A stretch of 64,000 bases of DNA from an uncultured Chthonomonas sp. (lineage in GTDB: Bacteria; Armatimonadota; Chthonomonadetes; Chthonomonadales; Chthonomonadaceae), in the NCBI GenBank assembly GCA_903919615.1, contig CAIXIX010000323.1, positions 1-64,000 on the forward strand, given 5' to 3'. Below are positions 1 through 64,000 of this stretch, in pieces; position 1 is the stretch's first letter; every line of letters begins with the position of its first letter. The notes beneath the pieces were generated by a model. It did not search any database. It was not told the origin of the DNA and worked only from the letters and a program-made list of their open reading frames with translations. The position numbers were made by a program, and so were the translations under genes.

Positions 1-160
1 CGAAACACCTTACCCTTGTGCATTGCATCTCCTATGAACCGCAGATACAATAAGATTCGACACACGAATCCAGGATCACTTCAGAAGTGCAATAGTTGAA
101 AAACTTTTTAGTCACTCTGCTTGCCGCACCTTGCATGCAGAAGCTCGTGCATTGTCCAGG

Positions 161-1237
161 TTAGAACCCTTCGTTATAGAACACAAATAGACCGTCTTTA
201 CCGGGCGCCACCAGATCCAGGCGCCCCGTTCCCCGCAGATCCGCCAGTGCGAATAGAATGCCGCAACCTGTCGCCTGCCTGATGGGCCCATAGTCGATAA
301 TCTGCTTGGAGAATGACTCGCAGTTCCATTTGAAGTAGTAGATGCCGACATAATCGTGTTCGCCCGGATCGTTGCCGTTATGCGCCCGGTGACGCTTCCC
401 GGTAATAAGCTCACATTGACCGTCCCCATCGATATCGGCCCACTGCAGATCGTGATACTGCGCATTATAGGGGTCGATGGGATGACGCTTCCAGGTTCGA
501 TTTCCTTCAGAATCGCGCCCCTGCTCCAACCAGTCCAGGCCATAGTTATGGCCCTGGCCAACAATCAGATCGTTCAATCCATCGCCATTCACATCCACCA
601 CCAGAATTGGGATGCTTGCGGCTCCGAAATTAAACTCTGGATGGAAGATCCACTCACCATCACCCTCAGGCGCCTCTAACCAGCCGTTATTCAAAATGAA
701 ATCGCCTCGGCCGGATCCGCTCACGTCGCCAAATCCCAGTCCATGGCCCTGCGGCTTAGACCAGATCTGCTTCGCCGCAAACTCGCCCGTGCCTTTGCCA
801 TTCTCATCGCGAATCAGCTTGTAAACCACGAGAGGACCACCGGGAGTGTTCGGCACGATTTCAAGTTCGCCATCGCCATCAACATCCCAGGCGCGCGTGG
901 TTTCCACGTTGCCAACCTCGGCAATGATATGGGTTTTCCACTCTCCACCCGCCGGGCCAGGGTTCTCGCGCCAGCGAAGCGTATTGCCCCACCAGCCGCC
1001 CGTTACGAAATCGATATATCCATCGCCGTTTGCATCGATTGGCAGAGTAGAGAAGTCATCGAAGTACTCCCCTTCGGCCTGCACATGCCCCACCTTGAAG
1101 GCTTGCTTAAAATCGGGGCCCTTGTACCAGTATGCGCCGGAGACAATATCGGGCACTCCATCGTTATCCACATCGAACACGCCTGCAGATTCGTAGCGTT
1201 CATCGGCGATTAGCTGTTTGCGAAATTTTAGCGGCAT
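161..1237 (-). CDS. VCBS/FG-GAP repeat protein
   Basis: A 358-residue protein built from repeated beta-propeller blades. Calcium-loop motifs of the DxDxDG type recur at about residues 22 (DVDNDG), 67 (DANGDG), 119 (DVDGDG), 215 (DVNGDG) and 269 (DIDGDG), which is the pattern of FG-GAP/VCBS propellers. Such proteins bind calcium and usually act as extracellular binding or scaffold modules. No signal peptide or membrane segment is visible at the N-terminus, so the location is uncertain. The ATG is preceded by a strong AGGAGG ribosome site. It lies downstream of, and on the same strand as, a Gfo/Idh/MocA oxidoreductase. The substrate is unknown. Confidence 0.85.
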   Translation of the reverse strand: MPLKFRKQLIADERYESAGVFDVDNDGVPDIVSGAYWYKGPDFKQAFKVGHVQAEGEYFDDFSTLPIDANGDGYIDFVTGGWWGNTLRWRENPGPAGGEWKTHIIAEVGNVETTRAWDVDGDGELEIVPNTPGGPLVVYKLIRDENGKGTGEFAAKQIWSKPQGHGLGFGDVSGSGRGDFILNNGWLEAPEGDGEWIFHPEFNFGAASIPILVVDVNGDGLNDLIVGQGHNYGLDWLEQGRDSEGNRTWKRHPIDPYNAQYHDLQWADIDGDGQCELITGKRHRAHNGNDPGEHDYVGIYYFKWNCESFSKQIIDYGPIRQATGCGILFALADLRGTGRLDLVAPGKDGLFVFYNEGF

Positions 1238-1603
1238 TTCGTCCTCCTGCCAGGGTTAATATGACAGAAGGGGAAGGGCGGTTCCGTTCTATAGAACGAT
1301 CTGCTCTTCCCCATCCATTCTCTTTTTCTATTAGGTTAATTCCCTGCCGAGTCTCAGTTACCTTCTAACATATCACGCAACACACTGCATCTGTTCGGAG
1401 ATTAATCACCGTTTCAGCATAACCACGCTGTTGTGCTGAGTTGATGCATCACCCACGATAAAGTCAACCGTGTTTACCAGAACCGGGCGGCTCAGCGAGG
1501 GGTCCGTCCCCGATGAACCGCCATCTGCGCCAAATTCTGCTCGCTGTCCAACACTGCACCGTGAGCATTAGACGAAGCATACAGCAGCAGAATTAACGCT
1601 CCA
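1238..1603. other. intergenic region with hairpins and a possible gene remnant
   Basis: No intact gene is seen here. The stretch holds a palindrome nested in a longer hairpin near the VCBS gene start and most of the hairpin that overlaps the oxidoreductase stop codon. On the minus strand, 1406-1567 is open for 54 codons without an early start codon, and its translation reads like a protein C-terminus (PVLVNTVDFIVGDAS is included). It may be a remnant of a deleted gene. Confidence 0.4.
1270..1312 (-). promoter_or_regulatory. palindrome inside a hairpin in the VCBS gene leader
   Basis: The perfect 14-bp palindrome CGTTCTATAGAACG lies at 1285-1298. It is enclosed by complementary 7-bp arms (GGGGAAG at 1270-1276 and CTTCCCC at 1306-1312). 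It sits about 35-75 bases upstream of the VCBS start codon on the minus strand. It could be an operator for a dimeric repressor or an mRNA leader hairpin; the sequence does not decide between them. Confidence 0.35.
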
Positions 1604-1613
1604 TTAATTCTGC
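1587..1613 (-). terminator. 10-bp hairpin overlapping a stop codon
   Basis: A perfect 10-bp inverted repeat (GCAGAATTAA/TTAATTCTGC) with a 7-base loop spans the TAA stop of the Gfo/Idh/MocA gene. There is no long T run, so termination is uncertain. The core TTAATGGAGCGTTAA is identical to the palindrome found upstream of the sigma-factor gene at 11247-11261. Confidence 0.4.
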
Positions 1614-2659
1614 GGATGCATTCGGTCGATGTACTCCTTCGCGGCCACAAGGTCCTGATACGCTTCCTTCGCGCCACACATTGGCGGCCCCTCACCGCGC
1701 ACCGCAGCAAGGTAGTTTATCGCCTGCTGCCGCATCGCATCTACCCAGGGCAAGGTCGGCATCACAGTTTGTGGTGTCTGTCCGTTGCCAGGATCTTTGA
1801 ACACCGTCAGCTTGCCAGGCCGATTGCTCGCGAGAGGCGCTGGCAATTCTATCTGCAGAAATCCCTTTTCAAACGCCACCAGGGCGCTCTCATTCCAATC
1901 TATGGTGGACTGGTATGGCGACATCTCGATGACGCCCGCAACTCCGCTATCGGAGCGAACTGCGAGCATAACACCGGAGGGCGCAGCATACTCCACCGTA
2001 TACGATTCCCCGAGGAGGTGGCGCATCAGGTTAACCTGATGAATGTAGTAGTTAACGAAGCTGATGAAAGCTTCGTTAACTTCCGGAGACATATCACTTG
2101 CCGGAGGATCCCACTCCAGTTGAGGCCCAGCGCCAGGTGTCGAAATGAGGTCGTTAAATCCGCCAGCAACCCAGTCTCCTGCGGGCATCAGGATGCGCAC
2201 ATACTTTAGCGCGCCAAGTTCACCAGTCTGCCGCAGGCGATCGATCTCCGACTTGGCTGCCATGGTCGCAGGATCGCTGCGTTTGTGGTATCCAACCATC
2301 AGCCAGCCTTTAGAGTTCTCAACGGCTGAAACGATCTTCGCAGCCGCTTCGATGCTTCCTGCAATCGGCTTCTCCGTAAACACGGGCAGGCCATATCGCA
2401 ACAGCTCGGGTACGAGCACGCCATGGCGTGTAAACGGCTGGGAGGCCACGATTGCATCGAGATTCTCAGAGGCAAGCATGTCCCTGTGGTCTCTGTACAC
2501 ATTAGGTACTCCATACCGCCGGGCCACATTGTTACCATGCTCCTCGCGAATCTCGGCGATAGCGACAACCTGGCAACCAGGCAGAGAAGTATATCGTTTC
2601 AGATGAGCACATTGGCCCATGCCGCCCACTCCCACGAACCCGAGTCTGACCTGTTCCAT
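1604..2659 (-). CDS. Gfo/Idh/MocA family oxidoreductase
   Basis: A 351-residue NAD(P)-dependent oxidoreductase. The N-terminal Rossmann fold carries GVGGMG at about residues 10-15. The family EKP motif, whose lysine acts in catalysis or cofactor binding, is visible in VFTEKPIAGS near residue 95. The C-terminal half matches the alpha/beta substrate domain of the family. Length is normal. Family members oxidise or epimerise sugars, inositols or sugar-nucleotides; the substrate here cannot be read. The ATG has GGAG six bases upstream. The gene is divergent from a secreted GxGYxYP protein, which suggests a carbohydrate role. Confidence 0.88.
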   Translation of the reverse strand: MEQVRLGFVGVGGMGQCAHLKRYTSLPGCQVVAIAEIREEHGNNVARRYGVPNVYRDHRDMLASENLDAIVASQPFTRHGVLVPELLRYGLPVFTEKPIAGSIEAAAKIVSAVENSKGWLMVGYHKRSDPATMAAKSEIDRLRQTGELGALKYVRILMPAGDWVAGGFNDLISTPGAGPQLEWDPPASDMSPEVNEAFISFVNYYIHQVNLMRHLLGESYTVEYAAPSGVMLAVRSDSGVAGVIEMSPYQSTIDWNESALVAFEKGFLQIELPAPLASNRPGKLTVFKDPGNGQTPQTVMPTLPWVDAMRQQAINYLAAVRGEGPPMCGAKEAYQDLVAAKEYIDRMHPQN

Positions 2660-2858
2660 AATTTACTCCGTTTCGCCCGGCCCATTTAGGAGGTTCACAG
2701 TGATTAATGCTACGATTTCTAGTCTATGCCGCCCCTTCGGGGCTGAAACCGATTCATTAATTGGTCCGGCTTGCCTTAATGGATGGACAGGGTAATCATA
2801 TTGCAATTTGCACCGAACATTGCCAACCTATGTTCCTCATTTGTGCCAGAATCCCCCT

Positions 2859-5306
2859 ATGAAACCTTACGTGATCGCTTTAATTGCAGCACTGGTCGCA
2901 CTTACCTCGATGTGCTGGTGTCAGCCGCAGTCCAGCAGTGGCCGGCTGCTATACACCTACGACCTGACCCACACCCTTAAGACCGATTATGCAAACCCCA
3001 TTGCAGTGCGAAGTGCCTGGGATGAGACGCATTTCGTCACGTCGATTCAAGGGATAGTGAACCGGCATGGACCGAAGCTCTACATTTTTGAGGTAGGAGG
3101 AGACCATGGTGCAATCGATCACTTCTGGCTGGAAAGGCTAACTGAAAAGGGGGAATGGCTGGCCGAATGGAAGCAGCATAGCATCACCGATCTGAAAGCG
3201 CTGATTGAGACCTTTAATGCAGAGATCCACGGCCTGGTCGTATACGATGAGCATGTGCCAGCTACCTCGAATGTCGCCTCCACTGCGGCCGGTGTCGAAA
3301 GTCTGGCATGTGTTCGCTACGATCCCGCTCCAACGTCGCTCTACACCTGGCTAACCACCGCGGCCAATGGGCCCCATCTTGAGATCAAGCTGAGGCTGAT
3401 CAACACGGATGGCTCACCTATGTTTACGGGAAAGGGCACATTGCCCGGGTCTAGAACCCTCTCCAGCGGCAGCGCGAAATGTGATGCCTATTTGTGGGCA
3501 AAAGAGCGATATCTGGACACTGGAAAGTGTAATCCCAATCGGTTAGGCTACTACCTCGATGCCTGGTGGATCACGCATCCTGCCGGATATCTGCCCAATC
3601 ATACGCTCACAGACCACGACTTCTTTATCTCAAAGCGAGGCTTCTTCTTCGATCTCTCCCCATGGGCAGACGAAACTCCGGTAGATGACCCGGGCCAACT
3701 CCTCGGAACCGACGACAAAACACTGCGTGCAATCCTGCTCTCAGCTTACATGCAGATTAAGGCAAAGAAACCTACGGATAGAATGATCCACGTAGGCGGA
3801 TTCGTGCCATGGCCCTGGAAGTACACCAACTATCCTGGCGCGGGCGACAAACACGAAGGCGTGCCGGCCGAGTGGCAGTATGCACAGATTTTATCGTGTT
3901 ACAACGCCTACATGGATGCGGATGCGATTGGCCTTTGCGCGATGGCAAACGCATCGGTGCACACGCACTATCCACTGAACGCGAAATACCCGCAAAACAA
4001 GCAAACCCTCGAAACGCTTCGAACGCGAGGGCTGATCCTGCCAGACGGCAGAGTTGCTCCGAAAAGCTATGTCGCAATATACGGTGGGGACTACGACGCG
4101 GCTTCGTGGCTGTATCAGAAGCTGCCGGAAAGCTGGCCCGATCCTGCTCGTGGATCCATTCCTATGGGATGGGCTTTTAATCCCAATCTCGCAGATAGAT
4201 TTGCCTCAGGTATGGCCTATGCGCGCAATCATGCCACTGCTCAAGATCTGTTTATTGCCGGTGATTCCGGCGCTGGTTATCTCAACCCGAGCATGCTAAC
4301 GCCACCGCGTGATTTTAGCGGGCTGCCATCTGGCCTAAGCGCATGGATCGACCATTGCACCACGTACTATAACCGGTGGGACTTATCGTTAACAGGCTTC
4401 GTAATTGATGGATTCGCACGCACTATGAGCTCAGAAGTGCTTGATGCGTACGCAAAGTTCTCTCCCGACGGCGTCGTGGGACAAAAGGTTTTTCGGCTTG
4501 GAATGCATGGTCAGATGCCGATAATCCGAATGGAGAGCGACCTGGACGATCCTGCTTCAGGCGCGAAACAGATATTGGCAAGGACTCGCCTAGAGCGACC
4601 TGAGTTCTTTGTCTACCGCACAATTCTCTGGACACCAACGCAACTAAAGGAGATGATGGAACTGGTAAAGCGCGACAGAGATGCTGGTGATGGGATTGAA
4701 TTTGTGGACCCCTACACGCTGATGATGCTAGCGAAACAGTTTCAGAGCGGTCCCGATCACGGCACGGCCAGAATTGTGCCTGCATCTACACCGTCGAAAG
4801 GCGAAGTCGTAAACCTATGGTCGCTGCGCTATGGCGTGACAGTTACAGGACATAGCCCGCTCATTGCCGGCTGCGATGCGCGTGATATCTTTGGCGGAAC
4901 CTATGGCTCTCTGGAGTCTCATGACCTCATTCTGTTCTCAGACGGCCTGGCCGACGGCACGACGCACTGGGTCGAGTGGAAAACCCGACGACCGATGCGA
5001 CTGGACCGAATCAAGGTGCGTGCCCATGGCGATGGCGCCACAGGGCGCCGCGAATTCCGTTCGGCAATAATATACTCTCGCAGCAACGAGCCTGGCGCTC
5101 CATGGCAGGTAATTTCAGGCGTTACACCTGGACACCCGTACAAGTTTGAGAATGGAGAAGATGGACTTCTGGCGAACATCCAACTGGACAAGCCGATTGA
5201 AGCACAGCAGTTCCGAGCGGAGTTTGGTCAGATGAGCGCGCCAGATGGCACAACAAACGGTCCCAGGGTGCTTAAACTCGAGGGATTTGGCGAATATACT
5301 CCGTGA
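2859..5306 (+). CDS. secreted GxGYxYP-domain protein
   Basis: An 815-residue exported protein. The chosen ATG gives a signal peptide directly (MKPYVIALIAALVALTS); an in-frame ATG 17 codons upstream would bury it. The family motif appears as GAGYLNP at about residue 470, a GxGYxYP variant with Asn in place of the second Tyr. The domain is found in proteins that co-occur with polysaccharide utilisation and is thought to be carbohydrate-active, but no reaction is established. The C-terminal 160 residues look like a discoidin/F5-8-type beta-sandwich, inferred from pattern only. The divergent neighbour is a Gfo/Idh/MocA oxidoreductase. Confidence 0.8.
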   Translation: MKPYVIALIAALVALTSMCWCQPQSSSGRLLYTYDLTHTLKTDYANPIAVRSAWDETHFVTSIQGIVNRHGPKLYIFEVGGDHGAIDHFWLERLTEKGEWLAEWKQHSITDLKALIETFNAEIHGLVVYDEHVPATSNVASTAAGVESLACVRYDPAPTSLYTWLTTAANGPHLEIKLRLINTDGSPMFTGKGTLPGSRTLSSGSAKCDAYLWAKERYLDTGKCNPNRLGYYLDAWWITHPAGYLPNHTLTDHDFFISKRGFFFDLSPWADETPVDDPGQLLGTDDKTLRAILLSAYMQIKAKKPTDRMIHVGGFVPWPWKYTNYPGAGDKHEGVPAEWQYAQILSCYNAYMDADAIGLCAMANASVHTHYPLNAKYPQNKQTLETLRTRGLILPDGRVAPKSYVAIYGGDYDAASWLYQKLPESWPDPARGSIPMGWAFNPNLADRFASGMAYARNHATAQDLFIAGDSGAGYLNPSMLTPPRDFSGLPSGLSAWIDHCTTYYNRWDLSLTGFVIDGFARTMSSEVLDAYAKFSPDGVVGQKVFRLGMHGQMPIIRMESDLDDPASGAKQILARTRLERPEFFVYRTILWTPTQLKEMMELVKRDRDAGDGIEFVDPYTLMMLAKQFQSGPDHGTARIVPASTPSKGEVVNLWSLRYGVTVTGHSPLIAGCDARDIFGGTYGSLESHDLILFSDGLADGTTHWVEWKTRRPMRLDRIKVRAHGDGATGRREFRSAIIYSRSNEPGAPWQVISGVTPGHPYKFENGEDGLLANIQLDKPIEAQQFRAEFGQMSAPDGTTNGPRVLKLEGFGEYTP

Positions 5307-5419
5307 AAGTACCAGAGTGCGTATGCGATTGCACAAAGAGGCGCAGTGAGTAACCTTAAGAGTAATGCGGATATTCATCGTGGAATCTACCACATGCCGA
5401 GACAGGGTTGGAGGCAATA

Positions 5420-6988
5420 ATGAGGCAGATAGTTGCAGTACTGGGCACACCGCTCGACAAATTGAGCGTAGACCAGGTAATGGAGCGGCTCGATCAATTT
5501 GTTCAGGAAAAGCGCTTCCACCAGGTCGCGACCGCCAATACGGACTTTCTCATCAATGCTGAGTCAGACCCTGAATTGCGTCACATCTTAAGGCAGTGCG
5601 ATCTCGTTGTGCCAGATGGCATGCCCGTTGTATGGGCTTCAAAGCTGCTCGGCTCGCCCCTTCCGGAACGAGTTACGGGTGCAGATATTGTTCCCCGAAT
5701 TGCAGCGCTTGCGGCTGAAAAGGGCTATCGGGTCTACCTGCTAGGTGGAAATCCCGATGTCGCAAAAAAGGCGCAGGAGAAACTCGAGACCGATTACCCT
5801 GGCATTAACATTGTCGGCCGCTATTCCCCCCCGCTTGCGCACATCATTGAGATGAACAACGATCACATCCTCGAGGACATCTACCGCACGGAGCCAGATA
5901 TATTGCTGGTTGCATTTGGCTGCCCAAAACAGGAAAAGTGGGTGCACATGCATCGCCATCTGCTCGGTAAAGTGTCGATCTGCATCGGAGTGGGAGGCAC
6001 ATTTGATTTTATCGCCGGGCAGGTGCCGCGAGCCCCATCCGCGCTTCAGAAGAGCGGATTCGAGTGGACACATCGCCTGCTGCACGATCCAAAACGCCTA
6101 TGGCGCAGATACTCTCGAGATTTCGTGGAAGGCATAAGCTTTCTGGCGAAAGAGTGGTACACACTTCGCCGGCAGCGGCCTACCGGCAGGCACAAAATTG
6201 AGATTGCTTATGCTGGTGAGTGTGCGATCGTTTCGGTATCCGGTGACCTCAACCAGAAAACACTTCCTGAATTTATGGAGCAGTGCGATATCGCGCTGAA
6301 CCGCGGCGCAAGGCTAATTCTGGATTTTACCGAAATTGCCTATATCGATGCGGAGGCGGTAGGAGCCCTCGTCAACCTTCAAAAACGCGCAGGCTACTAC
6401 TTTAATGAGATTCGCATGCTTAAAGTACCGCCAAAAACGGCAAATGTACTTCACCAGAGCCACCTGAGTGACGATCTATTTCCTATGTCCGATTCCCTTG
6501 CGACTGCCATTACCGACAGTGACCAGGATGGGCTTTACTGGCACGTAAGAACGAACAGCGACTCCACTCTCCTTTCTGTTACCGTTAGCGGGCGAGCTAA
6601 CCAGCATACGGCTCTTCAACTGGAGATGACGTGTCAGAGCTTGATCAATATGGGAACACGCGTGGAAGTAGACATGAGAGGTGCAGCGTATGTGGATACC
6701 TTCCTGCTTGGAGCGCTAAACCGGCTTAACAACAGTGCAAAGGAACTGCTGGGGTCATCAAGCGAATCTGCAAATGACGGGCTCTACTTTGTTGCGGGCG
6801 ATGTGTTCAATAATATATTGATCATGGAAAAGATGACAGATCGCTTCAAGCTTATTTCGGCCCCAACGATGCCCGAAGACGCCATAGCGATGTCTCTGCT
6901 GGGGCTGGACCAAAACAGTGTTGATCGCTCAGATGTCGCTACTGAGGCGGTTAAAGCGGATACGGATCCTGTTCTAAAACTAATTTAG
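5420..6988 (+). CDS. WecG/TagA/CpsF glycosyltransferase fused to two STAS domains
   Basis: A 522-residue fusion. Residues 1-245 form a full WecG/TagA/CpsF (GT26) enzyme, with PDGMP near 63, GCPKQEKW near 168, GVGGTFDF and the C-terminal HRLLHDPKRLWRRY. This family transfers a sugar from UDP-sugar to a lipid-linked acceptor at the inner membrane. Residues about 258-360 and 373-490 look like two tandem STAS (anti-sigma-factor-antagonist-like) domains (ARLILDFTEIAYIDAEAVGA and RVEVDMRGAAYVDTFLLGAL). Both lack an obvious phospho-serine site, having Asp or Thr at the loop. The ATG follows GGAGG; a TTG four codons earlier is less likely because it overlaps that site. It flanks the exopolysaccharide locus and may supply its second sugar. 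Confidence 0.85.
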   Translation: MRQIVAVLGTPLDKLSVDQVMERLDQFVQEKRFHQVATANTDFLINAESDPELRHILRQCDLVVPDGMPVVWASKLLGSPLPERVTGADIVPRIAALAAEKGYRVYLLGGNPDVAKKAQEKLETDYPGINIVGRYSPPLAHIIEMNNDHILEDIYRTEPDILLVAFGCPKQEKWVHMHRHLLGKVSICIGVGGTFDFIAGQVPRAPSALQKSGFEWTHRLLHDPKRLWRRYSRDFVEGISFLAKEWYTLRRQRPTGRHKIEIAYAGECAIVSVSGDLNQKTLPEFMEQCDIALNRGARLILDFTEIAYIDAEAVGALVNLQKRAGYYFNEIRMLKVPPKTANVLHQSHLSDDLFPMSDSLATAITDSDQDGLYWHVRTNSDSTLLSVTVSGRANQHTALQLEMTCQSLINMGTRVEVDMRGAAYVDTFLLGALNRLNNSAKELLGSSSESANDGLYFVAGDVFNNILIMEKMTDRFKLISAPTMPEDAIAMSLLGLDQNSVDRSDVATEAVKADTDPVLKLI

Positions 6989-7043
6989 GTCCCTTTAGAA
7001 ATCTGCAAGGCTGCGGGTGGGCACTCGATACAATCGACCATCG

Positions 7044-10000
7044 TTATTCCGGTTTGTTTATGTAAAGAGGGTTTTGCTTCAGATAATCCTGCACGCACCC
7101 GGTGAGCAGACGCCCAACGATTCGAACGCATGGATCAACAAGTATGGAGAAGTGCGTTCCAGGTGAAGGGATGATAATCAGCTTGCCTGCAACATAGGGC
7201 CCCCATCCCAGGTCTGGCTCGAACGCACGATTGGGCCTCTGTACCGCGGCTAAGAACAGGGTGACGTCGCCATCATAAACGCTCGGAACATATACTTTCG
7301 CTGCAGCTTCCTGGCCGAGACTGATCCGGTCCATCGTCTTCCTGAAACGGGTGTTCATTTCGCCTTCATTTGCAGAGTTTTTTACCGCCTTATTTACGGC
7401 GTTTTTCAATGTTCTCAACACATAGCGAAGCCGACGCTCGGCGCTTTCGGAGGCCTTGAAGTTCTCTGTGTGTGTAGCGATGCGGTACTTGATGTTCTGC
7501 CAACGAGACGCGGAAAGACCGGGAGTATCCACGGCCTGCGTATCGAACAGAGCAACAACGCCGACATGGTCACCCGACTCCTGCAATCGGCGAGCGACCT
7601 CAAATGCGACATTGCCACCCTGGGAAAGACCACATAAGAAATAAGGGCCAACTGGCTGGATATCACGAATCTGCTTAACATGATAGTTTGCCATTGCATC
7701 GATTGTATCGAACGGTTCCTGTGTCCCGTCTGTCCCCCACGGCACTAACGCATAGACGGGCTGGTCGGTGCCCAGGTGAAGAGACAGAGCACGGTAGGCA
7801 AGCGGACTACCCCCACCCGCCGCAGGCATGCAAAACATTGGCGGCAATGCCCCTTCAGAACGAAGCACCACCGCATTTGAAGCTACGTCACCATGCTGAT
7901 GGCGTCGGCGAATAAGCTCGGCCATCCTTCGGATCGTTGGAGCCTCGAGAAACGCTCCCAACGGGAGCGAAACGTTGATTGCCTGTTCGATCGCGACAAG
8001 CAGGGATACTGCGCGTATCGAATTGCCACCTAGATCGAAAAAGTCGTCACCAACACCGATTCGAGGCTTGTTTAGCGCCTTTTCCCACAACGAGGTCAGC
8101 TTCAGTTCGAGGTCGTCGCCTGCAGTGTCTTCCTCATCAATCGCCGCCGCATCATCCACCAAATCGGGAGATGGAAGTTTCCGCCGATCGATCTTTCCAT
8201 TGGGCGTTAACGGCATCTCCTTAAGGAAAATAAACTTGGACGGGCCCATCTTGAACGGCAATTGGTCGTTGACAAGGCCAGCAAGATCTGAACGCCCCGG
8301 CGGGGTCGGTGAATGGCTAACAATATACGCCACGAGTCGCTGCTCTTCAGAGGTCTTGCCTGTCGCTATTACTGCGACAGCATCAATGTCCGGATGTGTC
8401 CGCAGTATTGTTTCGATATCGCCAGTATGCAGTCTGTACCCGCGCAGCTTAATCTGATCATCGAATCGTCCGCCGCACTCCACCGCTCCAGAAGGAAGAT
8501 AAACTCCTCGGTCTCCCGTGCGATAAAGGCGAACCGTTAACGAATCGGTGAAGATATCTGGAATAAATGTACTTGCGGTCCTTACTGGGTCACCAACGTA
8601 GCCGCCGGTGAGATAGGCAGTACGGATGTAGATCTCACCGGGCTCTCCGATCCCCGCGAGATTCTGTGCAGGAGTAAGCACAAGAAGCTGAACATCTGCA
8701 ATGCCCTTGCCAACAGGAATTCGGTTCGATTCTGAACTCGGGCTTCCTGGAGGAGACGAAGCGTCACTCGCCGTTTCCACCACATTGAATCCCATGCCCT
8801 GGGGGGTTTCGGTAGCGCCGAAAAAGTTTACGCAGGTTACCCTTGGAGCAATTGCCGTAAGGCTATTTACCGTGGCACGGCTTAAGGTTTCGCCCGAAAA
8901 GAAAGCGTATCTCAAGTTCAGCTCGGATGTATCCTGAAGCGCTGCATGCGAGATGCAGATAAGGTCCCCAATTGCGGGCGTAAGATGAACTACCGAAATA
9001 TGATGATATTCCAACCAAGAGAGCAGCCGCGCAGTAAAGCCAACCTTTTCGGGATCTGGCACATACAGGGTTGCACCTATAGTTAGCGGTGCAAATATGT
9101 CTCGAATAAGCGGATCGTGCGAAAGGCCGGCAAGCATGGCAAAGCGATCCTGAGAGTTCAGGCCAAATGTTGATATATGCCATTGTAGGAAATGGGATAT
9201 CGGCCCGTGGGTTCCGATCATCGCTTTGGCGGCATTTGTAGACCCGGATGTAAATGCCATATAGGCGGCGTCAGTGGACAATGGAACAGATTCTGGTTCG
9301 ACCCCTGAATAGTCCCTAAGCTCTCCGGCTAAAATAGCCCCCCGGGTTGCGCTCAACCGGAGGCTACAACAGCAATCTGGGGCAGACATAGCAGTCACAA
9401 GGCCATCCGGAAACTGTTGAGCAACTTCGAATACGATGAAGCCTTTTGGCTTTGCAACCTGGATTCGCTGAGTAATCAGAGTTTCCGGATAACCGGCGTC
9501 CAGAATTACAAATGCCGCGTTAGCTTTCAATATCCCCAGCAGAGCTAGCGGCAGCCTTGCCGATCGATCCGCATACACGGCAACAAAATCACCTTTGCGA
9601 ATTCCATGTGCGGAAAGATAGCTCGCGATCCTGTTACTTGCCGTATTAAGTTCAGCGTAAGTCCAGCTATCGTGGATGTCGACCAGCGCTTCGTGAGTCG
9701 GATATCGCTTTGCCATCTCTATGAACTGAGTTACAATATCAAACGTGCATTCAGAGCCCAGCGCGATCGAAGGATCGGGCAGAACCATGCGAGCAGATTC
9801 TGTAACAAGAGAGAGCTTTGAGATTGGACAATCGGGATTAATGGTGACCTGCTCCAGCACCAGGAGCAGTTGAGCCTCGAGCTCTTTAAGGGGTAATGCT
9901 GGATCCGCAGTTCTGTCTAAAACCACCTGCGAAGCATCATTAACATCACAACAGAGTGTTACCGATGTGGTGATTTTTTGATGGACTTGGAATTCGTCTT

Positions 10001-10268
10001 GCAGTTGAAGCAAGGACCTAAAAGTGATATTCTCGTCGATCCAGATTCTGGCGTCCGTTTCAACAAATTCTTCCGACGCCGCACTCTCAATACTGAGGCA
10101 GTTACTCTCGTCGAGCCGAATGTTTAAAACACGTGCGGCCGCCAGATAAATCGACCGAGGTGAAACGCCAACCGTTAGCGCCAGTTCAGCAATAGATGCA
10201 GCCAAGGCTAACGGTACCATAACACGGTATCGAGCTTTATCATCAATTGCAACTGGATTTAAATTCAA
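7044..10268 (-). CDS. NRPS-like protein: C-domain stub, adenylation, carrier, thioesterase
   Basis: A 1074-residue protein. Residues 1-165 resemble only the C-terminal part of a condensation domain and lack HHxxxDG. The adenylation domain (about 175-700) shows FTSGSTNAAKAM (A3, with Asn for the usual Gly), FFGATETPQG (A5), YRTGDRG (A7), DDQIKLRGYR (A8) and PNGKIDRRKL (A10 lysine). The carrier domain has DLGGNS near 746, with the phosphopantetheine serine. A type I thioesterase (about 810-1060) has GLSQGG near 880 and a late GTHF histidine. It would activate one acid, load it and release or transfer it. The start appears to be TTG; no strong ribosome site is visible. It faces the WecG-STAS gene tail to tail. 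Confidence 0.85.
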   Translation of the reverse strand: MNLNPVAIDDKARYRVMVPLALAASIAELALTVGVSPRSIYLAAARVLNIRLDESNCLSIESAASEEFVETDARIWIDENITFRSLLQLQDEFQVHQKITTSVTLCCDVNDASQVVLDRTADPALPLKELEAQLLLVLEQVTINPDCPISKLSLVTESARMVLPDPSIALGSECTFDIVTQFIEMAKRYPTHEALVDIHDSWTYAELNTASNRIASYLSAHGIRKGDFVAVYADRSARLPLALLGILKANAAFVILDAGYPETLITQRIQVAKPKGFIVFEVAQQFPDGLVTAMSAPDCCCSLRLSATRGAILAGELRDYSGVEPESVPLSTDAAYMAFTSGSTNAAKAMIGTHGPISHFLQWHISTFGLNSQDRFAMLAGLSHDPLIRDIFAPLTIGATLYVPDPEKVGFTARLLSWLEYHHISVVHLTPAIGDLICISHAALQDTSELNLRYAFFSGETLSRATVNSLTAIAPRVTCVNFFGATETPQGMGFNVVETASDASSPPGSPSSESNRIPVGKGIADVQLLVLTPAQNLAGIGEPGEIYIRTAYLTGGYVGDPVRTASTFIPDIFTDSLTVRLYRTGDRGVYLPSGAVECGGRFDDQIKLRGYRLHTGDIETILRTHPDIDAVAVIATGKTSEEQRLVAYIVSHSPTPPGRSDLAGLVNDQLPFKMGPSKFIFLKEMPLTPNGKIDRRKLPSPDLVDDAAAIDEEDTAGDDLELKLTSLWEKALNKPRIGVGDDFFDLGGNSIRAVSLLVAIEQAINVSLPLGAFLEAPTIRRMAELIRRRHQHGDVASNAVVLRSEGALPPMFCMPAAGGGSPLAYRALSLHLGTDQPVYALVPWGTDGTQEPFDTIDAMANYHVKQIRDIQPVGPYFLCGLSQGGNVAFEVARRLQESGDHVGVVALFDTQAVDTPGLSASRWQNIKYRIATHTENFKASESAERRLRYVLRTLKNAVNKAVKNSANEGEMNTRFRKTMDRISLGQEAAAKVYVPSVYDGDVTLFLAAVQRPNRAFEPDLGWGPYVAGKLIIIPSPGTHFSILVDPCVRIVGRLLTGCVQDYLKQNPLYINKPE

Positions 10269-10519
10269 CTAGAGCACCCCGGCGCGAGTTAATGCTCAAT
10301 GCGTTGCTCTATTTTACTATCCCCGCATGAAATATTGATGATATGCGACCTGCACCTGGAAATGTTTTGAACAATTATTCGACTATTCAAGCCCATTACC
10401 TCAATGAAATCGCGTATTTGTGGATCCGCATGGCACCGAAAATCTTCGACGACGTTATGAAAATCGCATTCTATCGCAGTGAGTCATAAGCAAGAACAAG
10501 CGTTTTGGATGCCTGCAGT

Positions 10520-11209
10520 CTACGCAATCGCAAGGCTGGAGCGCATATTGTTGATCGCATGTCGAAGTAGAGAGCGTACGCTGGACGGCTGAATATCTAG
10601 CCTTGAAGCGATCTCTTCGAAGCCAAGTTCATCGTAGTAACGCCACACCAGGATCTTATACTGTCGATCGGAGAGCTTGTCAAATGCATTCGGCAGTACG
10701 CCTTTGAGTGATTTCAGTTCGAGCGCATCATCCCAATCGGACGTTGGATCCTCGGATTGGTTCGTTGTGGACTCTGCGGTAAAGAGTTCGAGACTGAGTT
10801 CGCGGCGGTTATTGCGCCAGTTCTGCTTCGCATAATTGAATATTGAGATGCTCAGTTGGCGAACGATGTAGGGTCGAAGCGGGATATTTCTGCTCGGATC
10901 ATACGCCTGAAGCAACAAGCAGAAGCGATAGTAGATTTCGCCCTCAAGGTCGTTTCGGATTTCCGCATCGTCGCCGTACTGCCTTTTTAGTCTCGCAACC
11001 AGTGGAGCGAACTCTGCATAAAGTGCGTCTCGGTCGGTCGCCAGATCGAGTGATGCATAGCCGGATTTGCGCGACGACGTAATGGTCAATGGCAGTCTGC
11101 TGTAATCTTCAGTCTTTAGCATCGGTGCGGTCATCTCGGTCTTCTCCTCATCAATTCCACTTGTTTGCTGATAGAGACCGTGGCGCATCGAATTCAACAC
11201 TGCAACCAC
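10520..11209 (-). CDS. RNA polymerase sigma-70 family factor
   Basis: A 229-residue sigma factor. A region-2-like segment spans about residues 40-115 (ending near the RPYIVRQLSISIFNYAK stretch). The C-terminal region 4 helix-turn-helix spans about 155-225 (LSDRQYKILVWRYYDELG, then FEEIASRLDIQPSSVRSLL). Region 3 and region 1 are absent, as in small alternative sigma factors. The start is GTG, chosen because AAGGAG lies seven to eight bases upstream; an ATG 27 codons in has a weaker site. It lies between the NRPS-like gene and the exopolysaccharide genes, with a conserved palindromic promoter element just upstream. It may regulate this locus, including itself. Confidence 0.8.
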   Translation of the reverse strand: MVAVLNSMRHGLYQQTSGIDEEKTEMTAPMLKTEDYSRLPLTITSSRKSGYASLDLATDRDALYAEFAPLVARLKRQYGDDAEIRNDLEGEIYYRFCLLLQAYDPSRNIPLRPYIVRQLSISIFNYAKQNWRNNRRELSLELFTAESTTNQSEDPTSDWDDALELKSLKGVLPNAFDKLSDRQYKILVWRYYDELGFEEIASRLDIQPSSVRSLLRHAINNMRSSLAIA

Positions 11210-11215
11210 TGTCGT

Positions 11216-11263
11216 CTCCTTACACGTGTATTGTATGTGGCCACCGTTAACGCTCCATTAATT
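11216..11263 (-). promoter_or_regulatory. conserved 48-bp promoter element of the sigma gene
   Basis: Read on the minus strand, the element holds the near-palindrome TTAATGGAGCGTTAA (11247-11261), then ACGGT, a TACAAT box (11230-11235) and GTGTAAGGAG, whose AAGGAG also serves as the ribosome site. The same 48-bp layout recurs at 18656-18703. No TTGACA box lies at the normal distance, which suggests an activator or an alternative sigma factor. Confidence 0.55.
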
Positions 11264-11271
11264 GGGTGTTT

Positions 11272-11294
11272 GGTTTTTGGTTTTTGGTTTTGGG
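11272..11294 (+). repeat. GGTTTTT tandem repeat
   Basis: Three GG pairs spaced by T5, followed by T4 and GGG, form a short tandem repeat directly upstream of the sigma-gene promoter element. It could in principle form a two-tetrad G-quadruplex on the plus strand. It is otherwise low-complexity sequence. Confidence 0.5.
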
Positions 11295-11357
11295 ACGGAT
11301 ATCGGGCATCTGGTTGGGAGGGGCGTGCTTGGCAGGACACGTGTTCTAACGGCGCAA

Positions 11358-11918
11358 TTAATCTGTTGTGTTGGTTTCTAAGGATCGAATGAGTTTGGCG
11401 GGTACGCCACCTACCAGTGTATTGGGTGGCACATCACGAGTGACGACTGCGCCTGCGGCGACGATTGCACCAGCGCCAACAGTAATGCCGGGGAGTATGG
11501 TGACGCCAGAAGCAATCCAGGCTCCATTTCCCACGGTAATCGGGCTCGTAAAGACCTTGCCTGCCCGATATTGCACGTCACCTAGTTCGTGGCTGGTTGT
11601 TAGGATCTTCACGTGGTTGCCAATTGCCACGCCGTGACCTATGTTAACAGCAGCGCCTGCATCGATGTAAATCCCCCTGTTAATGAAACAGCGAGATCCG
11701 ATAGTAATATTGGATCGCGATCTTGCAGTTGGCGCGATGTCGATTTTGCCCATAATCGTGGTTTCTGGTCCAACCGTCCAACCCAGAATTCGATACACCC
11801 TTGTTCGCGCTCGCGGCCCATACCCTTCCGGTATTACTTTCAACAAAAATAGACTTAACAGATTATACAGACTGTATCCGCCCAACTCCTGGCTAATTGA
11901 CTCGCGCATTGTCTCCAC
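11358..11918 (-). CDS. hexapeptide-repeat O-acyltransferase
   Basis: A 186-residue left-handed beta-helix acyltransferase of the maltose/galactoside O-acetyltransferase (WcaF/LacA) type. Imperfect hexapeptide repeats run from about residue 55 to 175, with VGNGAWIASGVTILPGITVG and VVTRDVPPNTLVGGVPAKLI typical of the family. The histidine in ILTTSHE is the likely catalytic base. It probably acetylates a sugar of the exopolysaccharide from acetyl-CoA. The GTG start at 11918 has GGAG eight bases upstream; an ATG three codons later is also possible. It is the last gene of the - strand glycosyltransferase run. Confidence 0.82.
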   Translation of the reverse strand: METMRESISQELGGYSLYNLLSLFLLKVIPEGYGPRARTRVYRILGWTVGPETTIMGKIDIAPTARSRSNITIGSRCFINRGIYIDAGAAVNIGHGVAIGNHVKILTTSHELGDVQYRAGKVFTSPITVGNGAWIASGVTILPGITVGAGAIVAAGAVVTRDVPPNTLVGGVPAKLIRSLETNTTD

Positions 11919-12038
11919 CGTTCTGTCTCCACAGGTTCTGGATGACCCGGCGTCCGGGGGGATTAAATTGGCCCGGGACGAATGGCATCAGTCTAATGTC
12001 CTGGTAAAGAGATAGTGAATTAATTCCCTGTTTTCGAT

Positions 12039-13169
12039 TTACGTAGGGATGTCGTTGCTCTGTTCTGAGATTGCGAAGCTGTTCGTTCCAGAGTATCCGG
12101 GTGCGGTAGCCTCAAGGGCGCCCGCAACGCTTGCAACCCATCGACGTAATGTCGCGTGCTTTTCCAGCCAAAGCCGGCCATTCTTGGATAGTCGATCCCT
12201 TAACTCATGATCGGCTCGCAGTTTTTCGATCGCAGCGCGAAGCCCTGAAATGTCACCCGGGTTAACAATCAACCCGTTAACACCATTTTCCACCACATCA
12301 GTCTGGCCGGTTGTTTGAGTTACGATAACGGCCTTCCCCATTGCCATTCCCTCAAGTAAAGTCGTGACTCCGGCCTGAAAGTCGTTCTCGTACAGGGGCA
12401 CGACTACGAAACTCGATGTGGCATAGAGGTCCCTGAGATCCGAGTATTCGTACCGTCTTGCATCCACATTTGCGGGGAGTGTCCGATTTTCAGTCTCATT
12501 GTTGTGCTTAGACCAGGGAGACGCCGCTGCAAGCTTTACAGTAAGATCCGGCATTTTCGCTACAGCCTCGATCAACGTTGGATAGTCCCGCCATTCGAGG
12601 CCAGCAGAGCAGATTTGATTCTCGTTTACTGGAGCATCGAGCAGCGGTCTATAGAACCGAGAGTCTGCATGAAATGGAATCAGGCTGAGTTTCTTCGCCG
12701 GTATTTGCAGGGATTCAATCCCAAACTGATACTGCGTCGTGGCATAGACGAAAATCGTATCCATCTGTCGGTGAACCTGAAGGCTGCGAAAGAAGAGCCT
12801 CTTCTTACCAGTTGAGAGGCGGTGCCCGATGGTTACGTGGCCAGGGCGACGCGGCGTAAGTTTGAAGAGAAGCGCGAGAGGAATTCCAACGTTTTCACCG
12901 TTCGTGAAAATGCAATCGTAGCTCTTGCGCTGCAGAAAACCTGCCAGCGCGAGGCCCGCATCGCGCCCAGCAAATTTACGTACCAGCCTGACAACAGCGC
13001 TGGCATGGTTCTCAACTGCCTTGTAGTCGAGAATCTCCACACAACCGGAATCGGCGGCACGAAGCGCGGAGGCTAGCGCATGATAGTCCATCTCAGGATG
13101 CGTATCGGCAGTAACCTTGTCTTCTAAATCGGTTTTAACAACGCTTGGAATGAGCAGCAACGATTTCAT
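12039..13169 (-). CDS. GT4-type glycosyltransferase
   Basis: A 376-residue GT-B fold transferase. The C-terminal nucleotide-sugar domain carries the EX7E-like segment TTLLEGMAMGKAVIV near residue 270, then TDVVENGVNGLIVNPGDI, as in GT4 enzymes. The N-terminal acceptor domain is divergent, with no clear match. It probably adds a sugar to the lipid-linked repeat unit at the cytoplasmic membrane; donor and linkage are unknown. It follows another GT4 gene by 23 bases in the same direction, so they are likely co-transcribed. Confidence 0.82.
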   Translation of the reverse strand: MKSLLLIPSVVKTDLEDKVTADTHPEMDYHALASALRAADSGCVEILDYKAVENHASAVVRLVRKFAGRDAGLALAGFLQRKSYDCIFTNGENVGIPLALLFKLTPRRPGHVTIGHRLSTGKKRLFFRSLQVHRQMDTIFVYATTQYQFGIESLQIPAKKLSLIPFHADSRFYRPLLDAPVNENQICSAGLEWRDYPTLIEAVAKMPDLTVKLAAASPWSKHNNETENRTLPANVDARRYEYSDLRDLYATSSFVVVPLYENDFQAGVTTLLEGMAMGKAVIVTQTTGQTDVVENGVNGLIVNPGDISGLRAAIEKLRADHELRDRLSKNGRLWLEKHATLRRWVASVAGALEATAPGYSGTNSFAISEQSNDIPT

Positions 13170-13192
13170 AGAATAGGATCTCCGCTCCCTCG

Positions 13193-14275
13193 TTATACAA
13201 CACTCTTAACGACATCTACTAGCCGCTGGTAGTTTGTGCGGGCATCAAAGTTTTGAAGAGCCACGGCACGCGCACGACGGCCCATTTTGACTCGCAATTC
13301 GCTATTGATTGCCAGTGTGCGGATAGCATCGGCAAGCGCAGCAGGGTTATGAACCGGCACCACGAGCCCCGTTTCTCCGTGAGTAACCGCCTCGGGCAGA
13401 GCCCCAACATCGGTGGTGATGATCGGACGACCAGATGCAAGCGCCTCAAGCACCGCAAGAGGGAGGCAATCGGCGAGGGTGGGAAATACGAAGATATCGG
13501 CCAGAGTAAATAACTCGAGCAATTTATCAGAATTAGGCCCAACATTTCGGTAGACGCTAACACCAGGCATTCCGTCTCCCACACCCTCCGTCTTTGTAAC
13601 GATGTGGAGATGGACATTGGTGGACTTCACGACGTTTGCGAATGCCTCTAACAACAGCATTCCGCCTTTGCGTTCGAAATCTCCTCCAACAAAGAGCAGA
13701 TGGATTGGGCGGGATGGATCCTGGACTGGCTCAGGAAGCTTCCACTTCTCCGTGTCGATACCAGGGGGGATCACGGTGATCTTCTCTGGCGCAACGCTGT
13801 AGTTATCCACCAGTGACTGTTTGGTCCATTCGGACCATGTGACGATTTTTCGGGCCGCTTTAAAAGCGCGAATATTCAGGCGCTGTTTCAACTGTTCTAA
13901 TTGGCTGTTACCAGAGGGCACATGGCCGTAGTACTTTCCAAGCTCATCGTATTGCATAGGCGTTGCATCGAGAGAGATAACAGATGGCAGCTTACGCATT
14001 AGCCCGGCCGAGAACAGAGAGGTAACCTGGGTGTGAAACAGGCATGCATCCAGCTTTCGCGCGATAGGCCGCAAAGCCATATAGGCGCCCAGCGATGCCC
14101 TTATGGACCAGTTTGACTTTACAACAGGCAACTTCGACCAGAAGCCAGGTGTGTTGTTAAATGGCAAGTCAACATAGGTAGGGACGACCGTAGCGTCCAT
14201 ATCCACGACCCGTTTCAAGTTCTCGGCATGAGTAGTATGGCCAAGAGAATATTCCAACATAAATCCGATGTTCAT
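13193..14275 (-). CDS. GT4 glycosyltransferase
   Basis: A 360-residue GT-B glycosyltransferase. The C-terminal half has VIPPGIDTEKW, LLFVGGDFERKGG and ADCLPLAVLEALASGRPIIT, the last holding the EX7E motif that binds the nucleotide-sugar. PEAVTHGETGLVVP follows. Its N-terminus (LGHTTHAENLKRVV) resembles that of the GT4 encoded at 17490-18590 (LRTQAINFERVV), so the two look like paralogs acting in one pathway. It lies nine bases after the preceding GT2 gene. The sugar is not predictable. Confidence 0.88.
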   Translation of the reverse strand: MNIGFMLEYSLGHTTHAENLKRVVDMDATVVPTYVDLPFNNTPGFWSKLPVVKSNWSIRASLGAYMALRPIARKLDACLFHTQVTSLFSAGLMRKLPSVISLDATPMQYDELGKYYGHVPSGNSQLEQLKQRLNIRAFKAARKIVTWSEWTKQSLVDNYSVAPEKITVIPPGIDTEKWKLPEPVQDPSRPIHLLFVGGDFERKGGMLLLEAFANVVKSTNVHLHIVTKTEGVGDGMPGVSVYRNVGPNSDKLLELFTLADIFVFPTLADCLPLAVLEALASGRPIITTDVGALPEAVTHGETGLVVPVHNPAALADAIRTLAINSELRVKMGRRARAVALQNFDARTNYQRLVDVVKSVV

Positions 14276-14284
14276 CTGTTTAGA

Positions 14285-15253
14285 TCACTTTGCGGCGGGA
14301 AGAGCCTTGGTGGCAGCGCTGACATAACATACATTGTAAAGCGCACTTAGAGCCGCCAAAGCCGGAGAGCGCGTTCCCAGGCGATAGAGCGTAACTGCAC
14401 ACTGTTTCAGCGTACCAACGATCGCCGGCAGCACAAACGGGCACACTCTGCATAGCCAACTAAGAAAACGCGTTGCAGGGTTGCGTTTGTTGATATTCGC
14501 CTCGATATCTGACCAATTCAGCAGGCCAGCCTCGATCCGACTAGCATCGAAGGACCCGTATGCTTTAGGTATCCGCAGCCAGGATTCGAAAGTGCGGTGC
14601 GGGCGGTGAATTCCATTTGCGGCAAAATCGAATTCGAACTTCATGCCGCACTCACGCTCCAGGCGCACGGCAAGTTCCACATCTTCCTGTCTGGTGTAAT
14701 ACTCATCAAAACCGTTGACCGCGCGCAGCCACTCTGTTCTAACAGAGGCATTGCCGCTGTAGAAATGAAAAGGTGCAGCAGGGGCGCCGTACCATTCTCC
14801 CCCGGGCTTAAACATATTGTAGATATCTTGAAGCTTTGCATGTTCCCACGCGATCCAGGCCGGCTCCTGCGTGCTCATTTCAGGATCAGGAGAGAGCGGT
14901 CCAAGAACTGCAATTCTATCGTTCTTGAAATGGTGGGATGCATGTACTGCAAGGAAACCCGGCGAGGGCTCAACATCGTCGTCGATAAACACGACAACGT
15001 CAAAATGCGCCTCCTGTATGCCGCGATTTCTCGCTCGGGAGGGGCCAGCATTGGACTGTGTTATCGCGCGAAGCGTATACGGGGAAGTTTTTGCATATGA
15101 GGCGAGGAGTTCATCCGTTCCATCCGTTGACCCGTCGGAGATCACAATCACTTCAAAATCTTCCGCTGGAAACGTCTGCTGCGTGAGCCCGTTGAGCGTA
15201 ATAAGAAGGCTGTCTTTACGGTTATAAGTCGGGATAACTACGGAAAGCTTCAT
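14285..15253 (-). CDS. GT2 glycosyltransferase
   Basis: A 322-residue GT-A fold enzyme. Visible motifs are SVVIPTYNRKDSL at the N-terminus, VIVISDGSTDGT, and SRARNRG followed by VFIDDDVEP, which is the metal-binding DxD. A hydrophobic stretch lies near the C-terminus. The start at MKLSVV is chosen because AAGGA lies seven bases upstream; the longer reading frame beginning at 15307 has no ribosome site and adds 18 residues not expected in the family. It probably builds the exopolysaccharide repeat unit with the neighbouring GT4 enzymes. Confidence 0.88.
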   Translation of the reverse strand: MKLSVVIPTYNRKDSLLITLNGLTQQTFPAEDFEVIVISDGSTDGTDELLASYAKTSPYTLRAITQSNAGPSRARNRGIQEAHFDVVVFIDDDVEPSPGFLAVHASHHFKNDRIAVLGPLSPDPEMSTQEPAWIAWEHAKLQDIYNMFKPGGEWYGAPAAPFHFYSGNASVRTEWLRAVNGFDEYYTRQEDVELAVRLERECGMKFEFDFAANGIHRPHRTFESWLRIPKAYGSFDASRIEAGLLNWSDIEANINKRNPATRFLSWLCRVCPFVLPAIVGTLKQCAVTLYRLGTRSPALAALSALYNVCYVSAATKALPAAK

Positions 15254-15485
15254 GGACATTTCCTTGGGTCTAAACCTGCGTAACCAGAACTGTGATCGGA
15301 TATTCATTTATTAGAGGCGCCCGGCAGATTATCATCTTTGAAAATCGAGAATGGGCGTCCAGTCCGGCGGGTTTTTTTGATATACCTCATTCACTCAATC
15401 AGGTTCCATGACACGAGTGTGTGTGCAATAGCATTTAAAAAAGAGCTACAAAACAATAAGCTGGAAATGGAGGGGGAGCAATTGG

Positions 15486-16430
15486 CTAGACGCTTAGACC
15501 TCTGAAGCCTCGAATAAGATGTGCAACTCCATACGCGGCTTCGCGCGCTGCGCTGGAGACCTTTGCACTCTTGCATTGTGCGAGAGCGAAGTTGAACTTA
15601 TCACTGGCTATTTTGAGTTCCTTTTTGCGATAGCCAATCTGCAATTCCCGGCGGCGTTCTGGCATTTTCTCGCAGATCGCCAGCACTTTTCGCCGGACAC
15701 ACCTTTCGGAGCGGCGCATCATTTTAACGTTGCTAGATGTGTTTGTAGCGTGGAGGCGGTACTGAAGCACCTTATCTGGAAGGAAACAGATATGGCCCAG
15801 AAGAGTCAGGCGAAACCAGAGATCGAGATCGTCACAACCTTTAAGATTAACGTCCGGATCCCATCCTCCGGCAGCATCATATGCACTTTTGCGAATGAGC
15901 GCCATACCCGGTGTAATAATCGAATCCCCGGCCGCGAAAACGGCAAAATCAGTGGGAGCCGACTGATCCATTGTGACAATGCTGTTTCCTGAAACGCGCA
16001 ACCGATTTTCGGGGACATATCCCGGAATGGGATGCCGTGCGAGCACGGTTCCGTCCCCGTCAATAAATTCAGGCTGCCCGTAGGCCGCAACCGCGCCGTC
16101 GTCGGCGCTCAATGCAGAATACAGCTTTTCGAGAGAGCCAGGCTTTAATATATCGTCGTGATCTAGGAACATCACGTATTTGCTGGAAGGGGACATCTCT
16201 GCATAGGCACGATTTCGGGCTGCGGCAATACCTGCGTTCGCCTGAGCCACGGCTATAATTCGGGGATCCAATGCCTCAAATTCCGTGAGAATCTCCGCCG
16301 TTTTATCCTTGGAACCGTCATTAACAATGATTAGCTCCCAATCGCCGAACGATTGGTCAATAACACTTTGAAGAGTAGATCGTAGGTGGCGCTCAGAGTT
16401 GTATGCTGGTATTCCAATGGATATGAGCAT
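15486..16430 (-). CDS. GT2 glycosyltransferase
   Basis: A 314-residue GT2 enzyme beginning ISIGIPAYNSERHL, with IIVNDGSKDKT, AAARNRAYAEM and the donor-metal motif FLDHDDILKPGS. Members of this family add single sugars from nucleotide donors to lipid-linked oligosaccharides. The C-terminal 80 residues are basic and contain an Arg/Lys-rich helical stretch that may contact the membrane. About 230 bases separate it from the next glycosyltransferase downstream, so a separate transcript end is possible there. Confidence 0.87.
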   Translation of the reverse strand: MLISIGIPAYNSERHLRSTLQSVIDQSFGDWELIIVNDGSKDKTAEILTEFEALDPRIIAVAQANAGIAAARNRAYAEMSPSSKYVMFLDHDDILKPGSLEKLYSALSADDGAVAAYGQPEFIDGDGTVLARHPIPGYVPENRLRVSGNSIVTMDQSAPTDFAVFAAGDSIITPGMALIRKSAYDAAGGWDPDVNLKGCDDLDLWFRLTLLGHICFLPDKVLQYRLHATNTSSNVKMMRRSERCVRRKVLAICEKMPERRRELQIGYRKKELKIASDKFNFALAQCKSAKVSSAAREAAYGVAHLIRGFRGLSV

Positions 16431-16555
16431 GGAGTGTCCTCAGACAATGGGACGTAATGCAAATTTGACGTTCGACGAATACGGTACGTGATCTGTTCGA
16501 CTCTAAACGCTAATATCCTGCGTGTTCATGACACTGCTTCTCTTATACGTGCTCG

Positions 16556-17506
16556 TCAGTAGGAGTGACGAAAGCGGAGCGTCTTGTTGTCCACAGGAGT
16601 TTTCCAGCCCTCCATAAATCCGCCAATAAACGCCGGGATTCGCGAAAAACCCTGTGGCCGTTTCAAATGGAGCACATCTCTAACCAATGAACCCAGAATA
16701 ACAACAAAGAATTCGTGTGCAGGAATGATCCAAGACGATTTATACCCGGCTCGGAGTGGCTTCGAATAGGCGGCGCCAAGTCCGCGCCACGAGGATCTGC
16801 CTAGCTGCTTGCCCTGTTCAAAGGTGCGAAATCCAAAGTGAGTAACCGAAACGGCGCTCGTCTCGTAAACTTTGTGCCCCATTAAGAGGGCTCGCAGCGC
16901 CATGTCGTCGTCTTCTGCGGCAGGAAATTCCGCGCCGCTACCAAGCTGCTCATCAAATCCGCCCATTGCGAGCGCCTGTTCACGACGAACTGCCATGCCG
17001 GCTCCAATACCCCTACTTCTCGGCTTATCGGCGATCGTGTCAAGAAGTGAACTGCTGCTGCGGAAGTAGCCTGGAATAAAACCGGCGCTGTTATCGCACG
17101 GCGCGGCTTCCACATTGCAGAAGGCCACGACAACCTCGGGATTACTCGCGAAGACGCCATGCATCTTCTCGAGCCAATCCGACGGAACCGTACAATCATC
17201 GTCGGTAAAGATAGCCAATTCGCCTGAAGCCGCGTTGAGCCCGATGTTACGCGCCCGGGAGAGGCCCTTGGTATCCGTGCGAATGTACCGAACACGAGGG
17301 TCGCTGGTGAATGGAGCTACGGTAGATGCAGTAATGTCGTCCGTGCTTTGATCTATTATAACGACCTCAAAGCTTGGATATTCGTTCTGCAGTATGGTTT
17401 CGATCGTCTCTTTGATTTCGGTGCCGCGGTTTCGCGTGCAGACGATCGCACTAATTAGTTGGCCTGGCAATGGTTCGCATTCAGAATTACTAGGCAGCGT
17501 AGGCAT
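16556..17506 (-). CDS. GT2 glycosyltransferase
   Basis: A 316-residue GT2 enzyme. Motifs include ISAIVCTRNRGTEI, VVIIDQSTDD, GLSRARNIGLN and IFTDDDCTVP (DxD). The C-terminal third has a hydrophobic segment (WIIPAHEFFVVILGSLV) that may anchor it. The ATG at 17506 is preferred because GGAG lies six bases upstream; a TTG four codons earlier overlaps that site. The start overlaps the end of the upstream GT4 gene by 17 bases, so translation is probably coupled. Confidence 0.86.
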   Translation of the reverse strand: MPTLPSNSECEPLPGQLISAIVCTRNRGTEIKETIETILQNEYPSFEVVIIDQSTDDITASTVAPFTSDPRVRYIRTDTKGLSRARNIGLNAASGELAIFTDDDCTVPSDWLEKMHGVFASNPEVVVAFCNVEAAPCDNSAGFIPGYFRSSSSLLDTIADKPRSRGIGAGMAVRREQALAMGGFDEQLGSGAEFPAAEDDDMALRALLMGHKVYETSAVSVTHFGFRTFEQGKQLGRSSWRGLGAAYSKPLRAGYKSSWIIPAHEFFVVILGSLVRDVLHLKRPQGFSRIPAFIGGFMEGWKTPVDNKTLRFRHSY

Positions 17507-18590
17507 GCTTTTCTCCAAGTGACTTCATGATCCCGAGGACTAACTGCAGGTTTTTTTCGCGGTCGAAGCGATCGACTGCGGTTTTCCGCGCTTCTACACC
17601 CATTTGCGTTCGAAGTTCGTGGTTTGTAACCAGCTCATCAAGATTGGCCTTCAGAGCGTCATAATCCTCTGCTTCAATCAGGCGGCCTGTGTTCGTACCA
17701 GCGAAGATCTCCGGAATACCACCCATTTTGGTTACTACTACTGGCATCCCAGCAGCCAGCGCCTCCAGAGACACGAGCGAGTAGCAGTCTGCACGTGTGG
17801 GCAGAGCAAAGACATCGCACATCTGGTAGAGATTGACTAGCTCAGCGCTGTTGTTGCCCAGGTTCTTGTGAACCACAACGCCAGCCTGTGGAACAACTTC
17901 ATCTCTCGTAACGATGTGCAGTTCAACTTTAACATCTTCGCTGATTTCGCTCATCCATCTCAGCAGCAGGTCGCCGCCTTTTCGCAGGAAATCGCCGCCT
18001 ACAAACAGGACGCGGACAACACCGTCGTTCTTTTTCGCTTCAGGATTGGGGCTATACAGGTTGACATCAACGCCCGGGGAGACCGGTGTGATTTTCTCTG
18101 CGGGAACTCCGTAGTCCTCGATCAGGCTCTTGGCCACCCACTTGTTCCATGGGAAGATGTGCTTTGCTTCCTGGTAGATTTTCTCGGTTGCGCGATGCTT
18201 CCAGCCGCCCATAAACTTGGCTCGCTTGCTGGTGTAACCGTAGTGATGGCCCATCTCTTCCATCTGCTTCGGCGTCATATCCATCAACATGAATGCGGGG
18301 CTCGCAGAAACCAGGTCGTGCACGCTCTTGGCTGCCCAGGTGGCCCAGAGCACGCCGTCATATTTTCGTGCATCGCCCAGACCGTTTCTGATTTCGGAGA
18401 TGCCGCGCATCGTACCTTTGATGCTGCTGGGCAGGCCCGGGATTTTGGAAAGCAATCCGCCGTTTTCGTATCGGACGGGAACCCATTTTGCTGTAACAGA
18501 AGAATCGGAAGATACTACGCGCTCGAAGTTGATAGCCTGAGTTCGAAGTCCTACTTGCTGGTCCATAACAAAAGCGAATTCCTGCATCAT
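17490..18590 (-). CDS. GT4 glycosyltransferase
   Basis: A 366-residue GT-B enzyme with PVSPGVDVNLYSP, VLFVGGDFLRKGG and the EX7E-containing CYSLVSLEALAAGMPVVV, then GGIPEIFAGTNTGRL. Its N-terminal domain resembles the GT4 at 13193-14275. The gene heads a - strand transcription unit: a conserved 48-bp promoter element ends about 65 bases upstream and a strong terminator lies just beyond that. A short leader hairpin (CCAGGT..ACCTGG, 18605-18620) precedes the GGAG ribosome site. Sugar specificity is unknown. Confidence 0.88.
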   Translation of the reverse strand: MMQEFAFVMDQQVGLRTQAINFERVVSSDSSVTAKWVPVRYENGGLLSKIPGLPSSIKGTMRGISEIRNGLGDARKYDGVLWATWAAKSVHDLVSASPAFMLMDMTPKQMEEMGHHYGYTSKRAKFMGGWKHRATEKIYQEAKHIFPWNKWVAKSLIEDYGVPAEKITPVSPGVDVNLYSPNPEAKKNDGVVRVLFVGGDFLRKGGDLLLRWMSEISEDVKVELHIVTRDEVVPQAGVVVHKNLGNNSAELVNLYQMCDVFALPTRADCYSLVSLEALAAGMPVVVTKMGGIPEIFAGTNTGRLIEAEDYDALKANLDELVTNHELRTQMGVEARKTAVDRFDREKNLQLVLGIMKSLGEKHAYAA

Positions 18591-18655
18591 CGTTCTCCAT
18601 GGCCAGGTCTTCTACCTGGTAAAGATTTTTGGAGTTGAACTGTAAGCGTCCTCAA

Positions 18656-18703
18656 CTCCTTACACGCACATTGTAGGACGCTACCGTTAATGCTCCATTA
18701 ATT
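18656..18703 (-). promoter_or_regulatory. conserved 48-bp promoter element of the GT4 gene
   Basis: On the minus strand this contains the perfect palindrome TTAATG-GAG-CATTAA (18687-18701), ACGGT, a TACAAT box (18670-18675) and GTGTAAGGAG. It matches the element upstream of the sigma-factor gene in order, spacing and total length. No canonical -35 box is present. Joint control of both units by one regulator is inferred. Confidence 0.55.
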
Positions 18704-18742
18704 AAAAAAGGGTGCGATCCCATTGTTAATGGGGTCGCACCC
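18704..18742 (-). terminator. intrinsic terminator after the serine-acetyltransferase-like gene
   Basis: A 15-bp stem with one G-T pair (GGGTGCGAYCCCATT and its complement, 3-base loop, 18710-18742) is followed on the minus strand by six T residues. This is a strong rho-independent terminator for the gene ending at 18768. It insulates the promoter element immediately downstream. Confidence 0.9.
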
Positions 18743-18767
18743 TGCATTGTCTTAATGATATTGTTAG

Positions 18768-19391
18768 TTACGCTTCGGCGGGAGCCTGTTCTTTCTTCAA
18801 TGGCAGAAGTTTTGCCGGCACGCCTACCGCAGTTCGGCCAGACGGCACATCGGAAACTACGACAGCATTTGCGCCGATACTGGCGCCATCGCCAATTGTA
18901 ATTGCTCCCAGAACGCGGGCGCCGGCGCCGATAAACACGTTATTTCCAATCGTTGGAAAAATGTGTTCGTTGCGCATTCCGATGGTAATGCTGCTGATAA
19001 GGCTAACATTGCAGCCTATCCTGCTTGCCATTACGACGGTTCCAACTGGATGAGGCACATACAATCCCGCTCCGATCTCTACCGACGCCGGTACGTCGAA
19101 GCCATACAGACAGAGATTCAGCCTGGATACAATTCCGGGAAGCACCGGAACATGCGCTCGCTTAAGCGCGAATGAGATGCGATACAGGAATGTAGCTCGC
19201 ATGCCGCATTGATTCCACAGCAGACGGAAACGATCCTGGGCCGAAACGCTGTTTGCAGCCTTATCTGGCATCCATATTCGTGCCCATGCGGCGAAATCGC
19301 CCGAGACGAGTTTCGCAAATCCATCGCGTTGGGACGAGGCGACAACTTCTTGCAATTCAGGGTGACCTCCCGGGCCTTGCGCATTCTCCAC
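18768..19391 (-). CDS. serine O-acetyltransferase-like hexapeptide protein
   Basis: A 207-residue left-handed beta-helix acyltransferase similar to serine acetyltransferases (CysE) and to WcaB-like enzymes of capsule loci. The C-terminal helix has VPHPVGTVVMASRIG, ITIGDGASIGANAVVV and GVPAKLL. The N-terminal helical part is shorter than in full CysE. In this setting it more likely acetylates the polysaccharide or a precursor than makes O-acetylserine. The start is GTG with AAGGATAAGG upstream. It follows the flippase gene by 16 bases and ends at a strong terminator, so it is the last gene of its operon. Confidence 0.82.
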   Translation of the reverse strand: MENAQGPGGHPELQEVVASSQRDGFAKLVSGDFAAWARIWMPDKAANSVSAQDRFRLLWNQCGMRATFLYRISFALKRAHVPVLPGIVSRLNLCLYGFDVPASVEIGAGLYVPHPVGTVVMASRIGCNVSLISSITIGMRNEHIFPTIGNNVFIGAGARVLGAITIGDGASIGANAVVVSDVPSGRTAVGVPAKLLPLKKEQAPAEA

Positions 19392-19407
19392 GCTCGAACC
19401 TTATCCT

Positions 19408-20865
19408 TTAAGCCTTTGATCGCCTGGAAAACATCTCGCGCATCGAAAGCAGATACTGCATATCCAGACACTTAAGCTTCCAGCAAGCGATGAGATAGAG
19501 CGGTAAGCCAGCGGCGATCGCCCCGAATACTGCGTTACTGTGGCGGGTGAAGTACATCAATATCCCCATCGGCACGCAGGCAGCCACTGCCTTGAAGAAG
19601 AGCTTGATGCTCTCGGTGCCGAAGGTGTGCGCTGGCAGCATCTGAATATAGGCCCATACCAGGTAAATCTCGAGCAGGACGTCGCTGAACGCGGCGCCGA
19701 TGGCTCCATTTGCCCAGAGCTTATGAGTAATGTATGATCCGGCAAAGCAGGCCGGAATGCCAAGAAAACAGGCAACGAACGAAGCGCGCATCATCTTCGA
19801 CTGCCCATCCGAAGATACGACTACGGTGCCAAGAACACATCCGAGGTAGAACATGAACACTGCTAGTCCGTCCACCTGAAGCACGGGCACGCTCCCGATA
19901 AAATCGTGTGGATAGTGCAGCAGGGCGATGAGCCGATCTGGTGCGCCAATGAAAATAGCAGTTATTGGAACACCGCAGATCACAATCATAGCAAGGAGCT
20001 TTCGAGCTAGCGCGTTGAACTGCTCGGCGCTATCTCGATGCAACCGCGACAGAGTTGGAAGCACCGCAGAGGTAAGCGCAACCGGTATGATCATTGTTGA
20101 TCCCACAAGCCTGAAGGCGGCCGCATACCAACCTACAGTTTTATCATTTGTTACGAGGTTAAGGACCACAGGGTCTGTTTGACCATAAAGTGTGCGGCAC
20201 ACGAGATAGCCTACAAAGGGCAAGCCAGCCGTTACAATGTATTTAATCGCCTGCTTTGTGGGCCACAGCCACCTCGCCATCATCAACCTAATGGTCGAGA
20301 GGTTAACCATTAATGAGACCGCACCGCTAAAAAGTGTTACGGAAGCCAGAGACCAGAGAGGCGCCTTCATGATGACTAGAACAATGGAGATCGTTGATGA
20401 AAGGCATTTCTCAATGATAATTGCGATGCTCTGACGGGGTATGTTTTCGTGACCCTGCATCGCGCTTCCGATGGCATCGTTGAGAGCAATCACCATCATA
20501 CCCAGGGAGCTTGCCACGACGAGGCTTCTGGTGATCGCTGGATACCCCATGGCCCGGATTAACAGGATTGCGCCGCAAGTGGCAAGCAAGCCAGTGACTA
20601 CTCTTACCGCTATGGCCGCAGAAAGCAGTTCCGCGGTTCGCTCACGATCGCGCGCGATCTCTCTTACCAGCACCGAGGAAGTCCCCAACGGCACCATAAC
20701 AGCAAATATCGAAACAAACGAGCCCGCGAACGCGAGCTTACCCAGCCCGGTTGCGCCAACGTATCGAGGCAAATAGAGGGTCACTATAAAGGTAAGCAGC
20801 CAGGAGATAGCCTGAGTCACCAGCGATGCCAGCACGTTGCGTGCTACGACTCGAGAACCGGTCAT
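19408..20865 (-). CDS. Wzx-like polysaccharide flippase
   Basis: A 485-residue integral membrane protein with about 12-14 hydrophobic segments. Its N-terminus (NVLASLVTQAISWLLTFIV, then LPRYVGATGLGKLAFAGSF) is typical of the oligosaccharide flippase/MATE-like group. It should move undecaprenyl-linked repeat units across the inner membrane before polymerisation. The start overlaps the stop of the O-antigen-ligase-like gene by four bases (ATGA), so translation is coupled. Length is normal for Wzx. Confidence 0.88.
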   Translation of the reverse strand: MTGSRVVARNVLASLVTQAISWLLTFIVTLYLPRYVGATGLGKLAFAGSFVSIFAVMVPLGTSSVLVREIARDRERTAELLSAAIAVRVVTGLLATCGAILLIRAMGYPAITRSLVVASSLGMMVIALNDAIGSAMQGHENIPRQSIAIIIEKCLSSTISIVLVIMKAPLWSLASVTLFSGAVSLMVNLSTIRLMMARWLWPTKQAIKYIVTAGLPFVGYLVCRTLYGQTDPVVLNLVTNDKTVGWYAAAFRLVGSTMIIPVALTSAVLPTLSRLHRDSAEQFNALARKLLAMIVICGVPITAIFIGAPDRLIALLHYPHDFIGSVPVLQVDGLAVFMFYLGCVLGTVVVSSDGQSKMMRASFVACFLGIPACFAGSYITHKLWANGAIGAAFSDVLLEIYLVWAYIQMLPAHTFGTESIKLFFKAVAACVPMGILMYFTRHSNAVFGAIAAGLPLYLIACWKLKCLDMQYLLSMREMFSRRSKA

Positions 20866-22376
20866 GTTGCGGCCTCCACCAGGGGCTGCCTATCGTGGCT
20901 TCCATCTTTAATACCGGCCAGAACACCGGTCCAGAATCCGGCATACAACATGTCTCGGAACATGGCGAGCTGCAGATCCAGCAATCCGAAGACAATGAGA
21001 ATGCATATAACGATCAAACAATAGGTTGCCACCGCCTTTACATGCGGAGTGCTTTTGTCGTCTTTTAGTACCTGGCTCGCAGTAATAATGATCGCAGCCA
21101 CCATCATCCAGAATGATATATAGCCAATCGTACCTGTGCGCATCCAGACCCACAGAACAGAGTTGTGGGGCATGATGTCCCAGTACTCATAAACGCTGCT
21201 GATATCGACGATGGGAGCCACATGCAGAAAGTGCTTGCCGTAACCAAAGCCCTGAATCGGCGCAGATTTGACTGTCTCAAGTATATCCACATTTTCTGCA
21301 TCTCGATAGGCATTTGAGGCAGCATCACGTGGGTTTGGTGAAATAATCGATCCAATTGCTAGTGCAGGCTGTGCAAAGGCGCTGGAGCTGTCTTTAAAGA
21401 CCTGATAGTAGCAAAAGAAGGCTACAACGAGACCAACAGCAATGAGGCGAATGCGAGTTCGAGCGGTTGGCAGAGCACGGTCTGCGGCAAGAAACAATAA
21501 CGGAATGGCGATCGCGATGGCAGCCGTACCCGCGCGTCGATTCGTGGCCAGATTGCCCATTATCACCATCGGCAGCATGATCCACATAAAGGTCCGAAGA
21601 CGAGGATACACTTTGAAAACGGTGAGAATGATAACCATCAGTTCAAAGTTATCGAAGAGAAATGCCTCTTCGTGCGAACCGACACCTTGATCGGGTAAAG
21701 GAGCGCCGCCAAGGGTAATGTATCGGCGGAAGGTGTACATTATCCCCTTTATCGCCATACAGATCGCCATGGCCCACATCAGCTTCTCGACCTGCTTACG
21801 CTCCTTCACGAGGTTCACGGCCATCAGGTAGGAGACCATGAAATAGAACTCTGGCCTTACCTCCATCAGCGACACCTTGAAGTCGCCTCCGCTAAGCATT
21901 CCAATGATCCAGCCCATCATTACGAAGCACATATAGGCGCAAATCGGCCAGAACAGGCTGCCTTTAATCAGCTTCATTTTGTGCATGTATACGGCCCTTG
22001 CAAAAGAGAAGGAACCGGCTGTTAGCAGCACAACCTCCACCAGATTAAGGGGTATCCCCTTGAAATCTGCATGGGCGAAGCGTTGAACAATCGTGTTTAC
22101 ATTCCAGAAGAAGGGAACCTGGTCCGTAATGGAATCCGAGTAGCCGCAAGGATACTGCTCAAACAGGCAAACCGAGAGGAACAAAATGTAGAGAGTGATC
22201 TGAGGATAGTGCCACAGAAAGAAGCCGGCAGCAATGAGGATTATAATGACGATCGGCATGACGATATTGGGTACCGCCACTGCGATGCCAGCTATCACCA
22301 GACCAATAATCAGGCCAAGAAAGGTGTAGCGCCGCGTTCGATTCCGGTCTTTCTGTCGAAAGCCTTCTGCGGTCAT
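20862..22376 (-). CDS. O-antigen ligase/polymerase-like membrane protein
   Basis: A 504-residue protein with about ten or more membrane segments and a large loop between them. PHNSVLWVWMRTGTIGYISF, near residue 405, matches the Wzy_C/O-antigen ligase signature, where the histidine is functionally important. In a cluster with Wzx, Wzz and Wza it most likely acts as the polymerase (Wzy) that joins repeat units in the periplasm; a ligase role cannot be excluded. It is coupled to the flippase gene. Confidence 0.85.
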   Translation of the reverse strand: MTAEGFRQKDRNRTRRYTFLGLIIGLVIAGIAVAVPNIVMPIVIIILIAAGFFLWHYPQITLYILFLSVCLFEQYPCGYSDSITDQVPFFWNVNTIVQRFAHADFKGIPLNLVEVVLLTAGSFSFARAVYMHKMKLIKGSLFWPICAYMCFVMMGWIIGMLSGGDFKVSLMEVRPEFYFMVSYLMAVNLVKERKQVEKLMWAMAICMAIKGIMYTFRRYITLGGAPLPDQGVGSHEEAFLFDNFELMVIILTVFKVYPRLRTFMWIMLPMVIMGNLATNRRAGTAAIAIAIPLLFLAADRALPTARTRIRLIAVGLVVAFFCYYQVFKDSSSAFAQPALAIGSIISPNPRDAASNAYRDAENVDILETVKSAPIQGFGYGKHFLHVAPIVDISSVYEYWDIMPHNSVLWVWMRTGTIGYISFWMMVAAIIITASQVLKDDKSTPHVKAVATYCLIVICILIVFGLLDLQLAMFRDMLYAGFWTGVLAGIKDGSHDRQPLVEAAT

Positions 22377-22521
22377 AACCGCCGATGTTGTGTTCTTTAC
22401 TAATTTTATGGCCGCGTCACCAGATGCAATTTGAAGCGCACCAGAAAAAGACTGCGTAGCGCTTTACTGATTTTTGATTCTTTCGTCACGGAAAGCAACG
22501 TCCATTTCGTCTGTGCGAGTT

Positions 22522-22680
22522 TTATGGTGGTTTAGGCGGCATTACCACAGGCTTTGTAAGCTCTCTGATCAGGATCGCCAGTATCCAGATTGCAAGGAAT
22601 ATCCAGGTCCGCCGCGTGATCTTTTTGCTGAACATGCCCACCGCAGCAAACATGAAGATCAGAGGGAGGATCAGATTCAC
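22522..22680 (-). CDS. 52-residue single-pass membrane protein
   Basis: A short gene, read directly from the sequence. It starts with GTG inside GTGA, sharing four bases with the stop of the preceding glycosyltransferase, and runs 53 codons to TAA. The translation begins NLILPLIFMFAAVGMFSKK, continues with a basic KKITRR turn and a second hydrophobic stretch (WIFLAIWILAILI), then ends KPVVMPPKPP. It therefore has one or two short membrane helices. Coupling and composition argue that it is real. Function is unknown; it may be an accessory subunit of the polysaccharide synthase. Confidence 0.65.
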   Translation of the reverse strand: MNLILPLIFMFAAVGMFSKKITRRTWIFLAIWILAILIRELTKPVVMPPKPP

Positions 22681-24008
22681 TTTTCAGGCACCTCCGCCGG
22701 TGTCTCATCCGTGCGAGAAGCGGAAGCTGTGGGCACTGCAACCCTCTCCGTTCGAACCCACTCCTGCTGCTGCTTGCCCTTGCCCGGCTTCAGGAAACGA
22801 ACAATATAAAGCGCGAACTTCCATACGATGTAGAAGGGAGCCTTCAGCAGAGAGCTGTAAGCAGTCCGAGGGGCGCCTGCAACCGCCATGCCTCCGAACA
22901 CATAGGTAACAAAGGCGGCAAGAATGAACGCGCACAGTGCGATCCAACCGCTAGCATGGAGCAGAAGGTGGTATTTCACGCCAAGTGCGATGACGATGGT
23001 CCATAGAACAACAAAGACTGCAACCTCTGATAGCGGCGGCACCATCAGGCTAAAGCCAGCTTCGAGAAGCACTAGGCTTCGCCTGCGAAACGAATCCCGG
23101 ATAAGTGGACGAGCACGGTCTTTTAAGAGGCGGTACCTGCCACCTTCCCACCGCTCGCGCTGAGAGGCTGCTTGTGTCGCAGTCACCGGCATCTGGGCTC
23201 GAACACGTGCTGAGGGTACATATCCAACGTGGATATTGAATAGGTGCACCAGGTCCAATCCGTAATCAACATCCTCGGTTACGCTGTTGCCTCGCCATGG
23301 CGCAGTCTCAAATACCTTGCGGGTGAAGCCCATACCATTCCCTTTTAGGCTGATCGTTAGGCCTAGCCAGGAACAGCCGAGTGGCCGCACGTGATTGTAC
23401 AGCTCGAAGGCCGCATCCATGAGGGATGCCCTCCAGCTGTCGCCCCCGTTCAATACGCCGTAGCGTCCCTGCAGTGCACAGCACCCACGCGCGTCTTTCC
23501 GCTTTTCCAGGTGTCTCGTCATCACCCAGGTAAAGTCTTCCGCCACCCATGTATCGGCATCCACGACGATAAAGCAATCTGCCTGTACTGAGCGTGACAG
23601 AAGCTGATCAACGGCCCACGCAAGAGCGTAGCCCTTGCCACGTTCCTCTTTATTAAATCGTTCCAGCACCGTAACGCCGCGGCTGCGAGCAATCTCAGCA
23701 GTTCGGTCTGTGCAGTTATCGGCGATCACGACGATTTCAAACAGGTCGGCCGCATATTTCTGAGCCTGAACGCTATCCAGCGTGGCCTCCAGCACTTCCT
23801 CCTCGTTATGCGCGGGAATCATGACGATTGTTCTTAAATGGTCCGGCGCCGCGAGCTCCTGGGCTGAAATGGTGTCTGCAGCGCGCGGCCATCGGAGCGC
23901 CATAGCTGCCGCGAGCATCAATCCGAGCAGGTACAAGACGATGACTACAACTGGAATAGAGCAAAGCCCTGCAGCCAGGGAGTAGATGTGAATGACATCA
24001 CCTATCAT
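22677..24008 (-). CDS. processive GT2 (cellulose/hyaluronan-synthase-like) membrane glycosyltransferase
   Basis: A 443-residue membrane GT2. The N-terminal helix is followed by TIVMIPAHNEEEVLEAT, VVIADNCTDRT, VVDADTWV (DxD), SVTEDVDYGLDL (TED) and the QxxRW motif as QRERW. Three or more C-terminal hydrophobic helices follow. These are the signatures of processive family-2 synthases, although in Wzx/Wzy loci similar enzymes can add single sugars. The ATG at 24008 is chosen because it overlaps the CpsD-like stop codon (ATGA); an upstream in-frame start would add seven residues. It is coupled to the small downstream ORF. Confidence 0.87.
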   Translation of the reverse strand: MIGDVIHIYSLAAGLCSIPVVVIVLYLLGLMLAAAMALRWPRAADTISAQELAAPDHLRTIVMIPAHNEEEVLEATLDSVQAQKYAADLFEIVVIADNCTDRTAEIARSRGVTVLERFNKEERGKGYALAWAVDQLLSRSVQADCFIVVDADTWVAEDFTWVMTRHLEKRKDARGCCALQGRYGVLNGGDSWRASLMDAAFELYNHVRPLGCSWLGLTISLKGNGMGFTRKVFETAPWRGNSVTEDVDYGLDLVHLFNIHVGYVPSARVRAQMPVTATQAASQRERWEGGRYRLLKDRARPLIRDSFRRRSLVLLEAGFSLMVPPLSEVAVFVVLWTIVIALGVKYHLLLHASGWIALCAFILAAFVTYVFGGMAVAGAPRTAYSSLLKAPFYIVWKFALYIVRFLKPGKGKQQQEWVRTERVAVPTASASRTDETPAEVPEK

Positions 24009-24835
24009 AGGAGCCGCTTCCTTATCCATTCAGGACCGGAGAACTTAACGCGGTTTAGGACCAGGCCGACAATTGACGATCGGCCCACCACATCGATGGC
24101 ATCCTTAGCGGTGACGGTCGGAGTGGCGCCAGCACGGGTCACAAACACAATCCCATCTGTTTCGCCGGCAAGAGGCAACAGATTGCCTGATGCTACTGAA
24201 GGCAGATCGATTACGATTAGATCGAAGTGCTCTCGCAGAGCGGCAATGACACCTGGCAGGTCTGGAGATCTCGCAATTTTTGCCGCATTATCAGGAATTT
24301 TACCGGCTGGGACAACCGACAATCCACCTCTATCTGTGAACCGATAGGTTGGTACTTCAGCAAAGGGATCTGGCACTGCGCCACACCGTTCGAGAAGCGA
24401 GATTATGCCATTATCGACGCAGTTGATTCCATTGCGGTCTGCAATATCGTCGCTATTCATACTCAGGTCGACCAGGCATACCTTGCGCCACGTGCTGTGA
24501 GAAGCGCTCTCTGCGAGATTCTCCGCGACCGTAGTCTTGCCTTCGCCATCTACGGCGCTTGTAACTCCAATGACATATCGTGCGCCGTATCCTGTGTGTG
24601 ATTTGCTGTTTGAGATACTGCACGATGTCTGGACGAGGTTGCGCTCAACTTCTGCCCAGAGGTGCTCAAACTCTTGCGTAGGTATACGCCTTATTTTGGG
24701 TTCGACCGTAGCGATGCGAGTCGGCCCACTGCTGCCTGCACTGTTTTCAGCAGGCTGGTCGTGGATTTCCGACGCGCCGATCGCGACATGTTGTACACCC
24801 ATTGGAATGTTGTTCTGTGTAACGTAGTTATCCAT
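24005..24835 (-). CDS. CpsD/CapB-like P-loop protein (BY-kinase family)
   Basis: A 276-residue ParA-like ATPase of the bacterial tyrosine kinase group. Walker A is VDGEGKTTVAENL and a Walker B-like segment is LIVIDLPSV. The Walker A' segment reads CLVDLSMNSDD, so the second Asp of the usual DxDxR is Ser. The C-terminus (VKFSGPEWIRKRLL) lacks the tyrosine cluster that such kinases autophosphorylate. It probably partners with the adjacent Wzz protein to control chain length or assembly, with doubtful kinase activity. The ATG at 24835 overlaps the end of wzz; upstream in-frame starts lie within wzz. Confidence 0.82.
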   Translation of the reverse strand: MDNYVTQNNIPMGVQHVAIGASEIHDQPAENSAGSSGPTRIATVEPKIRRIPTQEFEHLWAEVERNLVQTSCSISNSKSHTGYGARYVIGVTSAVDGEGKTTVAENLAESASHSTWRKVCLVDLSMNSDDIADRNGINCVDNGIISLLERCGAVPDPFAEVPTYRFTDRGGLSVVPAGKIPDNAAKIARSPDLPGVIAALREHFDLIVIDLPSVASGNLLPLAGETDGIVFVTRAGATPTVTAKDAIDVVGRSSIVGLVLNRVKFSGPEWIRKRLL

Positions 24836-26336
24836 CAGTATCGTGTGCTTTTTGCCTTGTTGACCGATCTTTCCCTCGAGAGACATCGGCAATACAAATC
24901 AGCAAGGGTACATCGAGGCGTGTTGCCACGTCATCGCCATAACGTATGGTTGGATCTGCCCACTCCGCGACAAGCGTGAGACCAAAGCCTACAATCAAGC
25001 TTACTATAACAAGCCCGATCAACATCATCATGGTCTTTTTCTTGTTGGATGATGTCTGCGCAAGGATCGTGCCTATCGGCCGCAAAGCGGACATTGCAGC
25101 GAGCTTGTCCAACTGGCGGTTAATCTGCGCCTGCTCTTTTCGTTTAACCAGATCCTCATACTGCGTCTTCAGGATATTGAAATCGCGCGTTCTGTCATTA
25201 AGGTTTGCCTCAGCCTGGGGCATACTTGCGACGAGCCCTTCATATTTCGTAATTAGAGCTCGTGTCTCCGCAATCTGGGCCTTCTGGGTGTTCTCGTCAA
25301 TCGTTGCCTGGGTTAAGTCCTGAGTTAACTTGCGATATTCCGGGTTATCCTGAAGTACCGTTTCTGTAACGTTCTTGCCTGAGCCTGAATCTGCGTCGGC
25401 CTCTTTTTTCATCTGCTTCTGAAGCTCGGCAATCTGGCTATCTAACGCTTTAACTCGGTCGCTCTCGGGCAGCCATCCTTCGACTATCAGGTTGCTGCGC
25501 TTCGTCTGCAGGTCGCTGATTTGCGCCATTACGGGGCTGTTGGCGATGTGCTGCTCAAGGACGCTGGTAGGTTTGATGGTCTTTATCTGATCCATCAAAA
25601 CCTTTCGCCTTAGTTCGCCATTGTGAGAGTTGTTCAATTGATCGTCCAGGCGCGCTCGGTAAGTGCTTAACTGGATAATCGTATCCGATTGCGCTTCGGG
25701 GGTGTTGCCCGAATTTTTCTGCTTGAAGTCGATGAGCGCATTCTCGGACTCACGCATTCTCGCAAGGTAGTGGTTCAACTGGTCGTCGAGAAAATCTGAG
25801 GTCGCTGCTGTCTGCCTCTGGCGCGCGTTGCCGACCTCGTCGATATACTCCTGCTGAAACGCTTTGACGATCTCCTCGCACTCTGGCCCGTTGGGCCATG
25901 TGAGGTTAATCGAGAGGACAGTATCGCTATCGTAAGCGACGTGCAGCCCTTTTATTACGTCGGCAACGCGAGGATCGGGTTTTTTGGCGTTAATCGCTAA
26001 CGGTCTCGCCAGTTCAGCACGCTGAAGCGCTCGATCCATAAAACCGCCGGGACGGTCATCCTGCAGCCATTCGTTAAACCGGTTACTGTTGTTCTGCGCA
26101 ATTGAGATATAGATGTTGTCAAAGCCGGTCTTCGAGCCTTCTGTAAGCCGTGAAAGCCCCTGGGGCAGACCATCCGACTGGCAGAGTACGAGTGCTGTTG
26201 CCGAGAACTGAGGTTTCTTGCGGGCCAGGAGAACGGATGGCAGTAACCCGATGACGACTACTGCAACAACAAAGAGGTGCTTGTATCGAAAGAAGGCATC
26301 CGCAGCACGATAGGCGATAGGGGTTCTTCCAATCAT
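24828..26336 (-). CDS. Wzz/GumC-type chain-length determinant protein
   Basis: A 502-residue polysaccharide co-polymerase. An N-terminal membrane helix (HLFVVAVVVIGLLPSVLLA) is followed by a long periplasmic coiled-coil region, a GNVR-like segment (DRTRDFNILKTQYEDLVKRK) and a C-terminal helix (MMMLIGLVIVSLIVGFGL), with a short cytoplasmic tail of about 40 residues. It sets or assists polymer length in Wzy-dependent export. The cytoplasmic P-loop partner is encoded separately by the next gene, which it overlaps by eight bases. The preceding gene encodes the outer-membrane exporter. Confidence 0.9.
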   Translation of the reverse strand: MIGRTPIAYRAADAFFRYKHLFVVAVVVIGLLPSVLLARKKPQFSATALVLCQSDGLPQGLSRLTEGSKTGFDNIYISIAQNNSNRFNEWLQDDRPGGFMDRALQRAELARPLAINAKKPDPRVADVIKGLHVAYDSDTVLSINLTWPNGPECEEIVKAFQQEYIDEVGNARQRQTAATSDFLDDQLNHYLARMRESENALIDFKQKNSGNTPEAQSDTIIQLSTYRARLDDQLNNSHNGELRRKVLMDQIKTIKPTSVLEQHIANSPVMAQISDLQTKRSNLIVEGWLPESDRVKALDSQIAELQKQMKKEADADSGSGKNVTETVLQDNPEYRKLTQDLTQATIDENTQKAQIAETRALITKYEGLVASMPQAEANLNDRTRDFNILKTQYEDLVKRKEQAQINRQLDKLAAMSALRPIGTILAQTSSNKKKTMMMLIGLVIVSLIVGFGLTLVAEWADPTIRYGDDVATRLDVPLLICIADVSRGKDRSTRQKAHDTDG

Positions 26337-26448
26337 AACGAGATCGCCTTACTCATGGTGTGAACTTCAGGAGCCAGAAATTCCGGCGCTGTGTCCGAAG
26401 CCTTATTTATTTGTGTTCTAAGTATGTGCATCAATGGCATCATATGCG

Positions 26449-27621
26449 CTACAGCGGAATATGGAACAGGTTAAACAGCGGCACAAACGAGAGATAATCC
26501 AGGATTCCTTCACCCACTCGCCTCGGAACTTTGGCCGAAACGTAGAGAATGTCGCCCGGCTTAAGCGGCAGGTCCTTCGAGAGATCGCCTTTCTTGAGCA
26601 GCAGATCCATGTTTACCACATCTACCTTAGATTTGCCCGTAGCTGTGGGATGGACCAGCAAAACATTTTTCAGGTTAGCATCTGCACTCAGCCCGCCTGC
26701 GATCGAGAGCGCCGAGATTACAGTTACTGGTTTGTCCTCGGGGTATATCTGCACGCCGGGATGGCCCACGGAGCCATAAACAGAGAACTCCGTTTTGTTC
26801 TTCGGAATGAACAGCGTGTCTCCTGGAGCGACAACGAAATCTGCCGGAATTCGGCCCTCTGTATTGAGTGTGTGCAGGTCTACCTGTTTCGTCTTGCCAT
26901 TATGAGTTAACTGCGCCTGGGAAAGCGCGGCACGGGCTGTAAGGCCCCCCGCTGCATTAAGGATACCAGTTAAGCCGCTATCCCGCGTGACCGGCACGGT
27001 TCCAGGCCGGTTGACCTCTCCCAGTACCTGCGCTTCCTGCTTTGGAGGCTCAACGGCCGTAAACATAATTATGTCATTGGCTTTCAGTTCCACGTTAGCT
27101 TTCAGGTCGGTCGCAGACATAACCTTCTGCAAATCGACTTTGATATTCTCTACACCATTGCGGATAATCGCTGCCGATTCGGTCTCCAGTGGAAATGCAA
27201 GCCCTCCAGAATCGATAACGAGATCTAGAATTCGGTAACCCTCACGAATCTGATGTTTGCCGGGAGTCTTTATCGCGCCGAGGGCGACTACCTGATTGGT
27301 AATAACCTCATGCATTTTCTGAATGGTTATAAGAATGATTGGCGTGGCGATCTGCTTGCCGAGCCCGGCGGAGAGTTTAACTGTCAGCTCCTTGAGGGTG
27401 AGGCCCGTTACATTTATTTCGCCCACATAGGGATAGGAGATCGTTCCATCGGGCAGAACAGAAATCACCTTTGAGAGATCTACATGGTCTTGAACGGTAA
27501 CTTCGAGGACGTCTCCGGCTGCAATCCGGTAAGGAGGAGGCGCAGTAGGCTTATTGTCCTGGGCGTGCACGCCTGAAATGGCCGTGATCAGCGCCAACAA
27601 ACAGAGCAATAGACTACGCAT
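26449..27621 (-). CDS. Wza-like polysaccharide export protein with SLBB domains
   Basis: A 390-residue secreted protein. A signal peptide (MRSLLLCLLALITAISG, then VHAQ) has no lipobox cysteine. A Poly_export domain follows (PPYRIAAGDVLEVTVQDH), then about three SLBB repeats (ALGAIKTPGKHQIREG, VLGEVNRPGTVPVT, VYGSVGHPGVQI). It should form the outer-membrane channel for the polymer. The ATG at 27621 has GAGG ten bases upstream; a TTG six codons earlier lies in that site. It is the first gene of the export operon, with a 326-base upstream region divergent from an MFS gene. Confidence 0.9.
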   Translation of the reverse strand: MRSLLLCLLALITAISGVHAQDNKPTAPPPYRIAAGDVLEVTVQDHVDLSKVISVLPDGTISYPYVGEINVTGLTLKELTVKLSAGLGKQIATPIILITIQKMHEVITNQVVALGAIKTPGKHQIREGYRILDLVIDSGGLAFPLETESAAIIRNGVENIKVDLQKVMSATDLKANVELKANDIIMFTAVEPPKQEAQVLGEVNRPGTVPVTRDSGLTGILNAAGGLTARAALSQAQLTHNGKTKQVDLHTLNTEGRIPADFVVAPGDTLFIPKNKTEFSVYGSVGHPGVQIYPEDKPVTVISALSIAGGLSADANLKNVLLVHPTATGKSKVDVVNMDLLLKKGDLSKDLPLKPGDILYVSAKVPRRVGEGILDYLSFVPLFNLFHIPL

Positions 27622-27639
27622 GATTCCGCTTCCTCTCAA

Positions 27640-27965
27640 AATCGACTGGATCGTGTGTTAATCCGTACACACAATATTGCACTTCAGATTACGTTTGAGT
27701 GCGTTTTGTGCAGCGATTCAACGAAATTAATCCCTATATGACTCTCCAAAATCGTTCTGGAAGATCCGTCGGATACTCAGTATTTCTTTATCGGCACACA
27801 ATTCCAATACGAACCGCTGTGCGATAACAATTTCGATGTTTCGTCAACTATCTTCCAGATCGTGCGATCTCAGCATACACACGACAACTATTCAGGTGAG
27901 TCATTAAGGACTTTTGCCTCTCTGTATCCAATTAAGAAAAGTAATTCGGAAGGGCAGACGATCAG
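27640..27965. promoter_or_regulatory. divergent intergenic region upstream of the export operon
   Basis: No gene is seen. On the minus strand a TGCAAT box followed by GTGTACGGA resembles the TACAAT-GTGTAAGGA core of the two conserved promoter elements, but the palindrome is missing. Complementary arms GTGTGT/ACACAC (27653-27672) could form a leader hairpin. The promoter for the plus-strand transporter gene must also lie here but is not clear. Confidence 0.4.
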
Positions 27966-29297
27966 ATGGATTCACCAGAAACGGAAGATTTGTACGGGGC
28001 GGTTCATGCGGTTGAACAGGAGATAGTATCCAGAAAAGCGATACGCCAGATTGCAATCTACTTCCTCCTCGTAATGCTGTTTTACATTCTAGGTTCACCA
28101 GGACCAAGCAGCATCGCTTACATCCCTATTCAGTTTTATTTAAAAGACCGTCTTCACTTCACTCCCGAGCAGACGTCTCGATTCTTTTTCTGGGCAGGCG
28201 TGCCTCTGTACGTTGGGTTTCTTTTCGGATACCTGCGAGATCGCTGGAAACCGTTCGGCAAGGGTGACCGCGCCTACCTCTTCATCTCGCCGCTCGCAAT
28301 CTCAGCGGGCTACTTCTGGCTGGCATTACGCCCCATCACCTACAACGGCCTGCTGTTTGCCACGTTCTTGAGCACGGGATTTGGCGTGTTGCTTGGCGCA
28401 ACTATTCAGGGATTGATGACTCAGGTGGCACAGCGAAATGCGATGGCGGGACGCCTCTCCGTCATCGTCATGGTCACCACCAACGTGCCATCCATCATTG
28501 CTCCAACTGCAGGTGGTTGGCTTTCTGATCACCGTTCGCCTCAGTTCACCTTCTATCTCGCTTCAACGCTAGCGCTTGTAGTTACCCTGATGACGCTGTG
28601 GAGACCGCACGCAGTTTTCTCGCACGAGCACGTAAGTGAGGAGACAAAACCTGAGGCGGGCGGCGAATCGGCCCTGAATATCAAATCTGTTAAGGAGATT
28701 CTGAAGCAGCTTCGAAAGCCCTCGCTCTACCTGCCGGCTGCGATTATGTTTCTGTGGAACTTCTCGCCAGGCTGGGGAACTCCGCTAACGTACTACATGA
28801 CAAATACGGTTAAGCTAACGGTGGAGCAGTATGGATCGTTCGGTTCGATTCAGAACTTTACAATGTTCGTCGTTGCGGGTGTATATCTGCTGTTGTGCCG
28901 CCGTTTCAAGTTAAAACGGCTCCTGTGGCTTGGAACGTTTCTAGGCGTGCTTGGCGCACCCCTTCTCCTGCTCATTCATGGATGGACAGCAGCGGTTTGC
29001 GTCGCTATTTTCGTTGGCACTGCAAACAGCATCGCGATCTCAGCCTATTACGATCTGCTGATGCGCGCCTGTCCGAAATCGCTTGAAGCGGCTATGTTCA
29101 TGCTTGGCGCGGGGATGTTCGCTCTTGCTAGCGCATCAAGCGACGTCTTCGGCTCCTGGCTGTTCGACCGTGGAGGATTCGGGCTCGCCCTGCTTGTAAC
29201 GGCAATCCTGACCGCACTGGTGCTGCCACTGCTGCAATTTCTGCCGCGACATCTCGTCGACTACCGAGATGGTGAGTTACACACAGACCCGCACTAA
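27966..29297 (+). CDS. major facilitator superfamily transporter
   Basis: A 443-residue protein with about 12 hydrophobic segments in two six-helix halves and a charged central loop near residue 220-245. The FGYLRDRW segment after the second helix matches the conserved MFS loop-2 motif, and GGWLSDHRSP follows helix 5. It would move a small molecule across the inner membrane; the family resemblance does not identify the substrate (folate/biopterin-transporter-like MFS are one possibility). GGAAGGG lies upstream of the ATG. It is monocistronic, followed by a GC-rich hairpin. Confidence 0.82.
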   Translation: MDSPETEDLYGAVHAVEQEIVSRKAIRQIAIYFLLVMLFYILGSPGPSSIAYIPIQFYLKDRLHFTPEQTSRFFFWAGVPLYVGFLFGYLRDRWKPFGKGDRAYLFISPLAISAGYFWLALRPITYNGLLFATFLSTGFGVLLGATIQGLMTQVAQRNAMAGRLSVIVMVTTNVPSIIAPTAGGWLSDHRSPQFTFYLASTLALVVTLMTLWRPHAVFSHEHVSEETKPEAGGESALNIKSVKEILKQLRKPSLYLPAAIMFLWNFSPGWGTPLTYYMTNTVKLTVEQYGSFGSIQNFTMFVVAGVYLLLCRRFKLKRLLWLGTFLGVLGAPLLLLIHGWTAAVCVAIFVGTANSIAISAYYDLLMRACPKSLEAAMFMLGAGMFALASASSDVFGSWLFDRGGFGLALLVTAILTALVLPLLQFLPRHLVDYRDGELHTDPH

Positions 29298-29336
29298 ATC
29301 ACGGCCCAGGGTTTTGTGTTTCACCCAATAGAAACT

Positions 29337-29366
29337 CGTACGGGCGCGTTCCGGCGCGCCCGTACG
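29337..29366. terminator. 12-bp GC-rich hairpin
   Basis: A perfect inverted repeat CGTACGGGCGCG/CGCGCCCGTACG with a 6-base loop lies 40 bases after the MFS stop codon. No T run follows, so it may terminate inefficiently, act as an mRNA-end stabiliser, or be an extragenic palindrome. Confidence 0.55.
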
Positions 29367-29540
29367 TATTGATGCCGGCACTCGACTGCACAGCACCCGT
29401 CTGGTTTGTAAAGCAAGCGGCTGCACGACCGCCTGCCTCATCCTGTTCTCTGCGCTCAGAGGGGAACGCAATAATAGATCGTATGAAAGGCATCAAACCT
29501 TACACTGGTTCTGGAAAAGATCAAAAAAAATAAGAAGATG

Positions 29541-29569
29541 TTGACGTTATATTAAATTGAGTGAGAATT
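29541..29569 (+). promoter_or_regulatory. sigma-70-type promoter of the DUF488 gene
   Basis: TTGACG (29541-29546) and AGAATT (29564-29569) are separated by 17 bases in an AT-rich tract. They sit about 25 bases upstream of the ATG and just before an AGGAGG ribosome site. Confidence 0.5.
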
Positions 29570-29593
29570 TGCAATCAGGAGGCCACAAGAATC

Positions 29594-30085
29594 ATGGCAA
29601 AACAGCTTTACACGATTGGATACAGCAGATGGAGTGGGGCGAACCGGCTGGAAAAGATGGTAGCAGAGCTCAGGGACCACAACATCACGTTGCTTGTTGA
29701 TGTTCGGCTCTCTCCAGCCGCATCGTCTTTATCTGAAGAGAGCATCTACGGCCCAAAAGCATGGTCACTACAGCCGGCAGGCAGGGGAATAGAGAGCCAT
29801 CTAAATGCGGCTGGGATTGGATACCTCTGGTTGAGCGAGCTGGGAAATCCTCAAAAGAACGATCCGTCACACACCATTATGCAACAGCACATCCTGGAAT
29901 CCGATGAACCGTGGCCAGTTCACCGTGGGTTAAAGTTGCTCTACGATAAGATCGAATCGGGGGAAAGGGTTGCGCTGCTTTGCACCTGCGCCACGTACGA
30001 GACATGCCATCGCAAGCAGGTTGCAGAAGCGCTGAAGGATCTCTACTATCACAGCGACCTTGAAATTCAGAATATTACTGATTGA
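29594..30085 (+). CDS. DUF488 family protein
   Basis: A 163-residue protein of the DUF488 family. The N-terminus KQLYTIGYSRWSG, the LLVDVRLSPAA segment and the CTCATYETCHRK cysteine/histidine cluster near the end are family hallmarks. Function is unknown; the conserved cysteines suggest metal or nucleic-acid binding. The ATG at 29594 has CAGGAGG about 11 bases upstream; the longer frame beginning at 29561 overlaps the promoter. The 3' end overlaps the end of the convergent gpsA gene by 11 bases. Confidence 0.83.
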   Translation: MAKQLYTIGYSRWSGANRLEKMVAELRDHNITLLVDVRLSPAASSLSEESIYGPKAWSLQPAGRGIESHLNAAGIGYLWLSELGNPQKNDPSHTIMQQHILESDEPWPVHRGLKLLYDKIESGERVALLCTCATYETCHRKQVAEALKDLYYHSDLEIQNITD

Positions 30086-31193
30086 TATACTCGTCGCGTG
30101 GTGGACGCTGCATCAGATCGCGAATGGTATCTGAAACCGGTTTGCCTTCGAACAGAACTGCATGAAGCGCAGCGCACAGGGGGAGCTCTACGCCGCAGCT
30201 TTCGCCGAGTGCACACAGTACGCGCGTCGTTGGAACGCCCTCTGCGACTTGACCCAACTCCTGAAGAATATCCTCCAGCGATCGCCCATTGCCGAGCGCG
30301 ACACCTACACGGTGGTTTCTGGATAGTCGGCTCCCACCGGTGGCGATCAGGTCTCCCACTCCGGCGAGGCCGAGGAATGTCTCTATCCTTGCGCCCTGTG
30401 CCTTGCCTAGTCTCACCGCTTCGGCAAGCCCCCGGGTCATCAGCGCAGCGCGCGAGTTGTCGCCATGCCCCAACCCCTCGAGGATACCCGAGCCGATAGC
30501 AATCGCATTCTTTACTGCGCCTCCCAATTCGACCCCTACGAGATCGGTACCCGTATAGACCCGGAACGTGGGGTTGGGACTTCGCAAGAAGAGACGCTGC
30601 GCCGCAAGCGCTGCCGAAGGATTCTCGCTTGCAGCGACACTCGCCGTTGGCGCGCCACGTGCAATTTCTACTGCCAGATTTGGTCCCGAAAGTGCGACAA
30701 TGCGCGGAGTAACGCCAGGTATGATCTCGGCGAGCAGTTGGCTCATCCGGAGACCGGTTGTCTCCTCCAGCCCTTTTGCAGCGGAAATTATCAGTGCATC
30801 GTGCTCTACATGCGGGGCGGAAGCGGTTGCGACCTCGCGAATAGCACCACATGGCACGGCAAACACAACGACCCCGGCGCCGCGAATCGCGGCGTCGAGG
30901 TCATTTGTGGGATCGATAGATTCACTCAGCATCGCACCTGGGAGGTACTGCCGATTCTCGCGGTCGGCAATCAACCTCTCGATCAACGCGGTGTCGCGCG
31001 CCCAAAGACGGACGTTGTGCCCGTTGGCTGCAAACAGAGCGGCCAGCGCCGTTCCCCAACTGCCAGCCCCGAGCACCGCTACGGGCGAGCCCTCGGTCAG
31101 CAGCCTGCTGAAATCTGGCAGATCTTCAATGGCTTCTGAAATACCGCCTTCTATTGCTGTTGTCGCTCCAATCGATTTAGTAATTGAGACCAC
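30075..31193 (-). CDS. gpsA: NAD(P)H-dependent glycerol-3-phosphate dehydrogenase
   Basis: A 372-residue enzyme that reduces dihydroxyacetone phosphate to sn-glycerol 3-phosphate for phospholipid synthesis. The Rossmann motif is VAVLGAGSWGTALA near residue 40. SGPNLAVEIARGAPTA and the catalytic lysine segment GGAVKNAIAIGSGI are clear. The chosen GTG gives about 35 residues ahead of the Rossmann fold, longer than usual, and has no obvious ribosome site; a later start is possible but none is better. It overlaps the convergent DUF488 gene at its end. Confidence 0.93.
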   Translation of the reverse strand: MVSITKSIGATTAIEGGISEAIEDLPDFSRLLTEGSPVAVLGAGSWGTALAALFAANGHNVRLWARDTALIERLIADRENRQYLPGAMLSESIDPTNDLDAAIRGAGVVVFAVPCGAIREVATASAPHVEHDALIISAAKGLEETTGLRMSQLLAEIIPGVTPRIVALSGPNLAVEIARGAPTASVAASENPSAALAAQRLFLRSPNPTFRVYTGTDLVGVELGGAVKNAIAIGSGILEGLGHGDNSRAALMTRGLAEAVRLGKAQGARIETFLGLAGVGDLIATGGSRLSRNHRVGVALGNGRSLEDILQELGQVAEGVPTTRVLCALGESCGVELPLCAALHAVLFEGKPVSDTIRDLMQRPPRDEYINQ

Positions 31194-31231
31194 GCCGCGC
31201 CGTTACCTGCGGCATTGCTCCCAGGACATTG

Positions 31232-32122
31232 CTACTTTGCTGTGGGGTCTGCGCCTGGCTTTGCCGAAACGGTAAACTTCTCAATTTCCGAGCCATTCAC
31301 TCTCAAGACACGAACGTTAACATCCGCGCCGTTTACTTCAACGATACAGCAGTGGTTAACCTTCTCATACTTATCGCCCTTGATCGCGCCTTTTTCAGGC
31401 ATCGTATCATATAGAGGCGCACCGCCGCCACCCGTAACGACGTAGGTTATTCCCTTGCGACTCGTGTGGTAGTAGTTGTGGTCATGCCCCGTGAAAACGA
31501 TGCGGACACCGAACTTCGTGAAGACAGGGCAGAGCTTCTCCTGAACCTCAGCGCTTGGGCCATGCGAGCCAATCGAATAGGGTGAGACGTGGAAGAAGAC
31601 GAAGATGTGCTGCGCCGCGTCTTTCGCTTTCGTCAGATCGGAGACAAGCCACTTGTACTGATCGGTCTCTGGTCCAAACTCTGCATGCTCATCCACATCG
31701 AGAATAACGAAGTGGCAGTTAGCGCGATCCAGAGAATAGTAATCCTTGTTGCCTGATGTAAACGGCGCTGTCATGCGGTCCGCATAGCCGGTGCCGCCAA
31801 AATCATGATTGCCGCGTGCCGGATATAGGGTCGCCTTCTTAATTAATGGCGCGACGATGTCGTCGTAGATCTTCCACAGGCTAGCGTCGGTGCCGCGATG
31901 AACAAGGTCACCGGTCTGAAAAACCATGCTCGGATCGTTCTTCACCATGAGATCGATGAGCTTACGGTGGACATCGTGACCATCCCGACAATCGCCGTAT
32001 ACCGCGAATCGCAATGTCGGGTCGGCGGAAGCCAGATGTCCAAATGATGAAAGAGTGCACGAAGCAATCAGCGCCGCGCCCAGAGCCTTAATGGTTGTAC
32101 GTCTGGAAATCGTTGTGATCAT
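31232..32122 (-). CDS. Tat-exported metallophosphoesterase
   Basis: A 296-residue calcineurin-like phosphoesterase. The N-terminus has a twin-arginine signal (SRRTTIKALGAALIASC). The metal-binding series is complete: YGDCRDGH, FQTGDLVHRG, ARGNHDFGG, FFHVSPYS and FTGHDHNYYH. It hydrolyses a phosphate ester outside the cytoplasm after export in folded form; the substrate is unknown. It is 38 bases upstream of gpsA on the same strand and may be co-transcribed with it. Confidence 0.88.
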   Translation of the reverse strand: MITTISRRTTIKALGAALIASCTLSSFGHLASADPTLRFAVYGDCRDGHDVHRKLIDLMVKNDPSMVFQTGDLVHRGTDASLWKIYDDIVAPLIKKATLYPARGNHDFGGTGYADRMTAPFTSGNKDYYSLDRANCHFVILDVDEHAEFGPETDQYKWLVSDLTKAKDAAQHIFVFFHVSPYSIGSHGPSAEVQEKLCPVFTKFGVRIVFTGHDHNYYHTSRKGITYVVTGGGGAPLYDTMPEKGAIKGDKYEKVNHCCIVEVNGADVNVRVLRVNGSEIEKFTVSAKPGADPTAK

Positions 32123-32514
32123 CTAAACCTGTTACTCCTGATAGATTTCGAGCGTAACCTCTCCGCGAGCGCATCCCTATACTTTACTTATTATAGCTGC
32201 CGCCGTATTCGGCGATCCCGGTACAGTGTACCCGAGGGAGGTCAGGTCTATGCGGTCTGTCAGGTCTTTGAAGTCTTTGAGGTTGGCGAGGAAATGCAAT
32301 CAAGTGTAAGTGCGCTGATTCAACTCTACGATGCTGAGAAGGACGCCGAGTGGAAAGATCGTCTCTACGTTCTTACACCGCCGATAGTAACCGAAAATGT
32401 AGTGTAAACTTTTGCCCGTTTTCACTCCGGTCTGAGCTCAACCAGGACTGAAAAAAGGCACGAACTGCGGAAGTTGGGTTAATGTGCGAAATGCTGTTAC
32501 AGCCAGCGGCGATC
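32123..32514. other. intergenic region, possible short ORF
   Basis: No convincing gene is seen. On the plus strand an ATG near 32294 opens a 37-codon frame ending at 32407 (begins MQSSVSALIQLYDAEKD). The frame is open further upstream without a good start, and the ribosome site is too close to the ATG. It may be a small gene or a decayed one. A tract around 32247-32290 shows GGTCTTTGAAG-like short direct repeats. Confidence 0.3.
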
Positions 32515-34620
32515 CTACTTAATCGCACCTGTGTAGGCGCTTTCCGCCCAGCTCTTCATGTTTACGCGTTCCAGGTAGGGGCCAAACTCGTCGGCCTCTT
32601 TGCTTGTGCTGGCGGCCTGATACACATACCAGATCGGTTTCTTGCCTTGGGGATCCGCAGCGTCGTCCGGGAATTTTCGAAGGCCGATCTGCAGCCCACC
32701 CTCTGCTCGGTTGTCGATCCAGTTGTGGTAGTCGAAAGACAGGATGGACTTGAGACGTGAAATCTTGCTCCAGGCATACGCCATTCCGGCAGCCTGATCT
32801 GCGAGCGCATCGGCGGAATATCCCTTCGAGTTCAGTCCCTGCTCGGTGAGATGTACGCCGCGAACGGCCTTGCCCTGATATCGCATTTCGGGGCGCTGAA
32901 CATAGGCATCCAGAACCTCGAGGTTCTTGTAGGTGATCTTGGGTGTGTCGAAGGTAAAGACGGCCTCCTTATCCTCCCAGACACGGGGATTGAACAGATC
33001 CTGCGGGTATGGATGGAAGGCGATACCCCAGTCGTAATCACCCTCGACGCGCGAAAACTGCTGCAGAATCTCGAGCAGCTCCCGTCCACGATAGATATGG
33101 TCTAACTGCATGTTCCAGTGATGCTCGAGGCTGATCCAGCTTTGCGTATATCTGTTCCTCGTTCGAGCAATAAGTTGTGCCATACGCATGGACCGTTGAT
33201 ACAGATCCATGTATACCAGCGGTGTCTTATCGCCAGCATTGGTCCAGATCCAGCCCGCATTGACCTCGTTATGCAGGATCCAGTGATGAATTCTGCCGTG
33301 CGTGCTCGCTGGGTCGCAGTATCTGCCGGAGAGAAAATCGAGTACAGCAGCATACGCCTGAATTCCGGATGCGTGTGTGACATCTGGCATAACGTAGATG
33401 CCCGCGGGCTCTGCATCTGGATGCGCGATCATCCGTGCAAAACTGCCGGCTGGCGCGGTGGCGCCCTGAGGCACGAGCAGGATTGCAGACACAACAAGAT
33501 TGTGCTTTTGAGCCTCTAACATCGCCTTGTCGAGCCCAGCAACGTTCGCATCGTTGATGTACCAGGTGCGCCCCTGGCTAACAAATGGTGTATGACCAGG
33601 TCCACCAGCAGTCTCAAGCAAGCCCGTTAGTACAATGTTGTACGTAACCGAAGTAATGCCGAGATCTGCGATGTCCGACTGTGGGGCGTCGAGTCGGTAT
33701 CCTCCCAGCCCCTTTTTGCTCCGAAATACCGGGGCTGTTTCACTTGCCGCGCAGGCAACCGTATCGGCATAGTGATCGTGGGATCGTCTCTCGATGCCTT
33801 CAGCAGTGGTTTTCCCAACAAACCAGCGGGATAGGAGCCTGTCTCTGCCCGCAGCATCGCGGCGCGGAACCGTGATGTTGAAGTGGCCACTGATTTCGTT
33901 TATCGGCGACTCAAACGGAAAGCCGGATCGCGCTGTAATGGCAAATTCAATTGGCGCCTCAACCAGCTTAAGGTCGGCTGCGCCATCTGTTGCGCCTGAT
34001 ATATGGATCGCGGCATCGAGCACTTCGACTCGCGACACTTTGCATGGAAAAGTCGTGTTCAGGTACTTGCGTAGGGCGGCATCCAACTCTAGATCTGCCC
34101 GAATCCGATCCTGCTTATCCCGAAGCAGGCGGTGTTCAACCTCGTTTCGCGGACGTGTATGTATTGCGCGAATACGGATGGTTCTATTCGGTATTGTGCC
34201 GAAGTCTAGGCGAAGCTGTGTCACACGAGCCCTTATCGCGTGCAATGCAGGGGTCATGTCGACTGAGAATTGCGAAAATCCCTCGCTGTTTAACAGACCG
34301 CCGACCGTAACGCTTCTCTCTTCTGTTAGCGGTGGAATGGCAAACACCTGAACCGAATCGGTGCCTCCCGTACAGAAGTATTCGAAAGCAACCACAGGAG
34401 TTTCACGGAGGTCGATCCCGCCGGCGATCTGCTCGCTAAAAACGTAAGGATCGGTTCCTGTTGTATGTATCTCCCACGAACCGTCGCTCAATTGCCTCAT
34501 GCTAACGTCATGGGCATTTCCCGGCATTAGCGATATGCCACTCGCGGTTTGCCCTAATGCAGCGCACGCCTGGCAGATACCCAGCATCATACAGACAAAA
34601 AGAAGATGGATGGCGTTCAA
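32515..34620 (-). CDS. secreted DUF5722 family protein (glycosidase-like)
   Basis: A 701-residue exported protein. A signal peptide is present (LLFVCMMLGICQACAALG). The N-terminal 170 residues look like a beta-sandwich. The main part matches DUF5722, a predicted TIM-barrel related to glycoside hydrolases, with HHWILHNEVNAGW placing Asn-Glu where clan-A glycosidases have the acid/base. No substrate is established. The start is TTG, supported by AGGAGG eight bases upstream. Neighbouring secreted proteins fit a role at the cell surface or in polysaccharide breakdown. Confidence 0.8.
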   Translation of the reverse strand: MNAIHLLFVCMMLGICQACAALGQTASGISLMPGNAHDVSMRQLSDGSWEIHTTGTDPYVFSEQIAGGIDLRETPVVAFEYFCTGGTDSVQVFAIPPLTEERSVTVGGLLNSEGFSQFSVDMTPALHAIRARVTQLRLDFGTIPNRTIRIRAIHTRPRNEVEHRLLRDKQDRIRADLELDAALRKYLNTTFPCKVSRVEVLDAAIHISGATDGAADLKLVEAPIEFAITARSGFPFESPINEISGHFNITVPRRDAAGRDRLLSRWFVGKTTAEGIERRSHDHYADTVACAASETAPVFRSKKGLGGYRLDAPQSDIADLGITSVTYNIVLTGLLETAGGPGHTPFVSQGRTWYINDANVAGLDKAMLEAQKHNLVVSAILLVPQGATAPAGSFARMIAHPDAEPAGIYVMPDVTHASGIQAYAAVLDFLSGRYCDPASTHGRIHHWILHNEVNAGWIWTNAGDKTPLVYMDLYQRSMRMAQLIARTRNRYTQSWISLEHHWNMQLDHIYRGRELLEILQQFSRVEGDYDWGIAFHPYPQDLFNPRVWEDKEAVFTFDTPKITYKNLEVLDAYVQRPEMRYQGKAVRGVHLTEQGLNSKGYSADALADQAAGMAYAWSKISRLKSILSFDYHNWIDNRAEGGLQIGLRKFPDDAADPQGKKPIWYVYQAASTSKEADEFGPYLERVNMKSWAESAYTGAIK

Positions 34621-34728
34621 GGATGTGGCCTCCTCGGCAACGAGCAGATGCTGCCCTGTTGGACAAGGAGATTACCTTTCCCTTGTGTAGGTGCGATCTT
34701 GAAGCGGGCAGAGGTTGGAGGGAACGCT

Positions 34729-36573
34729 TCAGTCAGGCATCACCTGCATCAGGCCGATTGTTGCCCAGCAGGTGCCGGCAAACGAGGCGAACTGGTCGAA
34801 CCCATTCGGAAAGGTTGTATCGAAGTGGTTGTTGAAGGCTTTTGTCGCTTTGGCCACGTACCAGGAGCCGTCTTCATCCTGCGTGCGCAGCAGAAAGGCC
34901 ACAGCGTTCCGGACCCTTTCGTCGCTCACGGGAAGATTCGCCGCAGCGCGCAGCGCGTAAAGGCTGAGGCCCGTGGTGTAGGCATCGCTCTGCGTTGAAC
35001 TGGGCAAGCCCCAGCCTCCGTCCTTGCGCTGCGCCTTGCCAAGAAATTCTACAGCCGAAGCGATCTGTTGCTGATCGGCGCCCGTCTCCTTGAGCACCAG
35101 AATTCGCGCCGCTAGATCCTCGTCGCACGAAGGCTTAATCTTTAACACCCACGCCTTCGCCTTTGTCTTACGGCCTTGGAGATCTGCCATCTTCTCCTTT
35201 GGCCAATAGGCGTTCAGGGCGTCTAGGACAATCGCGGTGTTGGTAACGTCGCTGTGCTGCATCGTCCCGCGTTGACCGCCGTCCCAATGCCCGTCCGAGC
35301 TCTGATCCCGGCCGAAGAGTAGAGCGGTATCCTCAAGCGCCTTATTGCCAGAAACTCCACAAACTCGCATTGCAGCCACAACGTACGGAGGAAGCTCAGC
35401 GTCCACGGTCATATCCAACAACTTCGCGCACTTAGGATCGACTAACGCCGCGCTTAAGGCTGGCGCTGAGTATTTCGCAACCACGTCCATCTTCTTGATG
35501 TATGCGTCGTAAACACTGCGGTCTATAGGCATCCGATGCCGAATGGCTTCGCTAAAGGCAACCATGCCTGGCCCGTAGTGGTGGCAGGAGGCACAGCCCG
35601 AGCTCTCGAAATTCACCTTCATGCTTCGCTGAATTAGGTTCATAGCTGGTCGGACCGCGGAAGAGATCATGACGGGATCATCACTTCTTTGAACTGCGGG
35701 AACAACTGAGGATGGCGATGCAACCAGGTGTGCAGCTAAGTCGTTTCCACGTCGCGATGCCAGTTCGTACGCCGTTTTGCTGTACGTGTCTCTGGCTCTC
35801 CTATCCGCTCCGGCTGAGAGCAGCGCCTGAACAGTTTTCACGTCGCCCATGTACCGTGCTGCCAGATGGAGTGGTGTTGAACCGTGAGCATCTTTTGCCT
35901 TAACGGAAGCTCCACGGGAGATAAGCAGTTGTGCCATCTCGCTATAACCACGCAATGCGGCGTAGTGAAGCGGCGTTCTCATCATTCGATCCCAGTCGTT
36001 TACCTTTGCGCCCGCTCCGAGCAGAAGTTTCGCTGCCTCTATCTGGTTCGCTCTGGCTGCATACGTCAATGCCGTAGCGCCGTCCGCATTCTTTGCATTA
36101 ACGTCCGCCTTCATCTTCAGCAGACGGCTCAATGAGGTTAGAAGTCCCGATTGAGAGGCGTTCATTAGCGCGGTCGTTCCGTCGAGCGTTACAAGGTTCG
36201 GTCTGGCGCCCTTATCCAGCAGATACATTCCCATTTTGTCGTCGCCCCGAAGCAGACAGCCGGTCAGGGCCGATCCGCGGGTAGTTACCTTGTTGATAAG
36301 GGCGCCGTGGGTCAATAGGAGATTGACCATTGGAACGGTTCTGGCGAAGTAGAGCGGGGTGAAATCGATATTGGTTGGCTTGTTGGGGTCCGCGCCTGCC
36401 TTGAGCGCCGCTCCGGCGGCCTTTACATTGCCCGATGAGATCGCAATAAAGAGGTCCGCCTGCGCGATGTTCGCCTTGGTCACCTTTGGCACGGGCTGCT
36501 GCGCCCAAGCCGGTATTACAATGAGAAGCAGCCCCGCAGCGATAAGTGTTTTAAATGGAGTTCGCATAGACAT
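34729..36573 (-). CDS. exported ankyrin-repeat protein with CXXCH motif and cyclase-like toroid
   Basis: A 614-residue exported protein. After a signal peptide (FKTLIAAGLLLIVIPAWA) come about seven ankyrin repeats (residues 40-300; TPLHYAALRGYSEMAQLLIS is one). A single heme-c-type motif CASCHH lies near residue 328 (SGCASCHHYGPGM). Residues about 370-610 show alpha/alpha-toroid repeats of the prenyltransferase/squalene-cyclase type (KDGGWGLPSS, DEDGSWYVAKA) but no DXDD catalytic motif. Whether heme is bound is not shown. It probably acts as a periplasmic binding protein. Confidence 0.82.
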   Translation of the reverse strand: MSMRTPFKTLIAAGLLLIVIPAWAQQPVPKVTKANIAQADLFIAISSGNVKAAGAALKAGADPNKPTNIDFTPLYFARTVPMVNLLLTHGALINKVTTRGSALTGCLLRGDDKMGMYLLDKGARPNLVTLDGTTALMNASQSGLLTSLSRLLKMKADVNAKNADGATALTYAARANQIEAAKLLLGAGAKVNDWDRMMRTPLHYAALRGYSEMAQLLISRGASVKAKDAHGSTPLHLAARYMGDVKTVQALLSAGADRRARDTYSKTAYELASRRGNDLAAHLVASPSSVVPAVQRSDDPVMISSAVRPAMNLIQRSMKVNFESSGCASCHHYGPGMVAFSEAIRHRMPIDRSVYDAYIKKMDVVAKYSAPALSAALVDPKCAKLLDMTVDAELPPYVVAAMRVCGVSGNKALEDTALLFGRDQSSDGHWDGGQRGTMQHSDVTNTAIVLDALNAYWPKEKMADLQGRKTKAKAWVLKIKPSCDEDLAARILVLKETGADQQQIASAVEFLGKAQRKDGGWGLPSSTQSDAYTTGLSLYALRAAANLPVSDERVRNAVAFLLRTQDEDGSWYVAKATKAFNNHFDTTFPNGFDQFASFAGTCWATIGLMQVMPD

Positions 36574-36619
36574 AGATGAGGTCCCTTTTGATAGTGCCCG
36601 GCAGTAGGCCCTAATAGGT

Positions 36620-36648
36620 TATACAATTTAAGTGCAACAAGCACGCAA
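36620..36648 (-). promoter_or_regulatory. possible promoter of the ankyrin-cyclase gene
   Basis: On the minus strand TTGCGT (36643-36648) and TGTATA (36620-36625) are separated by 17 bases. The -10 box lies about 47 bases upstream of the ATG. Confidence 0.4.
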
Positions 36649-36798
36649 TTATAACACACGAACGCAATGACTGGATTATACGCTCGAACAAGGTTAGCGT
36701 TGTGCGGATTCAAAGACAATGAATTGGTGGTGGCCCTGCTTGCTGTACATTCAAGAACCGCGCCGTCCGGACACAAGATAAAAGCAGCGATTCAAGCC

Positions 36799-37566
36799 TT
36801 ATCTTGGCTTCGATGCATCGAGCAGGGCAATGATCCGAGTGGCTTTGCGTGCCAGCGCCATATTTCTGGCAGTATCACCAAGGTCTGTTTTGATAGTGAC
36901 ATCCGCGCCATGGCTCAGCAACGCGCTGACCGTTTCCGGGTTGGCGGAAACTGCACATGCCCACATCAACGGGGTGTAGGAACTGCCGTCCTGGTAGTTC
37001 ACCTTGGCCCCTTTCCGGATCAGGTACTCGACAACCTCCGTATGACTTTCCAGTGCAGCCGAACCGAGTGGCGTTGGGTTTCGAGGTCCGATTCCCTCGC
37101 TAACGAGATAACCTGCATGTCCATGCTGGGTACGGTTCGCGTTGACGTCGGCGCCATGCTGGATCAGGAAGACGACGACGTCAAGATGTCCGTTGAGAGC
37201 CGCCTGCGTCAGCGGAGTCACCCCGTGAAAGGCGCCTTTCGGATTGACTTTAGCGCCCCACTTTACCAGAAGCTTTACGGTTTCAATCAATCCTTTTTCG
37301 GATGCGTCGATCAGCGGAGTGCTGCGATAATTTGCTCGCGGATATTCAATGTTCGCGCCTTGATCCAAGAGCGCCTTAATCTCATGGTCGTCCCGTCTCC
37401 TTAACGCGTCCATCAATTGCGCATCCAGCGGGTCATCCGGGGCCGTTGCTTGTATTTTGGGGCCGTTTTCGTCCATGGTCTGAGCGGTGCTCGGAACGAA
37501 AAAGATCACTGCGGCAGTGATGACGAGCAGCAAAACGGTCATGGGATAAGCAGATCCCGTCAGCAT
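36799..37566 (-). CDS. exported ankyrin-repeat protein
   Basis: A 255-residue protein with an N-terminal signal or anchor (TVLLLVITAAVIFFVPSTAQ) followed by about five ankyrin repeats (STPLIDASEKGLIETVKLLV, VTPLTQAALNGHLDVVVFLI and TPLMWACAVSANPETVSALL). It is a protein-binding scaffold outside the cytoplasm. GGAG lies seven bases upstream of the ATG. It lies upstream of, and on the same strand as, the larger ankyrin-cyclase gene, about 225 bases apart, and may be related by duplication. The partner is unknown. Confidence 0.82.
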   Translation of the reverse strand: MLTGSAYPMTVLLLVITAAVIFFVPSTAQTMDENGPKIQATAPDDPLDAQLMDALRRRDDHEIKALLDQGANIEYPRANYRSTPLIDASEKGLIETVKLLVKWGAKVNPKGAFHGVTPLTQAALNGHLDVVVFLIQHGADVNANRTQHGHAGYLVSEGIGPRNPTPLGSAALESHTEVVEYLIRKGAKVNYQDGSSYTPLMWACAVSANPETVSALLSHGADVTIKTDLGDTARNMALARKATRIIALLDASKPR

Positions 37567-37969
37567 GATATTTCTCCGTTGCCTATCTTCCTCAGGTCAA
37601 CTTTTCGCTTTTCAATTACATTAGACCAATCCGATATACGTCGCGTTACAGTTTCAAACTGATTATCCGCTTGAGTGTCGTAGAAATTGTAAAGTCGACG
37701 AATAGGCAGTTCCCTTCTTGCGCCGAAGCCGCGGATTCGACAAGACCAATGAGCCCAATTGTTAGCGCCGAATGAAGTGCAGATTCGTGCCCACTGGATG
37801 CATCTATTTCGCGGCATCGCGTGGTATGCTATTTTTACTGCGCGCAGGGCGCAGCCAGTCCGCGGAGAGGGCAAAGCCCACCTGAACCAGATTTCGCTTG
37901 GGTTACCTGAACCTTCTTTCCACCTGATGCTTGCGGACGCCAGGTTACGCGAAAGGAGGTCATCCTAGC
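37567..37969. other. intergenic region with leader repeats
   Basis: No gene is seen. It separates divergent ankyrin genes. An extended -10-like sequence TGGTATGCT (37822-37830) may be the plus-strand promoter. The leader then contains ACCTGAACC twice (37880-37888, 37905-37913), a related ACCTGATGC at 37922-37930, a small GGGCAAAGCCC hairpin, and a very strong ribosome site just before the next gene. Confidence 0.4.
37952..37965 (+). promoter_or_regulatory. near-perfect extended Shine-Dalgarno sequence
   Basis: AAAGGAGGTCATCC pairs with 13 of 14 bases of the canonical 16S rRNA 3' end. It fixes the start of the following ankyrin gene at the ATG at 37970 rather than an upstream TTG. Confidence 0.8.
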
Positions 37970-39442
37970 ATGACATCTGTTACTACTTCGGCCGAATCAT
38001 CGCTGCCCGTACATCCCAGCATCGAAAACCTGCGCAATCGCGCGAAGCAACTTCATCGGCTTCTCGTGTCTGGCGATAGCCCCACTCTCGAGCGGCTGAA
38101 AGCAGTAAAGCCCAATCACCCGATCGAAATCAAACTGGCAGATGCCCAGTACGTTCTCGCATGTGAGCTGGGCTTTCCCTCCTGGGTGAAGCTGAAGTCC
38201 TACGTGGATTCCATTCAGGGTGCGAACGCTTCACGGATGCGTCCGTTTCATACCGATAGCGACTATTTTGATGGCCGTGTGGATGGGCTCTTGAGCCAGT
38301 TCGCCTCCCGCCTGCCTGCTGCCGCAACGCAGATACGCAACAGCCACCCACTTTTCAGCGCATCGGCGGATGCCGATATTTTCGACCATGAGTTCACTCT
38401 CGACGATGCTCGGCTCGTAACGGCACGCGAGCATGGCTTCGAAACCTGGGCAAAATTCAAGGCGCATTTACGCCAGTTGGCAGATGGATCGGCTACGGAG
38501 CCGTTTCTGCTCGCCTTTCAGGCGATCGAAAAGCACGACATCGAGACGCTGCGCAAACTTCTTCTCGGCGATGGGTCTCTGGCGCAAGCGGCTGGAACCA
38601 ATGGAAACTCGCTGCTCAATCTGGCCGGAGCATGCCGATTCACGGCTGGCAGTTCGCTGCTTATTTCATTAGGCGCCGATGTGAACCGAGCAAACGTTCG
38701 GGGCTGGACCCCCTTGCATCAGGCGGGATACAGCAATCAGGCTGAGCTGGCGAAGATACTGCTGGAGGCAGGCGCGAAGCCGGATGGATCCGCGCACGGC
38801 GATGGCGGAACGCCCTTAATTGCGGCGTTGTTCTGGGGAAACCGTGACGTTGCGGATCTGCTAGCAAGCTACTCACTGGCGCCATTCAACCTCCGCGCCG
38901 CGGCCGGCACCGGCGATATGAAGCTGATGCGATCTCTTTTCGATGCCGATGGCAAATTAAAAGCAGAGGCTGGCGCGCATCGGGGCTTCTATCGGCCACA
39001 CTCGGGCTTTCCGGTATGGCAGCCATCGGACAATCCTCAGGAGATTCTGGATGAGGCGTTCGTCTATGCGGCGAAAAGCCGACGAATAGAAGCGATGGAG
39101 TTTCTTCTTCAGCAAGGCGCCAACATCAACGGAAATCCGTATCGAGGCACGGCGCTCACCTGGGTTGCGGCTGGATCGGGCGATATTGGTACCGCCGAAT
39201 GGCTCATCAATCATGGCGCGGATGTAAACCAGAAGGCTACGTTCGGAGGGCCAACGCATGGTGAGGGCATTACTGCGCTCCATCTGGCAGCGCAGAATGG
39301 CAGATTGGAGTTCATCAAGTTTCTGATCTCCCGTACCGCCGATCCCTCGATCACCGACGACCTGTATGGAGGGAACGGCATCGGCCATGCGAACCATTGG
39401 GGGCACACGCAGGTGGTGGAGTATTTGAGAGGGTTGGCTTAG
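37970..39442 (+). CDS. cytoplasmic ankyrin-repeat protein
   Basis: A 490-residue protein without signal peptide. The N-terminal region (about 1-170) contains two copies of an ALARELGF-x-SWVKLK-like motif (VLACELGFPSWVKLKSY and VTAREHGFETWAKFKAH), seen in a known group of ankyrin proteins. At least six ankyrin repeats follow (GWTPLHQAGYSNQAELAKIL, ITALHLAAQNGRLEFIKFLI). It is probably a protein-binding scaffold in the cytoplasm. It is divergent from the two exported ankyrin genes and is followed by an overlapping set of terminator-like hairpins. Confidence 0.85.
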   Translation: MTSVTTSAESSLPVHPSIENLRNRAKQLHRLLVSGDSPTLERLKAVKPNHPIEIKLADAQYVLACELGFPSWVKLKSYVDSIQGANASRMRPFHTDSDYFDGRVDGLLSQFASRLPAAATQIRNSHPLFSASADADIFDHEFTLDDARLVTAREHGFETWAKFKAHLRQLADGSATEPFLLAFQAIEKHDIETLRKLLLGDGSLAQAAGTNGNSLLNLAGACRFTAGSSLLISLGADVNRANVRGWTPLHQAGYSNQAELAKILLEAGAKPDGSAHGDGGTPLIAALFWGNRDVADLLASYSLAPFNLRAAAGTGDMKLMRSLFDADGKLKAEAGAHRGFYRPHSGFPVWQPSDNPQEILDEAFVYAAKSRRIEAMEFLLQQGANINGNPYRGTALTWVAAGSGDIGTAEWLINHGADVNQKATFGGPTHGEGITALHLAAQNGRLEFIKFLISRTADPSITDDLYGGNGIGHANHWGHTQVVEYLRGLA

Positions 39443-39484
39443 GGAAGAGGGAATGACACTCTTCCCAGATTCCTGTTCCCTCTT
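39442..39484. terminator. overlapping hairpins between convergent genes
   Basis: GGGAAGAG/CTCTTCCC (39442-39466) and AAGAGGGAA/TTCCCTCTT (39445-39484) are two alternative perfect stems sharing one arm. They lie between the ends of two convergent genes and probably act as a bidirectional terminator. Confidence 0.6.
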
Positions 39485-39489
39485 GTCAG

Positions 39490-39789
39490 CTATCGTCGGA
39501 TTGCCAATGCGCCAACAATTAGCAGCGTAAGCAGAACGGGAGCGGCAACAATCAGGATGTGCTTGATCTGTTCGGAGCTGCGACGACGGAGTTTTAGGCT
39601 GCGAACTGAGCCGTAGAAGGCGCCAAGCAACCCGCCAATGACGGCCCAGCCGATAAATGGCGGCACTGCCGTCCAGGCGAAGATTCCGGATAGCATCTCG
39701 ATGCAGGTAAACAGGCCCGCGCCAAACATGGTTAGCGCGCCAAGACCAGCGAGTGAAAGAACAATTGTGCCGAAGACATCCTCGATCAT
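39490..39789 (-). CDS. small membrane protein
   Basis: A 99-residue protein with about three hydrophobic segments (TIVLSLAGLGALTMFGAGLF, AVPPFIGWAVIGGLLGAFYG, HILIVAAPVLLTLLIVGALA) and a basic loop KLRRRSSEQ. No family is recognised. It lies 17 bases after the kinase-like gene, so it is probably co-transcribed and may work with it in the membrane. AGGA precedes the ATG by about 11 bases. Confidence 0.7.
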   Translation of the reverse strand: MIEDVFGTIVLSLAGLGALTMFGAGLFTCIEMLSGIFAWTAVPPFIGWAVIGGLLGAFYGSVRSLKLRRRSSEQIKHILIVAAPVLLTLLIVGALAIRR

Positions 39790-39806
39790 CTAACGCATCG
39801 TCCTAA

Positions 39807-41231
39807 CTAATTCCAGCGACGCCACGTGTACATAGCAAAGAGCGCTGCGAACGAACCGCAAGCCAGGCTGGCGACAGCGAAGCGCAGCCCGCCCGGCGCG
39901 GTGATGGCAGGTATGGTCTTCATCCAGCTGTGCATCGATAGCAAGTATCTGTTTGAAGCAAGCCGGATTGCGCCTAGAACCAGCGCTCCTGCAAAGGCAC
40001 AAAAACTGACGTGACGTGCGGGAGTATCGGCCATCGATCTATCCCATCGATCCAACAGATCATTCACGCGTGCAGAGAACGAACCTGACCGCTTTACATA
40101 ACTGTGTGACGTCCTTCTACCGGATGAGGCAGCGACTGCGGGCAACGGAGTCTGTTTTAGCGCTGGCTTCTTTAAATGCGCCCCGGTGGTAAGCGCGAGC
40201 CGGGACGGGAAATAGTCTCTGCCGCCGAGTTTTTCGGCCCGCTCGCACCAGGGGCAGCGCTTCAAGTGCGCTCCATATCGATGTTGACTGTTCTTTCGGC
40301 ACTTCTTCAGATCCGATTCCGCTGCCTGCAGAGCCACATACCATTGCGAGGCCGATGGCCGCTTAGCAGGGTTAACGTGCCCGGCTTGAAAACAGGTGAT
40401 AAAGAGCTCACGCAGGGCAGGATTGAGGATCTCGAAAGAAGGCGCATTGGGCGGTGGCGAATAACTGCCGGAAGCATTGCCGAAGGGAAACTCTCCCTCC
40501 TTTATTCGGGACTCAATTGAAGGCGGGTCGCCTTCGCCATGATACTGGCCGCTAAACGGGTGGGCGCCCTCCATCAGTAGCTGAAAGATCAGCGCGGCGA
40601 GCCCGAACCGGTCGTGCTCTGGCGTGCGATTTACCTCTCGCAGATTGAATCCCTGTAGTTCGGGAGGCGTAAACTCCGGCTTGCCGACGCCGCAGCGGTA
40701 CAGCTTTCCAGAGCTATCCCGAATCTGAAACGAGTCGGTATCTACCATGGTTGCAAGCGCTTCGCGAGTAACGAGCATATTCGATTCGTTTACATCCCCC
40801 ACGACCACGCCTGAAGCGTGCAGCGCATCCATTGCTGCTGCAATATTGCGGGCAGTGCGATGCAGGTACTGATAGGTAAATAGGGGGCACTTTTCGAGGC
40901 GGGATCGGGGCACGAACAGATCCATTGCTCGAAACGTATCGGAAGCAAAAGGCATCAGAAAACCGACGATCTCGTTCGTTTCGGGCGACGTCAGCAGGTC
41001 TACAGGCCAGGCAATGGAGGCATGTCCTATATCCTGCATCGGGTCGTCCGGAGGATGCTTGAACATCGCAAGCAGCTTGTCACCCTGCTCCGCGGATGGC
41101 TTATGGTAGACCTTTGCCGACTGAGACCGTTCGCCGCGGACGCGATAGATCACGCCCTCTCCGCCGCCGCCAAGCTTAAGCTCCGGGGTAAACTCGAGCG
41201 GCATCTGGTTGGAGTAGCGAAGAAGCTGCAT
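39807..41231 (-). CDS. Ser/Thr protein kinase-like membrane protein
   Basis: A 474-residue protein. The kinase domain has a glycine loop KLGGGGEGVIY (about 19-29), the lysine in SAKVYHK, a catalytic loop VVVGDVNESNML near 147 (Asp and Asn kept, HRD changed to VGD) and DTDSF in place of DFG near 164. This divergent type belongs to kinase/PP2C/VWA sets. A CX..HX..CPWC zinc-ribbon-like segment lies at about 310-325. Two hydrophobic helices near the end suggest membrane anchoring. It follows the PP2C gene by 45 bases, so the two probably oppose each other on common substrates. Confidence 0.82.
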   Translation of the reverse strand: MQLLRYSNQMPLEFTPELKLGGGGEGVIYRVRGERSQSAKVYHKPSAEQGDKLLAMFKHPPDDPMQDIGHASIAWPVDLLTSPETNEIVGFLMPFASDTFRAMDLFVPRSRLEKCPLFTYQYLHRTARNIAAAMDALHASGVVVGDVNESNMLVTREALATMVDTDSFQIRDSSGKLYRCGVGKPEFTPPELQGFNLREVNRTPEHDRFGLAALIFQLLMEGAHPFSGQYHGEGDPPSIESRIKEGEFPFGNASGSYSPPPNAPSFEILNPALRELFITCFQAGHVNPAKRPSASQWYVALQAAESDLKKCRKNSQHRYGAHLKRCPWCERAEKLGGRDYFPSRLALTTGAHLKKPALKQTPLPAVAASSGRRTSHSYVKRSGSFSARVNDLLDRWDRSMADTPARHVSFCAFAGALVLGAIRLASNRYLLSMHSWMKTIPAITAPGGLRFAVASLACGSFAALFAMYTWRRWN

Positions 41232-41276
41232 CTGCGCCTCTGTTCAGCAACGGCAATTAGAAACAACGAAGAGTGA

Positions 41277-42044
41277 TTACTTTTGCAGGACGGCAAGGAC
41301 AAGGGTGAGGTCGTCATCGGTGCGCTGCGCGACTCTGGGCGACGAGAGAAACTTCTCTAATTGCTCGACTCCGGAACTCGGATCCGTCACCTGCGATGCG
41401 AACTGGAGGAGCGGCTCGAAGAACGGTGCGTGCGGCTCGCCATTGGCCAGGTTGAGAGCAATGGGCTGAAGTCCGTCGGTGAAAATCGCCAGACAATCCG
41501 ATGAGTACGGGATCATTACGTTCTGCGCCTCGTCTCGCGCATCCTCCGAAGTGAGAAAGGTGGTCTCATTCGGGTATTCACCATTGCGTGGGGAGGTCAG
41601 AGCGATCAGCGAGCCATCGAGGCACCGAACTACTACTGCCCCATCGCCTGTCTGCTGCGCCCAGACCTCCGTCGGAGTGGCCAGCACCAGGATCAGAGTT
41701 GATGCAAGCTCCCTCACTTCGCAGCCGAGTCTATCGGCCTCGGCGATCACCGCTTCGCGTGCAGCATCCAACGCGTAGGTTAGATGATTAGACGCACTGT
41801 TGGCTGTGTATGCATCATCAACGTAAGTTTGGAAATAGGCTACCGCTGCCGATACTGCGGCTCTGGCTCCGATTTCGCTATGTGGCGCAGATCCTGCGCC
41901 ATCGGCCACGGCAACTATCAGAGTGCCATCATCCAGCAGCTTCCAACTGTGCGCATCCTGACAGGGCATGCCGACTTTTGCATGGCTGGTCCCCTGAACC
42001 GAGGCGCCTAAGCACTTCCAGGTTGGCGCTGATGCCTCGTCCAT
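41277..42044 (-). CDS. PP2C-family protein phosphatase
   Basis: A 255-residue metal-dependent Ser/Thr phosphatase. Motifs are HAKVGMPCQDAHSWK (metal Asp), VAVADGAGSAPHSEIGA, the VVRCLDGS strand region and a C-terminal RTDDDLTLVLAVL, which holds the last metal-binding Asp residues. It should dephosphorylate targets of the adjacent kinase. The start ATG shares one base with the stop of the upstream FAD oxidase gene (TGATG), so translation is coupled. No membrane segment is visible, so it is probably cytoplasmic. Confidence 0.88.
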   Translation of the reverse strand: MDEASAPTWKCLGASVQGTSHAKVGMPCQDAHSWKLLDDGTLIVAVADGAGSAPHSEIGARAAVSAAVAYFQTYVDDAYTANSASNHLTYALDAAREAVIAEADRLGCEVRELASTLILVLATPTEVWAQQTGDGAVVVRCLDGSLIALTSPRNGEYPNETTFLTSEDARDEAQNVMIPYSSDCLAIFTDGLQPIALNLANGEPHAPFFEPLLQFASQVTDPSSGVEQLEKFLSSPRVAQRTDDDLTLVLAVLQK

Positions 42045-43528
42045 CAGACAGCGACGCCTCTACCGGCAGCCTTCACCATTCGGGGTCCGTGCTCCGTCTC
42101 CCAGCAGCGCTTCGCGGTTGGGAAGATCTTGCCCGGGTTGCACAGTTCACTGGTATTGTAGACCGATTTGATCTTCTCCATCAGCTCGAGATCGGCCTCA
42201 GAGAATTGCCATGCCATGGCATCCATCTTCTCCAGCCCGATGCCATGCTCGCCAGTAACAGAGCCGCCTACTTCCAGGCAGAGCTTCAAAATCTCCTCGC
42301 CTGCATGCATCACATTCCGAATCTGTTCGGCATCGCGTTCATCAAACATCAGGTTCGGATGCAGATTTCCATCCCCTGCGTGAAAGACATTGCCAACCTC
42401 AAGCCCATGCCGAAGCGCGATGGCGCGAACCTCGCGCAGCACTTCTGGCAGGCGCGTACGCGGAATAACACCGTCGTGCGTCACCATGCTCTTGCCAAGT
42501 CTGCCGAGAGCGCCAAATGCCTGCTTACGCGCCTTCCACAGAAGCGCCCGCTCAAGCTCCGTTTTCGCCTGCCTTACCTCACGCGCGCCGTTCCTATTCG
42601 CAATCTCGGCTGCGTGCGCCGCCTCCTCGTCGAGCCCGACCTCCAGGCCATCGACCTCTATAATGAGCACCGCTTCGGCATCGAGTGGAAAGCCAAGGTG
42701 GAACGCGTCTTCACAGGCCTTAACAATAAACGTATCAATCAGCTCAAGCGCAGCAGGAAGCACTCCCTCCGCGATGATGTCGGAAACGGTCTGTGAAGCC
42801 TGATCCACCGTCTCGAAGATAACAAGCAGCGTACGAACCGATTGAGGCAGCGGTGTAAGGCGAATGATCACCTCGGTGACGATACCCATCGTGCCTTCCG
42901 AGCCCACCACTAGCCCCACGAGATCGAGCCCCGGCGTATCCTCAAGCTTGCCGCCGAGCTTTACGACCTCACCATCCGGCAAAACCATGGTAACACCGGT
43001 TACATGGTTGGTGGTTACGCCGTACTTCAGCGTATGCGGCCCGCCGGAGTTTTCGGCCACATTCCCGCCAACCGTGCAGGCTCCCTGGCTGGAGGGATCG
43101 GGCGCGTAGTGCAGCCCGTCGTTCTTAACCGCCTTCGTGAGATAGACGTTGACGCACCCGGCCTGCGCTGTCATGCGGCGGTTGGGAATATCCGTCTCGA
43201 GAATTTTATTGAGTCGTATAAGAGAGATGATCACGCCGCCCGTTATGGCGGTAGCTCCACCGGAGAGACCGGTGCCAGCGCCACGAGGTGTAAACGGGAT
43301 TTTCAGACGGCAGCACAGCTTCACAATGCGTGAAACCTGTGCCGTGTCGGAGGGCAGCACAACCGCATCTGGGTAACGTTTCTCCGGCGCGTAGGCGTCG
43401 CAGTCGTAGGCTCGAAGGTCTACTTCCGAGGTGAGCACGGCCTCTCTGCCGACGATCGCGATAAGCTCACGCTCAAGCTCTTCGGCAAAAGGCGCTCTCG
43501 GGGGCTTGCGATTTGGCTCAGACGTCAT
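42044..43528 (-). CDS. glcD: FAD-linked oxidase, glycolate oxidase subunit GlcD-type
   Basis: A 494-residue flavoenzyme. The FAD-binding part has PRGAGTGLSGGATAITGGVI, GTVGG-like CTVGGNVAENSGG and GLVVGSEGTMGI. The C-terminal FAD-oxidase domain has NVFHAGDGNLHPN and GGSVTGEHGIGLEK. It oxidises glycolate or D-lactate to the 2-oxo acid. No glcE or glcF neighbour is present, so it may act alone as a D-lactate dehydrogenase. The ATG at 43528 overlaps the upstream DUF4149 stop (ATGA), which rules out the longer reading frame. Confidence 0.88.
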   Translation of the reverse strand: MTSEPNRKPPRAPFAEELERELIAIVGREAVLTSEVDLRAYDCDAYAPEKRYPDAVVLPSDTAQVSRIVKLCCRLKIPFTPRGAGTGLSGGATAITGGVIISLIRLNKILETDIPNRRMTAQAGCVNVYLTKAVKNDGLHYAPDPSSQGACTVGGNVAENSGGPHTLKYGVTTNHVTGVTMVLPDGEVVKLGGKLEDTPGLDLVGLVVGSEGTMGIVTEVIIRLTPLPQSVRTLLVIFETVDQASQTVSDIIAEGVLPAALELIDTFIVKACEDAFHLGFPLDAEAVLIIEVDGLEVGLDEEAAHAAEIANRNGAREVRQAKTELERALLWKARKQAFGALGRLGKSMVTHDGVIPRTRLPEVLREVRAIALRHGLEVGNVFHAGDGNLHPNLMFDERDAEQIRNVMHAGEEILKLCLEVGGSVTGEHGIGLEKMDAMAWQFSEADLELMEKIKSVYNTSELCNPGKIFPTAKRCWETEHGPRMVKAAGRGVAV

Positions 43529-44046
43529 CGCTTCTTCGTTCCCCTTGGCGGTTTTACGAAGGCAGCCTTCGTGTTCGCAGCAGTCTTGATGGGCTCGGCT
43601 GATCGAGCAGGGGCAGGAACCATCGGCCGCATCAGCAGATCGATAGACATCGCGCACACACCCGCAAGCAGCCCTATCTGGGCACCAATCAGCACCATCT
43701 CTCCGCCGCTTTTCTGAATAATCGCGGAGGTGATGGAGAGCGTCTTGCTGGCTCCAGAGCTGTACTTAATGTACTCGCCTGCGAACAAAGCGGTAAACGT
43801 GAGTAGGGCCCTTACGCCATCCATCAGGTAGAGCTTACGGCTTCCTGAAAATCGCCGCCTGATCAACCACTGAACGGCCACCATGATGAGGCCCCAGAGC
43901 TCAACAAGGGCGCGCTCCCGCTGCATAAAAAGGGCTGGTACTCCCCCAGAGCTGAATAGGACAAGAACAGTGGCCTGGGCGCCGATCCAGAGGGCGAGAG
44001 CAAGAAAATGAATGGTCTCAAAGACAAGGGTTAACGTACGGTTCAT
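43525..44046 (-). CDS. DUF4149-family membrane protein
   Basis: A 173-residue protein with about four membrane helices. It begins MNRTLTLVFETIHFLALALW with the family's early His-Phe helix, and contains GGEMVLIGAQIGLLAGV. The C-terminal 35 residues are Lys/Arg/Pro-rich and cytoplasmic. The reading frame continues upstream to 44703, but that part is antisense to the aldo/keto reductase gene and is excluded; the ATG at 44046 is the first sensible start. It is the first gene of the operon leading into glcD, to which it is translationally coupled. Function unknown. Confidence 0.78.
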   Translation of the reverse strand: MNRTLTLVFETIHFLALALWIGAQATVLVLFSSGGVPALFMQRERALVELWGLIMVAVQWLIRRRFSGSRKLYLMDGVRALLTFTALFAGEYIKYSSGASKTLSITSAIIQKSGGEMVLIGAQIGLLAGVCAMSIDLLMRPMVPAPARSAEPIKTAANTKAAFVKPPRGTKKR

Positions 44047-44148
44047 AATGTTCAAAGTATAGCATAATGAACTGGAACCGCTCTCTGAAGCGTTTACTCT
44101 ATTAATTCGATCTATATAGTTGAAAATACTTCCTGGGAGACACTTTTC

Positions 44149-45102
44149 ATGACCACAAAACGCAAGCTTGGCAACTCCTCCATAGAAGTCGCCCCACTGA
44201 TGTTCGGCGGCAATATCTTTGGCTGGACCGTAGATGAGGCGACCTCCTTTGAGCTTCTCGATGCATTCGTTGATGCAGGATTCGATTTTATCGATACTGC
44301 AGACGTCTACTCCCGCTGGAAGCCAGGAAATGAGGGAGGTGAGTCGGAGAAGATCATCGGTTCCTGGATCAAGAGCCGGGGCAATCGCGATAAGATCGTC
44401 CTCGCCACCAAGGTCGGCATTGAGATGGGCCCGGACAAAAAAGGGCTCTCTCGAGCTTACATCCAGTCTGCCGTGGAGGCATCCCTGACGCGCCTGCAGA
44501 CCGACTATATCGATCTCTATCAGTCGCATCGCGACGATGAAGAGACTCCGCTGGAGGAGACTCTCGCAACCTACGATGAGTTGGTGAAGCAGGGCAAGGT
44601 GCGCGTTATTGGCGCATCGAACTACTCCGGCGCACGGCTGCAGGCTGCGATAGATGTAAGCAAGGCGAATGGATATACCCGATATGAGAGCCTTCAGCCC
44701 CACTACAACCTGGCCGACCGCGAGCCGTATGAGACCGATCTGGAGCCCGTGATCGTGAAGGAGAACATCGGCGTAATTCCGTACTTCTCCCTCGCAAGCG
44801 GATTCCTTACTGGCAAGTACCGGGGCGAAGACGACCTGAGCAAGAGCGCACGCGGCGCAGGCGCCAAGAAGTATCTCAATGAGCGCGGCTACCGCATTCT
44901 TGCGGCATTGGACAGCGTTTCGGCGCGGCTGAACGCAACTCCGGCGCAGGTGTCGCTTGCATGGCTCATCGCCAGGCCGGGGTTAACTGCGCCAATCGCT
45001 TCGGCAACATCTCTCGAACAGTTGAAGGATCTAACCGCAGCCACCCGATTGGAACTGGATGCGGCGGCAATTGAGGAGCTTAACACAGCCAGCGCACCGT
45101 AA
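44149..45102 (+). CDS. aldo/keto reductase
   Basis: A 317-residue NADPH-dependent (alpha/beta)8 reductase. The catalytic tetrad is visible: Asp and Tyr in FIDTADVYSRW, Lys in VLATKVGIEM and His in YQSHRDD. The SNYSGARL and C-terminal LIARPGLTAPIASATSLEQL segments match cofactor binding. It reduces aldehydes or ketones; the substrate is unknown. GGGAG lies nine bases upstream of the ATG. It is divergent from the DUF4149 operon with about 100 bases between, and is followed by a strong terminator. Confidence 0.93.
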   Translation: MTTKRKLGNSSIEVAPLMFGGNIFGWTVDEATSFELLDAFVDAGFDFIDTADVYSRWKPGNEGGESEKIIGSWIKSRGNRDKIVLATKVGIEMGPDKKGLSRAYIQSAVEASLTRLQTDYIDLYQSHRDDEETPLEETLATYDELVKQGKVRVIGASNYSGARLQAAIDVSKANGYTRYESLQPHYNLADREPYETDLEPVIVKENIGVIPYFSLASGFLTGKYRGEDDLSKSARGAGAKKYLNERGYRILAALDSVSARLNATPAQVSLAWLIARPGLTAPIASATSLEQLKDLTAATRLELDAAAIEELNTASAP

Positions 45103-45458
45103 CCGCAATCAAAGAAGAGGCTCACGCCAAAGTATCCCAACTGGCAAGCCCGACTCCGAGAGCGATGAACCCGGGCGGACTTCTGCGCGTTCAGCCACGG
45201 GCAAATATGCAATTTGGTCACGGCGTGCGTTACGGGCACAATCGAATCTTGGCCAAGAGGCGCACATCCGACGATGTGAGATACACGACAACCTAATTGT
45301 TCGGGTTTACACAGGAACAAATGACACCGAATCGCTTTTGGTGTCGTAATCTCGATTATATGACAAAACCGGGGACAGGAATACCAGTCCCCGGTTTTGT
45401 CTGTGTCTTTATCTTACGATTCGTTACCTACAATTGGAGAAGTATCCTGGAGCTACGT
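45103..45458. other. intergenic region with three hairpins
   Basis: No gene is seen. In order, there is CACATC/GATGTG (45263-45278), GACACC/GGTGTC (45323-45345) and a 15-bp terminator (45362-45401). A TACAAT-like -10 box (45429-45434) just upstream of the protease ribosome site may be part of its promoter, but no -35 box is clear. Confidence 0.45.
45362..45401 (+). terminator. 15-bp intrinsic terminator
   Basis: GACAAAACCGGGGAC and its exact complement GTCCCCGGTTTTGTC flank a 10-base loop. The stem ends in a run of T (and of A on the other strand), so it can work in both directions. It separates the aldo/keto reductase from the S41 protease gene. Confidence 0.85.
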
Positions 45459-48400
45459 ATGCACATGTTCTGTTTGAAGGCGCGCACAATTGCTGCTGGC
45501 GCCATTATGGGCCTGCCGGCCCTGGTCTCTCTGGCTGCGCCCGCTCCCGGCCCCATTAAGCCACAAGCGGGAATGATGCGCTATCCAGCGCTGAGCGCCA
45601 CCTCGATAACGTTTGTATACGCTAACAAACTTTGGCTCGTGCCGCGCGCCGGCGGACTTGCATCGCCCGTAACTAGCCCTCCCGGCAGAGTTATGCTGCC
45701 AAAGTTCAGCGCGGACGGTGCGACCATCGCCTTTACCGCGAACTACGATGGCAACCCGGATATCTACACGATTCCCGTCTCAGGGGGCGTTCCTACGCGA
45801 GTAACCCACAACCCTGCAGCGGATCTGTTGTGCAACTGGACGCCCGACGGCAGATTACTATTCTCAAACAACTTTTCGTCCGGCCAGGAGCGCACTTCGC
45901 AGCTCTATACCGTATCGTCGACTGGCGGCATGCCGGTAAAGATACCGGTGCCGTATGGCAGAGATGCGGCGTTTAGCCCCGACGGCAAGCTGATGGCTTA
46001 CACTCCCGATTCCACCAACACACGCACGTGGAAGCGCTATCGTGGCGGATGGGCACAGGATATCTGGCTCTTCGATCTTGAGAAGAAGACGGCGAAACGA
46101 ATTACAGACTGGGAAGGCACGGACACGTTGCCGATGTGGCATGGCACTACCGTCTACTACCTCTCCGATGGCGGGCCTGAGCACCGGCTGAACATCTGGC
46201 GGTACGACATGCCCACCGGCAAGCGCCGCCAGGTAACGCATTATGCCGATTACGATATCAAATGGCCCGGGATAGGTCCCAACAACGGCGCCGGCGAAAT
46301 CGTTTATGAGCACGGCGGAGCGCTGGATCTCCTTGATCTCGCAACTGAGAAATCGCATGCTGTTTCGGTGACGGTCCCCGGTGACAGAAGCGGGCTAAGA
46401 TCGACTCTCGTGGACGTGTCACGCTTCATTAACGCGTTCGGCATCTCACCATCCGGCAAACGGGTTGTTGTTGAAGCGCGTGGAGACGTATGGACTCTTC
46501 CGGCAAAGAACGGTTCTCCACGCAACCTAACCCACACGGTTGGCGTTGCGGAGCGCGACCCATCCTGGAGCCCAGACGGTCAGTGGATCGCCTACTTCTC
46601 AGATGCAACTGGTGAATATCAGCTCTACGTGACCCCGTCGGATGGCAAAGGTTCAGCTAGACAACTGACGCACGAGGGAAAGACTTTCCGATACAATCCA
46701 ATCTGGTCGCCGGATTCGAAGAGCATTGCTTTTAGTGATAAGACCGGAGGTATCTACCTCTGTTCAGTTGCTTCAGGGGCTACTAAGCTTGTAGATCGCG
46801 ATCCCAAGGCGTCGCACAGAGATGTAAGCTGGTCACCGGATAACGCCTGGCTCACCTATGCTAAGTCTGAGAACTCTCGCTCAACTACGTCTGCCGTCTG
46901 GATCTACAACGTTAAAACCGGCAAGACCACGCAGGTAACGAGCGGTATGTTCAACGACAACTCACCAACGTTCGATCGTAAGGGAGATTGGATCTGTTTT
47001 AGCAGCAACCGAAACTTCGAAAACGTTCAATACGACGATTTCGGGTCTACCTGGATCTACAGCGCCACGGATACTCTGCTGGCCGCACCGTTGCGTGCCG
47101 ATATAGCCTCACCCTTCCTGCCATCGAGCGACGAAGAGGCTGCGAAGAGCGCCGCGAAACCAACAACAGGCATCCGGGTTGACGCAGGTTTGGAGCTCAA
47201 ACCGGTGGGAACAGACGATGACGAAGTTACTGGCGAGTGGAAGGGAACAGCCGGACCCGTAACATTCACTTTGAACCTGAAGCTGGGCGCAGGCAACGCT
47301 ATTACAGGCACGATCGATTCTAATCAGGGCAGCGGAAGCGTAACCGGAACTTACAGCCCTGCCTCAAAGGAAATCAACCTCTCTGTGACAGTGATGGGTC
47401 AGGAGGCAAGCATCACAGCCAAAATCGACAACGGCGTTATTAATGGCAAAGTGAAGGTACAGGGCACTACTCTTGATTTCCAGGCGACACGAGTTGGAGC
47501 CAAATCCGTGGTGGGTGGGGGCGCCAAAGCCGATGCCGGCAAGCCAGAGAAGCCTGCCGATACCAAACCAAAGCCGGTGACTATCGATTTCGAAGGATTT
47601 GAGCAGCGTGTGATTCCCATTCCCGTAAAGGCGGGTCGATTTGGCCGCATCTGCTTCAACGACCGCAACCAGATCGTTTACGCCCGATTAGGCGCGCCGG
47701 GAACGGAATCTGATCAGGGAATTCGAGTGTTCGACCTTACCGACGAAACGCATCTGGAGAAGGCGGTTGTTCCCGGCGCTACTGAGTTCGACATCTCACC
47801 TGATGGCAAGAAGCTGCTGGTGGTGCGTGGGCAGAGCGCAACGATACAGGATGCCTCTGCGGGCGCAAGCGGCGAGAGCGTAAGCACAGCAGGCATGATG
47901 ACGATGATCGATCCCAGGGCGGAGTGGCGCCAGTTATTCGATGACTCCTGGCGCATCGAACGAGACTACTTCTACGATCCCAACATGCACCATGTTGACT
48001 GGCAGGCTGTGCATGATCAGTATGCGAAGATGCTAGACGACTGTGCGACACGGTCCGACGTGGGATATGTTATCAGCGAAATGATCTCGGAGCTCAATGT
48101 GGGCCACGCCTACTATTCCGGTGGGGATGTTGCGCCGGAACCGTCAATGTCCGTGGGTATGCTCGGAGTAGATTTCACCCTCGAGAATGGCGCTTATCGA
48201 ATTGTGAAAATCATCACTGGCGCCCCGTGGGATATTGATTCTCGCGGCCCGCTCGCCCAACCCGGCGTAAAGGTAAAAGTGGGCGACTATCTGCTCGCCG
48301 TTAACGGTACCCCGTTGGATATCACCCAGGATCCGTGGGCAGGCTTCCAGGGTCTTGCCGGCAGAACGGTGACATTGACCGTGAGTAAACAGCCAAAACT

Positions 48401-49139
48401 GGACACCACCGCGATCGACACCACAGTAACCCTGATCGGCAGCGAAACCGCACTGCGATATCGCGCGTGGATCGAGAAAAATCGTGCGTATGTTGCGCAG
48501 AAAACCGGTGGTCGTGTTGGCTACATTTATGTGCCCAATACTGGCGGAGACGGTCAATCCGACCTGGTTCGCCAGTTTATGGGTCAAACCGGCAAGGATG
48601 CTCTCATTATCGACGAGAGATGGAATGGCGGCGGACAGATTCCGGATAGGTTCATCGAACTGCTGAACCGGCCTGCGACCAACTACTGGGCTGTTCGTGA
48701 TGGTTTGGACTGGACCTGGCCTCCAATCTCGCATCAGGGCCCTAAGTGCATGCTCATCAACGGACAGGCCGGATCCGGTGGAGACGCCTTCCCCTGGTAC
48801 TTCCGCGAAATGAAACTCGGCAAGCTAATCGGCATGCGCACATGGGGCGGGCTGGTCGGCATCTCCGGCAACCCGGGCCTTATTGATGGCGGCAGCGTAA
48901 CTGCGCCGACATTCGGGTTCTACAAGAAAAACGGCACATGGGGCATCGAAGGCAATGGCGTTGAGCCGGATATCGAAGTCATCGACGATCCCAGCCTGAT
49001 GACAGATGGCGGAGACCCGCAGCTTGATGCCGCGATCAAAGAGATGCTATCGGAGCTGAAACAGCATCCGTACACACCACCGCATCGCCCGGCCTATCCG
49101 GACAAACGCGGCATTGGAATCAATCCGAAGGATAAGTAG
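45459..49139 (+). CDS. tricorn-like S41 family peptidase
   Basis: A 1226-residue exported protease. A signal peptide (LKARTIAAGAIMGLPALVSL) leads to a TolB/WD40-like propeller (about 40-580) with repeated SPDGKLMAY/SPDGQWIAY blades. A beta-rich insertion (about 580-680, GSGSVTGTYSPASKEINLSV) follows. Then come a second short propeller part, a core domain near 790-870 (DDSWRIERDYFYDP), a PDZ-like region near 915-980, and the S41 catalytic domain with the Ser nucleophile in GQAGSGGDAF near 1105. It degrades peptides in the periplasm. The ATG at 45459 is preferred because the terminator lies inside the longer frame and TGGAG precedes it. Confidence 0.9.
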   Translation: MHMFCLKARTIAAGAIMGLPALVSLAAPAPGPIKPQAGMMRYPALSATSITFVYANKLWLVPRAGGLASPVTSPPGRVMLPKFSADGATIAFTANYDGNPDIYTIPVSGGVPTRVTHNPAADLLCNWTPDGRLLFSNNFSSGQERTSQLYTVSSTGGMPVKIPVPYGRDAAFSPDGKLMAYTPDSTNTRTWKRYRGGWAQDIWLFDLEKKTAKRITDWEGTDTLPMWHGTTVYYLSDGGPEHRLNIWRYDMPTGKRRQVTHYADYDIKWPGIGPNNGAGEIVYEHGGALDLLDLATEKSHAVSVTVPGDRSGLRSTLVDVSRFINAFGISPSGKRVVVEARGDVWTLPAKNGSPRNLTHTVGVAERDPSWSPDGQWIAYFSDATGEYQLYVTPSDGKGSARQLTHEGKTFRYNPIWSPDSKSIAFSDKTGGIYLCSVASGATKLVDRDPKASHRDVSWSPDNAWLTYAKSENSRSTTSAVWIYNVKTGKTTQVTSGMFNDNSPTFDRKGDWICFSSNRNFENVQYDDFGSTWIYSATDTLLAAPLRADIASPFLPSSDEEAAKSAAKPTTGIRVDAGLELKPVGTDDDEVTGEWKGTAGPVTFTLNLKLGAGNAITGTIDSNQGSGSVTGTYSPASKEINLSVTVMGQEASITAKIDNGVINGKVKVQGTTLDFQATRVGAKSVVGGGAKADAGKPEKPADTKPKPVTIDFEGFEQRVIPIPVKAGRFGRICFNDRNQIVYARLGAPGTESDQGIRVFDLTDETHLEKAVVPGATEFDISPDGKKLLVVRGQSATIQDASAGASGESVSTAGMMTMIDPRAEWRQLFDDSWRIERDYFYDPNMHHVDWQAVHDQYAKMLDDCATRSDVGYVISEMISELNVGHAYYSGGDVAPEPSMSVGMLGVDFTLENGAYRIVKIITGAPWDIDSRGPLAQPGVKVKVGDYLLAVNGTPLDITQDPWAGFQGLAGRTVTLTVSKQPKLDTTAIDTTVTLIGSETALRYRAWIEKNRAYVAQKTGGRVGYIYVPNTGGDGQSDLVRQFMGQTGKDALIIDERWNGGGQIPDRFIELLNRPATNYWAVRDGLDWTWPPISHQGPKCMLINGQAGSGGDAFPWYFREMKLGKLIGMRTWGGLVGISGNPGLIDGGSVTAPTFGFYKKNGTWGIEGNGVEPDIEVIDDPSLMTDGGDPQLDAAIKEMLSELKQHPYTPPHRPAYPDKRGIGINPKDK

Positions 49140-49214
49140 GAAGCAGGGACGAGGGAGAGGGACGGATAGGTTGCCTACCGGATGGTTGGTACTTGCAGTG
49201 CTGTCCACCCGTAC

Positions 49215-49249
49215 GCAAAATGCCCGGCGAAGGTCGCCGGGCATTTTGC
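49215..49249. terminator. bidirectional terminator
   Basis: A perfect 16-bp stem (GCAAAATGCCCGGCGA and its complement) with a 3-base loop lies between the convergent S41 protease and thioredoxin genes. T residues lie in the 3' arm in each direction. Confidence 0.9.
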
Positions 49250-49277
49250 AGTATCAGTTATTCACGCAATTGCTTGG

Positions 49278-49856
49278 TTAGTGCGCTGCGCCCGTTGACT
49301 TTGGCGCGTTTTCTACAAGGTAATCGTGAAGCGTCTTTAGGTCGGCCTCGCTCCAGTTTGGCGCGGTCTTCTTGATGAGACCAATGAAGGTCTCAATCTC
49401 GGCTGGCTCACCGGGGTAGCCGATATTGCTATCCTTCGGCATCGCATTCGAGTCGGCGAGCTTCTTACCCTTAGGGTTGATCCAGGCGTAAAAAGGCAGT
49501 CCGGATTTCTCGCCACCAAGTTTCGCCATCAGATCTTTTCCGCCTGGGTTCTCGGCTTCGGCGATTTTCGGGCCGTTCTCCATCACGTCGAGGCTAACCA
49601 TTACGTAGTTCGCCTCGAACATCTGCTTGAACTCGGGCCGATCCATCACTGCTTCAAGCTTCTTACACCAGCCACACCATGTGGCGTGGAAAATCACCAT
49701 GACGGGTTTCTGCTGCTTCTTGGCTTCGGCCGTTGCCGCCGCCATGATCTCCTTCGTGGGCTTGGGCGCAGCAACATCCGCACGAACCTGGCCCACGCCG
49801 AGCGCTAATGCTCCGACCGCAGCAAGAACAATTCTTATTGAAGTACGTAGATTCAT
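49278..49856 (-). CDS. exported thioredoxin-fold protein
   Basis: A 192-residue protein with signal peptide (RTSIRIVLAAVGALALGVGQ) and a thioredoxin fold. The active site is CGWC in FHATWCGWCKKLEAV near residue 59-62, followed by VSLDVMENG and a later cis-Pro region (GLPFYAWINPKG). It probably reduces or isomerises disulfides in the periplasm, or serves cytochrome maturation. AGGAG lies nine bases upstream of the ATG. It is convergent with the S41 protease and downstream of the DUF5117 metalloprotease on the other side. Confidence 0.88.
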   Translation of the reverse strand: MNLRTSIRIVLAAVGALALGVGQVRADVAAPKPTKEIMAAATAEAKKQQKPVMVIFHATWCGWCKKLEAVMDRPEFKQMFEANYVMVSLDVMENGPKIAEAENPGGKDLMAKLGGEKSGLPFYAWINPKGKKLADSNAMPKDSNIGYPGEPAEIETFIGLIKKTAPNWSEADLKTLHDYLVENAPKSTGAAH

Positions 49857-49962
49857 TTGATAAGTCTCCTAACCTGGCAGTGCCAGAATCAATGTTGATG
49901 TACGGCCCCTCACCCTCCTACCGCTGCATCCTCGTTCCTCGGCGCGGCAGGCGACCCCCCAG

Positions 49963-49983
49963 TCTCCCACGCAAGCGGGGAGA
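49963..49983. repeat. short intergenic palindrome
   Basis: TCTCCC-A-CGC-AA-GCGGGGAGA forms a near-perfect palindrome in a C/G-rich gap between two genes. It resembles the TCTCCCC-GC-type palindromes that recur between genes in many genomes. Only one copy is in this window. Confidence 0.35.
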
Positions 49984-49997
49984 GGGAGAAAGTGCGC

Positions 49998-52634
49998 CTA
50001 ATTGGCAGGCGAATTTGTCAGGAAGTTGTGGACTTCTCCAAGCAGGTTTTCGATCCATCGATTCTCGGTGCAGAGATCGCAGGATGCGCTTGCCTTACGC
50101 GCTTCCGGCAGCATCTCATCCAGATGAGCGAACATGCTGAACACTGTGCGAGAAGCGGAAGCATCCGCTGGCGCGAATTTCGGGTTGAGGATCCCATCGA
50201 TCTGCACAGCGCAATCGCTCAGGTGGAGTTTCGTTGAGTCATCCTTCGTAGTCGCGAGCGCAGCAGCTACCTTGCCTTTCAGCGAGATAATCGATGCCCG
50301 CAGAATGGGGCGAAGGTCGTTTTGTGTGGTTGTTCCAGGCATCAATCTCGGCTGTATCGATTTTAGATAGGCCCTCTGCAGATTTCTGCGATAGATGTCG
50401 ATGACGGGTGTCTTGCTATCGAGTTCAGCCCAAACGCCAGTCTGAACGTCCGCAACAAGCTCGGATGCCTTGTAGGTCGGCGTTTTGCTCGTCGTCTGCT
50501 TCTCGAGCAGGCGCGAGATGCGGCTGTCGCTCAGCAACTGCAGCATGAAGAGTGACTGCTCGGCGAGAATTCTATCTGTAACGCCTGTGATCTGGATCTT
50601 GTTGATGATAGAAGTCGGATACATGTACGTTGGCGCATAGAAGGCGTTCTTGACAAGGAACTGAACCGCCTTAATCTGCCTATCGCGCGGAACGGGCGTG
50701 AACACATCTTCGCCACGACCTGCGTGATAACGGGTCTCGGTAACGCCGCCAACAAGCTTTGCAACATGCATCATCTCTTGCAGCCGCTGGCCCCGAAGCT
50801 GACCATATACCTCGGCAAGCTGATCGTAAGACTCGCCGAACTTTGTGGTTGCGGGGATAAGCATCGGCACAATTCGTTCGATGTTCTTGAGGCCAAGAGT
50901 TCCTGCCGCGACTGCGTCGTTGCTCAGGTCCTCCATCTGAACCGTTGGGTCAACCTGCGCAATGGCATCCTCACCACCAAACCGGAGGGTTGGATCCAGG
51001 GCCTGGCGGCCGGCAATCGCATCCAGAACCGATTTTTCGGAGTTCGGCGTTTTCGCGCCAGGGATAGACGTGTATCCCCACTCGATGGCGAACTTATCGT
51101 AAGGACCAATCTTGGGAACTAAGTAGGCGTTGTCTCCCGGCTGCGCAACATAGTTGAAGCGGCCATAATCCATGATAGACGCTTCGTCGCCAAACTTTTC
51201 GGTGAAGGCCTTGTCCCGAAGCTGCGCGACTGTGTACGAAGAGCTCGCCTTATGGTTGTGGCGCAGGCCAAGCGTATGGCCGACCTCATGTGCGAGAACA
51301 TAGCGAACAAGCTCGCCCTCCAGATCGTCTGGAAGGGGCAGTTTCTTGGCGCGAGGATCGAGATCGGCGCACTGTGCAAAGTACCACTGCTCGGCCAGTT
51401 TTAGCATGTTGTGCCAGACGATGACGTGTGCAGAGAGGATCTCGCCGCTGCGCGGGTCGTGCACGTGCGGGCCCATGGCATTTTCAATGGGCTCGGCTAC
51501 CCATCGAATTACAGAGTAGCGCGCATCCTCCGGATCCCAGTTCGGGTCTTCGGCCTCGGTTGGAGCATCCTTCGCAATGATGGCGTGGGAGAAGCCGGAT
51601 TGTTCGAAGGCAGGCTGCCAATCTTCAATGGCCTCTTTGATGTATTTGCGCCACTTCTCAGGAACTTCTCGGCTCACATAGTAGACAATCGGCTTAACGG
51701 GGTCCGAGATGCGAGCATTCGGGTCCTTCTTCTCCAGGCGATATCTTGCCACAAATTCACGATCTACAACGCGATGCTCGTCTGTACCGTAATCGGAAAA
51801 GCCCTCGGTGAAATATCCAACGCGCTGGTCGAAGAAGCGCCCGGACATCGGCTTTTCTGGCAGGAGTACCAGGCTGTAGTGCGCAACCGCCGTAACGGCC
51901 CCTCCTCGGCTCAGGGTCAGCACCGAATGGCCTTCGATGTTAGCTGGGTACGCCTTTACTCGCTCGATATAAGAGCGGGTCGGATCGACTCCGCCGCCGA
52001 GCGCCCCAGAAGCCGGAATAGGACCGGTATCATCGAGATAGAAGCGGGTCACATTGATGACCGCAGCCTTGCCTTCTCCCTCGGCCTCGACCGGGAAGGC
52101 AGCCAGGATAGGAGCGACGTTCGAGATATCGACCGATTTCTGAATCGCCGTTTTGCCATCGCCGCGGATGCTGTAGTTCACGCCACGCATATAGATCGTG
52201 TTGTTGCGGCGTGTGAACTTGATCAGCTTCTCGCCCACATGCGTGCCGCCAAAACCAACGCCGTTACCGGTCTGTGCGATTTCGGTCTGCCATAGCATGT
52301 CCCGTTCCAGTAAACCAACGGGAATTTCGAAAAAGATCTTATCGTCGATGCGGTGGACCGTGAACATGCCCTTTTCGGTCTTCGCTTCAGCCGTGATAAC
52401 CTCTTTGTAAGGTTTTGGGGTTCCCGGTTTAACGGGCGGCTTCGTCTCCGCGGGCTTGGCGTCTGCCGGTTTTGCGGGACCCGTTGGAGGAGCTGGAGCC
52501 GGAGTTTTCGGCGCCGGGGTCGGCGTTGGTGATTTCGGAGCTGGAGCAGGCGGCTGCTGCGCGTAAACAGATACGCCGGCAAGCGCAATCGAAGTGAGCG
52601 CGCTTAAGCGCACGAGAGCTAGTGGGAAACGCAC
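49998..52634 (-). CDS. DUF5117/DUF4953 zinc metalloprotease
   Basis: An 878-residue exported protein. A signal peptide (VRLSALTSIALAGVSVYA) is followed by a Pro/Ala/Lys-rich linker (about 25-75). DUF5118- and DUF5117-like regions follow, and then the metzincin zinc site HEVGHTLGLRHNH near residue 455, with the glycine and third histidine in place. A C-terminal DUF4953-like region follows. It cleaves proteins outside the cytoplasm; the substrate is unknown. The start is GTG with AAGGAG six bases upstream. Size is normal for the family. Confidence 0.88.
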   Translation of the reverse strand: MRFPLALVRLSALTSIALAGVSVYAQQPPAPAPKSPTPTPAPKTPAPAPPTGPAKPADAKPAETKPPVKPGTPKPYKEVITAEAKTEKGMFTVHRIDDKIFFEIPVGLLERDMLWQTEIAQTGNGVGFGGTHVGEKLIKFTRRNNTIYMRGVNYSIRGDGKTAIQKSVDISNVAPILAAFPVEAEGEGKAAVINVTRFYLDDTGPIPASGALGGGVDPTRSYIERVKAYPANIEGHSVLTLSRGGAVTAVAHYSLVLLPEKPMSGRFFDQRVGYFTEGFSDYGTDEHRVVDREFVARYRLEKKDPNARISDPVKPIVYYVSREVPEKWRKYIKEAIEDWQPAFEQSGFSHAIIAKDAPTEAEDPNWDPEDARYSVIRWVAEPIENAMGPHVHDPRSGEILSAHVIVWHNMLKLAEQWYFAQCADLDPRAKKLPLPDDLEGELVRYVLAHEVGHTLGLRHNHKASSSYTVAQLRDKAFTEKFGDEASIMDYGRFNYVAQPGDNAYLVPKIGPYDKFAIEWGYTSIPGAKTPNSEKSVLDAIAGRQALDPTLRFGGEDAIAQVDPTVQMEDLSNDAVAAGTLGLKNIERIVPMLIPATTKFGESYDQLAEVYGQLRGQRLQEMMHVAKLVGGVTETRYHAGRGEDVFTPVPRDRQIKAVQFLVKNAFYAPTYMYPTSIINKIQITGVTDRILAEQSLFMLQLLSDSRISRLLEKQTTSKTPTYKASELVADVQTGVWAELDSKTPVIDIYRRNLQRAYLKSIQPRLMPGTTTQNDLRPILRASIISLKGKVAAALATTKDDSTKLHLSDCAVQIDGILNPKFAPADASASRTVFSMFAHLDEMLPEARKASASCDLCTENRWIENLLGEVHNFLTNSPAN

Positions 52635-52966
52635 CTGGATCTCCTTGACGACGATGGTGGATCACATGATAAGGACGGCCAGACAAATCTTTGCTCCCGA
52701 TAAGTGCAAAGATAAGATTGGCGAATATAATAAAATACCCCGGATCAGGGTGACGACGCGAATCCTTGAGGTCACGCTCTGGGTGCAGTGTTGCTCCTCA
52801 AGCAACATCGTGTTCGGCGATATTTAAATATAATACAGCAACCGAACATTTAAACATTCGGGCGCCACAGAACAAATACCGCAACTACATTCGTCAATAC
52901 GTAAAGTAATATCCAATCGTGCCCGTACTGTCGTTCGTGACGTACCCTTACAAAAAGGATATAGAT
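52635..52966. promoter_or_regulatory. divergent intergenic region with hairpins and a TATAAT box
   Basis: No gene is seen. It contains GTTGCT/AGCAAC (about 52790-52806), a TATTTAAATA palindrome, a TATAAT box (52829-52834) without a clear -35, and CCGAA/TTCGG arms around 52848-52870. The promoters of the divergent DUF5117 and STN genes must lie here. Confidence 0.4.
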
Positions 52967-53842
52967 ATGACCTCCCCTCATTATCGAATATGCATCGCAG
53001 CTCTTTCATGCTTGTCTGCATCGCTTATGGCTGTTCCTGGCATGGCTTCACCGGACGATACTAAGAAATCACCGGTTCCTCTAGACACATTTTTAGGGAC
53101 ACCCATTACTATGGAGATACAAAACGAAGATCTATACTCCGTTCTTCGTGATGTGTTCTCACAGCAAAAGGTTAACTATACGATTGACCCTTCACTGAAA
53201 CGTGTTGTAGTATCCGCAAAGCTTCAGAATGTGCCCTTTCAAGAGGCTTTGAAGTCTGTGCTTAAGGCATCGAACATGCCCTTCGCATACCGAGTACAAG
53301 ATGGGGTTTACAGCATAGTATTGCAGGCGGCGAAGCAGACACCTCTTTCGAAATCGGCGAATTCGCGAACAGCCAAACGGAATGGCAACGGTTTACAGCA
53401 TGTGCCAAGTGGAGGTCCAGGTGATGGCGGCGCCGGTGGGCAGGGCAGTGCTGGCGGAGGAGCTGGTGGCCAGGGTGGTGCCGGTGGCGAAGGCGGTGGC
53501 CAGGGCGGAGCTGGTGGCGGAGCCGGTGGTCAGGGCGGAGCTGGTGGCGGAGCCGGTGGTCAGGGTGGAGCTGGCGGCGGAGCCGGAGGGCAGGGCGGTG
53601 CTGGCGGCGGAGCCGGAGGGCAGGGCGGTGCTGGCGGCGGAGCCGGAGGGCAGGGCGGAGCTGGTGGCGGAGCCGGAGGTCAGGGCGGAGCTGGTGGCGG
53701 AGCCGGAGGTCAGGGCGGAGCTGGCGGCGGAGCTGGAGGTCAGGGCGGAGCTGGCGGCGGAGCCGGAGGTCAGGGCGGAGCTGGCGGCGGAGCCGGAGGA
53801 CAGGGTGGTGTCGGTGGCAGGTCTGGGCATGGGCACAGATAG
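52967..53842 (+). CDS. exported STN-domain protein with glycine-rich repeat tail
   Basis: A 291-residue protein. After a signal peptide (CIAALSCLSASLMAVPGMA), residues about 35-125 match an STN/secretin short N-terminal domain (VLRDVFSQQKVNYTIDPSLK and VPFQEALKSVLKASNMPFAY). Such domains bind partners or siderophore-regulator tails in secretins and TonB receptors, but no barrel follows here. Instead residues about 155-285 are 13 ten-residue AGGQGGAGGG-type repeats ending GRSGHGHR. The glycine-rich tail resembles structural or adhesive low-complexity regions. An AAAAGGAT ribosome site precedes the ATG. Function is not known. Confidence 0.78.
   Translation: MTSPHYRICIAALSCLSASLMAVPGMASPDDTKKSPVPLDTFLGTPITMEIQNEDLYSVLRDVFSQQKVNYTIDPSLKRVVVSAKLQNVPFQEALKSVLKASNMPFAYRVQDGVYSIVLQAAKQTPLSKSANSRTAKRNGNGLQHVPSGGPGDGGAGGQGSAGGGAGGQGGAGGEGGGQGGAGGGAGGQGGAGGGAGGQGGAGGGAGGQGGAGGGAGGQGGAGGGAGGQGGAGGGAGGQGGAGGGAGGQGGAGGGAGGQGGAGGGAGGQGGAGGGAGGQGGVGGRSGHGHR
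53431..53820 (+). repeat. 30-bp tandem repeat, 13 units
   Basis: Thirteen contiguous units of exactly 30 bp (typical unit starts AGCCGGAGGTCAGGGCGGAG) encode the glycine-rich tail in phase. Units differ mainly at third positions. The 30-bp period has no spacer, so this is not a CRISPR array. Confidence 0.95.
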
Positions 53843-54025
53843 CAAATCTATCGCCGGGCATAAAAGTCAAAAGCAACAAATAGCGTCAGAACTAATGGCT
53901 CATCTTTACATTTAAGGTGGGCCTTTTTGACGTATCCGGATCTACTTCTGTCGCACACTGGCAATACCCCGCACACGCGCCTTGCTGCGAATCGATATGG
54001 CTCTATTCCAGATACTTCGTCAGCG

Positions 54026-54055
54026 TTGACGCTCATTACAATGTTAACGTATAAT
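54026..54055 (+). promoter_or_regulatory. strong sigma-70-type promoter
   Basis: TTGACG (54026-54031) and a perfect TATAAT (54050-54055) are 18 bases apart. Transcription should begin near 54062, about 40 bases before the PsbP-like gene's ATG. Confidence 0.75.
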
Positions 54056-54101
54056 AGACGAAGGTTTCAGTGTGCGGCAGTCGGCTCTTACAGGAAGTGT
54101 T

Positions 54102-54674
54102 ATGCAGCGATATCGATTCGGATTCATGTTGCGGAACGCAGCCAGCGTGCTTGCACTTGTGTTTATCGCAACATGTGTATCGTGCCTGCGCTCTTCGGCA
54201 CAGGGAGCCGCTCCTGCGTACTACCGTAATGAAGAGTTTCATTACCGATTTATACCGCCGGCTGGCTGGGACCGCAAGACCGATATGCCGAAGCTGACAA
54301 CGGCATTTCTAGGCCCGGATGAATCAAATTTTACGGTTAACCTGACGGTTACCGTCTATACTGCGCCGGTTAAAGACGAAGACCTGGAGAAGTTCGCGAT
54401 AGGTCTGAAGATAGACCATGGACAGATTACCGAGCGCGTGAAAACGAAGCTCGGCGGCAAGCCTGCCTGGATGTGGCGCACAAAGCTCAACATACCCGGG
54501 CACCCTGCTGCAGAAAACCGACAGGTGGTTTGCATTTATAAGAACCGGGGCTACGAGCTTACGATGACCGTGCCCGCAGGCTTCATGCGCTCGAAATACG
54601 ATGGAGTATTTGATCAGTGGATAGCATCTTTCGTATGGATGCCTACTGCAGCGGCCCCTTTCAGAGACCGCTAA
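54102..54674 (+). CDS. exported PsbP-like protein
   Basis: A 190-residue exported protein. A signal peptide (VLALVFIATCVSCLRSSAQG) precedes a domain with PsbP/Mog1-like features (YYRNEEFHYRFIPPAGWDRK, FTVNLTVTVY, and GKPAWMWRTKL leading to an ELTMTVPAGF strand). The cysteine in TCVSC could form a lipobox-like site but is not a good match. Function is unknown. The ATG at 54102 has AGGA upstream; an in-frame GTG ten codons earlier is less likely. It has its own strong promoter and stands alone. Confidence 0.7.
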   Translation: MQRYRFGFMLRNAASVLALVFIATCVSCLRSSAQGAAPAYYRNEEFHYRFIPPAGWDRKTDMPKLTTAFLGPDESNFTVNLTVTVYTAPVKDEDLEKFAIGLKIDHGQITERVKTKLGGKPAWMWRTKLNIPGHPAAENRQVVCIYKNRGYELTMTVPAGFMRSKYDGVFDQWIASFVWMPTAAAPFRDR

Positions 54675-54831
54675 GGATAAGAAGTTGGATTTACAGAGGT
54701 GTGCGCACAGTACATACGCGCCATGCAGATTGAATTCCGGAGTGGCAGGCAGCGATAGAACGCGTTCCGCCAGCATCATGATTCTGCAGGCGGCGGCTGC
54801 GAGCTGAGCAGAAATCGCTTCAGAGCCCAAC

Positions 54832-54894
54832 CGTCGCCTTACCTTCGCGCCACGCCAGGACATGCTGGATGTTCTGTGCGACGCGTTTTTTTTT
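54832..54894 (+). terminator. possible attenuator upstream of ileS
   Basis: CGTCGC (54832-54837) can pair with GCGACG (54878-54883), closing a long imperfect stem, and a run of nine T (54886-54894) follows shortly after. It lies 40 bases before the ileS start. It may terminate the upstream transcript or act as a leader attenuator; no T-box consensus was found. Confidence 0.35.
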
Positions 54895-54933
54895 CGCCAT
54901 CCGGATTATTGATAGCCGCCTCAGGACGACACG

Positions 54934-57834
54934 ATGACACAGATAGATAACGATAAAAACGAAACAGTGGTAAAGCGAGACTATAAGTCGACGCTCAACA
55001 TAACATTAAATGATAAGGACCCGGGTGCGTTTCCGCAGCGCGGACAGCTTCCGACCAAAGAGCCGCAGATCCAGGCACGATGGGAGGATCAGAATCTCTA
55101 TCGCAAATCGGTAGACAAGCTCGCGCCGAAGGGCAAGTTCATCCTGCACGATGGCCCGCCCTACTCCAATGGAGACATCCACCTGGGGCACGCCCTCAAT
55201 AAGATCGCGAAAGACTTCGTAACCCGCGTTAAAACCATGCAGGGCTACAGCTCTCCCTACGTGCCTGGATGGGACAACCATGGCATGCCGATCGAGAACG
55301 CCGTTTCGCGCAAATTTCGTGAAAAGAAGCAGGTTGTAGATCGCGTAACCCTTCGCCAGGCATGCCGCGACTACGCCGCACTGTGGATCGATACACAGCG
55401 CAAGCAGTTCCAGCGGCTCGGCATCCGGGGAGACTGGCAGAACCCCTACCTGACGATGAGCAAGGATTTTGAAGCCGATATCGTTTCGGTTTTTGGCGAG
55501 CTTGCGGAGCAAGGCTTTGTCTACCGCGGCCTCAAGCCCGTAATGTGGTGCAGCACCTGCGAAACGGCGCTTGCAGATGCCGAAGTTGAGTACGAAGACC
55601 ACGTTTCCAACAGCATCTACGTGCGCTTCCCGCTCTGGGCAGATCCGCATCGTGTTTTCGACATGCCGGATATGGCTCCGCCGGAGCATGGCGACCTCGA
55701 AGAGGGTCTGCACTGCTTCGCGGTAATCTGGACCACCACGCCCTGGACGATCCCTGCAAACCTCGCCATTGCGGCGCATCCCGATGCCGATTATGCCGTT
55801 GTGCGAGCGACAATAAATGAGGAGCCGGGTTACTACCTGCTGGCAGTATCGCTGGTGGAAGCGGCGATGAAGAGCGTGGGCGTGGAGAGCTATGAGACGG
55901 TAAAGACGGTATCTGGCAAAGAGCTGGAGGGCCTCGTCTTTAGACATCCGCTCTTCCATCGCACCTCTCCGCTGCTCTTCGCCGATTATGTAACTATGGA
56001 TACGGGTACCGGCCTGGTTCATACCGCGCCCGGCCATGGTAAAGAGGACTTCGATACCGGCCTGAAGTACGGCCTGCAGGTGCTTAACCCGGTAGATGCC
56101 GCCGGCAAGTACACCGCAGAGGCTGGCGAGTGGAATGGGCAGAGCTTCGAGGGGCTGCGTGTTATCAGCCCGGCCGGCGATCGCCGGGATAGCGCCGCGA
56201 ACACCGCACTCATCGGCGCGCTTGCCGAATCGGACTCGCTGCTAAACGCTTCCAAATACGAACATAGCTACCCGCACTGCTGGCGCTGCCATAGTCCGCT
56301 TATCTTCCGCGCGACCGTTCAGTGGTTTATGAACATCGACCACGACGGCTTCCGAGAGAAGGCGCTGAAGGCGGTCGAGCAGGTAGCATGGGTGCCAAAA
56401 GAGAGCGTAAACCGCATCACGAACATGGTCGCTGGACGGCCAGACTGGTGCGTATCGCGTCAGCGAGCCTGGGGCGTGGGTATCCCGGCCTTCTACTGCG
56501 ATAGCTGCGGCGATCATATCCTCACGAAGGAGAGCGTTGGCAGCGTTGTTGCGCTGGTGCGGCGCGAAGGTTCGGATGCCTGGTATGTCCACTCTGCAAC
56601 GGAGATCCTGCCGGCGGGCTTCACCTGCCCCCATTGCGGCGCCGGCCCAGAAAAGCTGCGTAAAGAGACCGACGTACTGGATGTATGGTTCGATTCCGGT
56701 TCAACAAACCGGGCCGTACTCGAGAACAGCGCCCAGTGGCCCGATCTCTCCTGGCCCGCAGACATGTACCTAGAGGGTGGCGATCAGCACCGGGGTTGGT
56801 TTAACTCTTCGCTCATGATCGGCGTTGCTACAAAGGGCGCTGCGCCTTACCGGTCGGTCATAACAAGCGGATGGACCCTCGACGAGCACGGCGTGGCTTT
56901 TAGTAAAAGCCTGGGGAACGGAGTTAACCCGCTTACCGTAGTCGAAAAGTACGGTGCGGACATCGTGCGCTGGTGGGTTGCCTCGCAGAACTTTATGGAG
57001 GACACCCGCTGTGGCGACAACCTGCTTGCGCAGGTATCTGAGATGTATCGCCGTATCCGGAACACCTTCCGGTTTCTGATCAACAACCTGTACGATTTCG
57101 ATCCGCAGGTAGATACGGTTGCTGAAGACGAGATGCTCGATCTGGATCGCTGGGCCCTGGCGCAGCTTGCTAGAGTGGTGCAGGTTTCGTCGGCCGCCTA
57201 CGAGCGGTACGAGTTCCACCGAGTCTACCAGACCGCGCTAAACTTCGCTGGCGTGGAGCTTTCTAGCTTCTACCTGGATGTGCTTAAAGATCGGCTGTAC
57301 GCCTCTGCGCCGAAATCGCGCGAGCGCCTGTCGGCTCAAACGGCAATGCATCGCATCGCCGAAACGCTTGCGAGGCTGCTGGCCCCAATTCTGGTGCACA
57401 CTGCGGACGAAGTCTGGGGCTATTTGCGAATCGAGCGCAAGCCCGAGAGCGTGCATCTTGCCGAGTTGCCGACCGCGGACGTGCCAGATGCAGGCATCAT
57501 CGAGCGCTGGGAGCCGGTTCTCGCCGCGCGAGATGTTGTGAAGAAGGCGCTTGAGGAGGCCCGTCAGGCCGGCAAGATCGGCAACCCGCTTGAGAGCCAT
57601 GTGGAGCTCACTGGCGATGCCGCCACAGCCGCTGCCCTGCAGCCTTTCGCAGATCAGCTGCCATCGCTCTTCCTGGTATCGAGTGTACAACTCTCTGTCG
57701 GAGAGGGACTCTCCGCAGAGTGTCGGCCGGCTGAAGGCGTAAAATGCGCCAGATGCTGGCTAGTTAAAACCGATACCGGCTCGAATCCGGATCATCCAGA
57801 CCTGTGCGCTCGCTGCTCAGGTGCGCTTCAATAG
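54934..57834 (+). CDS. ileS: isoleucyl-tRNA synthetase
   Basis: A 966-residue class I synthetase that charges tRNA-Ile. The HIGH motif is HLGH in PPYSNGDIHLGHALNK (about residue 70-80). The editing domain includes FAVIWTTTPWTIPANLAI and the TAPGHGKEDFD segment. The KMSKS motif is degenerate as AFSKSLGNG near 656. A C-terminal zinc-binding region has CARCWLVKTD and LCARCSG. Length and domain order are those of bacterial IleS. A long T run and hairpin lie just upstream. It heads a plus-strand group with the DksA-like gene, lspA and lgt. Confidence 0.97.
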   Translation: MTQIDNDKNETVVKRDYKSTLNITLNDKDPGAFPQRGQLPTKEPQIQARWEDQNLYRKSVDKLAPKGKFILHDGPPYSNGDIHLGHALNKIAKDFVTRVKTMQGYSSPYVPGWDNHGMPIENAVSRKFREKKQVVDRVTLRQACRDYAALWIDTQRKQFQRLGIRGDWQNPYLTMSKDFEADIVSVFGELAEQGFVYRGLKPVMWCSTCETALADAEVEYEDHVSNSIYVRFPLWADPHRVFDMPDMAPPEHGDLEEGLHCFAVIWTTTPWTIPANLAIAAHPDADYAVVRATINEEPGYYLLAVSLVEAAMKSVGVESYETVKTVSGKELEGLVFRHPLFHRTSPLLFADYVTMDTGTGLVHTAPGHGKEDFDTGLKYGLQVLNPVDAAGKYTAEAGEWNGQSFEGLRVISPAGDRRDSAANTALIGALAESDSLLNASKYEHSYPHCWRCHSPLIFRATVQWFMNIDHDGFREKALKAVEQVAWVPKESVNRITNMVAGRPDWCVSRQRAWGVGIPAFYCDSCGDHILTKESVGSVVALVRREGSDAWYVHSATEILPAGFTCPHCGAGPEKLRKETDVLDVWFDSGSTNRAVLENSAQWPDLSWPADMYLEGGDQHRGWFNSSLMIGVATKGAAPYRSVITSGWTLDEHGVAFSKSLGNGVNPLTVVEKYGADIVRWWVASQNFMEDTRCGDNLLAQVSEMYRRIRNTFRFLINNLYDFDPQVDTVAEDEMLDLDRWALAQLARVVQVSSAAYERYEFHRVYQTALNFAGVELSSFYLDVLKDRLYASAPKSRERLSAQTAMHRIAETLARLLAPILVHTADEVWGYLRIERKPESVHLAELPTADVPDAGIIERWEPVLAARDVVKKALEEARQAGKIGNPLESHVELTGDAATAAALQPFADQLPSLFLVSSVQLSVGEGLSAECRPAEGVKCARCWLVKTDTGSNPDHPDLCARCSGALQ

Positions 57835-57935
57835 CGTATATATAACCGGGTACGCAGAACAGCGGCGCAGGCATATTAACTGCGCCGTTTCCACCCTGCT
57901 AAACGGTTGCCTTCCCGGGCAGAGAAGAGACCTCG

Positions 57936-58328
57936 ATGACTACACAGATCGCACGAACGGATCTCGACCTGGCTGAATATCGAAAATTGCTGGATGAGTA
58001 CAAGGTAAAGCTGACGGCGCTGAGGCAGAAACAGAGGAGTGGAGCCCTTGGCGAAGCCGCGGACACCATTAATGAATCGGCCTACTCCAGTACCGATAAC
58101 TCAGAAAATGGAGATACGGCCGCGATTCTGGCTGATCTGGAGCGAGAGTTTCCAGCAGAGGCTAATGTTACCGATACGCTCGTACAGATAGGCGATGCAT
58201 TGACCCGGCTCAATGCTGGAGTATACGGCCTGGACGAGGTGACGGGCGAACCGATCCCGAAAGAGAGACTGCGTGCCATACCCTGGGCAACCATGACGGT
58301 AGAGACAGCAGAACGCGTATTAAGATGA
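57936..58328 (+). CDS. DksA/TraR-family protein lacking zinc cysteines
   Basis: A 130-residue protein. The N-terminal half is a helical coiled coil, and the C-terminal GVYGLDEVTGEPIPKERLRA aligns with the DksA/TraR zinc-finger segment but has Asp and Thr where the four-cysteine finger has Cys. No cysteine occurs in the protein. DksA-type proteins enter the RNA polymerase secondary channel; a finger without zinc is known in some members. It probably tunes transcription. It lies 100 bases after ileS and its stop overlaps the lspA start (ATGA). Confidence 0.85.
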   Translation: MTTQIARTDLDLAEYRKLLDEYKVKLTALRQKQRSGALGEAADTINESAYSSTDNSENGDTAAILADLEREFPAEANVTDTLVQIGDALTRLNAGVYGLDEVTGEPIPKERLRAIPWATMTVETAERVLR

Positions 58329-58888
58329 CCCAGACAACCGATGCACAAGGCGATACGCAACAGATGAATGCACCCCGGAAGGACGGACTCAGGCCCGCAT
58401 ATTTTTTCCTGGTGGCGGCTCTGGTGTTCATTGCAGACCAGTATAGCAAGCGATGGATCGTAAACTCGATGTATCTCGGCGATTCTCGGCCGATTATCGG
58501 GCAGGCATTCCAGCTGACCCTCGCGCACAATACAGGTGGCGCCTGGTCGCTCCTATCGAATGGCAATACGATGTTCGCCTGCTTTGCTGGAGTCGCGATT
58601 ATCGCGCTGATTTTTGCCTATCTCCGCGTAGGCAGGCACGATATCGCGGTTGGCTCCGCCTTTGCTCTTGCGCTAGGAGGCGCTGTTGGCAATTTAATCG
58701 ACCGCGTGCGTCTGGGGTATGTGGTCGATTTTTTTGATGCGCGCATTATTCACTGGCCGATTTTTAACATGGCCGATTCTGCGATCACAATAAGCATCAT
58801 TCTGCTCGTCTATCACTATCTGCGCGAACCGAAATCCACGTCGCCATCGAACGACAGCTACCAAACCATCGCGAACACTCAAGAATAG
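58325..58888 (+). CDS. lspA: signal peptidase II
   Basis: A 187-residue inner-membrane aspartic protease with about four helices that cleaves signal peptides from diacylated prolipoproteins. The conserved segments are AHNTGGAWSLLSN, GNLIDRVRLGYVVDFFD (first catalytic Asp near 125) and WPIFNMADSAIT (second Asp near 150). The N- and C-termini are slightly longer than usual. It is translationally coupled to the DksA-like gene and followed nine bases later by lgt, which acts just before it in the same pathway. Confidence 0.95.
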   Translation: MTQTTDAQGDTQQMNAPRKDGLRPAYFFLVAALVFIADQYSKRWIVNSMYLGDSRPIIGQAFQLTLAHNTGGAWSLLSNGNTMFACFAGVAIIALIFAYLRVGRHDIAVGSAFALALGGAVGNLIDRVRLGYVVDFFDARIIHWPIFNMADSAITISIILLVYHYLREPKSTSPSNDSYQTIANTQE

Positions 58889-58897
58889 CGGATCTTA

Positions 58898-59758
58898 ATG
58901 CATCCTGTACTCTTTCAACTCGGCAGATTTCCGATCCGCGCGTATGGAACTCTGATAGTCGCCGGATTTCTGCTCGGGCTTTGGCGCGCGATGCGGCGAT
59001 GTGGCGTCTTATTTGAGACGGAGCCGGAAGGCTCAGCGCGCAAAATTCATCCCGATGCGGTTTTCGATCTCGCTGTTCCAGGGCTGCTCTTTGGACTGCT
59101 CGGCGCAAGAGTAGTTTTTGTGGCGCTCAACTGGAGTTCGTACGCGGGTCATCCAGAAGAGGTGCTCAAGATCTGGGCCGGGGGGCTCTCGCTGCACGGC
59201 GGAATGCTCTTCGGCATTATCTACCTCATCGGCTACTGCAAAATCAAGAAGCTATCTGTGCTGGCTATGGGCGATGTTTGCGCTGTGTCGTGGGCTTTAG
59301 CCTACGTCGTCGGCCGGTTTGGATGTTTGCTGAATGGCTGCTGTTATGGCGGCGCCTGCGCCGCGCCCTGGGCGATGCGTTTTCCAGACGAGCGATTCCC
59401 AAATCAATTCCCTGTGGTATACACCGTTCCAAGCCATCCTACACAGATCTACGGCAGCTTGTTTAATCTCCTGTTCTTCGTTGTTCTTTGCCGCTGGGAA
59501 AAGATTCGAAGGCCAGATGGCGAGATCATGCTTGCCTATATCGGACTTTATGGCCTCTATCGCTTCATCGTGGAGTATTTCCGGGTGGGCGGCACCGCGG
59601 ACTACATTTCGCCCTCAATCCATCTTACACTCACACATGTTATCAGCCTGTGTATGATGGCGATTGGCATCGGCGCCATCGCTTGGCTTCGCAAAAGCAA
59701 AACTGCATATATGGATGCAGGTCTGAAGTTAAAAGGAGCGTCGACGGTTGAAGCCTAA
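58898..59758 (+). CDS. lgt: prolipoprotein diacylglyceryl transferase
   Basis: A 286-residue membrane enzyme that transfers diacylglycerol from phosphatidylglycerol to the lipobox cysteine of prolipoproteins. GGLSLHGGMLFG contains the essential histidine region, and VGRFGCLLNGCCYG near 140 is the Lgt signature. About seven membrane helices are visible. It lies nine bases after lspA, so the two lipoprotein-maturation steps are co-transcribed. The 3' end overlaps the next gene by 11 bases. Confidence 0.95.
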   Translation: MHPVLFQLGRFPIRAYGTLIVAGFLLGLWRAMRRCGVLFETEPEGSARKIHPDAVFDLAVPGLLFGLLGARVVFVALNWSSYAGHPEEVLKIWAGGLSLHGGMLFGIIYLIGYCKIKKLSVLAMGDVCAVSWALAYVVGRFGCLLNGCCYGGACAAPWAMRFPDERFPNQFPVVYTVPSHPTQIYGSLFNLLFFVVLCRWEKIRRPDGEIMLAYIGLYGLYRFIVEYFRVGGTADYISPSIHLTLTHVISLCMMAIGIGAIAWLRKSKTAYMDAGLKLKGASTVEA

Positions 59759-60485
59759 GCTGATTGGTGTCACATGCAGTTCGAATCCGGCATCGCCAGG
59801 AGTCAATGCCAGGCAGTTTTTAAACACTGCCTATTCGCGGGCGCTCGAAGCGGCGGGAGCGGCGCCGCTCATCATCCCCAACCTGTCGCCACAATTGGCG
59901 AACCGGCGGGATGTGCTGGAGCGATATCTCGATGCCATCGATGGGCTGATGCTCTCTGGCGGTGTGGATGTTGCGCCAGAACGATACGGCGAGGAGCCAC
60001 ATCCTAATCTGGACGAGGTGGATGAGACCCGAGATTCGACGGAATTCGCTATTATTAAGCTCGCGTTGGAGCGCGACATTTCGATATTTGGTATCTGTAG
60101 AGGCGCACAGACCCTGAATGTCGCGCTGGGCGGTACGCTCTATCAGGATCTGCCTTCCGAAATGCCCGGGTGCCTTAGCCATCGGCAGAGCGATCAGAAC
60201 CTGGCGCGCGGAGAGTTCAGCCATTCTATCTCGATCGATTCAGGAACGAAGCTTCGAGAGATCGTGGGCTCAAGCGAGATGCAGACGAATTCGTTTCACC
60301 ACCAGGCATTGAAGGACGTTGCACCCTGCCTTGTGGTAACAGCGCGCGCTTCAGATGGGGTCATCGAGGGTGTTGAGGCGCCAGACCGTAAATTCCTGGT
60401 CGCTGTGCAGTTCCATCCGGAAGAGACCGCCCCACATGATGTCTATTCTCGGCGGCTTTTCGAGGCATTCATCGCTAGTCTTTAA
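59748..60485 (+). CDS. class I glutamine amidotransferase-like peptidase C26
   Basis: A 245-residue hydrolase of the gamma-glutamyl-gamma-aminobutyrate hydrolase (PuuD) type. The nucleophile is Cys in FGICRGAQTLNVALGG near 116; the His-Glu pair is in VAVQFHPEE near the C-terminus. LSGGVDVAPERYGEEP and NSFHHQALK are typical. It probably cleaves gamma-glutamyl amides of amines or amino acids. The start is TTG with AGGAG nine bases upstream, inside the end of lgt, so translation is probably coupled. It is followed by a hairpin-rich leader region. Confidence 0.9.
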   Translation: MKPKLIGVTCSSNPASPGVNARQFLNTAYSRALEAAGAAPLIIPNLSPQLANRRDVLERYLDAIDGLMLSGGVDVAPERYGEEPHPNLDEVDETRDSTEFAIIKLALERDISIFGICRGAQTLNVALGGTLYQDLPSEMPGCLSHRQSDQNLARGEFSHSISIDSGTKLREIVGSSEMQTNSFHHQALKDVAPCLVVTARASDGVIEGVEAPDRKFLVAVQFHPEETAPHDVYSRRLFEAFIASL

Positions 60486-60513
60486 ACGCATCCTCCACTG
60501 TTGATGTCACCAG

Positions 60514-60582
60514 GGTCGCAAAAAAGAAAACCTGCTGCGACCGCGGTTACGGCTGCAGCAGGCCTCATCATAATGCGATGAG
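60514..60582 (+). ncRNA. leader with mutually exclusive hairpins
   Basis: GGTCGCA (60514-60520) pairs with TGCGACC (60536-60542). Alternatively, CCTGCTGC (60531-60538) pairs with GCAGCAGG (60555-60562), using the same bases. A third hairpin CTCATC/GATGAG (60564-60582) follows. An AAGGAGG sequence and a four-codon ORF (60602-60616) come next, then the glycosyltransferase start at 60676. The layout suggests attenuation-like control; it is not a family I recognise. On the minus strand the second hairpin is followed by a T-rich run. Confidence 0.35.
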
Positions 60583-60675
60583 ATTCCAACAAAAGGAGGA
60601 CATGCGATATACATAACATACGTGAACTATTTTGCAAATGTTCCAGCAATATGCTGAAGCCAGGAGAAACCGCGC

Positions 60676-61476
60676 GTGACCGATAGCCCATCCAACGACA
60701 GAGCCCGGGGAGCAGATACGGCCGCCCCGGCCGGGTCGACTCACGCCACTCCCAGAATGCGGCTTGCTCCCCCTCCCGAGGACTTCACACTATCGGTCCT
60801 CATCCCGGTTTACAACGAGGTCGCAACGCTGGTGAAAATCCTCGAGCGCGTTCGCGCAGTCGATATCAAAAAAGAGGTTGTACTGGTCGATGACGGCTCA
60901 AAGGACGGAACGCGAGATCTGCTAGCGAACGAGATTGAGGGGAAATACCCGGACGTAAAGGTCTACTACCACGATGTGAATCGGGGCAAAGGCGCGGCGC
61001 TACGCACGGCGATCGGGTATGCCACCGGCGATATTCTGCTGGTGCAAGACGCCGACCTCGAGTACGACCCGCGCGAGTACCACACGTTGCTGGCGCCAAT
61101 TCTCGACGGCCGAGCAGATGTTGTGTTCGGAAGCAGGTTTATCGGTGGCGGCGCGCACCGGGTTCATTTTTTCTGGCATCGCATGGGAAATGGCCTGCTC
61201 ACCCTGCTGTCAAACATGCTTACAAACTTGAATCTCACCGATATGGAGGTTTGCTACAAAGTATTCAAGGCCGAGGCTCTAAAAAGCATCAACCTAAAAA
61301 GCAATCGATTCGATTTTGAGCCCGAGATCACGGCCAAGGTAGCGCGAAAACGATACCGCATCTATGAAGTGCCGATCTCCTACAGCGGCCGAGACTACGA
61401 AGAGGGCAAGAAGATCGGCTGGCGCGATGGAGTGCAGGCCATCTGGACCATCATAAAATACAAATTCGTGGATTAG
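60676..61476 (+). CDS. GT2 glycosyltransferase, dolichyl-phosphate-mannose-synthase-like
   Basis: A 266-residue GT2 enzyme. After a low-complexity N-terminus of about 35 residues come [44 protein letters not shown] (DxD) and [15 protein letters not shown]-like [11 protein letters not shown] and the C-terminal [20 protein letters not shown] match the DPM1/polyprenyl-phosphate hexose transferase group. No long membrane segments are visible. It transfers a sugar to a polyprenyl phosphate. The GTG start has AGGAG nine bases upstream. It lies outside the main exopolysaccharide locus. Confidence 0.9.
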
Positions 61477-61593
61477 GCGGAGGAATGGTAACTGGGTAAT
61501 CTGGTAATGCGGTAATTGGGCGTTCTCACCCTTATTGCATGCTTACGCTAATATGCTTGTAGTAACATTTTTTGAAATGATCTGCGAAGGTGC

Positions 61594-61622
61594 TTGACAA
61601 CTGCAATGCGAACTGGTAGACT
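61594..61622 (+). promoter_or_regulatory. sigma-70-type promoter of the DUF2294 gene
   Basis: A perfect TTGACA (61594-61599) and TAGACT (61617-61622) are exactly 17 bases apart. Transcription would start near 61629, giving a leader of about 135 bases before the ATG. Confidence 0.75.
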
Positions 61623-61684
61623 TTCGATGGTCTAGCTTTCTGGTTGGCAATTGCAAGGGGCTGATAAAGCTCGGTGCGTTTGTA

Positions 61685-61744
61685 GGCCAGCATCCGCACG
61701 AGAACGCATGGGCTTTCTGCCGCGTTCCGAAATGGGTGCTGGCC
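61685..61744 (+). ncRNA. structured leader RNA of the DUF2294 gene
   Basis: A nested hairpin is visible. The outer stem GGCCAGCATCC (61685-61695) pairs with GGGTGCTGGCC (61734-61744) with one G-T pair; the middle stem is GAACGC/GCGTTC; the inner stem is GGC/GCC around TTTCT. It ends 19 bases before the ATG, and no clear Shine-Dalgarno sequence separates them. It may be a cis-regulatory element acting on translation; no known riboswitch class was recognised. Confidence 0.5.
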
Positions 61745-61763
61745 TTCACTATTAGTAGTAACC

Positions 61764-62192
61764 ATGTTAAGCCGAACGACAAAAGGCACCATAGAAGCCG
61801 AAGTAGCGAATAGTGTCGTGCGCTTTCATCGAGAGCAGCACGGCCGTGGACCAGCCGACGTTCGAGCTAGCATACTGGGAGACATGGTCGTTGTACGGTG
61901 CTCAGGCATCTACACCCCCACCGAACAGAGGCTCTTCGCAACTGAGGATGGCCGAAGGCTGATTAAGAGCGCAAGGCAAGAGCTTCGCAGCATTAACCAC
62001 GGCGAAATTGAGAGCCTGATCGCTTCGATCACATCGACTGCCGTACTTCGAAGCTATTACGATATCGATGTTCAGAGCGCAGAGCAGGTTGAGATCTACG
62101 TGCTGGATGTCGATCTGGAGAAACGTCTTTTACGGCTTGATCTGGATCAATTGAATACGATCGCACCACGCGTGAGGTCGGATCGAAAATAG
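61764..62192 (+). CDS. DUF2294 family protein
   Basis: A 142-residue soluble protein of the DUF2294 family. It starts with a helix (MLSRTTKGTIEAEVANSVVR), then ADVRASILGDMVVVRCSGIY and TPTEQRLFATEDGRRLIKSA, and ends in a helix after STAVLRSYYDIDV. The family is widespread and functionally uncharacterised. The ATG lacks an obvious ribosome site and lies just after a stable leader hairpin, so expression may be controlled at translation. The kdp operon begins 230 bases downstream. Confidence 0.85.
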   Translation: MLSRTTKGTIEAEVANSVVRFHREQHGRGPADVRASILGDMVVVRCSGIYTPTEQRLFATEDGRRLIKSARQELRSINHGEIESLIASITSTAVLRSYYDIDVQSAEQVEIYVLDVDLEKRLLRLDLDQLNTIAPRVRSDRK

Positions 62193-62305
62193 GGGTTGCG
62201 AGTCAAACTCGACCCCGAACGCTGTTTACAACTGGATAGACAATCGGTTGCTTTTACTGAGGGTTTATAAGCGCTTCACGAGCGTGGAGAACCAGCTGTT
62301 CTGGA

Positions 62306-62383
62306 GGCCGGAGTTGCATTCCTGCCCAATCCTGTTTATGGCATATCTGCCACGAACCCGATTGGCGGGACGCGATTCCGGCC
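62306..62383 (+). ncRNA. structured leader RNA upstream of the kdp operon
   Basis: The outer stem GGCCGGA (62306-62312) pairs with TCCGGCC (62377-62383). Inside it, CCTGCCCAATC pairs imperfectly with GATTGGCGGG, and TGGCA/TGCCA forms the tip. A CCAG/CTGG hairpin precedes it and a TTTGTT/AACAAA pair follows just before the ribosome site. The CACGAACCCG segment faintly resembles conserved bases of the c-di-AMP (ydaO) riboswitch, which often controls kdp, but the match is too weak for an assignment. Confidence 0.45.
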
Positions 62384-62421
62384 TTCGTTTGTTCTGAGGA
62401 CAACAAAGGAGGAGAAGGACG

Positions 62422-62505
62422 ATGCAAGACCTTTTCTACATCGCGATTACCTTAATATTCTTCGTCGCATGCGCCGCCTATGTGCGGGCATGCGACAAAT
62501 TGTGA
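62422..62505 (+). CDS. 27-residue membrane peptide at the head of the kdp operon
   Basis: A short ORF with a strong GGAGGAG ribosome site. The translation begins MQDLFYIAITLIFFVACAAY and ends VRACDKL: one membrane helix followed by a conserved-looking charged end. Similar tiny ORFs with a (Y)VRxC(D/E)KL end are found before kdpF in other bacteria. It lies 22 bases upstream of kdpF. It is probably a small accessory subunit, function unproven. Confidence 0.7.
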   Translation: MQDLFYIAITLIFFVACAAYVRACDKL

Positions 62506-62527
62506 AGAGAGCAAAGGGCCTAACGCA

Positions 62528-62617
62528 ATGAATTACAACTACCTGTTTACGGGGCTGATCTCTCTTCTGCTCCTGGGCTATCTGCTCTATGCGCTGCTTA
62601 AGCCGGAACATTTCTAG
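62528..62617 (+). CDS. kdpF: potassium-transporting ATPase subunit KdpF
   Basis: A 29-residue single-helix peptide (MNYNYLFTGLISLLLLGYLL, then ends LLKPEHF), matching KdpF in size, the YLLYALLKPE-type end and position directly before kdpA. KdpF stabilises the KdpFABC complex. No good ribosome site is visible, so it may rely on coupling with the preceding ORF. Its stop codon is part of the kdpA ribosome site (TAGGAG). Confidence 0.88.
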   Translation: MNYNYLFTGLISLLLLGYLLYALLKPEHF

Positions 62618-62629
62618 GAGAATCCGTTA

Positions 62630-64000
62630 ATGACTGCAAATGGATGGATACAGATCATCCTCTTCTTTGGACTGATTCTGCTTGTCACCAAACCTATTGG
62701 CGCCTACATGGCGCGCGTTTTTGAGGGCGAGCGCACACTGCTCACTCCCATTATCAAACCCATCGAGAAGCTCTTCTACAAACTCAGCGGGGTAAAAGAA
62801 GACGAGGACATGCACTGGACAATCTATGCGTTCTCGCTGCTGATGTTTACTGTAATCGGCGTGGTACTTACGTATGCTCTGCTGAGGCTGCAGCGTCATC
62901 TTCCCTTTAACCCACGAGGTTTTGGCGGCAGAGACATGCCGGCGGATCTTTCCTTTAATACCGCAAGCTCTTTCGCGACCAATACCAACTGGCAGAACTA
63001 TCTCCCGGAGGCAACGGTTAGCTACTTCTCCAACATGGTAGCGTTGGCGATACACAACTGGATGTCTGCAGCGTCTGGCATCGTAATAGCCATTGCTCTC
63101 GTGCGCGGCTTTGCCCGAAAGTCGGCGCAGGGCATCGGCAACTTCTGGGTCGACCTGACACGGGCAACGTTGTACGTTCTCCTGCCTATCAGCCTGGTTT
63201 ATGCCGTCGTTCTAGTTCAGCAGGGCGTACCGCAAAACTTTAGCGCGTATACCGATATCACAACGATAGAAGGCGCAAAACAGACGATCGCCCAGGGACC
63301 CGTCGCTTCGCAAGAGGCGATCAAGATGCTTGGCACAAACGGCGGCGGCTTCTTTAACGCTAACTCTGCGCACCCATTCGAAAATCCGACCCCGTTTGCA
63401 AACCTATTGCAGATGCTCTCGATCTTCTTAATCCCTGCTGGCCTCACCTATACCTTTGGCAAAATGGTGGGCAACACGAAACAGGGATGGGCACTGTTTA
63501 GCGCAATGAGCGTTCTCTTCCTTGCTGGCGTTTTTGTCTTGTACCGCAGCGAGCAAGCGGGGAACCCAATCGTGACATCGCTGAAAGTTGCGAATAACGA
63601 TACGGGCACGCAGCCAGGCGGAAACATGGAGGGCAAGGAGACACGCTTTGGCATTGCAAACTCTGCGCTCTTCGCAACGGTAACTACCGATGCTTCGTGT
63701 GGCGCTGTTAATTGCATGCACGATAGCTTCACACCGATTGGTGGGCTCGTTCCTCTTGCCAACATCATGTCTGGCGAAGTGATCTTCGGCGGCACCGGCT
63801 CTGGCCTCTACGGCATGCTGATGTACGCTATTATCGGCGTATTTATCGCGGGGCTGATGGTAGGAAGAACACCTGAGTATCTCGGAAAGAAGATTGAGCA
63901 GTACGAAGTGAAGATGGCGATGCTCGCCGTGCTTGTGCTTGCTGCCGATATTCTCTGCTTCACGGCAGTTGGCCTGAACCTGAACATTGCACCCGGAAAG
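62630..64000 (+). CDS. kdpA: potassium-transporting ATPase subunit KdpA (cut by window end)
   Basis: The first 457 residues of KdpA, the potassium-selective membrane subunit of the KdpFABC pump; the family is usually about 560-600 residues, so the C-terminus lies beyond the window. Selectivity-filter regions are visible: [33 protein letters not shown] and [19 protein letters not shown]. About nine membrane helices are present. TAGGAG lies nine bases upstream of the ATG. kdpB and kdpC are expected next. Kdp operons are induced by low potassium, usually through KdpDE, not seen here. Confidence 0.95.

Follow-up and report, generated by a model that had tools for sequence, protein, structure and literature searches.

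The DNA analysed here (the window, 64,000 nucleotides of a contig from an uncultured Chthonomonas sp., Armatimonadota) carries an exopolysaccharide cluster and, at the far end of this cluster and on the opposite strand, a gene that fuses a GT26 glycosyltransferase to two STAS domains. The features referred to below are:

5420..6988, + strand: GT26-STAS-STAS gene, 522 aa, with ATG at 5420 and stop at 6986-6988
5420..6169, + strand: GT26 (WecG/TagA/CpsF) domain with C-terminal appendage, residues 1-250 (Pfam, TagA alignment, structure match)
6182..6526, + strand: first STAS domain, residues 255-369, SpoIIAA-like fold (Pfam, structure match)
6353..6355, + strand: codon of E312, at the phospho-serine position of SpoIIAA/RsbV-type STAS in the first STAS domain (alignments)
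6527..6859, + strand: second STAS domain, residues 370-480, degenerate in sequence (profile comparison, model)
6701..6703, + strand: codon of F428, at the phospho-serine position in the second STAS domain (alignments)
7044..27639, - strand: exopolysaccharide cluster (domain matches)
22677..24029, - strand: polytopic GT2 glycosyltransferase, whose homologue lies directly upstream of the fusion in most Chthonomonadales loci

The open reading frame list preferred TTG 5408, upstream of ATG 5420, as the start of the fusion gene; we favour ATG 5420 because aligned fused homologues begin with MR at this position. Pfam placed Glyco_tran_WecG (PF03808) at residues 61-231 (E 7.9e-65, 218.2 bits against a cut-off of 27.4), and STAS_2 (E 7.3e-15) and STAS (E 8.1e-15) each matched two stretches of the protein; WecG and STAS families were the only ones that Pfam gave, with no SulP/SLC26 transporter domain ahead of STAS. 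The AlphaFold model of the entire protein, built from a 40-row alignment, had a mean pLDDT of 90.7 and a pTM of 0.88, with residues 500-522 below a pLDDT of 50, and matched TagA/TarA structures (PDB 5wfg, 7mpk) at Z 29-30. The modelled first STAS domain matched SpoIIAA (1thn) with Z 17.8 and an rmsd of 2.3 over 112 residues, and thus has a STAS fold. The second domain alone scored 20.9 bits with STAS_2, under the Pfam cut-off of 29.2, and its assignment was settled by four observations together: its profile matched that of the first domain in hhalign (probability 97.7, E 1.4e-12), the second domains of 11 of 13 homologues matched STAS (at E values up to 1), the profile matched TM1442 and SpoIIAA among PDB profiles, and a separate model of the domain (pLDDT 84.1) matched RsbV (6m36) with Z 14.0 and an rmsd of 1.7 over 100 residues. 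The description of a complete GT26 enzyme running on into two STAS domains, given in an earlier note on this DNA, is thus borne out by Pfam, profile comparison and AlphaFold models, and the domain search and structure prediction that the note proposed found the STAS fold in both domains of the C-terminal half.

The transferase half appears catalytically intact. TagA residues Thr37, Asn39, Asp65, Arg83, Gln167 and Glu168, as well as the appendage arginines, have counterparts in the alignment with the window protein, in which T38, D66 and R226 align with TagA Thr37, Asp65 and Arg221, as expected of a GT26 enzyme, while T38, N40, D66, R84, Q171, E172, R219, R226 and R230 are invariant across 40 rows of fused homologues. 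TagA/TarA (5wfg, 7mpk; PMC6493773) and the window protein have the transferase domain, catalytic residues and C-terminal appendage in common, whereas the TagA PDB chains, of up to 244 residues, are without STAS domains. According to parts of PMC6493773, TagA activity requires the C-terminal appendage, in which Arg221 plays an important part, and a switch between an inactive dimer and an active membrane-bound monomer has been proposed for the enzyme. By extension from TagA, for which this role is established, the window protein probably associates with the membrane and, as part of an exopolysaccharide pathway, transfers a sugar onto one that is already linked to undecaprenyl diphosphate. In the AlphaFold model, a long helix (residues 224-250) closes the appendage and the first STAS domain starts a few residues later, a placement that would be suited to influencing the appendage-dependent activation step. 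The fusion ties in with the TagA model in this respect, as activity there depends on the folding of the appendage, which in the window protein lies immediately ahead of STAS.

The exopolysaccharide cluster encodes an OPX/Wza-like export protein, a chain-length-like protein, a P-loop protein, GT2/GT4 glycosyltransferases, a flippase, a Wzy-like polymerase and hexapeptide acyltransferases. In the exopolysaccharide loci of Chthonomonadales relatives, the fusion typically lies between polytopic GT2 and hexapeptide acyltransferase genes, with chain-length, P-loop, GH44 and Wzy-like genes also nearby. No HATPase_c_2 or SpoIIE match, and hence no cognate kinase or phosphatase partner, was found among the 476 stop-to-stop frames of the 64 kb window. 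The cluster also contains a gene for a sigma-70-like protein with regions 2 and 4 (10520-11209, - strand), to which the earlier note had linked the STAS domains; this link was not supported, and we rejected the sigma factor as a partner, because none of the other fusion loci available here had a homologue of it nearby. Elsewhere in the cluster, one protein combines adenylation, carrier protein and thioesterase domains (7044-10268, - strand). Further along the window, the open reading frame at 52919-53842 (+ strand) ends in a long glycine-rich repeat (GGAGGQGGAG), in a region of long overlapping frames on both strands.

Relatives were sought in one genome per species across 84,980 species, and the best 80 of 490 relative loci were used; a scan of contigs with the single protein as query returned no relative, and an N-terminal alignment as query recovered them. 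Among the matches listed and in domain searches, GT26-STAS or GT26-STAS-STAS proteins occurred in Armatimonadota, Acidobacteria, Chloroflexi, Desulfobacterota, Gammaproteobacteria, Nitrospinaceae and Lentisphaerae, with a weak GT26-STAS match in Marinimicrobia. In a GT26 tree of 137 rows, which was a quick search over rows picked by similarity to the window protein rather than a full survey, all 70 STAS-fused proteins fell within one clade of 76 rows (SH-aLRT 98), and the 61 rows outside it were all unfused. Six rows of the clade are unfused, which suggests that STAS domains were lost there or escaped detection. The earlier note had called for a search for the same architecture in other phyla, and this search placed fusions from several phyla in a single clade. 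Repeated independent origin is not favoured, given that every fused row of this similarity-picked sample lies in that clade, and a one-off or an assembly chimera was rejected, as 16 of the 31 genomes searched in the window's order, its own among them, carry fusions. The most likely account, within the reading to which we incline below, is that the GT26-STAS tail arose from one old fusion and then spread through several phyla. Two longer architectures were also seen, a 697-aa GT26-STAS-STAS protein with an extra C-terminal NUDIX domain (L096, 7992-10085) and an 867-aa GT2-GT26-STAS-STAS protein (L179, 4347-6950).

In SpoIIAA/RsbV-type STAS domains, we take the phosphorylated serine to be the second S of a D-S-S motif, and we read the third position of this motif as the phospho-site in 70 fused rows. 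The window protein has D310-A311-E312 in the first STAS domain and D426-T427-F428 in the second, so that neither carries a D-S-S serine, and it scored 48.1 bits with the anti-sigma factor antagonist model TIGR00377 (NCBIfam), below the cut-off of 53.45. The remark that a phospho-acceptor serine was not obvious was therefore right. According to parts of a review (PMC8256260), serine 58 of SpoIIAA sits in a conserved loop. Both tail domains have the fold of SpoIIAA/RsbV, and relatives of the window protein keep D-S-S/T-G-L, but SpoIIAA and RsbV are standalone proteins that act on anti-sigma factors, whereas the STAS domains of the window protein are without the serine.

Across the family, the phospho-site is retained unevenly. 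Outside Armatimonadota, Acidobacteria and Chloroflexi, 27 of 38 rows had S or T at the site in at least one STAS domain, as did both Chloroflexi rows, 3 of 17 Armatimonadota rows and none of the 13 Acidobacteria rows. The canonical D-S-S/T motif was kept by Chloroflexi and by many Desulfobacterota and Gammaproteobacteria members, and in many Desulfobacterota both STAS domains were canonical. D or E occupied the site in 4/17 Armatimonadota and 8/13 Acidobacteria rows; E was found in the window protein, its paralogue L048, the same-genus L063 and L055, and other Chthonomonadales had Q, H, A or G. We do not claim that E or D locks the domain as a phospho-mimic, as Q, H, A and G occur at the site too.

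Relatives in other phyla are often encoded beside partner-switch genes. In Desulfobacter vibrioformis (L094), the gene order is RR-SpoIIE, HATPase_c_2, STAS, initiating sugar transferase and fusion. RR-SpoIIE and HATPase_c_2 directly follow the fusion in a gammaproteobacterium (L106), RR-SpoIIE, STAS and HATPase_c_2 follow it at L096, and STAS, SpoIIE and HATPase_c_2 lie downstream of it in a member of Anaerolineales (L069). At L183, a fused RR-SpoIIE-HATPase gene is followed by a BacA/UppP gene and then by the fusion; the BacA/UppP-type gene (7081-7980) thus stands between the RR-SpoIIE-HATPase and GT26-STAS-STAS genes, and frames at L184 and L141 look alike by sequence. A separate gene with nucleotidyltransferase-like, hexapeptide and bacterial sugar transferase domains follows the GT26-STAS gene in Desulfobacterota and Chloroflexi (L094, 9569-11083; L091, 3109-4650; L069, 9493-11124; L071, 3133-4833), its sugar transferase domain being partial in L094 and L091.

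Neighbours were counted with models grown from three, two and two seeds in fetched flanks of up to ~8 kb. SpoIIE occurred in the flank of 9 of 29 two-STAS loci outside Armatimonadota and Acidobacteria. An even draw of 247 Desulfobacterota genomes gave SpoIIE at 4/10 fused loci (three already known) vs 0/30 unfused loci, and a second draw of 241 genomes of the class gave 5/10 new fused loci vs 0/26 unfused. Pooled over 43 distinct two-STAS loci outside Armatimonadota and Acidobacteria (among them L185 and L189, whose GT26 domain is incomplete in the frame), SpoIIE was present at 15, usually accompanied by an RsbW-type kinase, vs 0 of 56 unfused GT26 loci of the Desulfobacterota draws, which are part of those listed in both (Fisher 7e-7, with related loci treated as independent, as in all our Fisher p-values). 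The five second-draw positives, taken as one sub-lineage because of their same gene order and ~31-32% identity to the query, give 1/6 vs 0/26 when counted once (p 0.19), and the new positives of the first draw alone give 1/7 vs 0/30 (p 0.19). On the tree, the positives fell into several separate groups (Chloroflexi; L096/L117/L098/L106; L086/L097; L094; L141). SpoIIE was nearby in 9 of 32 rows with an S/T site vs 2 of 38 without (p 0.018), the exceptions being L086 and L089. The remaining 28 of the 43 loci had no SpoIIE in the fetched flank, some because contigs end, nor did the flanks of the single-STAS Desulfobacterota loci L142 and L152. In a wider set, one of 22 unfused loci (L105) had a SpoIIE-HATPase gene ~5 kb off. 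Among Armatimonadota and Acidobacteria fusions, SpoIIE was nearby in 0 of 30 and any S/T site was present in 3 of 30; a STAS gene and a CBS-HATPase gene lie nearby at L052/L080. A Pseudomonadota replicate of 397 genomes returned the seed itself as the only full-length match.

The account to which we incline, with slightly better than even confidence, is that the fusion is a GT26 enzyme with a formerly partner-switched STAS tail, and that the window lineage keeps the STAS pair as a fixed docking or allosteric module. Given that many relatives keep the phospho-serine and have genes for a SpoIIE phosphatase and an RsbW-type kinase next to their own, we infer that the ancestral enzyme was most likely controlled by partner switching of this kind. 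Whether the preceding appendage could fold at the membrane, where it would complete the active site, may have depended on whether the kinase had bound or phosphorylated the STAS tail. The Chthonomonadales lineage of the window has lost the phospho-serines and lacks a kinase gene close by, and the STAS pair would most likely serve as a fixed protein-docking or allosteric module in a polysaccharide assembly complex. With E312 and F428 at the sites, no kinase or phosphatase gene in 64 kb and a sigma factor without counterparts elsewhere, the enzyme encoded in the window is probably catalytically intact, its STAS pair serving as such a module and not as a phospho-switch. The earlier proposal that the fusion ties sugar transfer to a phosphorylation or partner signal therefore finds support in relatives from other phyla, which often keep the serine and have SpoIIE and RsbW-type genes nearby, but not in the window protein itself, which has lost the serine in both STAS domains and has no SpoIIE or HATPase_c_2 in 64 kb; likewise, anti-sigma kinases, for which a search nearby had been proposed, were absent from the window and present, as RsbW-type/HATPase genes, beside the fusions of relatives. 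That partner switching directly gates a polysaccharide glycosyltransferase via a STAS tail fused to GT26 is a more tentative proposition, which we hold with somewhat less than even confidence.

It is unlikely that the STAS pair is only an oligomerization or localization scaffold that was never a signalling receiver, although in the window it might then set the dimer or monomer state of GT26. The window protein is without phospho-sites, and its second STAS domain is poorly conserved (mean column identity 34% vs 48% for the first) and missing from single-STAS relatives (L040, L048, L050, L063), as such a scaffold would allow; however, many relatives have canonical phospho-motifs, and SpoIIE/HATPase genes are enriched beside them. 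We consider it quite unlikely that the neighbouring partner-switch genes target a sigma factor or the transcription of the polysaccharide locus, their closeness to the fused STAS being incidental. Classical SpoIIAA/RsbV systems do act on sigma factors (parts of the review PMC8256260), and standalone STAS genes at L094, L069 and L086 could be the real targets, but partner-switch genes were found at none of the 56 unfused GT26 loci of the same Desulfobacterota draws, the serine is kept within the enzyme itself, and the Vibrio fischeri analogue SypA acts below transcription via an unknown protein, as far as PMC10120452 describes it in part.

Regulation of the window protein in trans by RsbW-type kinases of its own genome (C399, C187), through binding alone or through a residue such as T427, seems very improbable: the genome encodes two strong SpoIIE/HATPase_c_2 proteins, both with a canonical STAS gene as neighbour, and one such kinase gene lies near an initiating sugar transferase and another GT26, but each kinase thereby has its own adjacent STAS with intact D-S-S, whereas the window protein has E312 and F428 at the site. 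We give equally little credence to the STAS domains being a metabolic sensor that binds a small ligand or carrier (nucleotide, lipid or acyl carrier protein), since the structural matches, which include the ACP-bound YchM STAS (3ny7, Z 13.0), show fold only, even though SpoIIAA, a STAS of the same fold, binds GTP according to parts of the review PMC8256260.

We found no paper describing a GT26-STAS fusion in the open-licence PMC literature. The available portions of PMC4517449 and PMC10120452 describe SypA, a STAS protein that is encoded in the syp locus of V. fischeri and is active when unphosphorylated; it is controlled by SypE, a response-regulator protein that has both serine kinase and phosphatase activities. 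Like the STAS domains studied here, SypA belongs to a polysaccharide locus, and it acts below transcription, but it stands alone as a 105-aa protein, its target being described as unknown, whereas the STAS domains of the window protein are fused to a pathway enzyme. In Anabaena PCC 7120, all4160 likewise joins a glycosyltransferase and STAS in one protein, although its STAS is single and N-terminal (both from parts of PMC8256260, the likeness being by description only), and heterocyst envelope polysaccharide synthesis depends on it (parts of PMC4390870).

While the SypA target is described as unknown in the portions of PMC10120452 at hand, the GT26-fused STAS directs attention to sugar transfer itself. 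Because STAS is covalently joined to GT26 in this family, often beside a cognate kinase and phosphatase, the question of what STAS proteins of polysaccharide loci bind can be tested with purified proteins. If gating is real, the undecaprenyl-linked sugar transferase step would be a direct, non-transcriptional output of partner switching and a candidate target type for orphan polysaccharide-locus STAS proteins such as SypA, and the window lineage would be an evolved version freed from the switch.

The window's own genome holds further STAS and GT26 genes. A second fusion, with a single STAS domain, lies on contig C86. On C399, where the STAS motif reads F-V-D-S-S-G-V-G, the same strand carries between 210 and 6411 (L176) genes for an HNOB (haem-NO-binding) protein, a PAS-HNOBA-SpoIIE-HATPase protein, the canonical STAS, an initiating sugar transferase and a fusion of a partial sugar transferase to GT26, so that unfused STAS beside GT26 and fused STAS coexist in one genome; this row looks like NO-sensing control of polysaccharide initiation.
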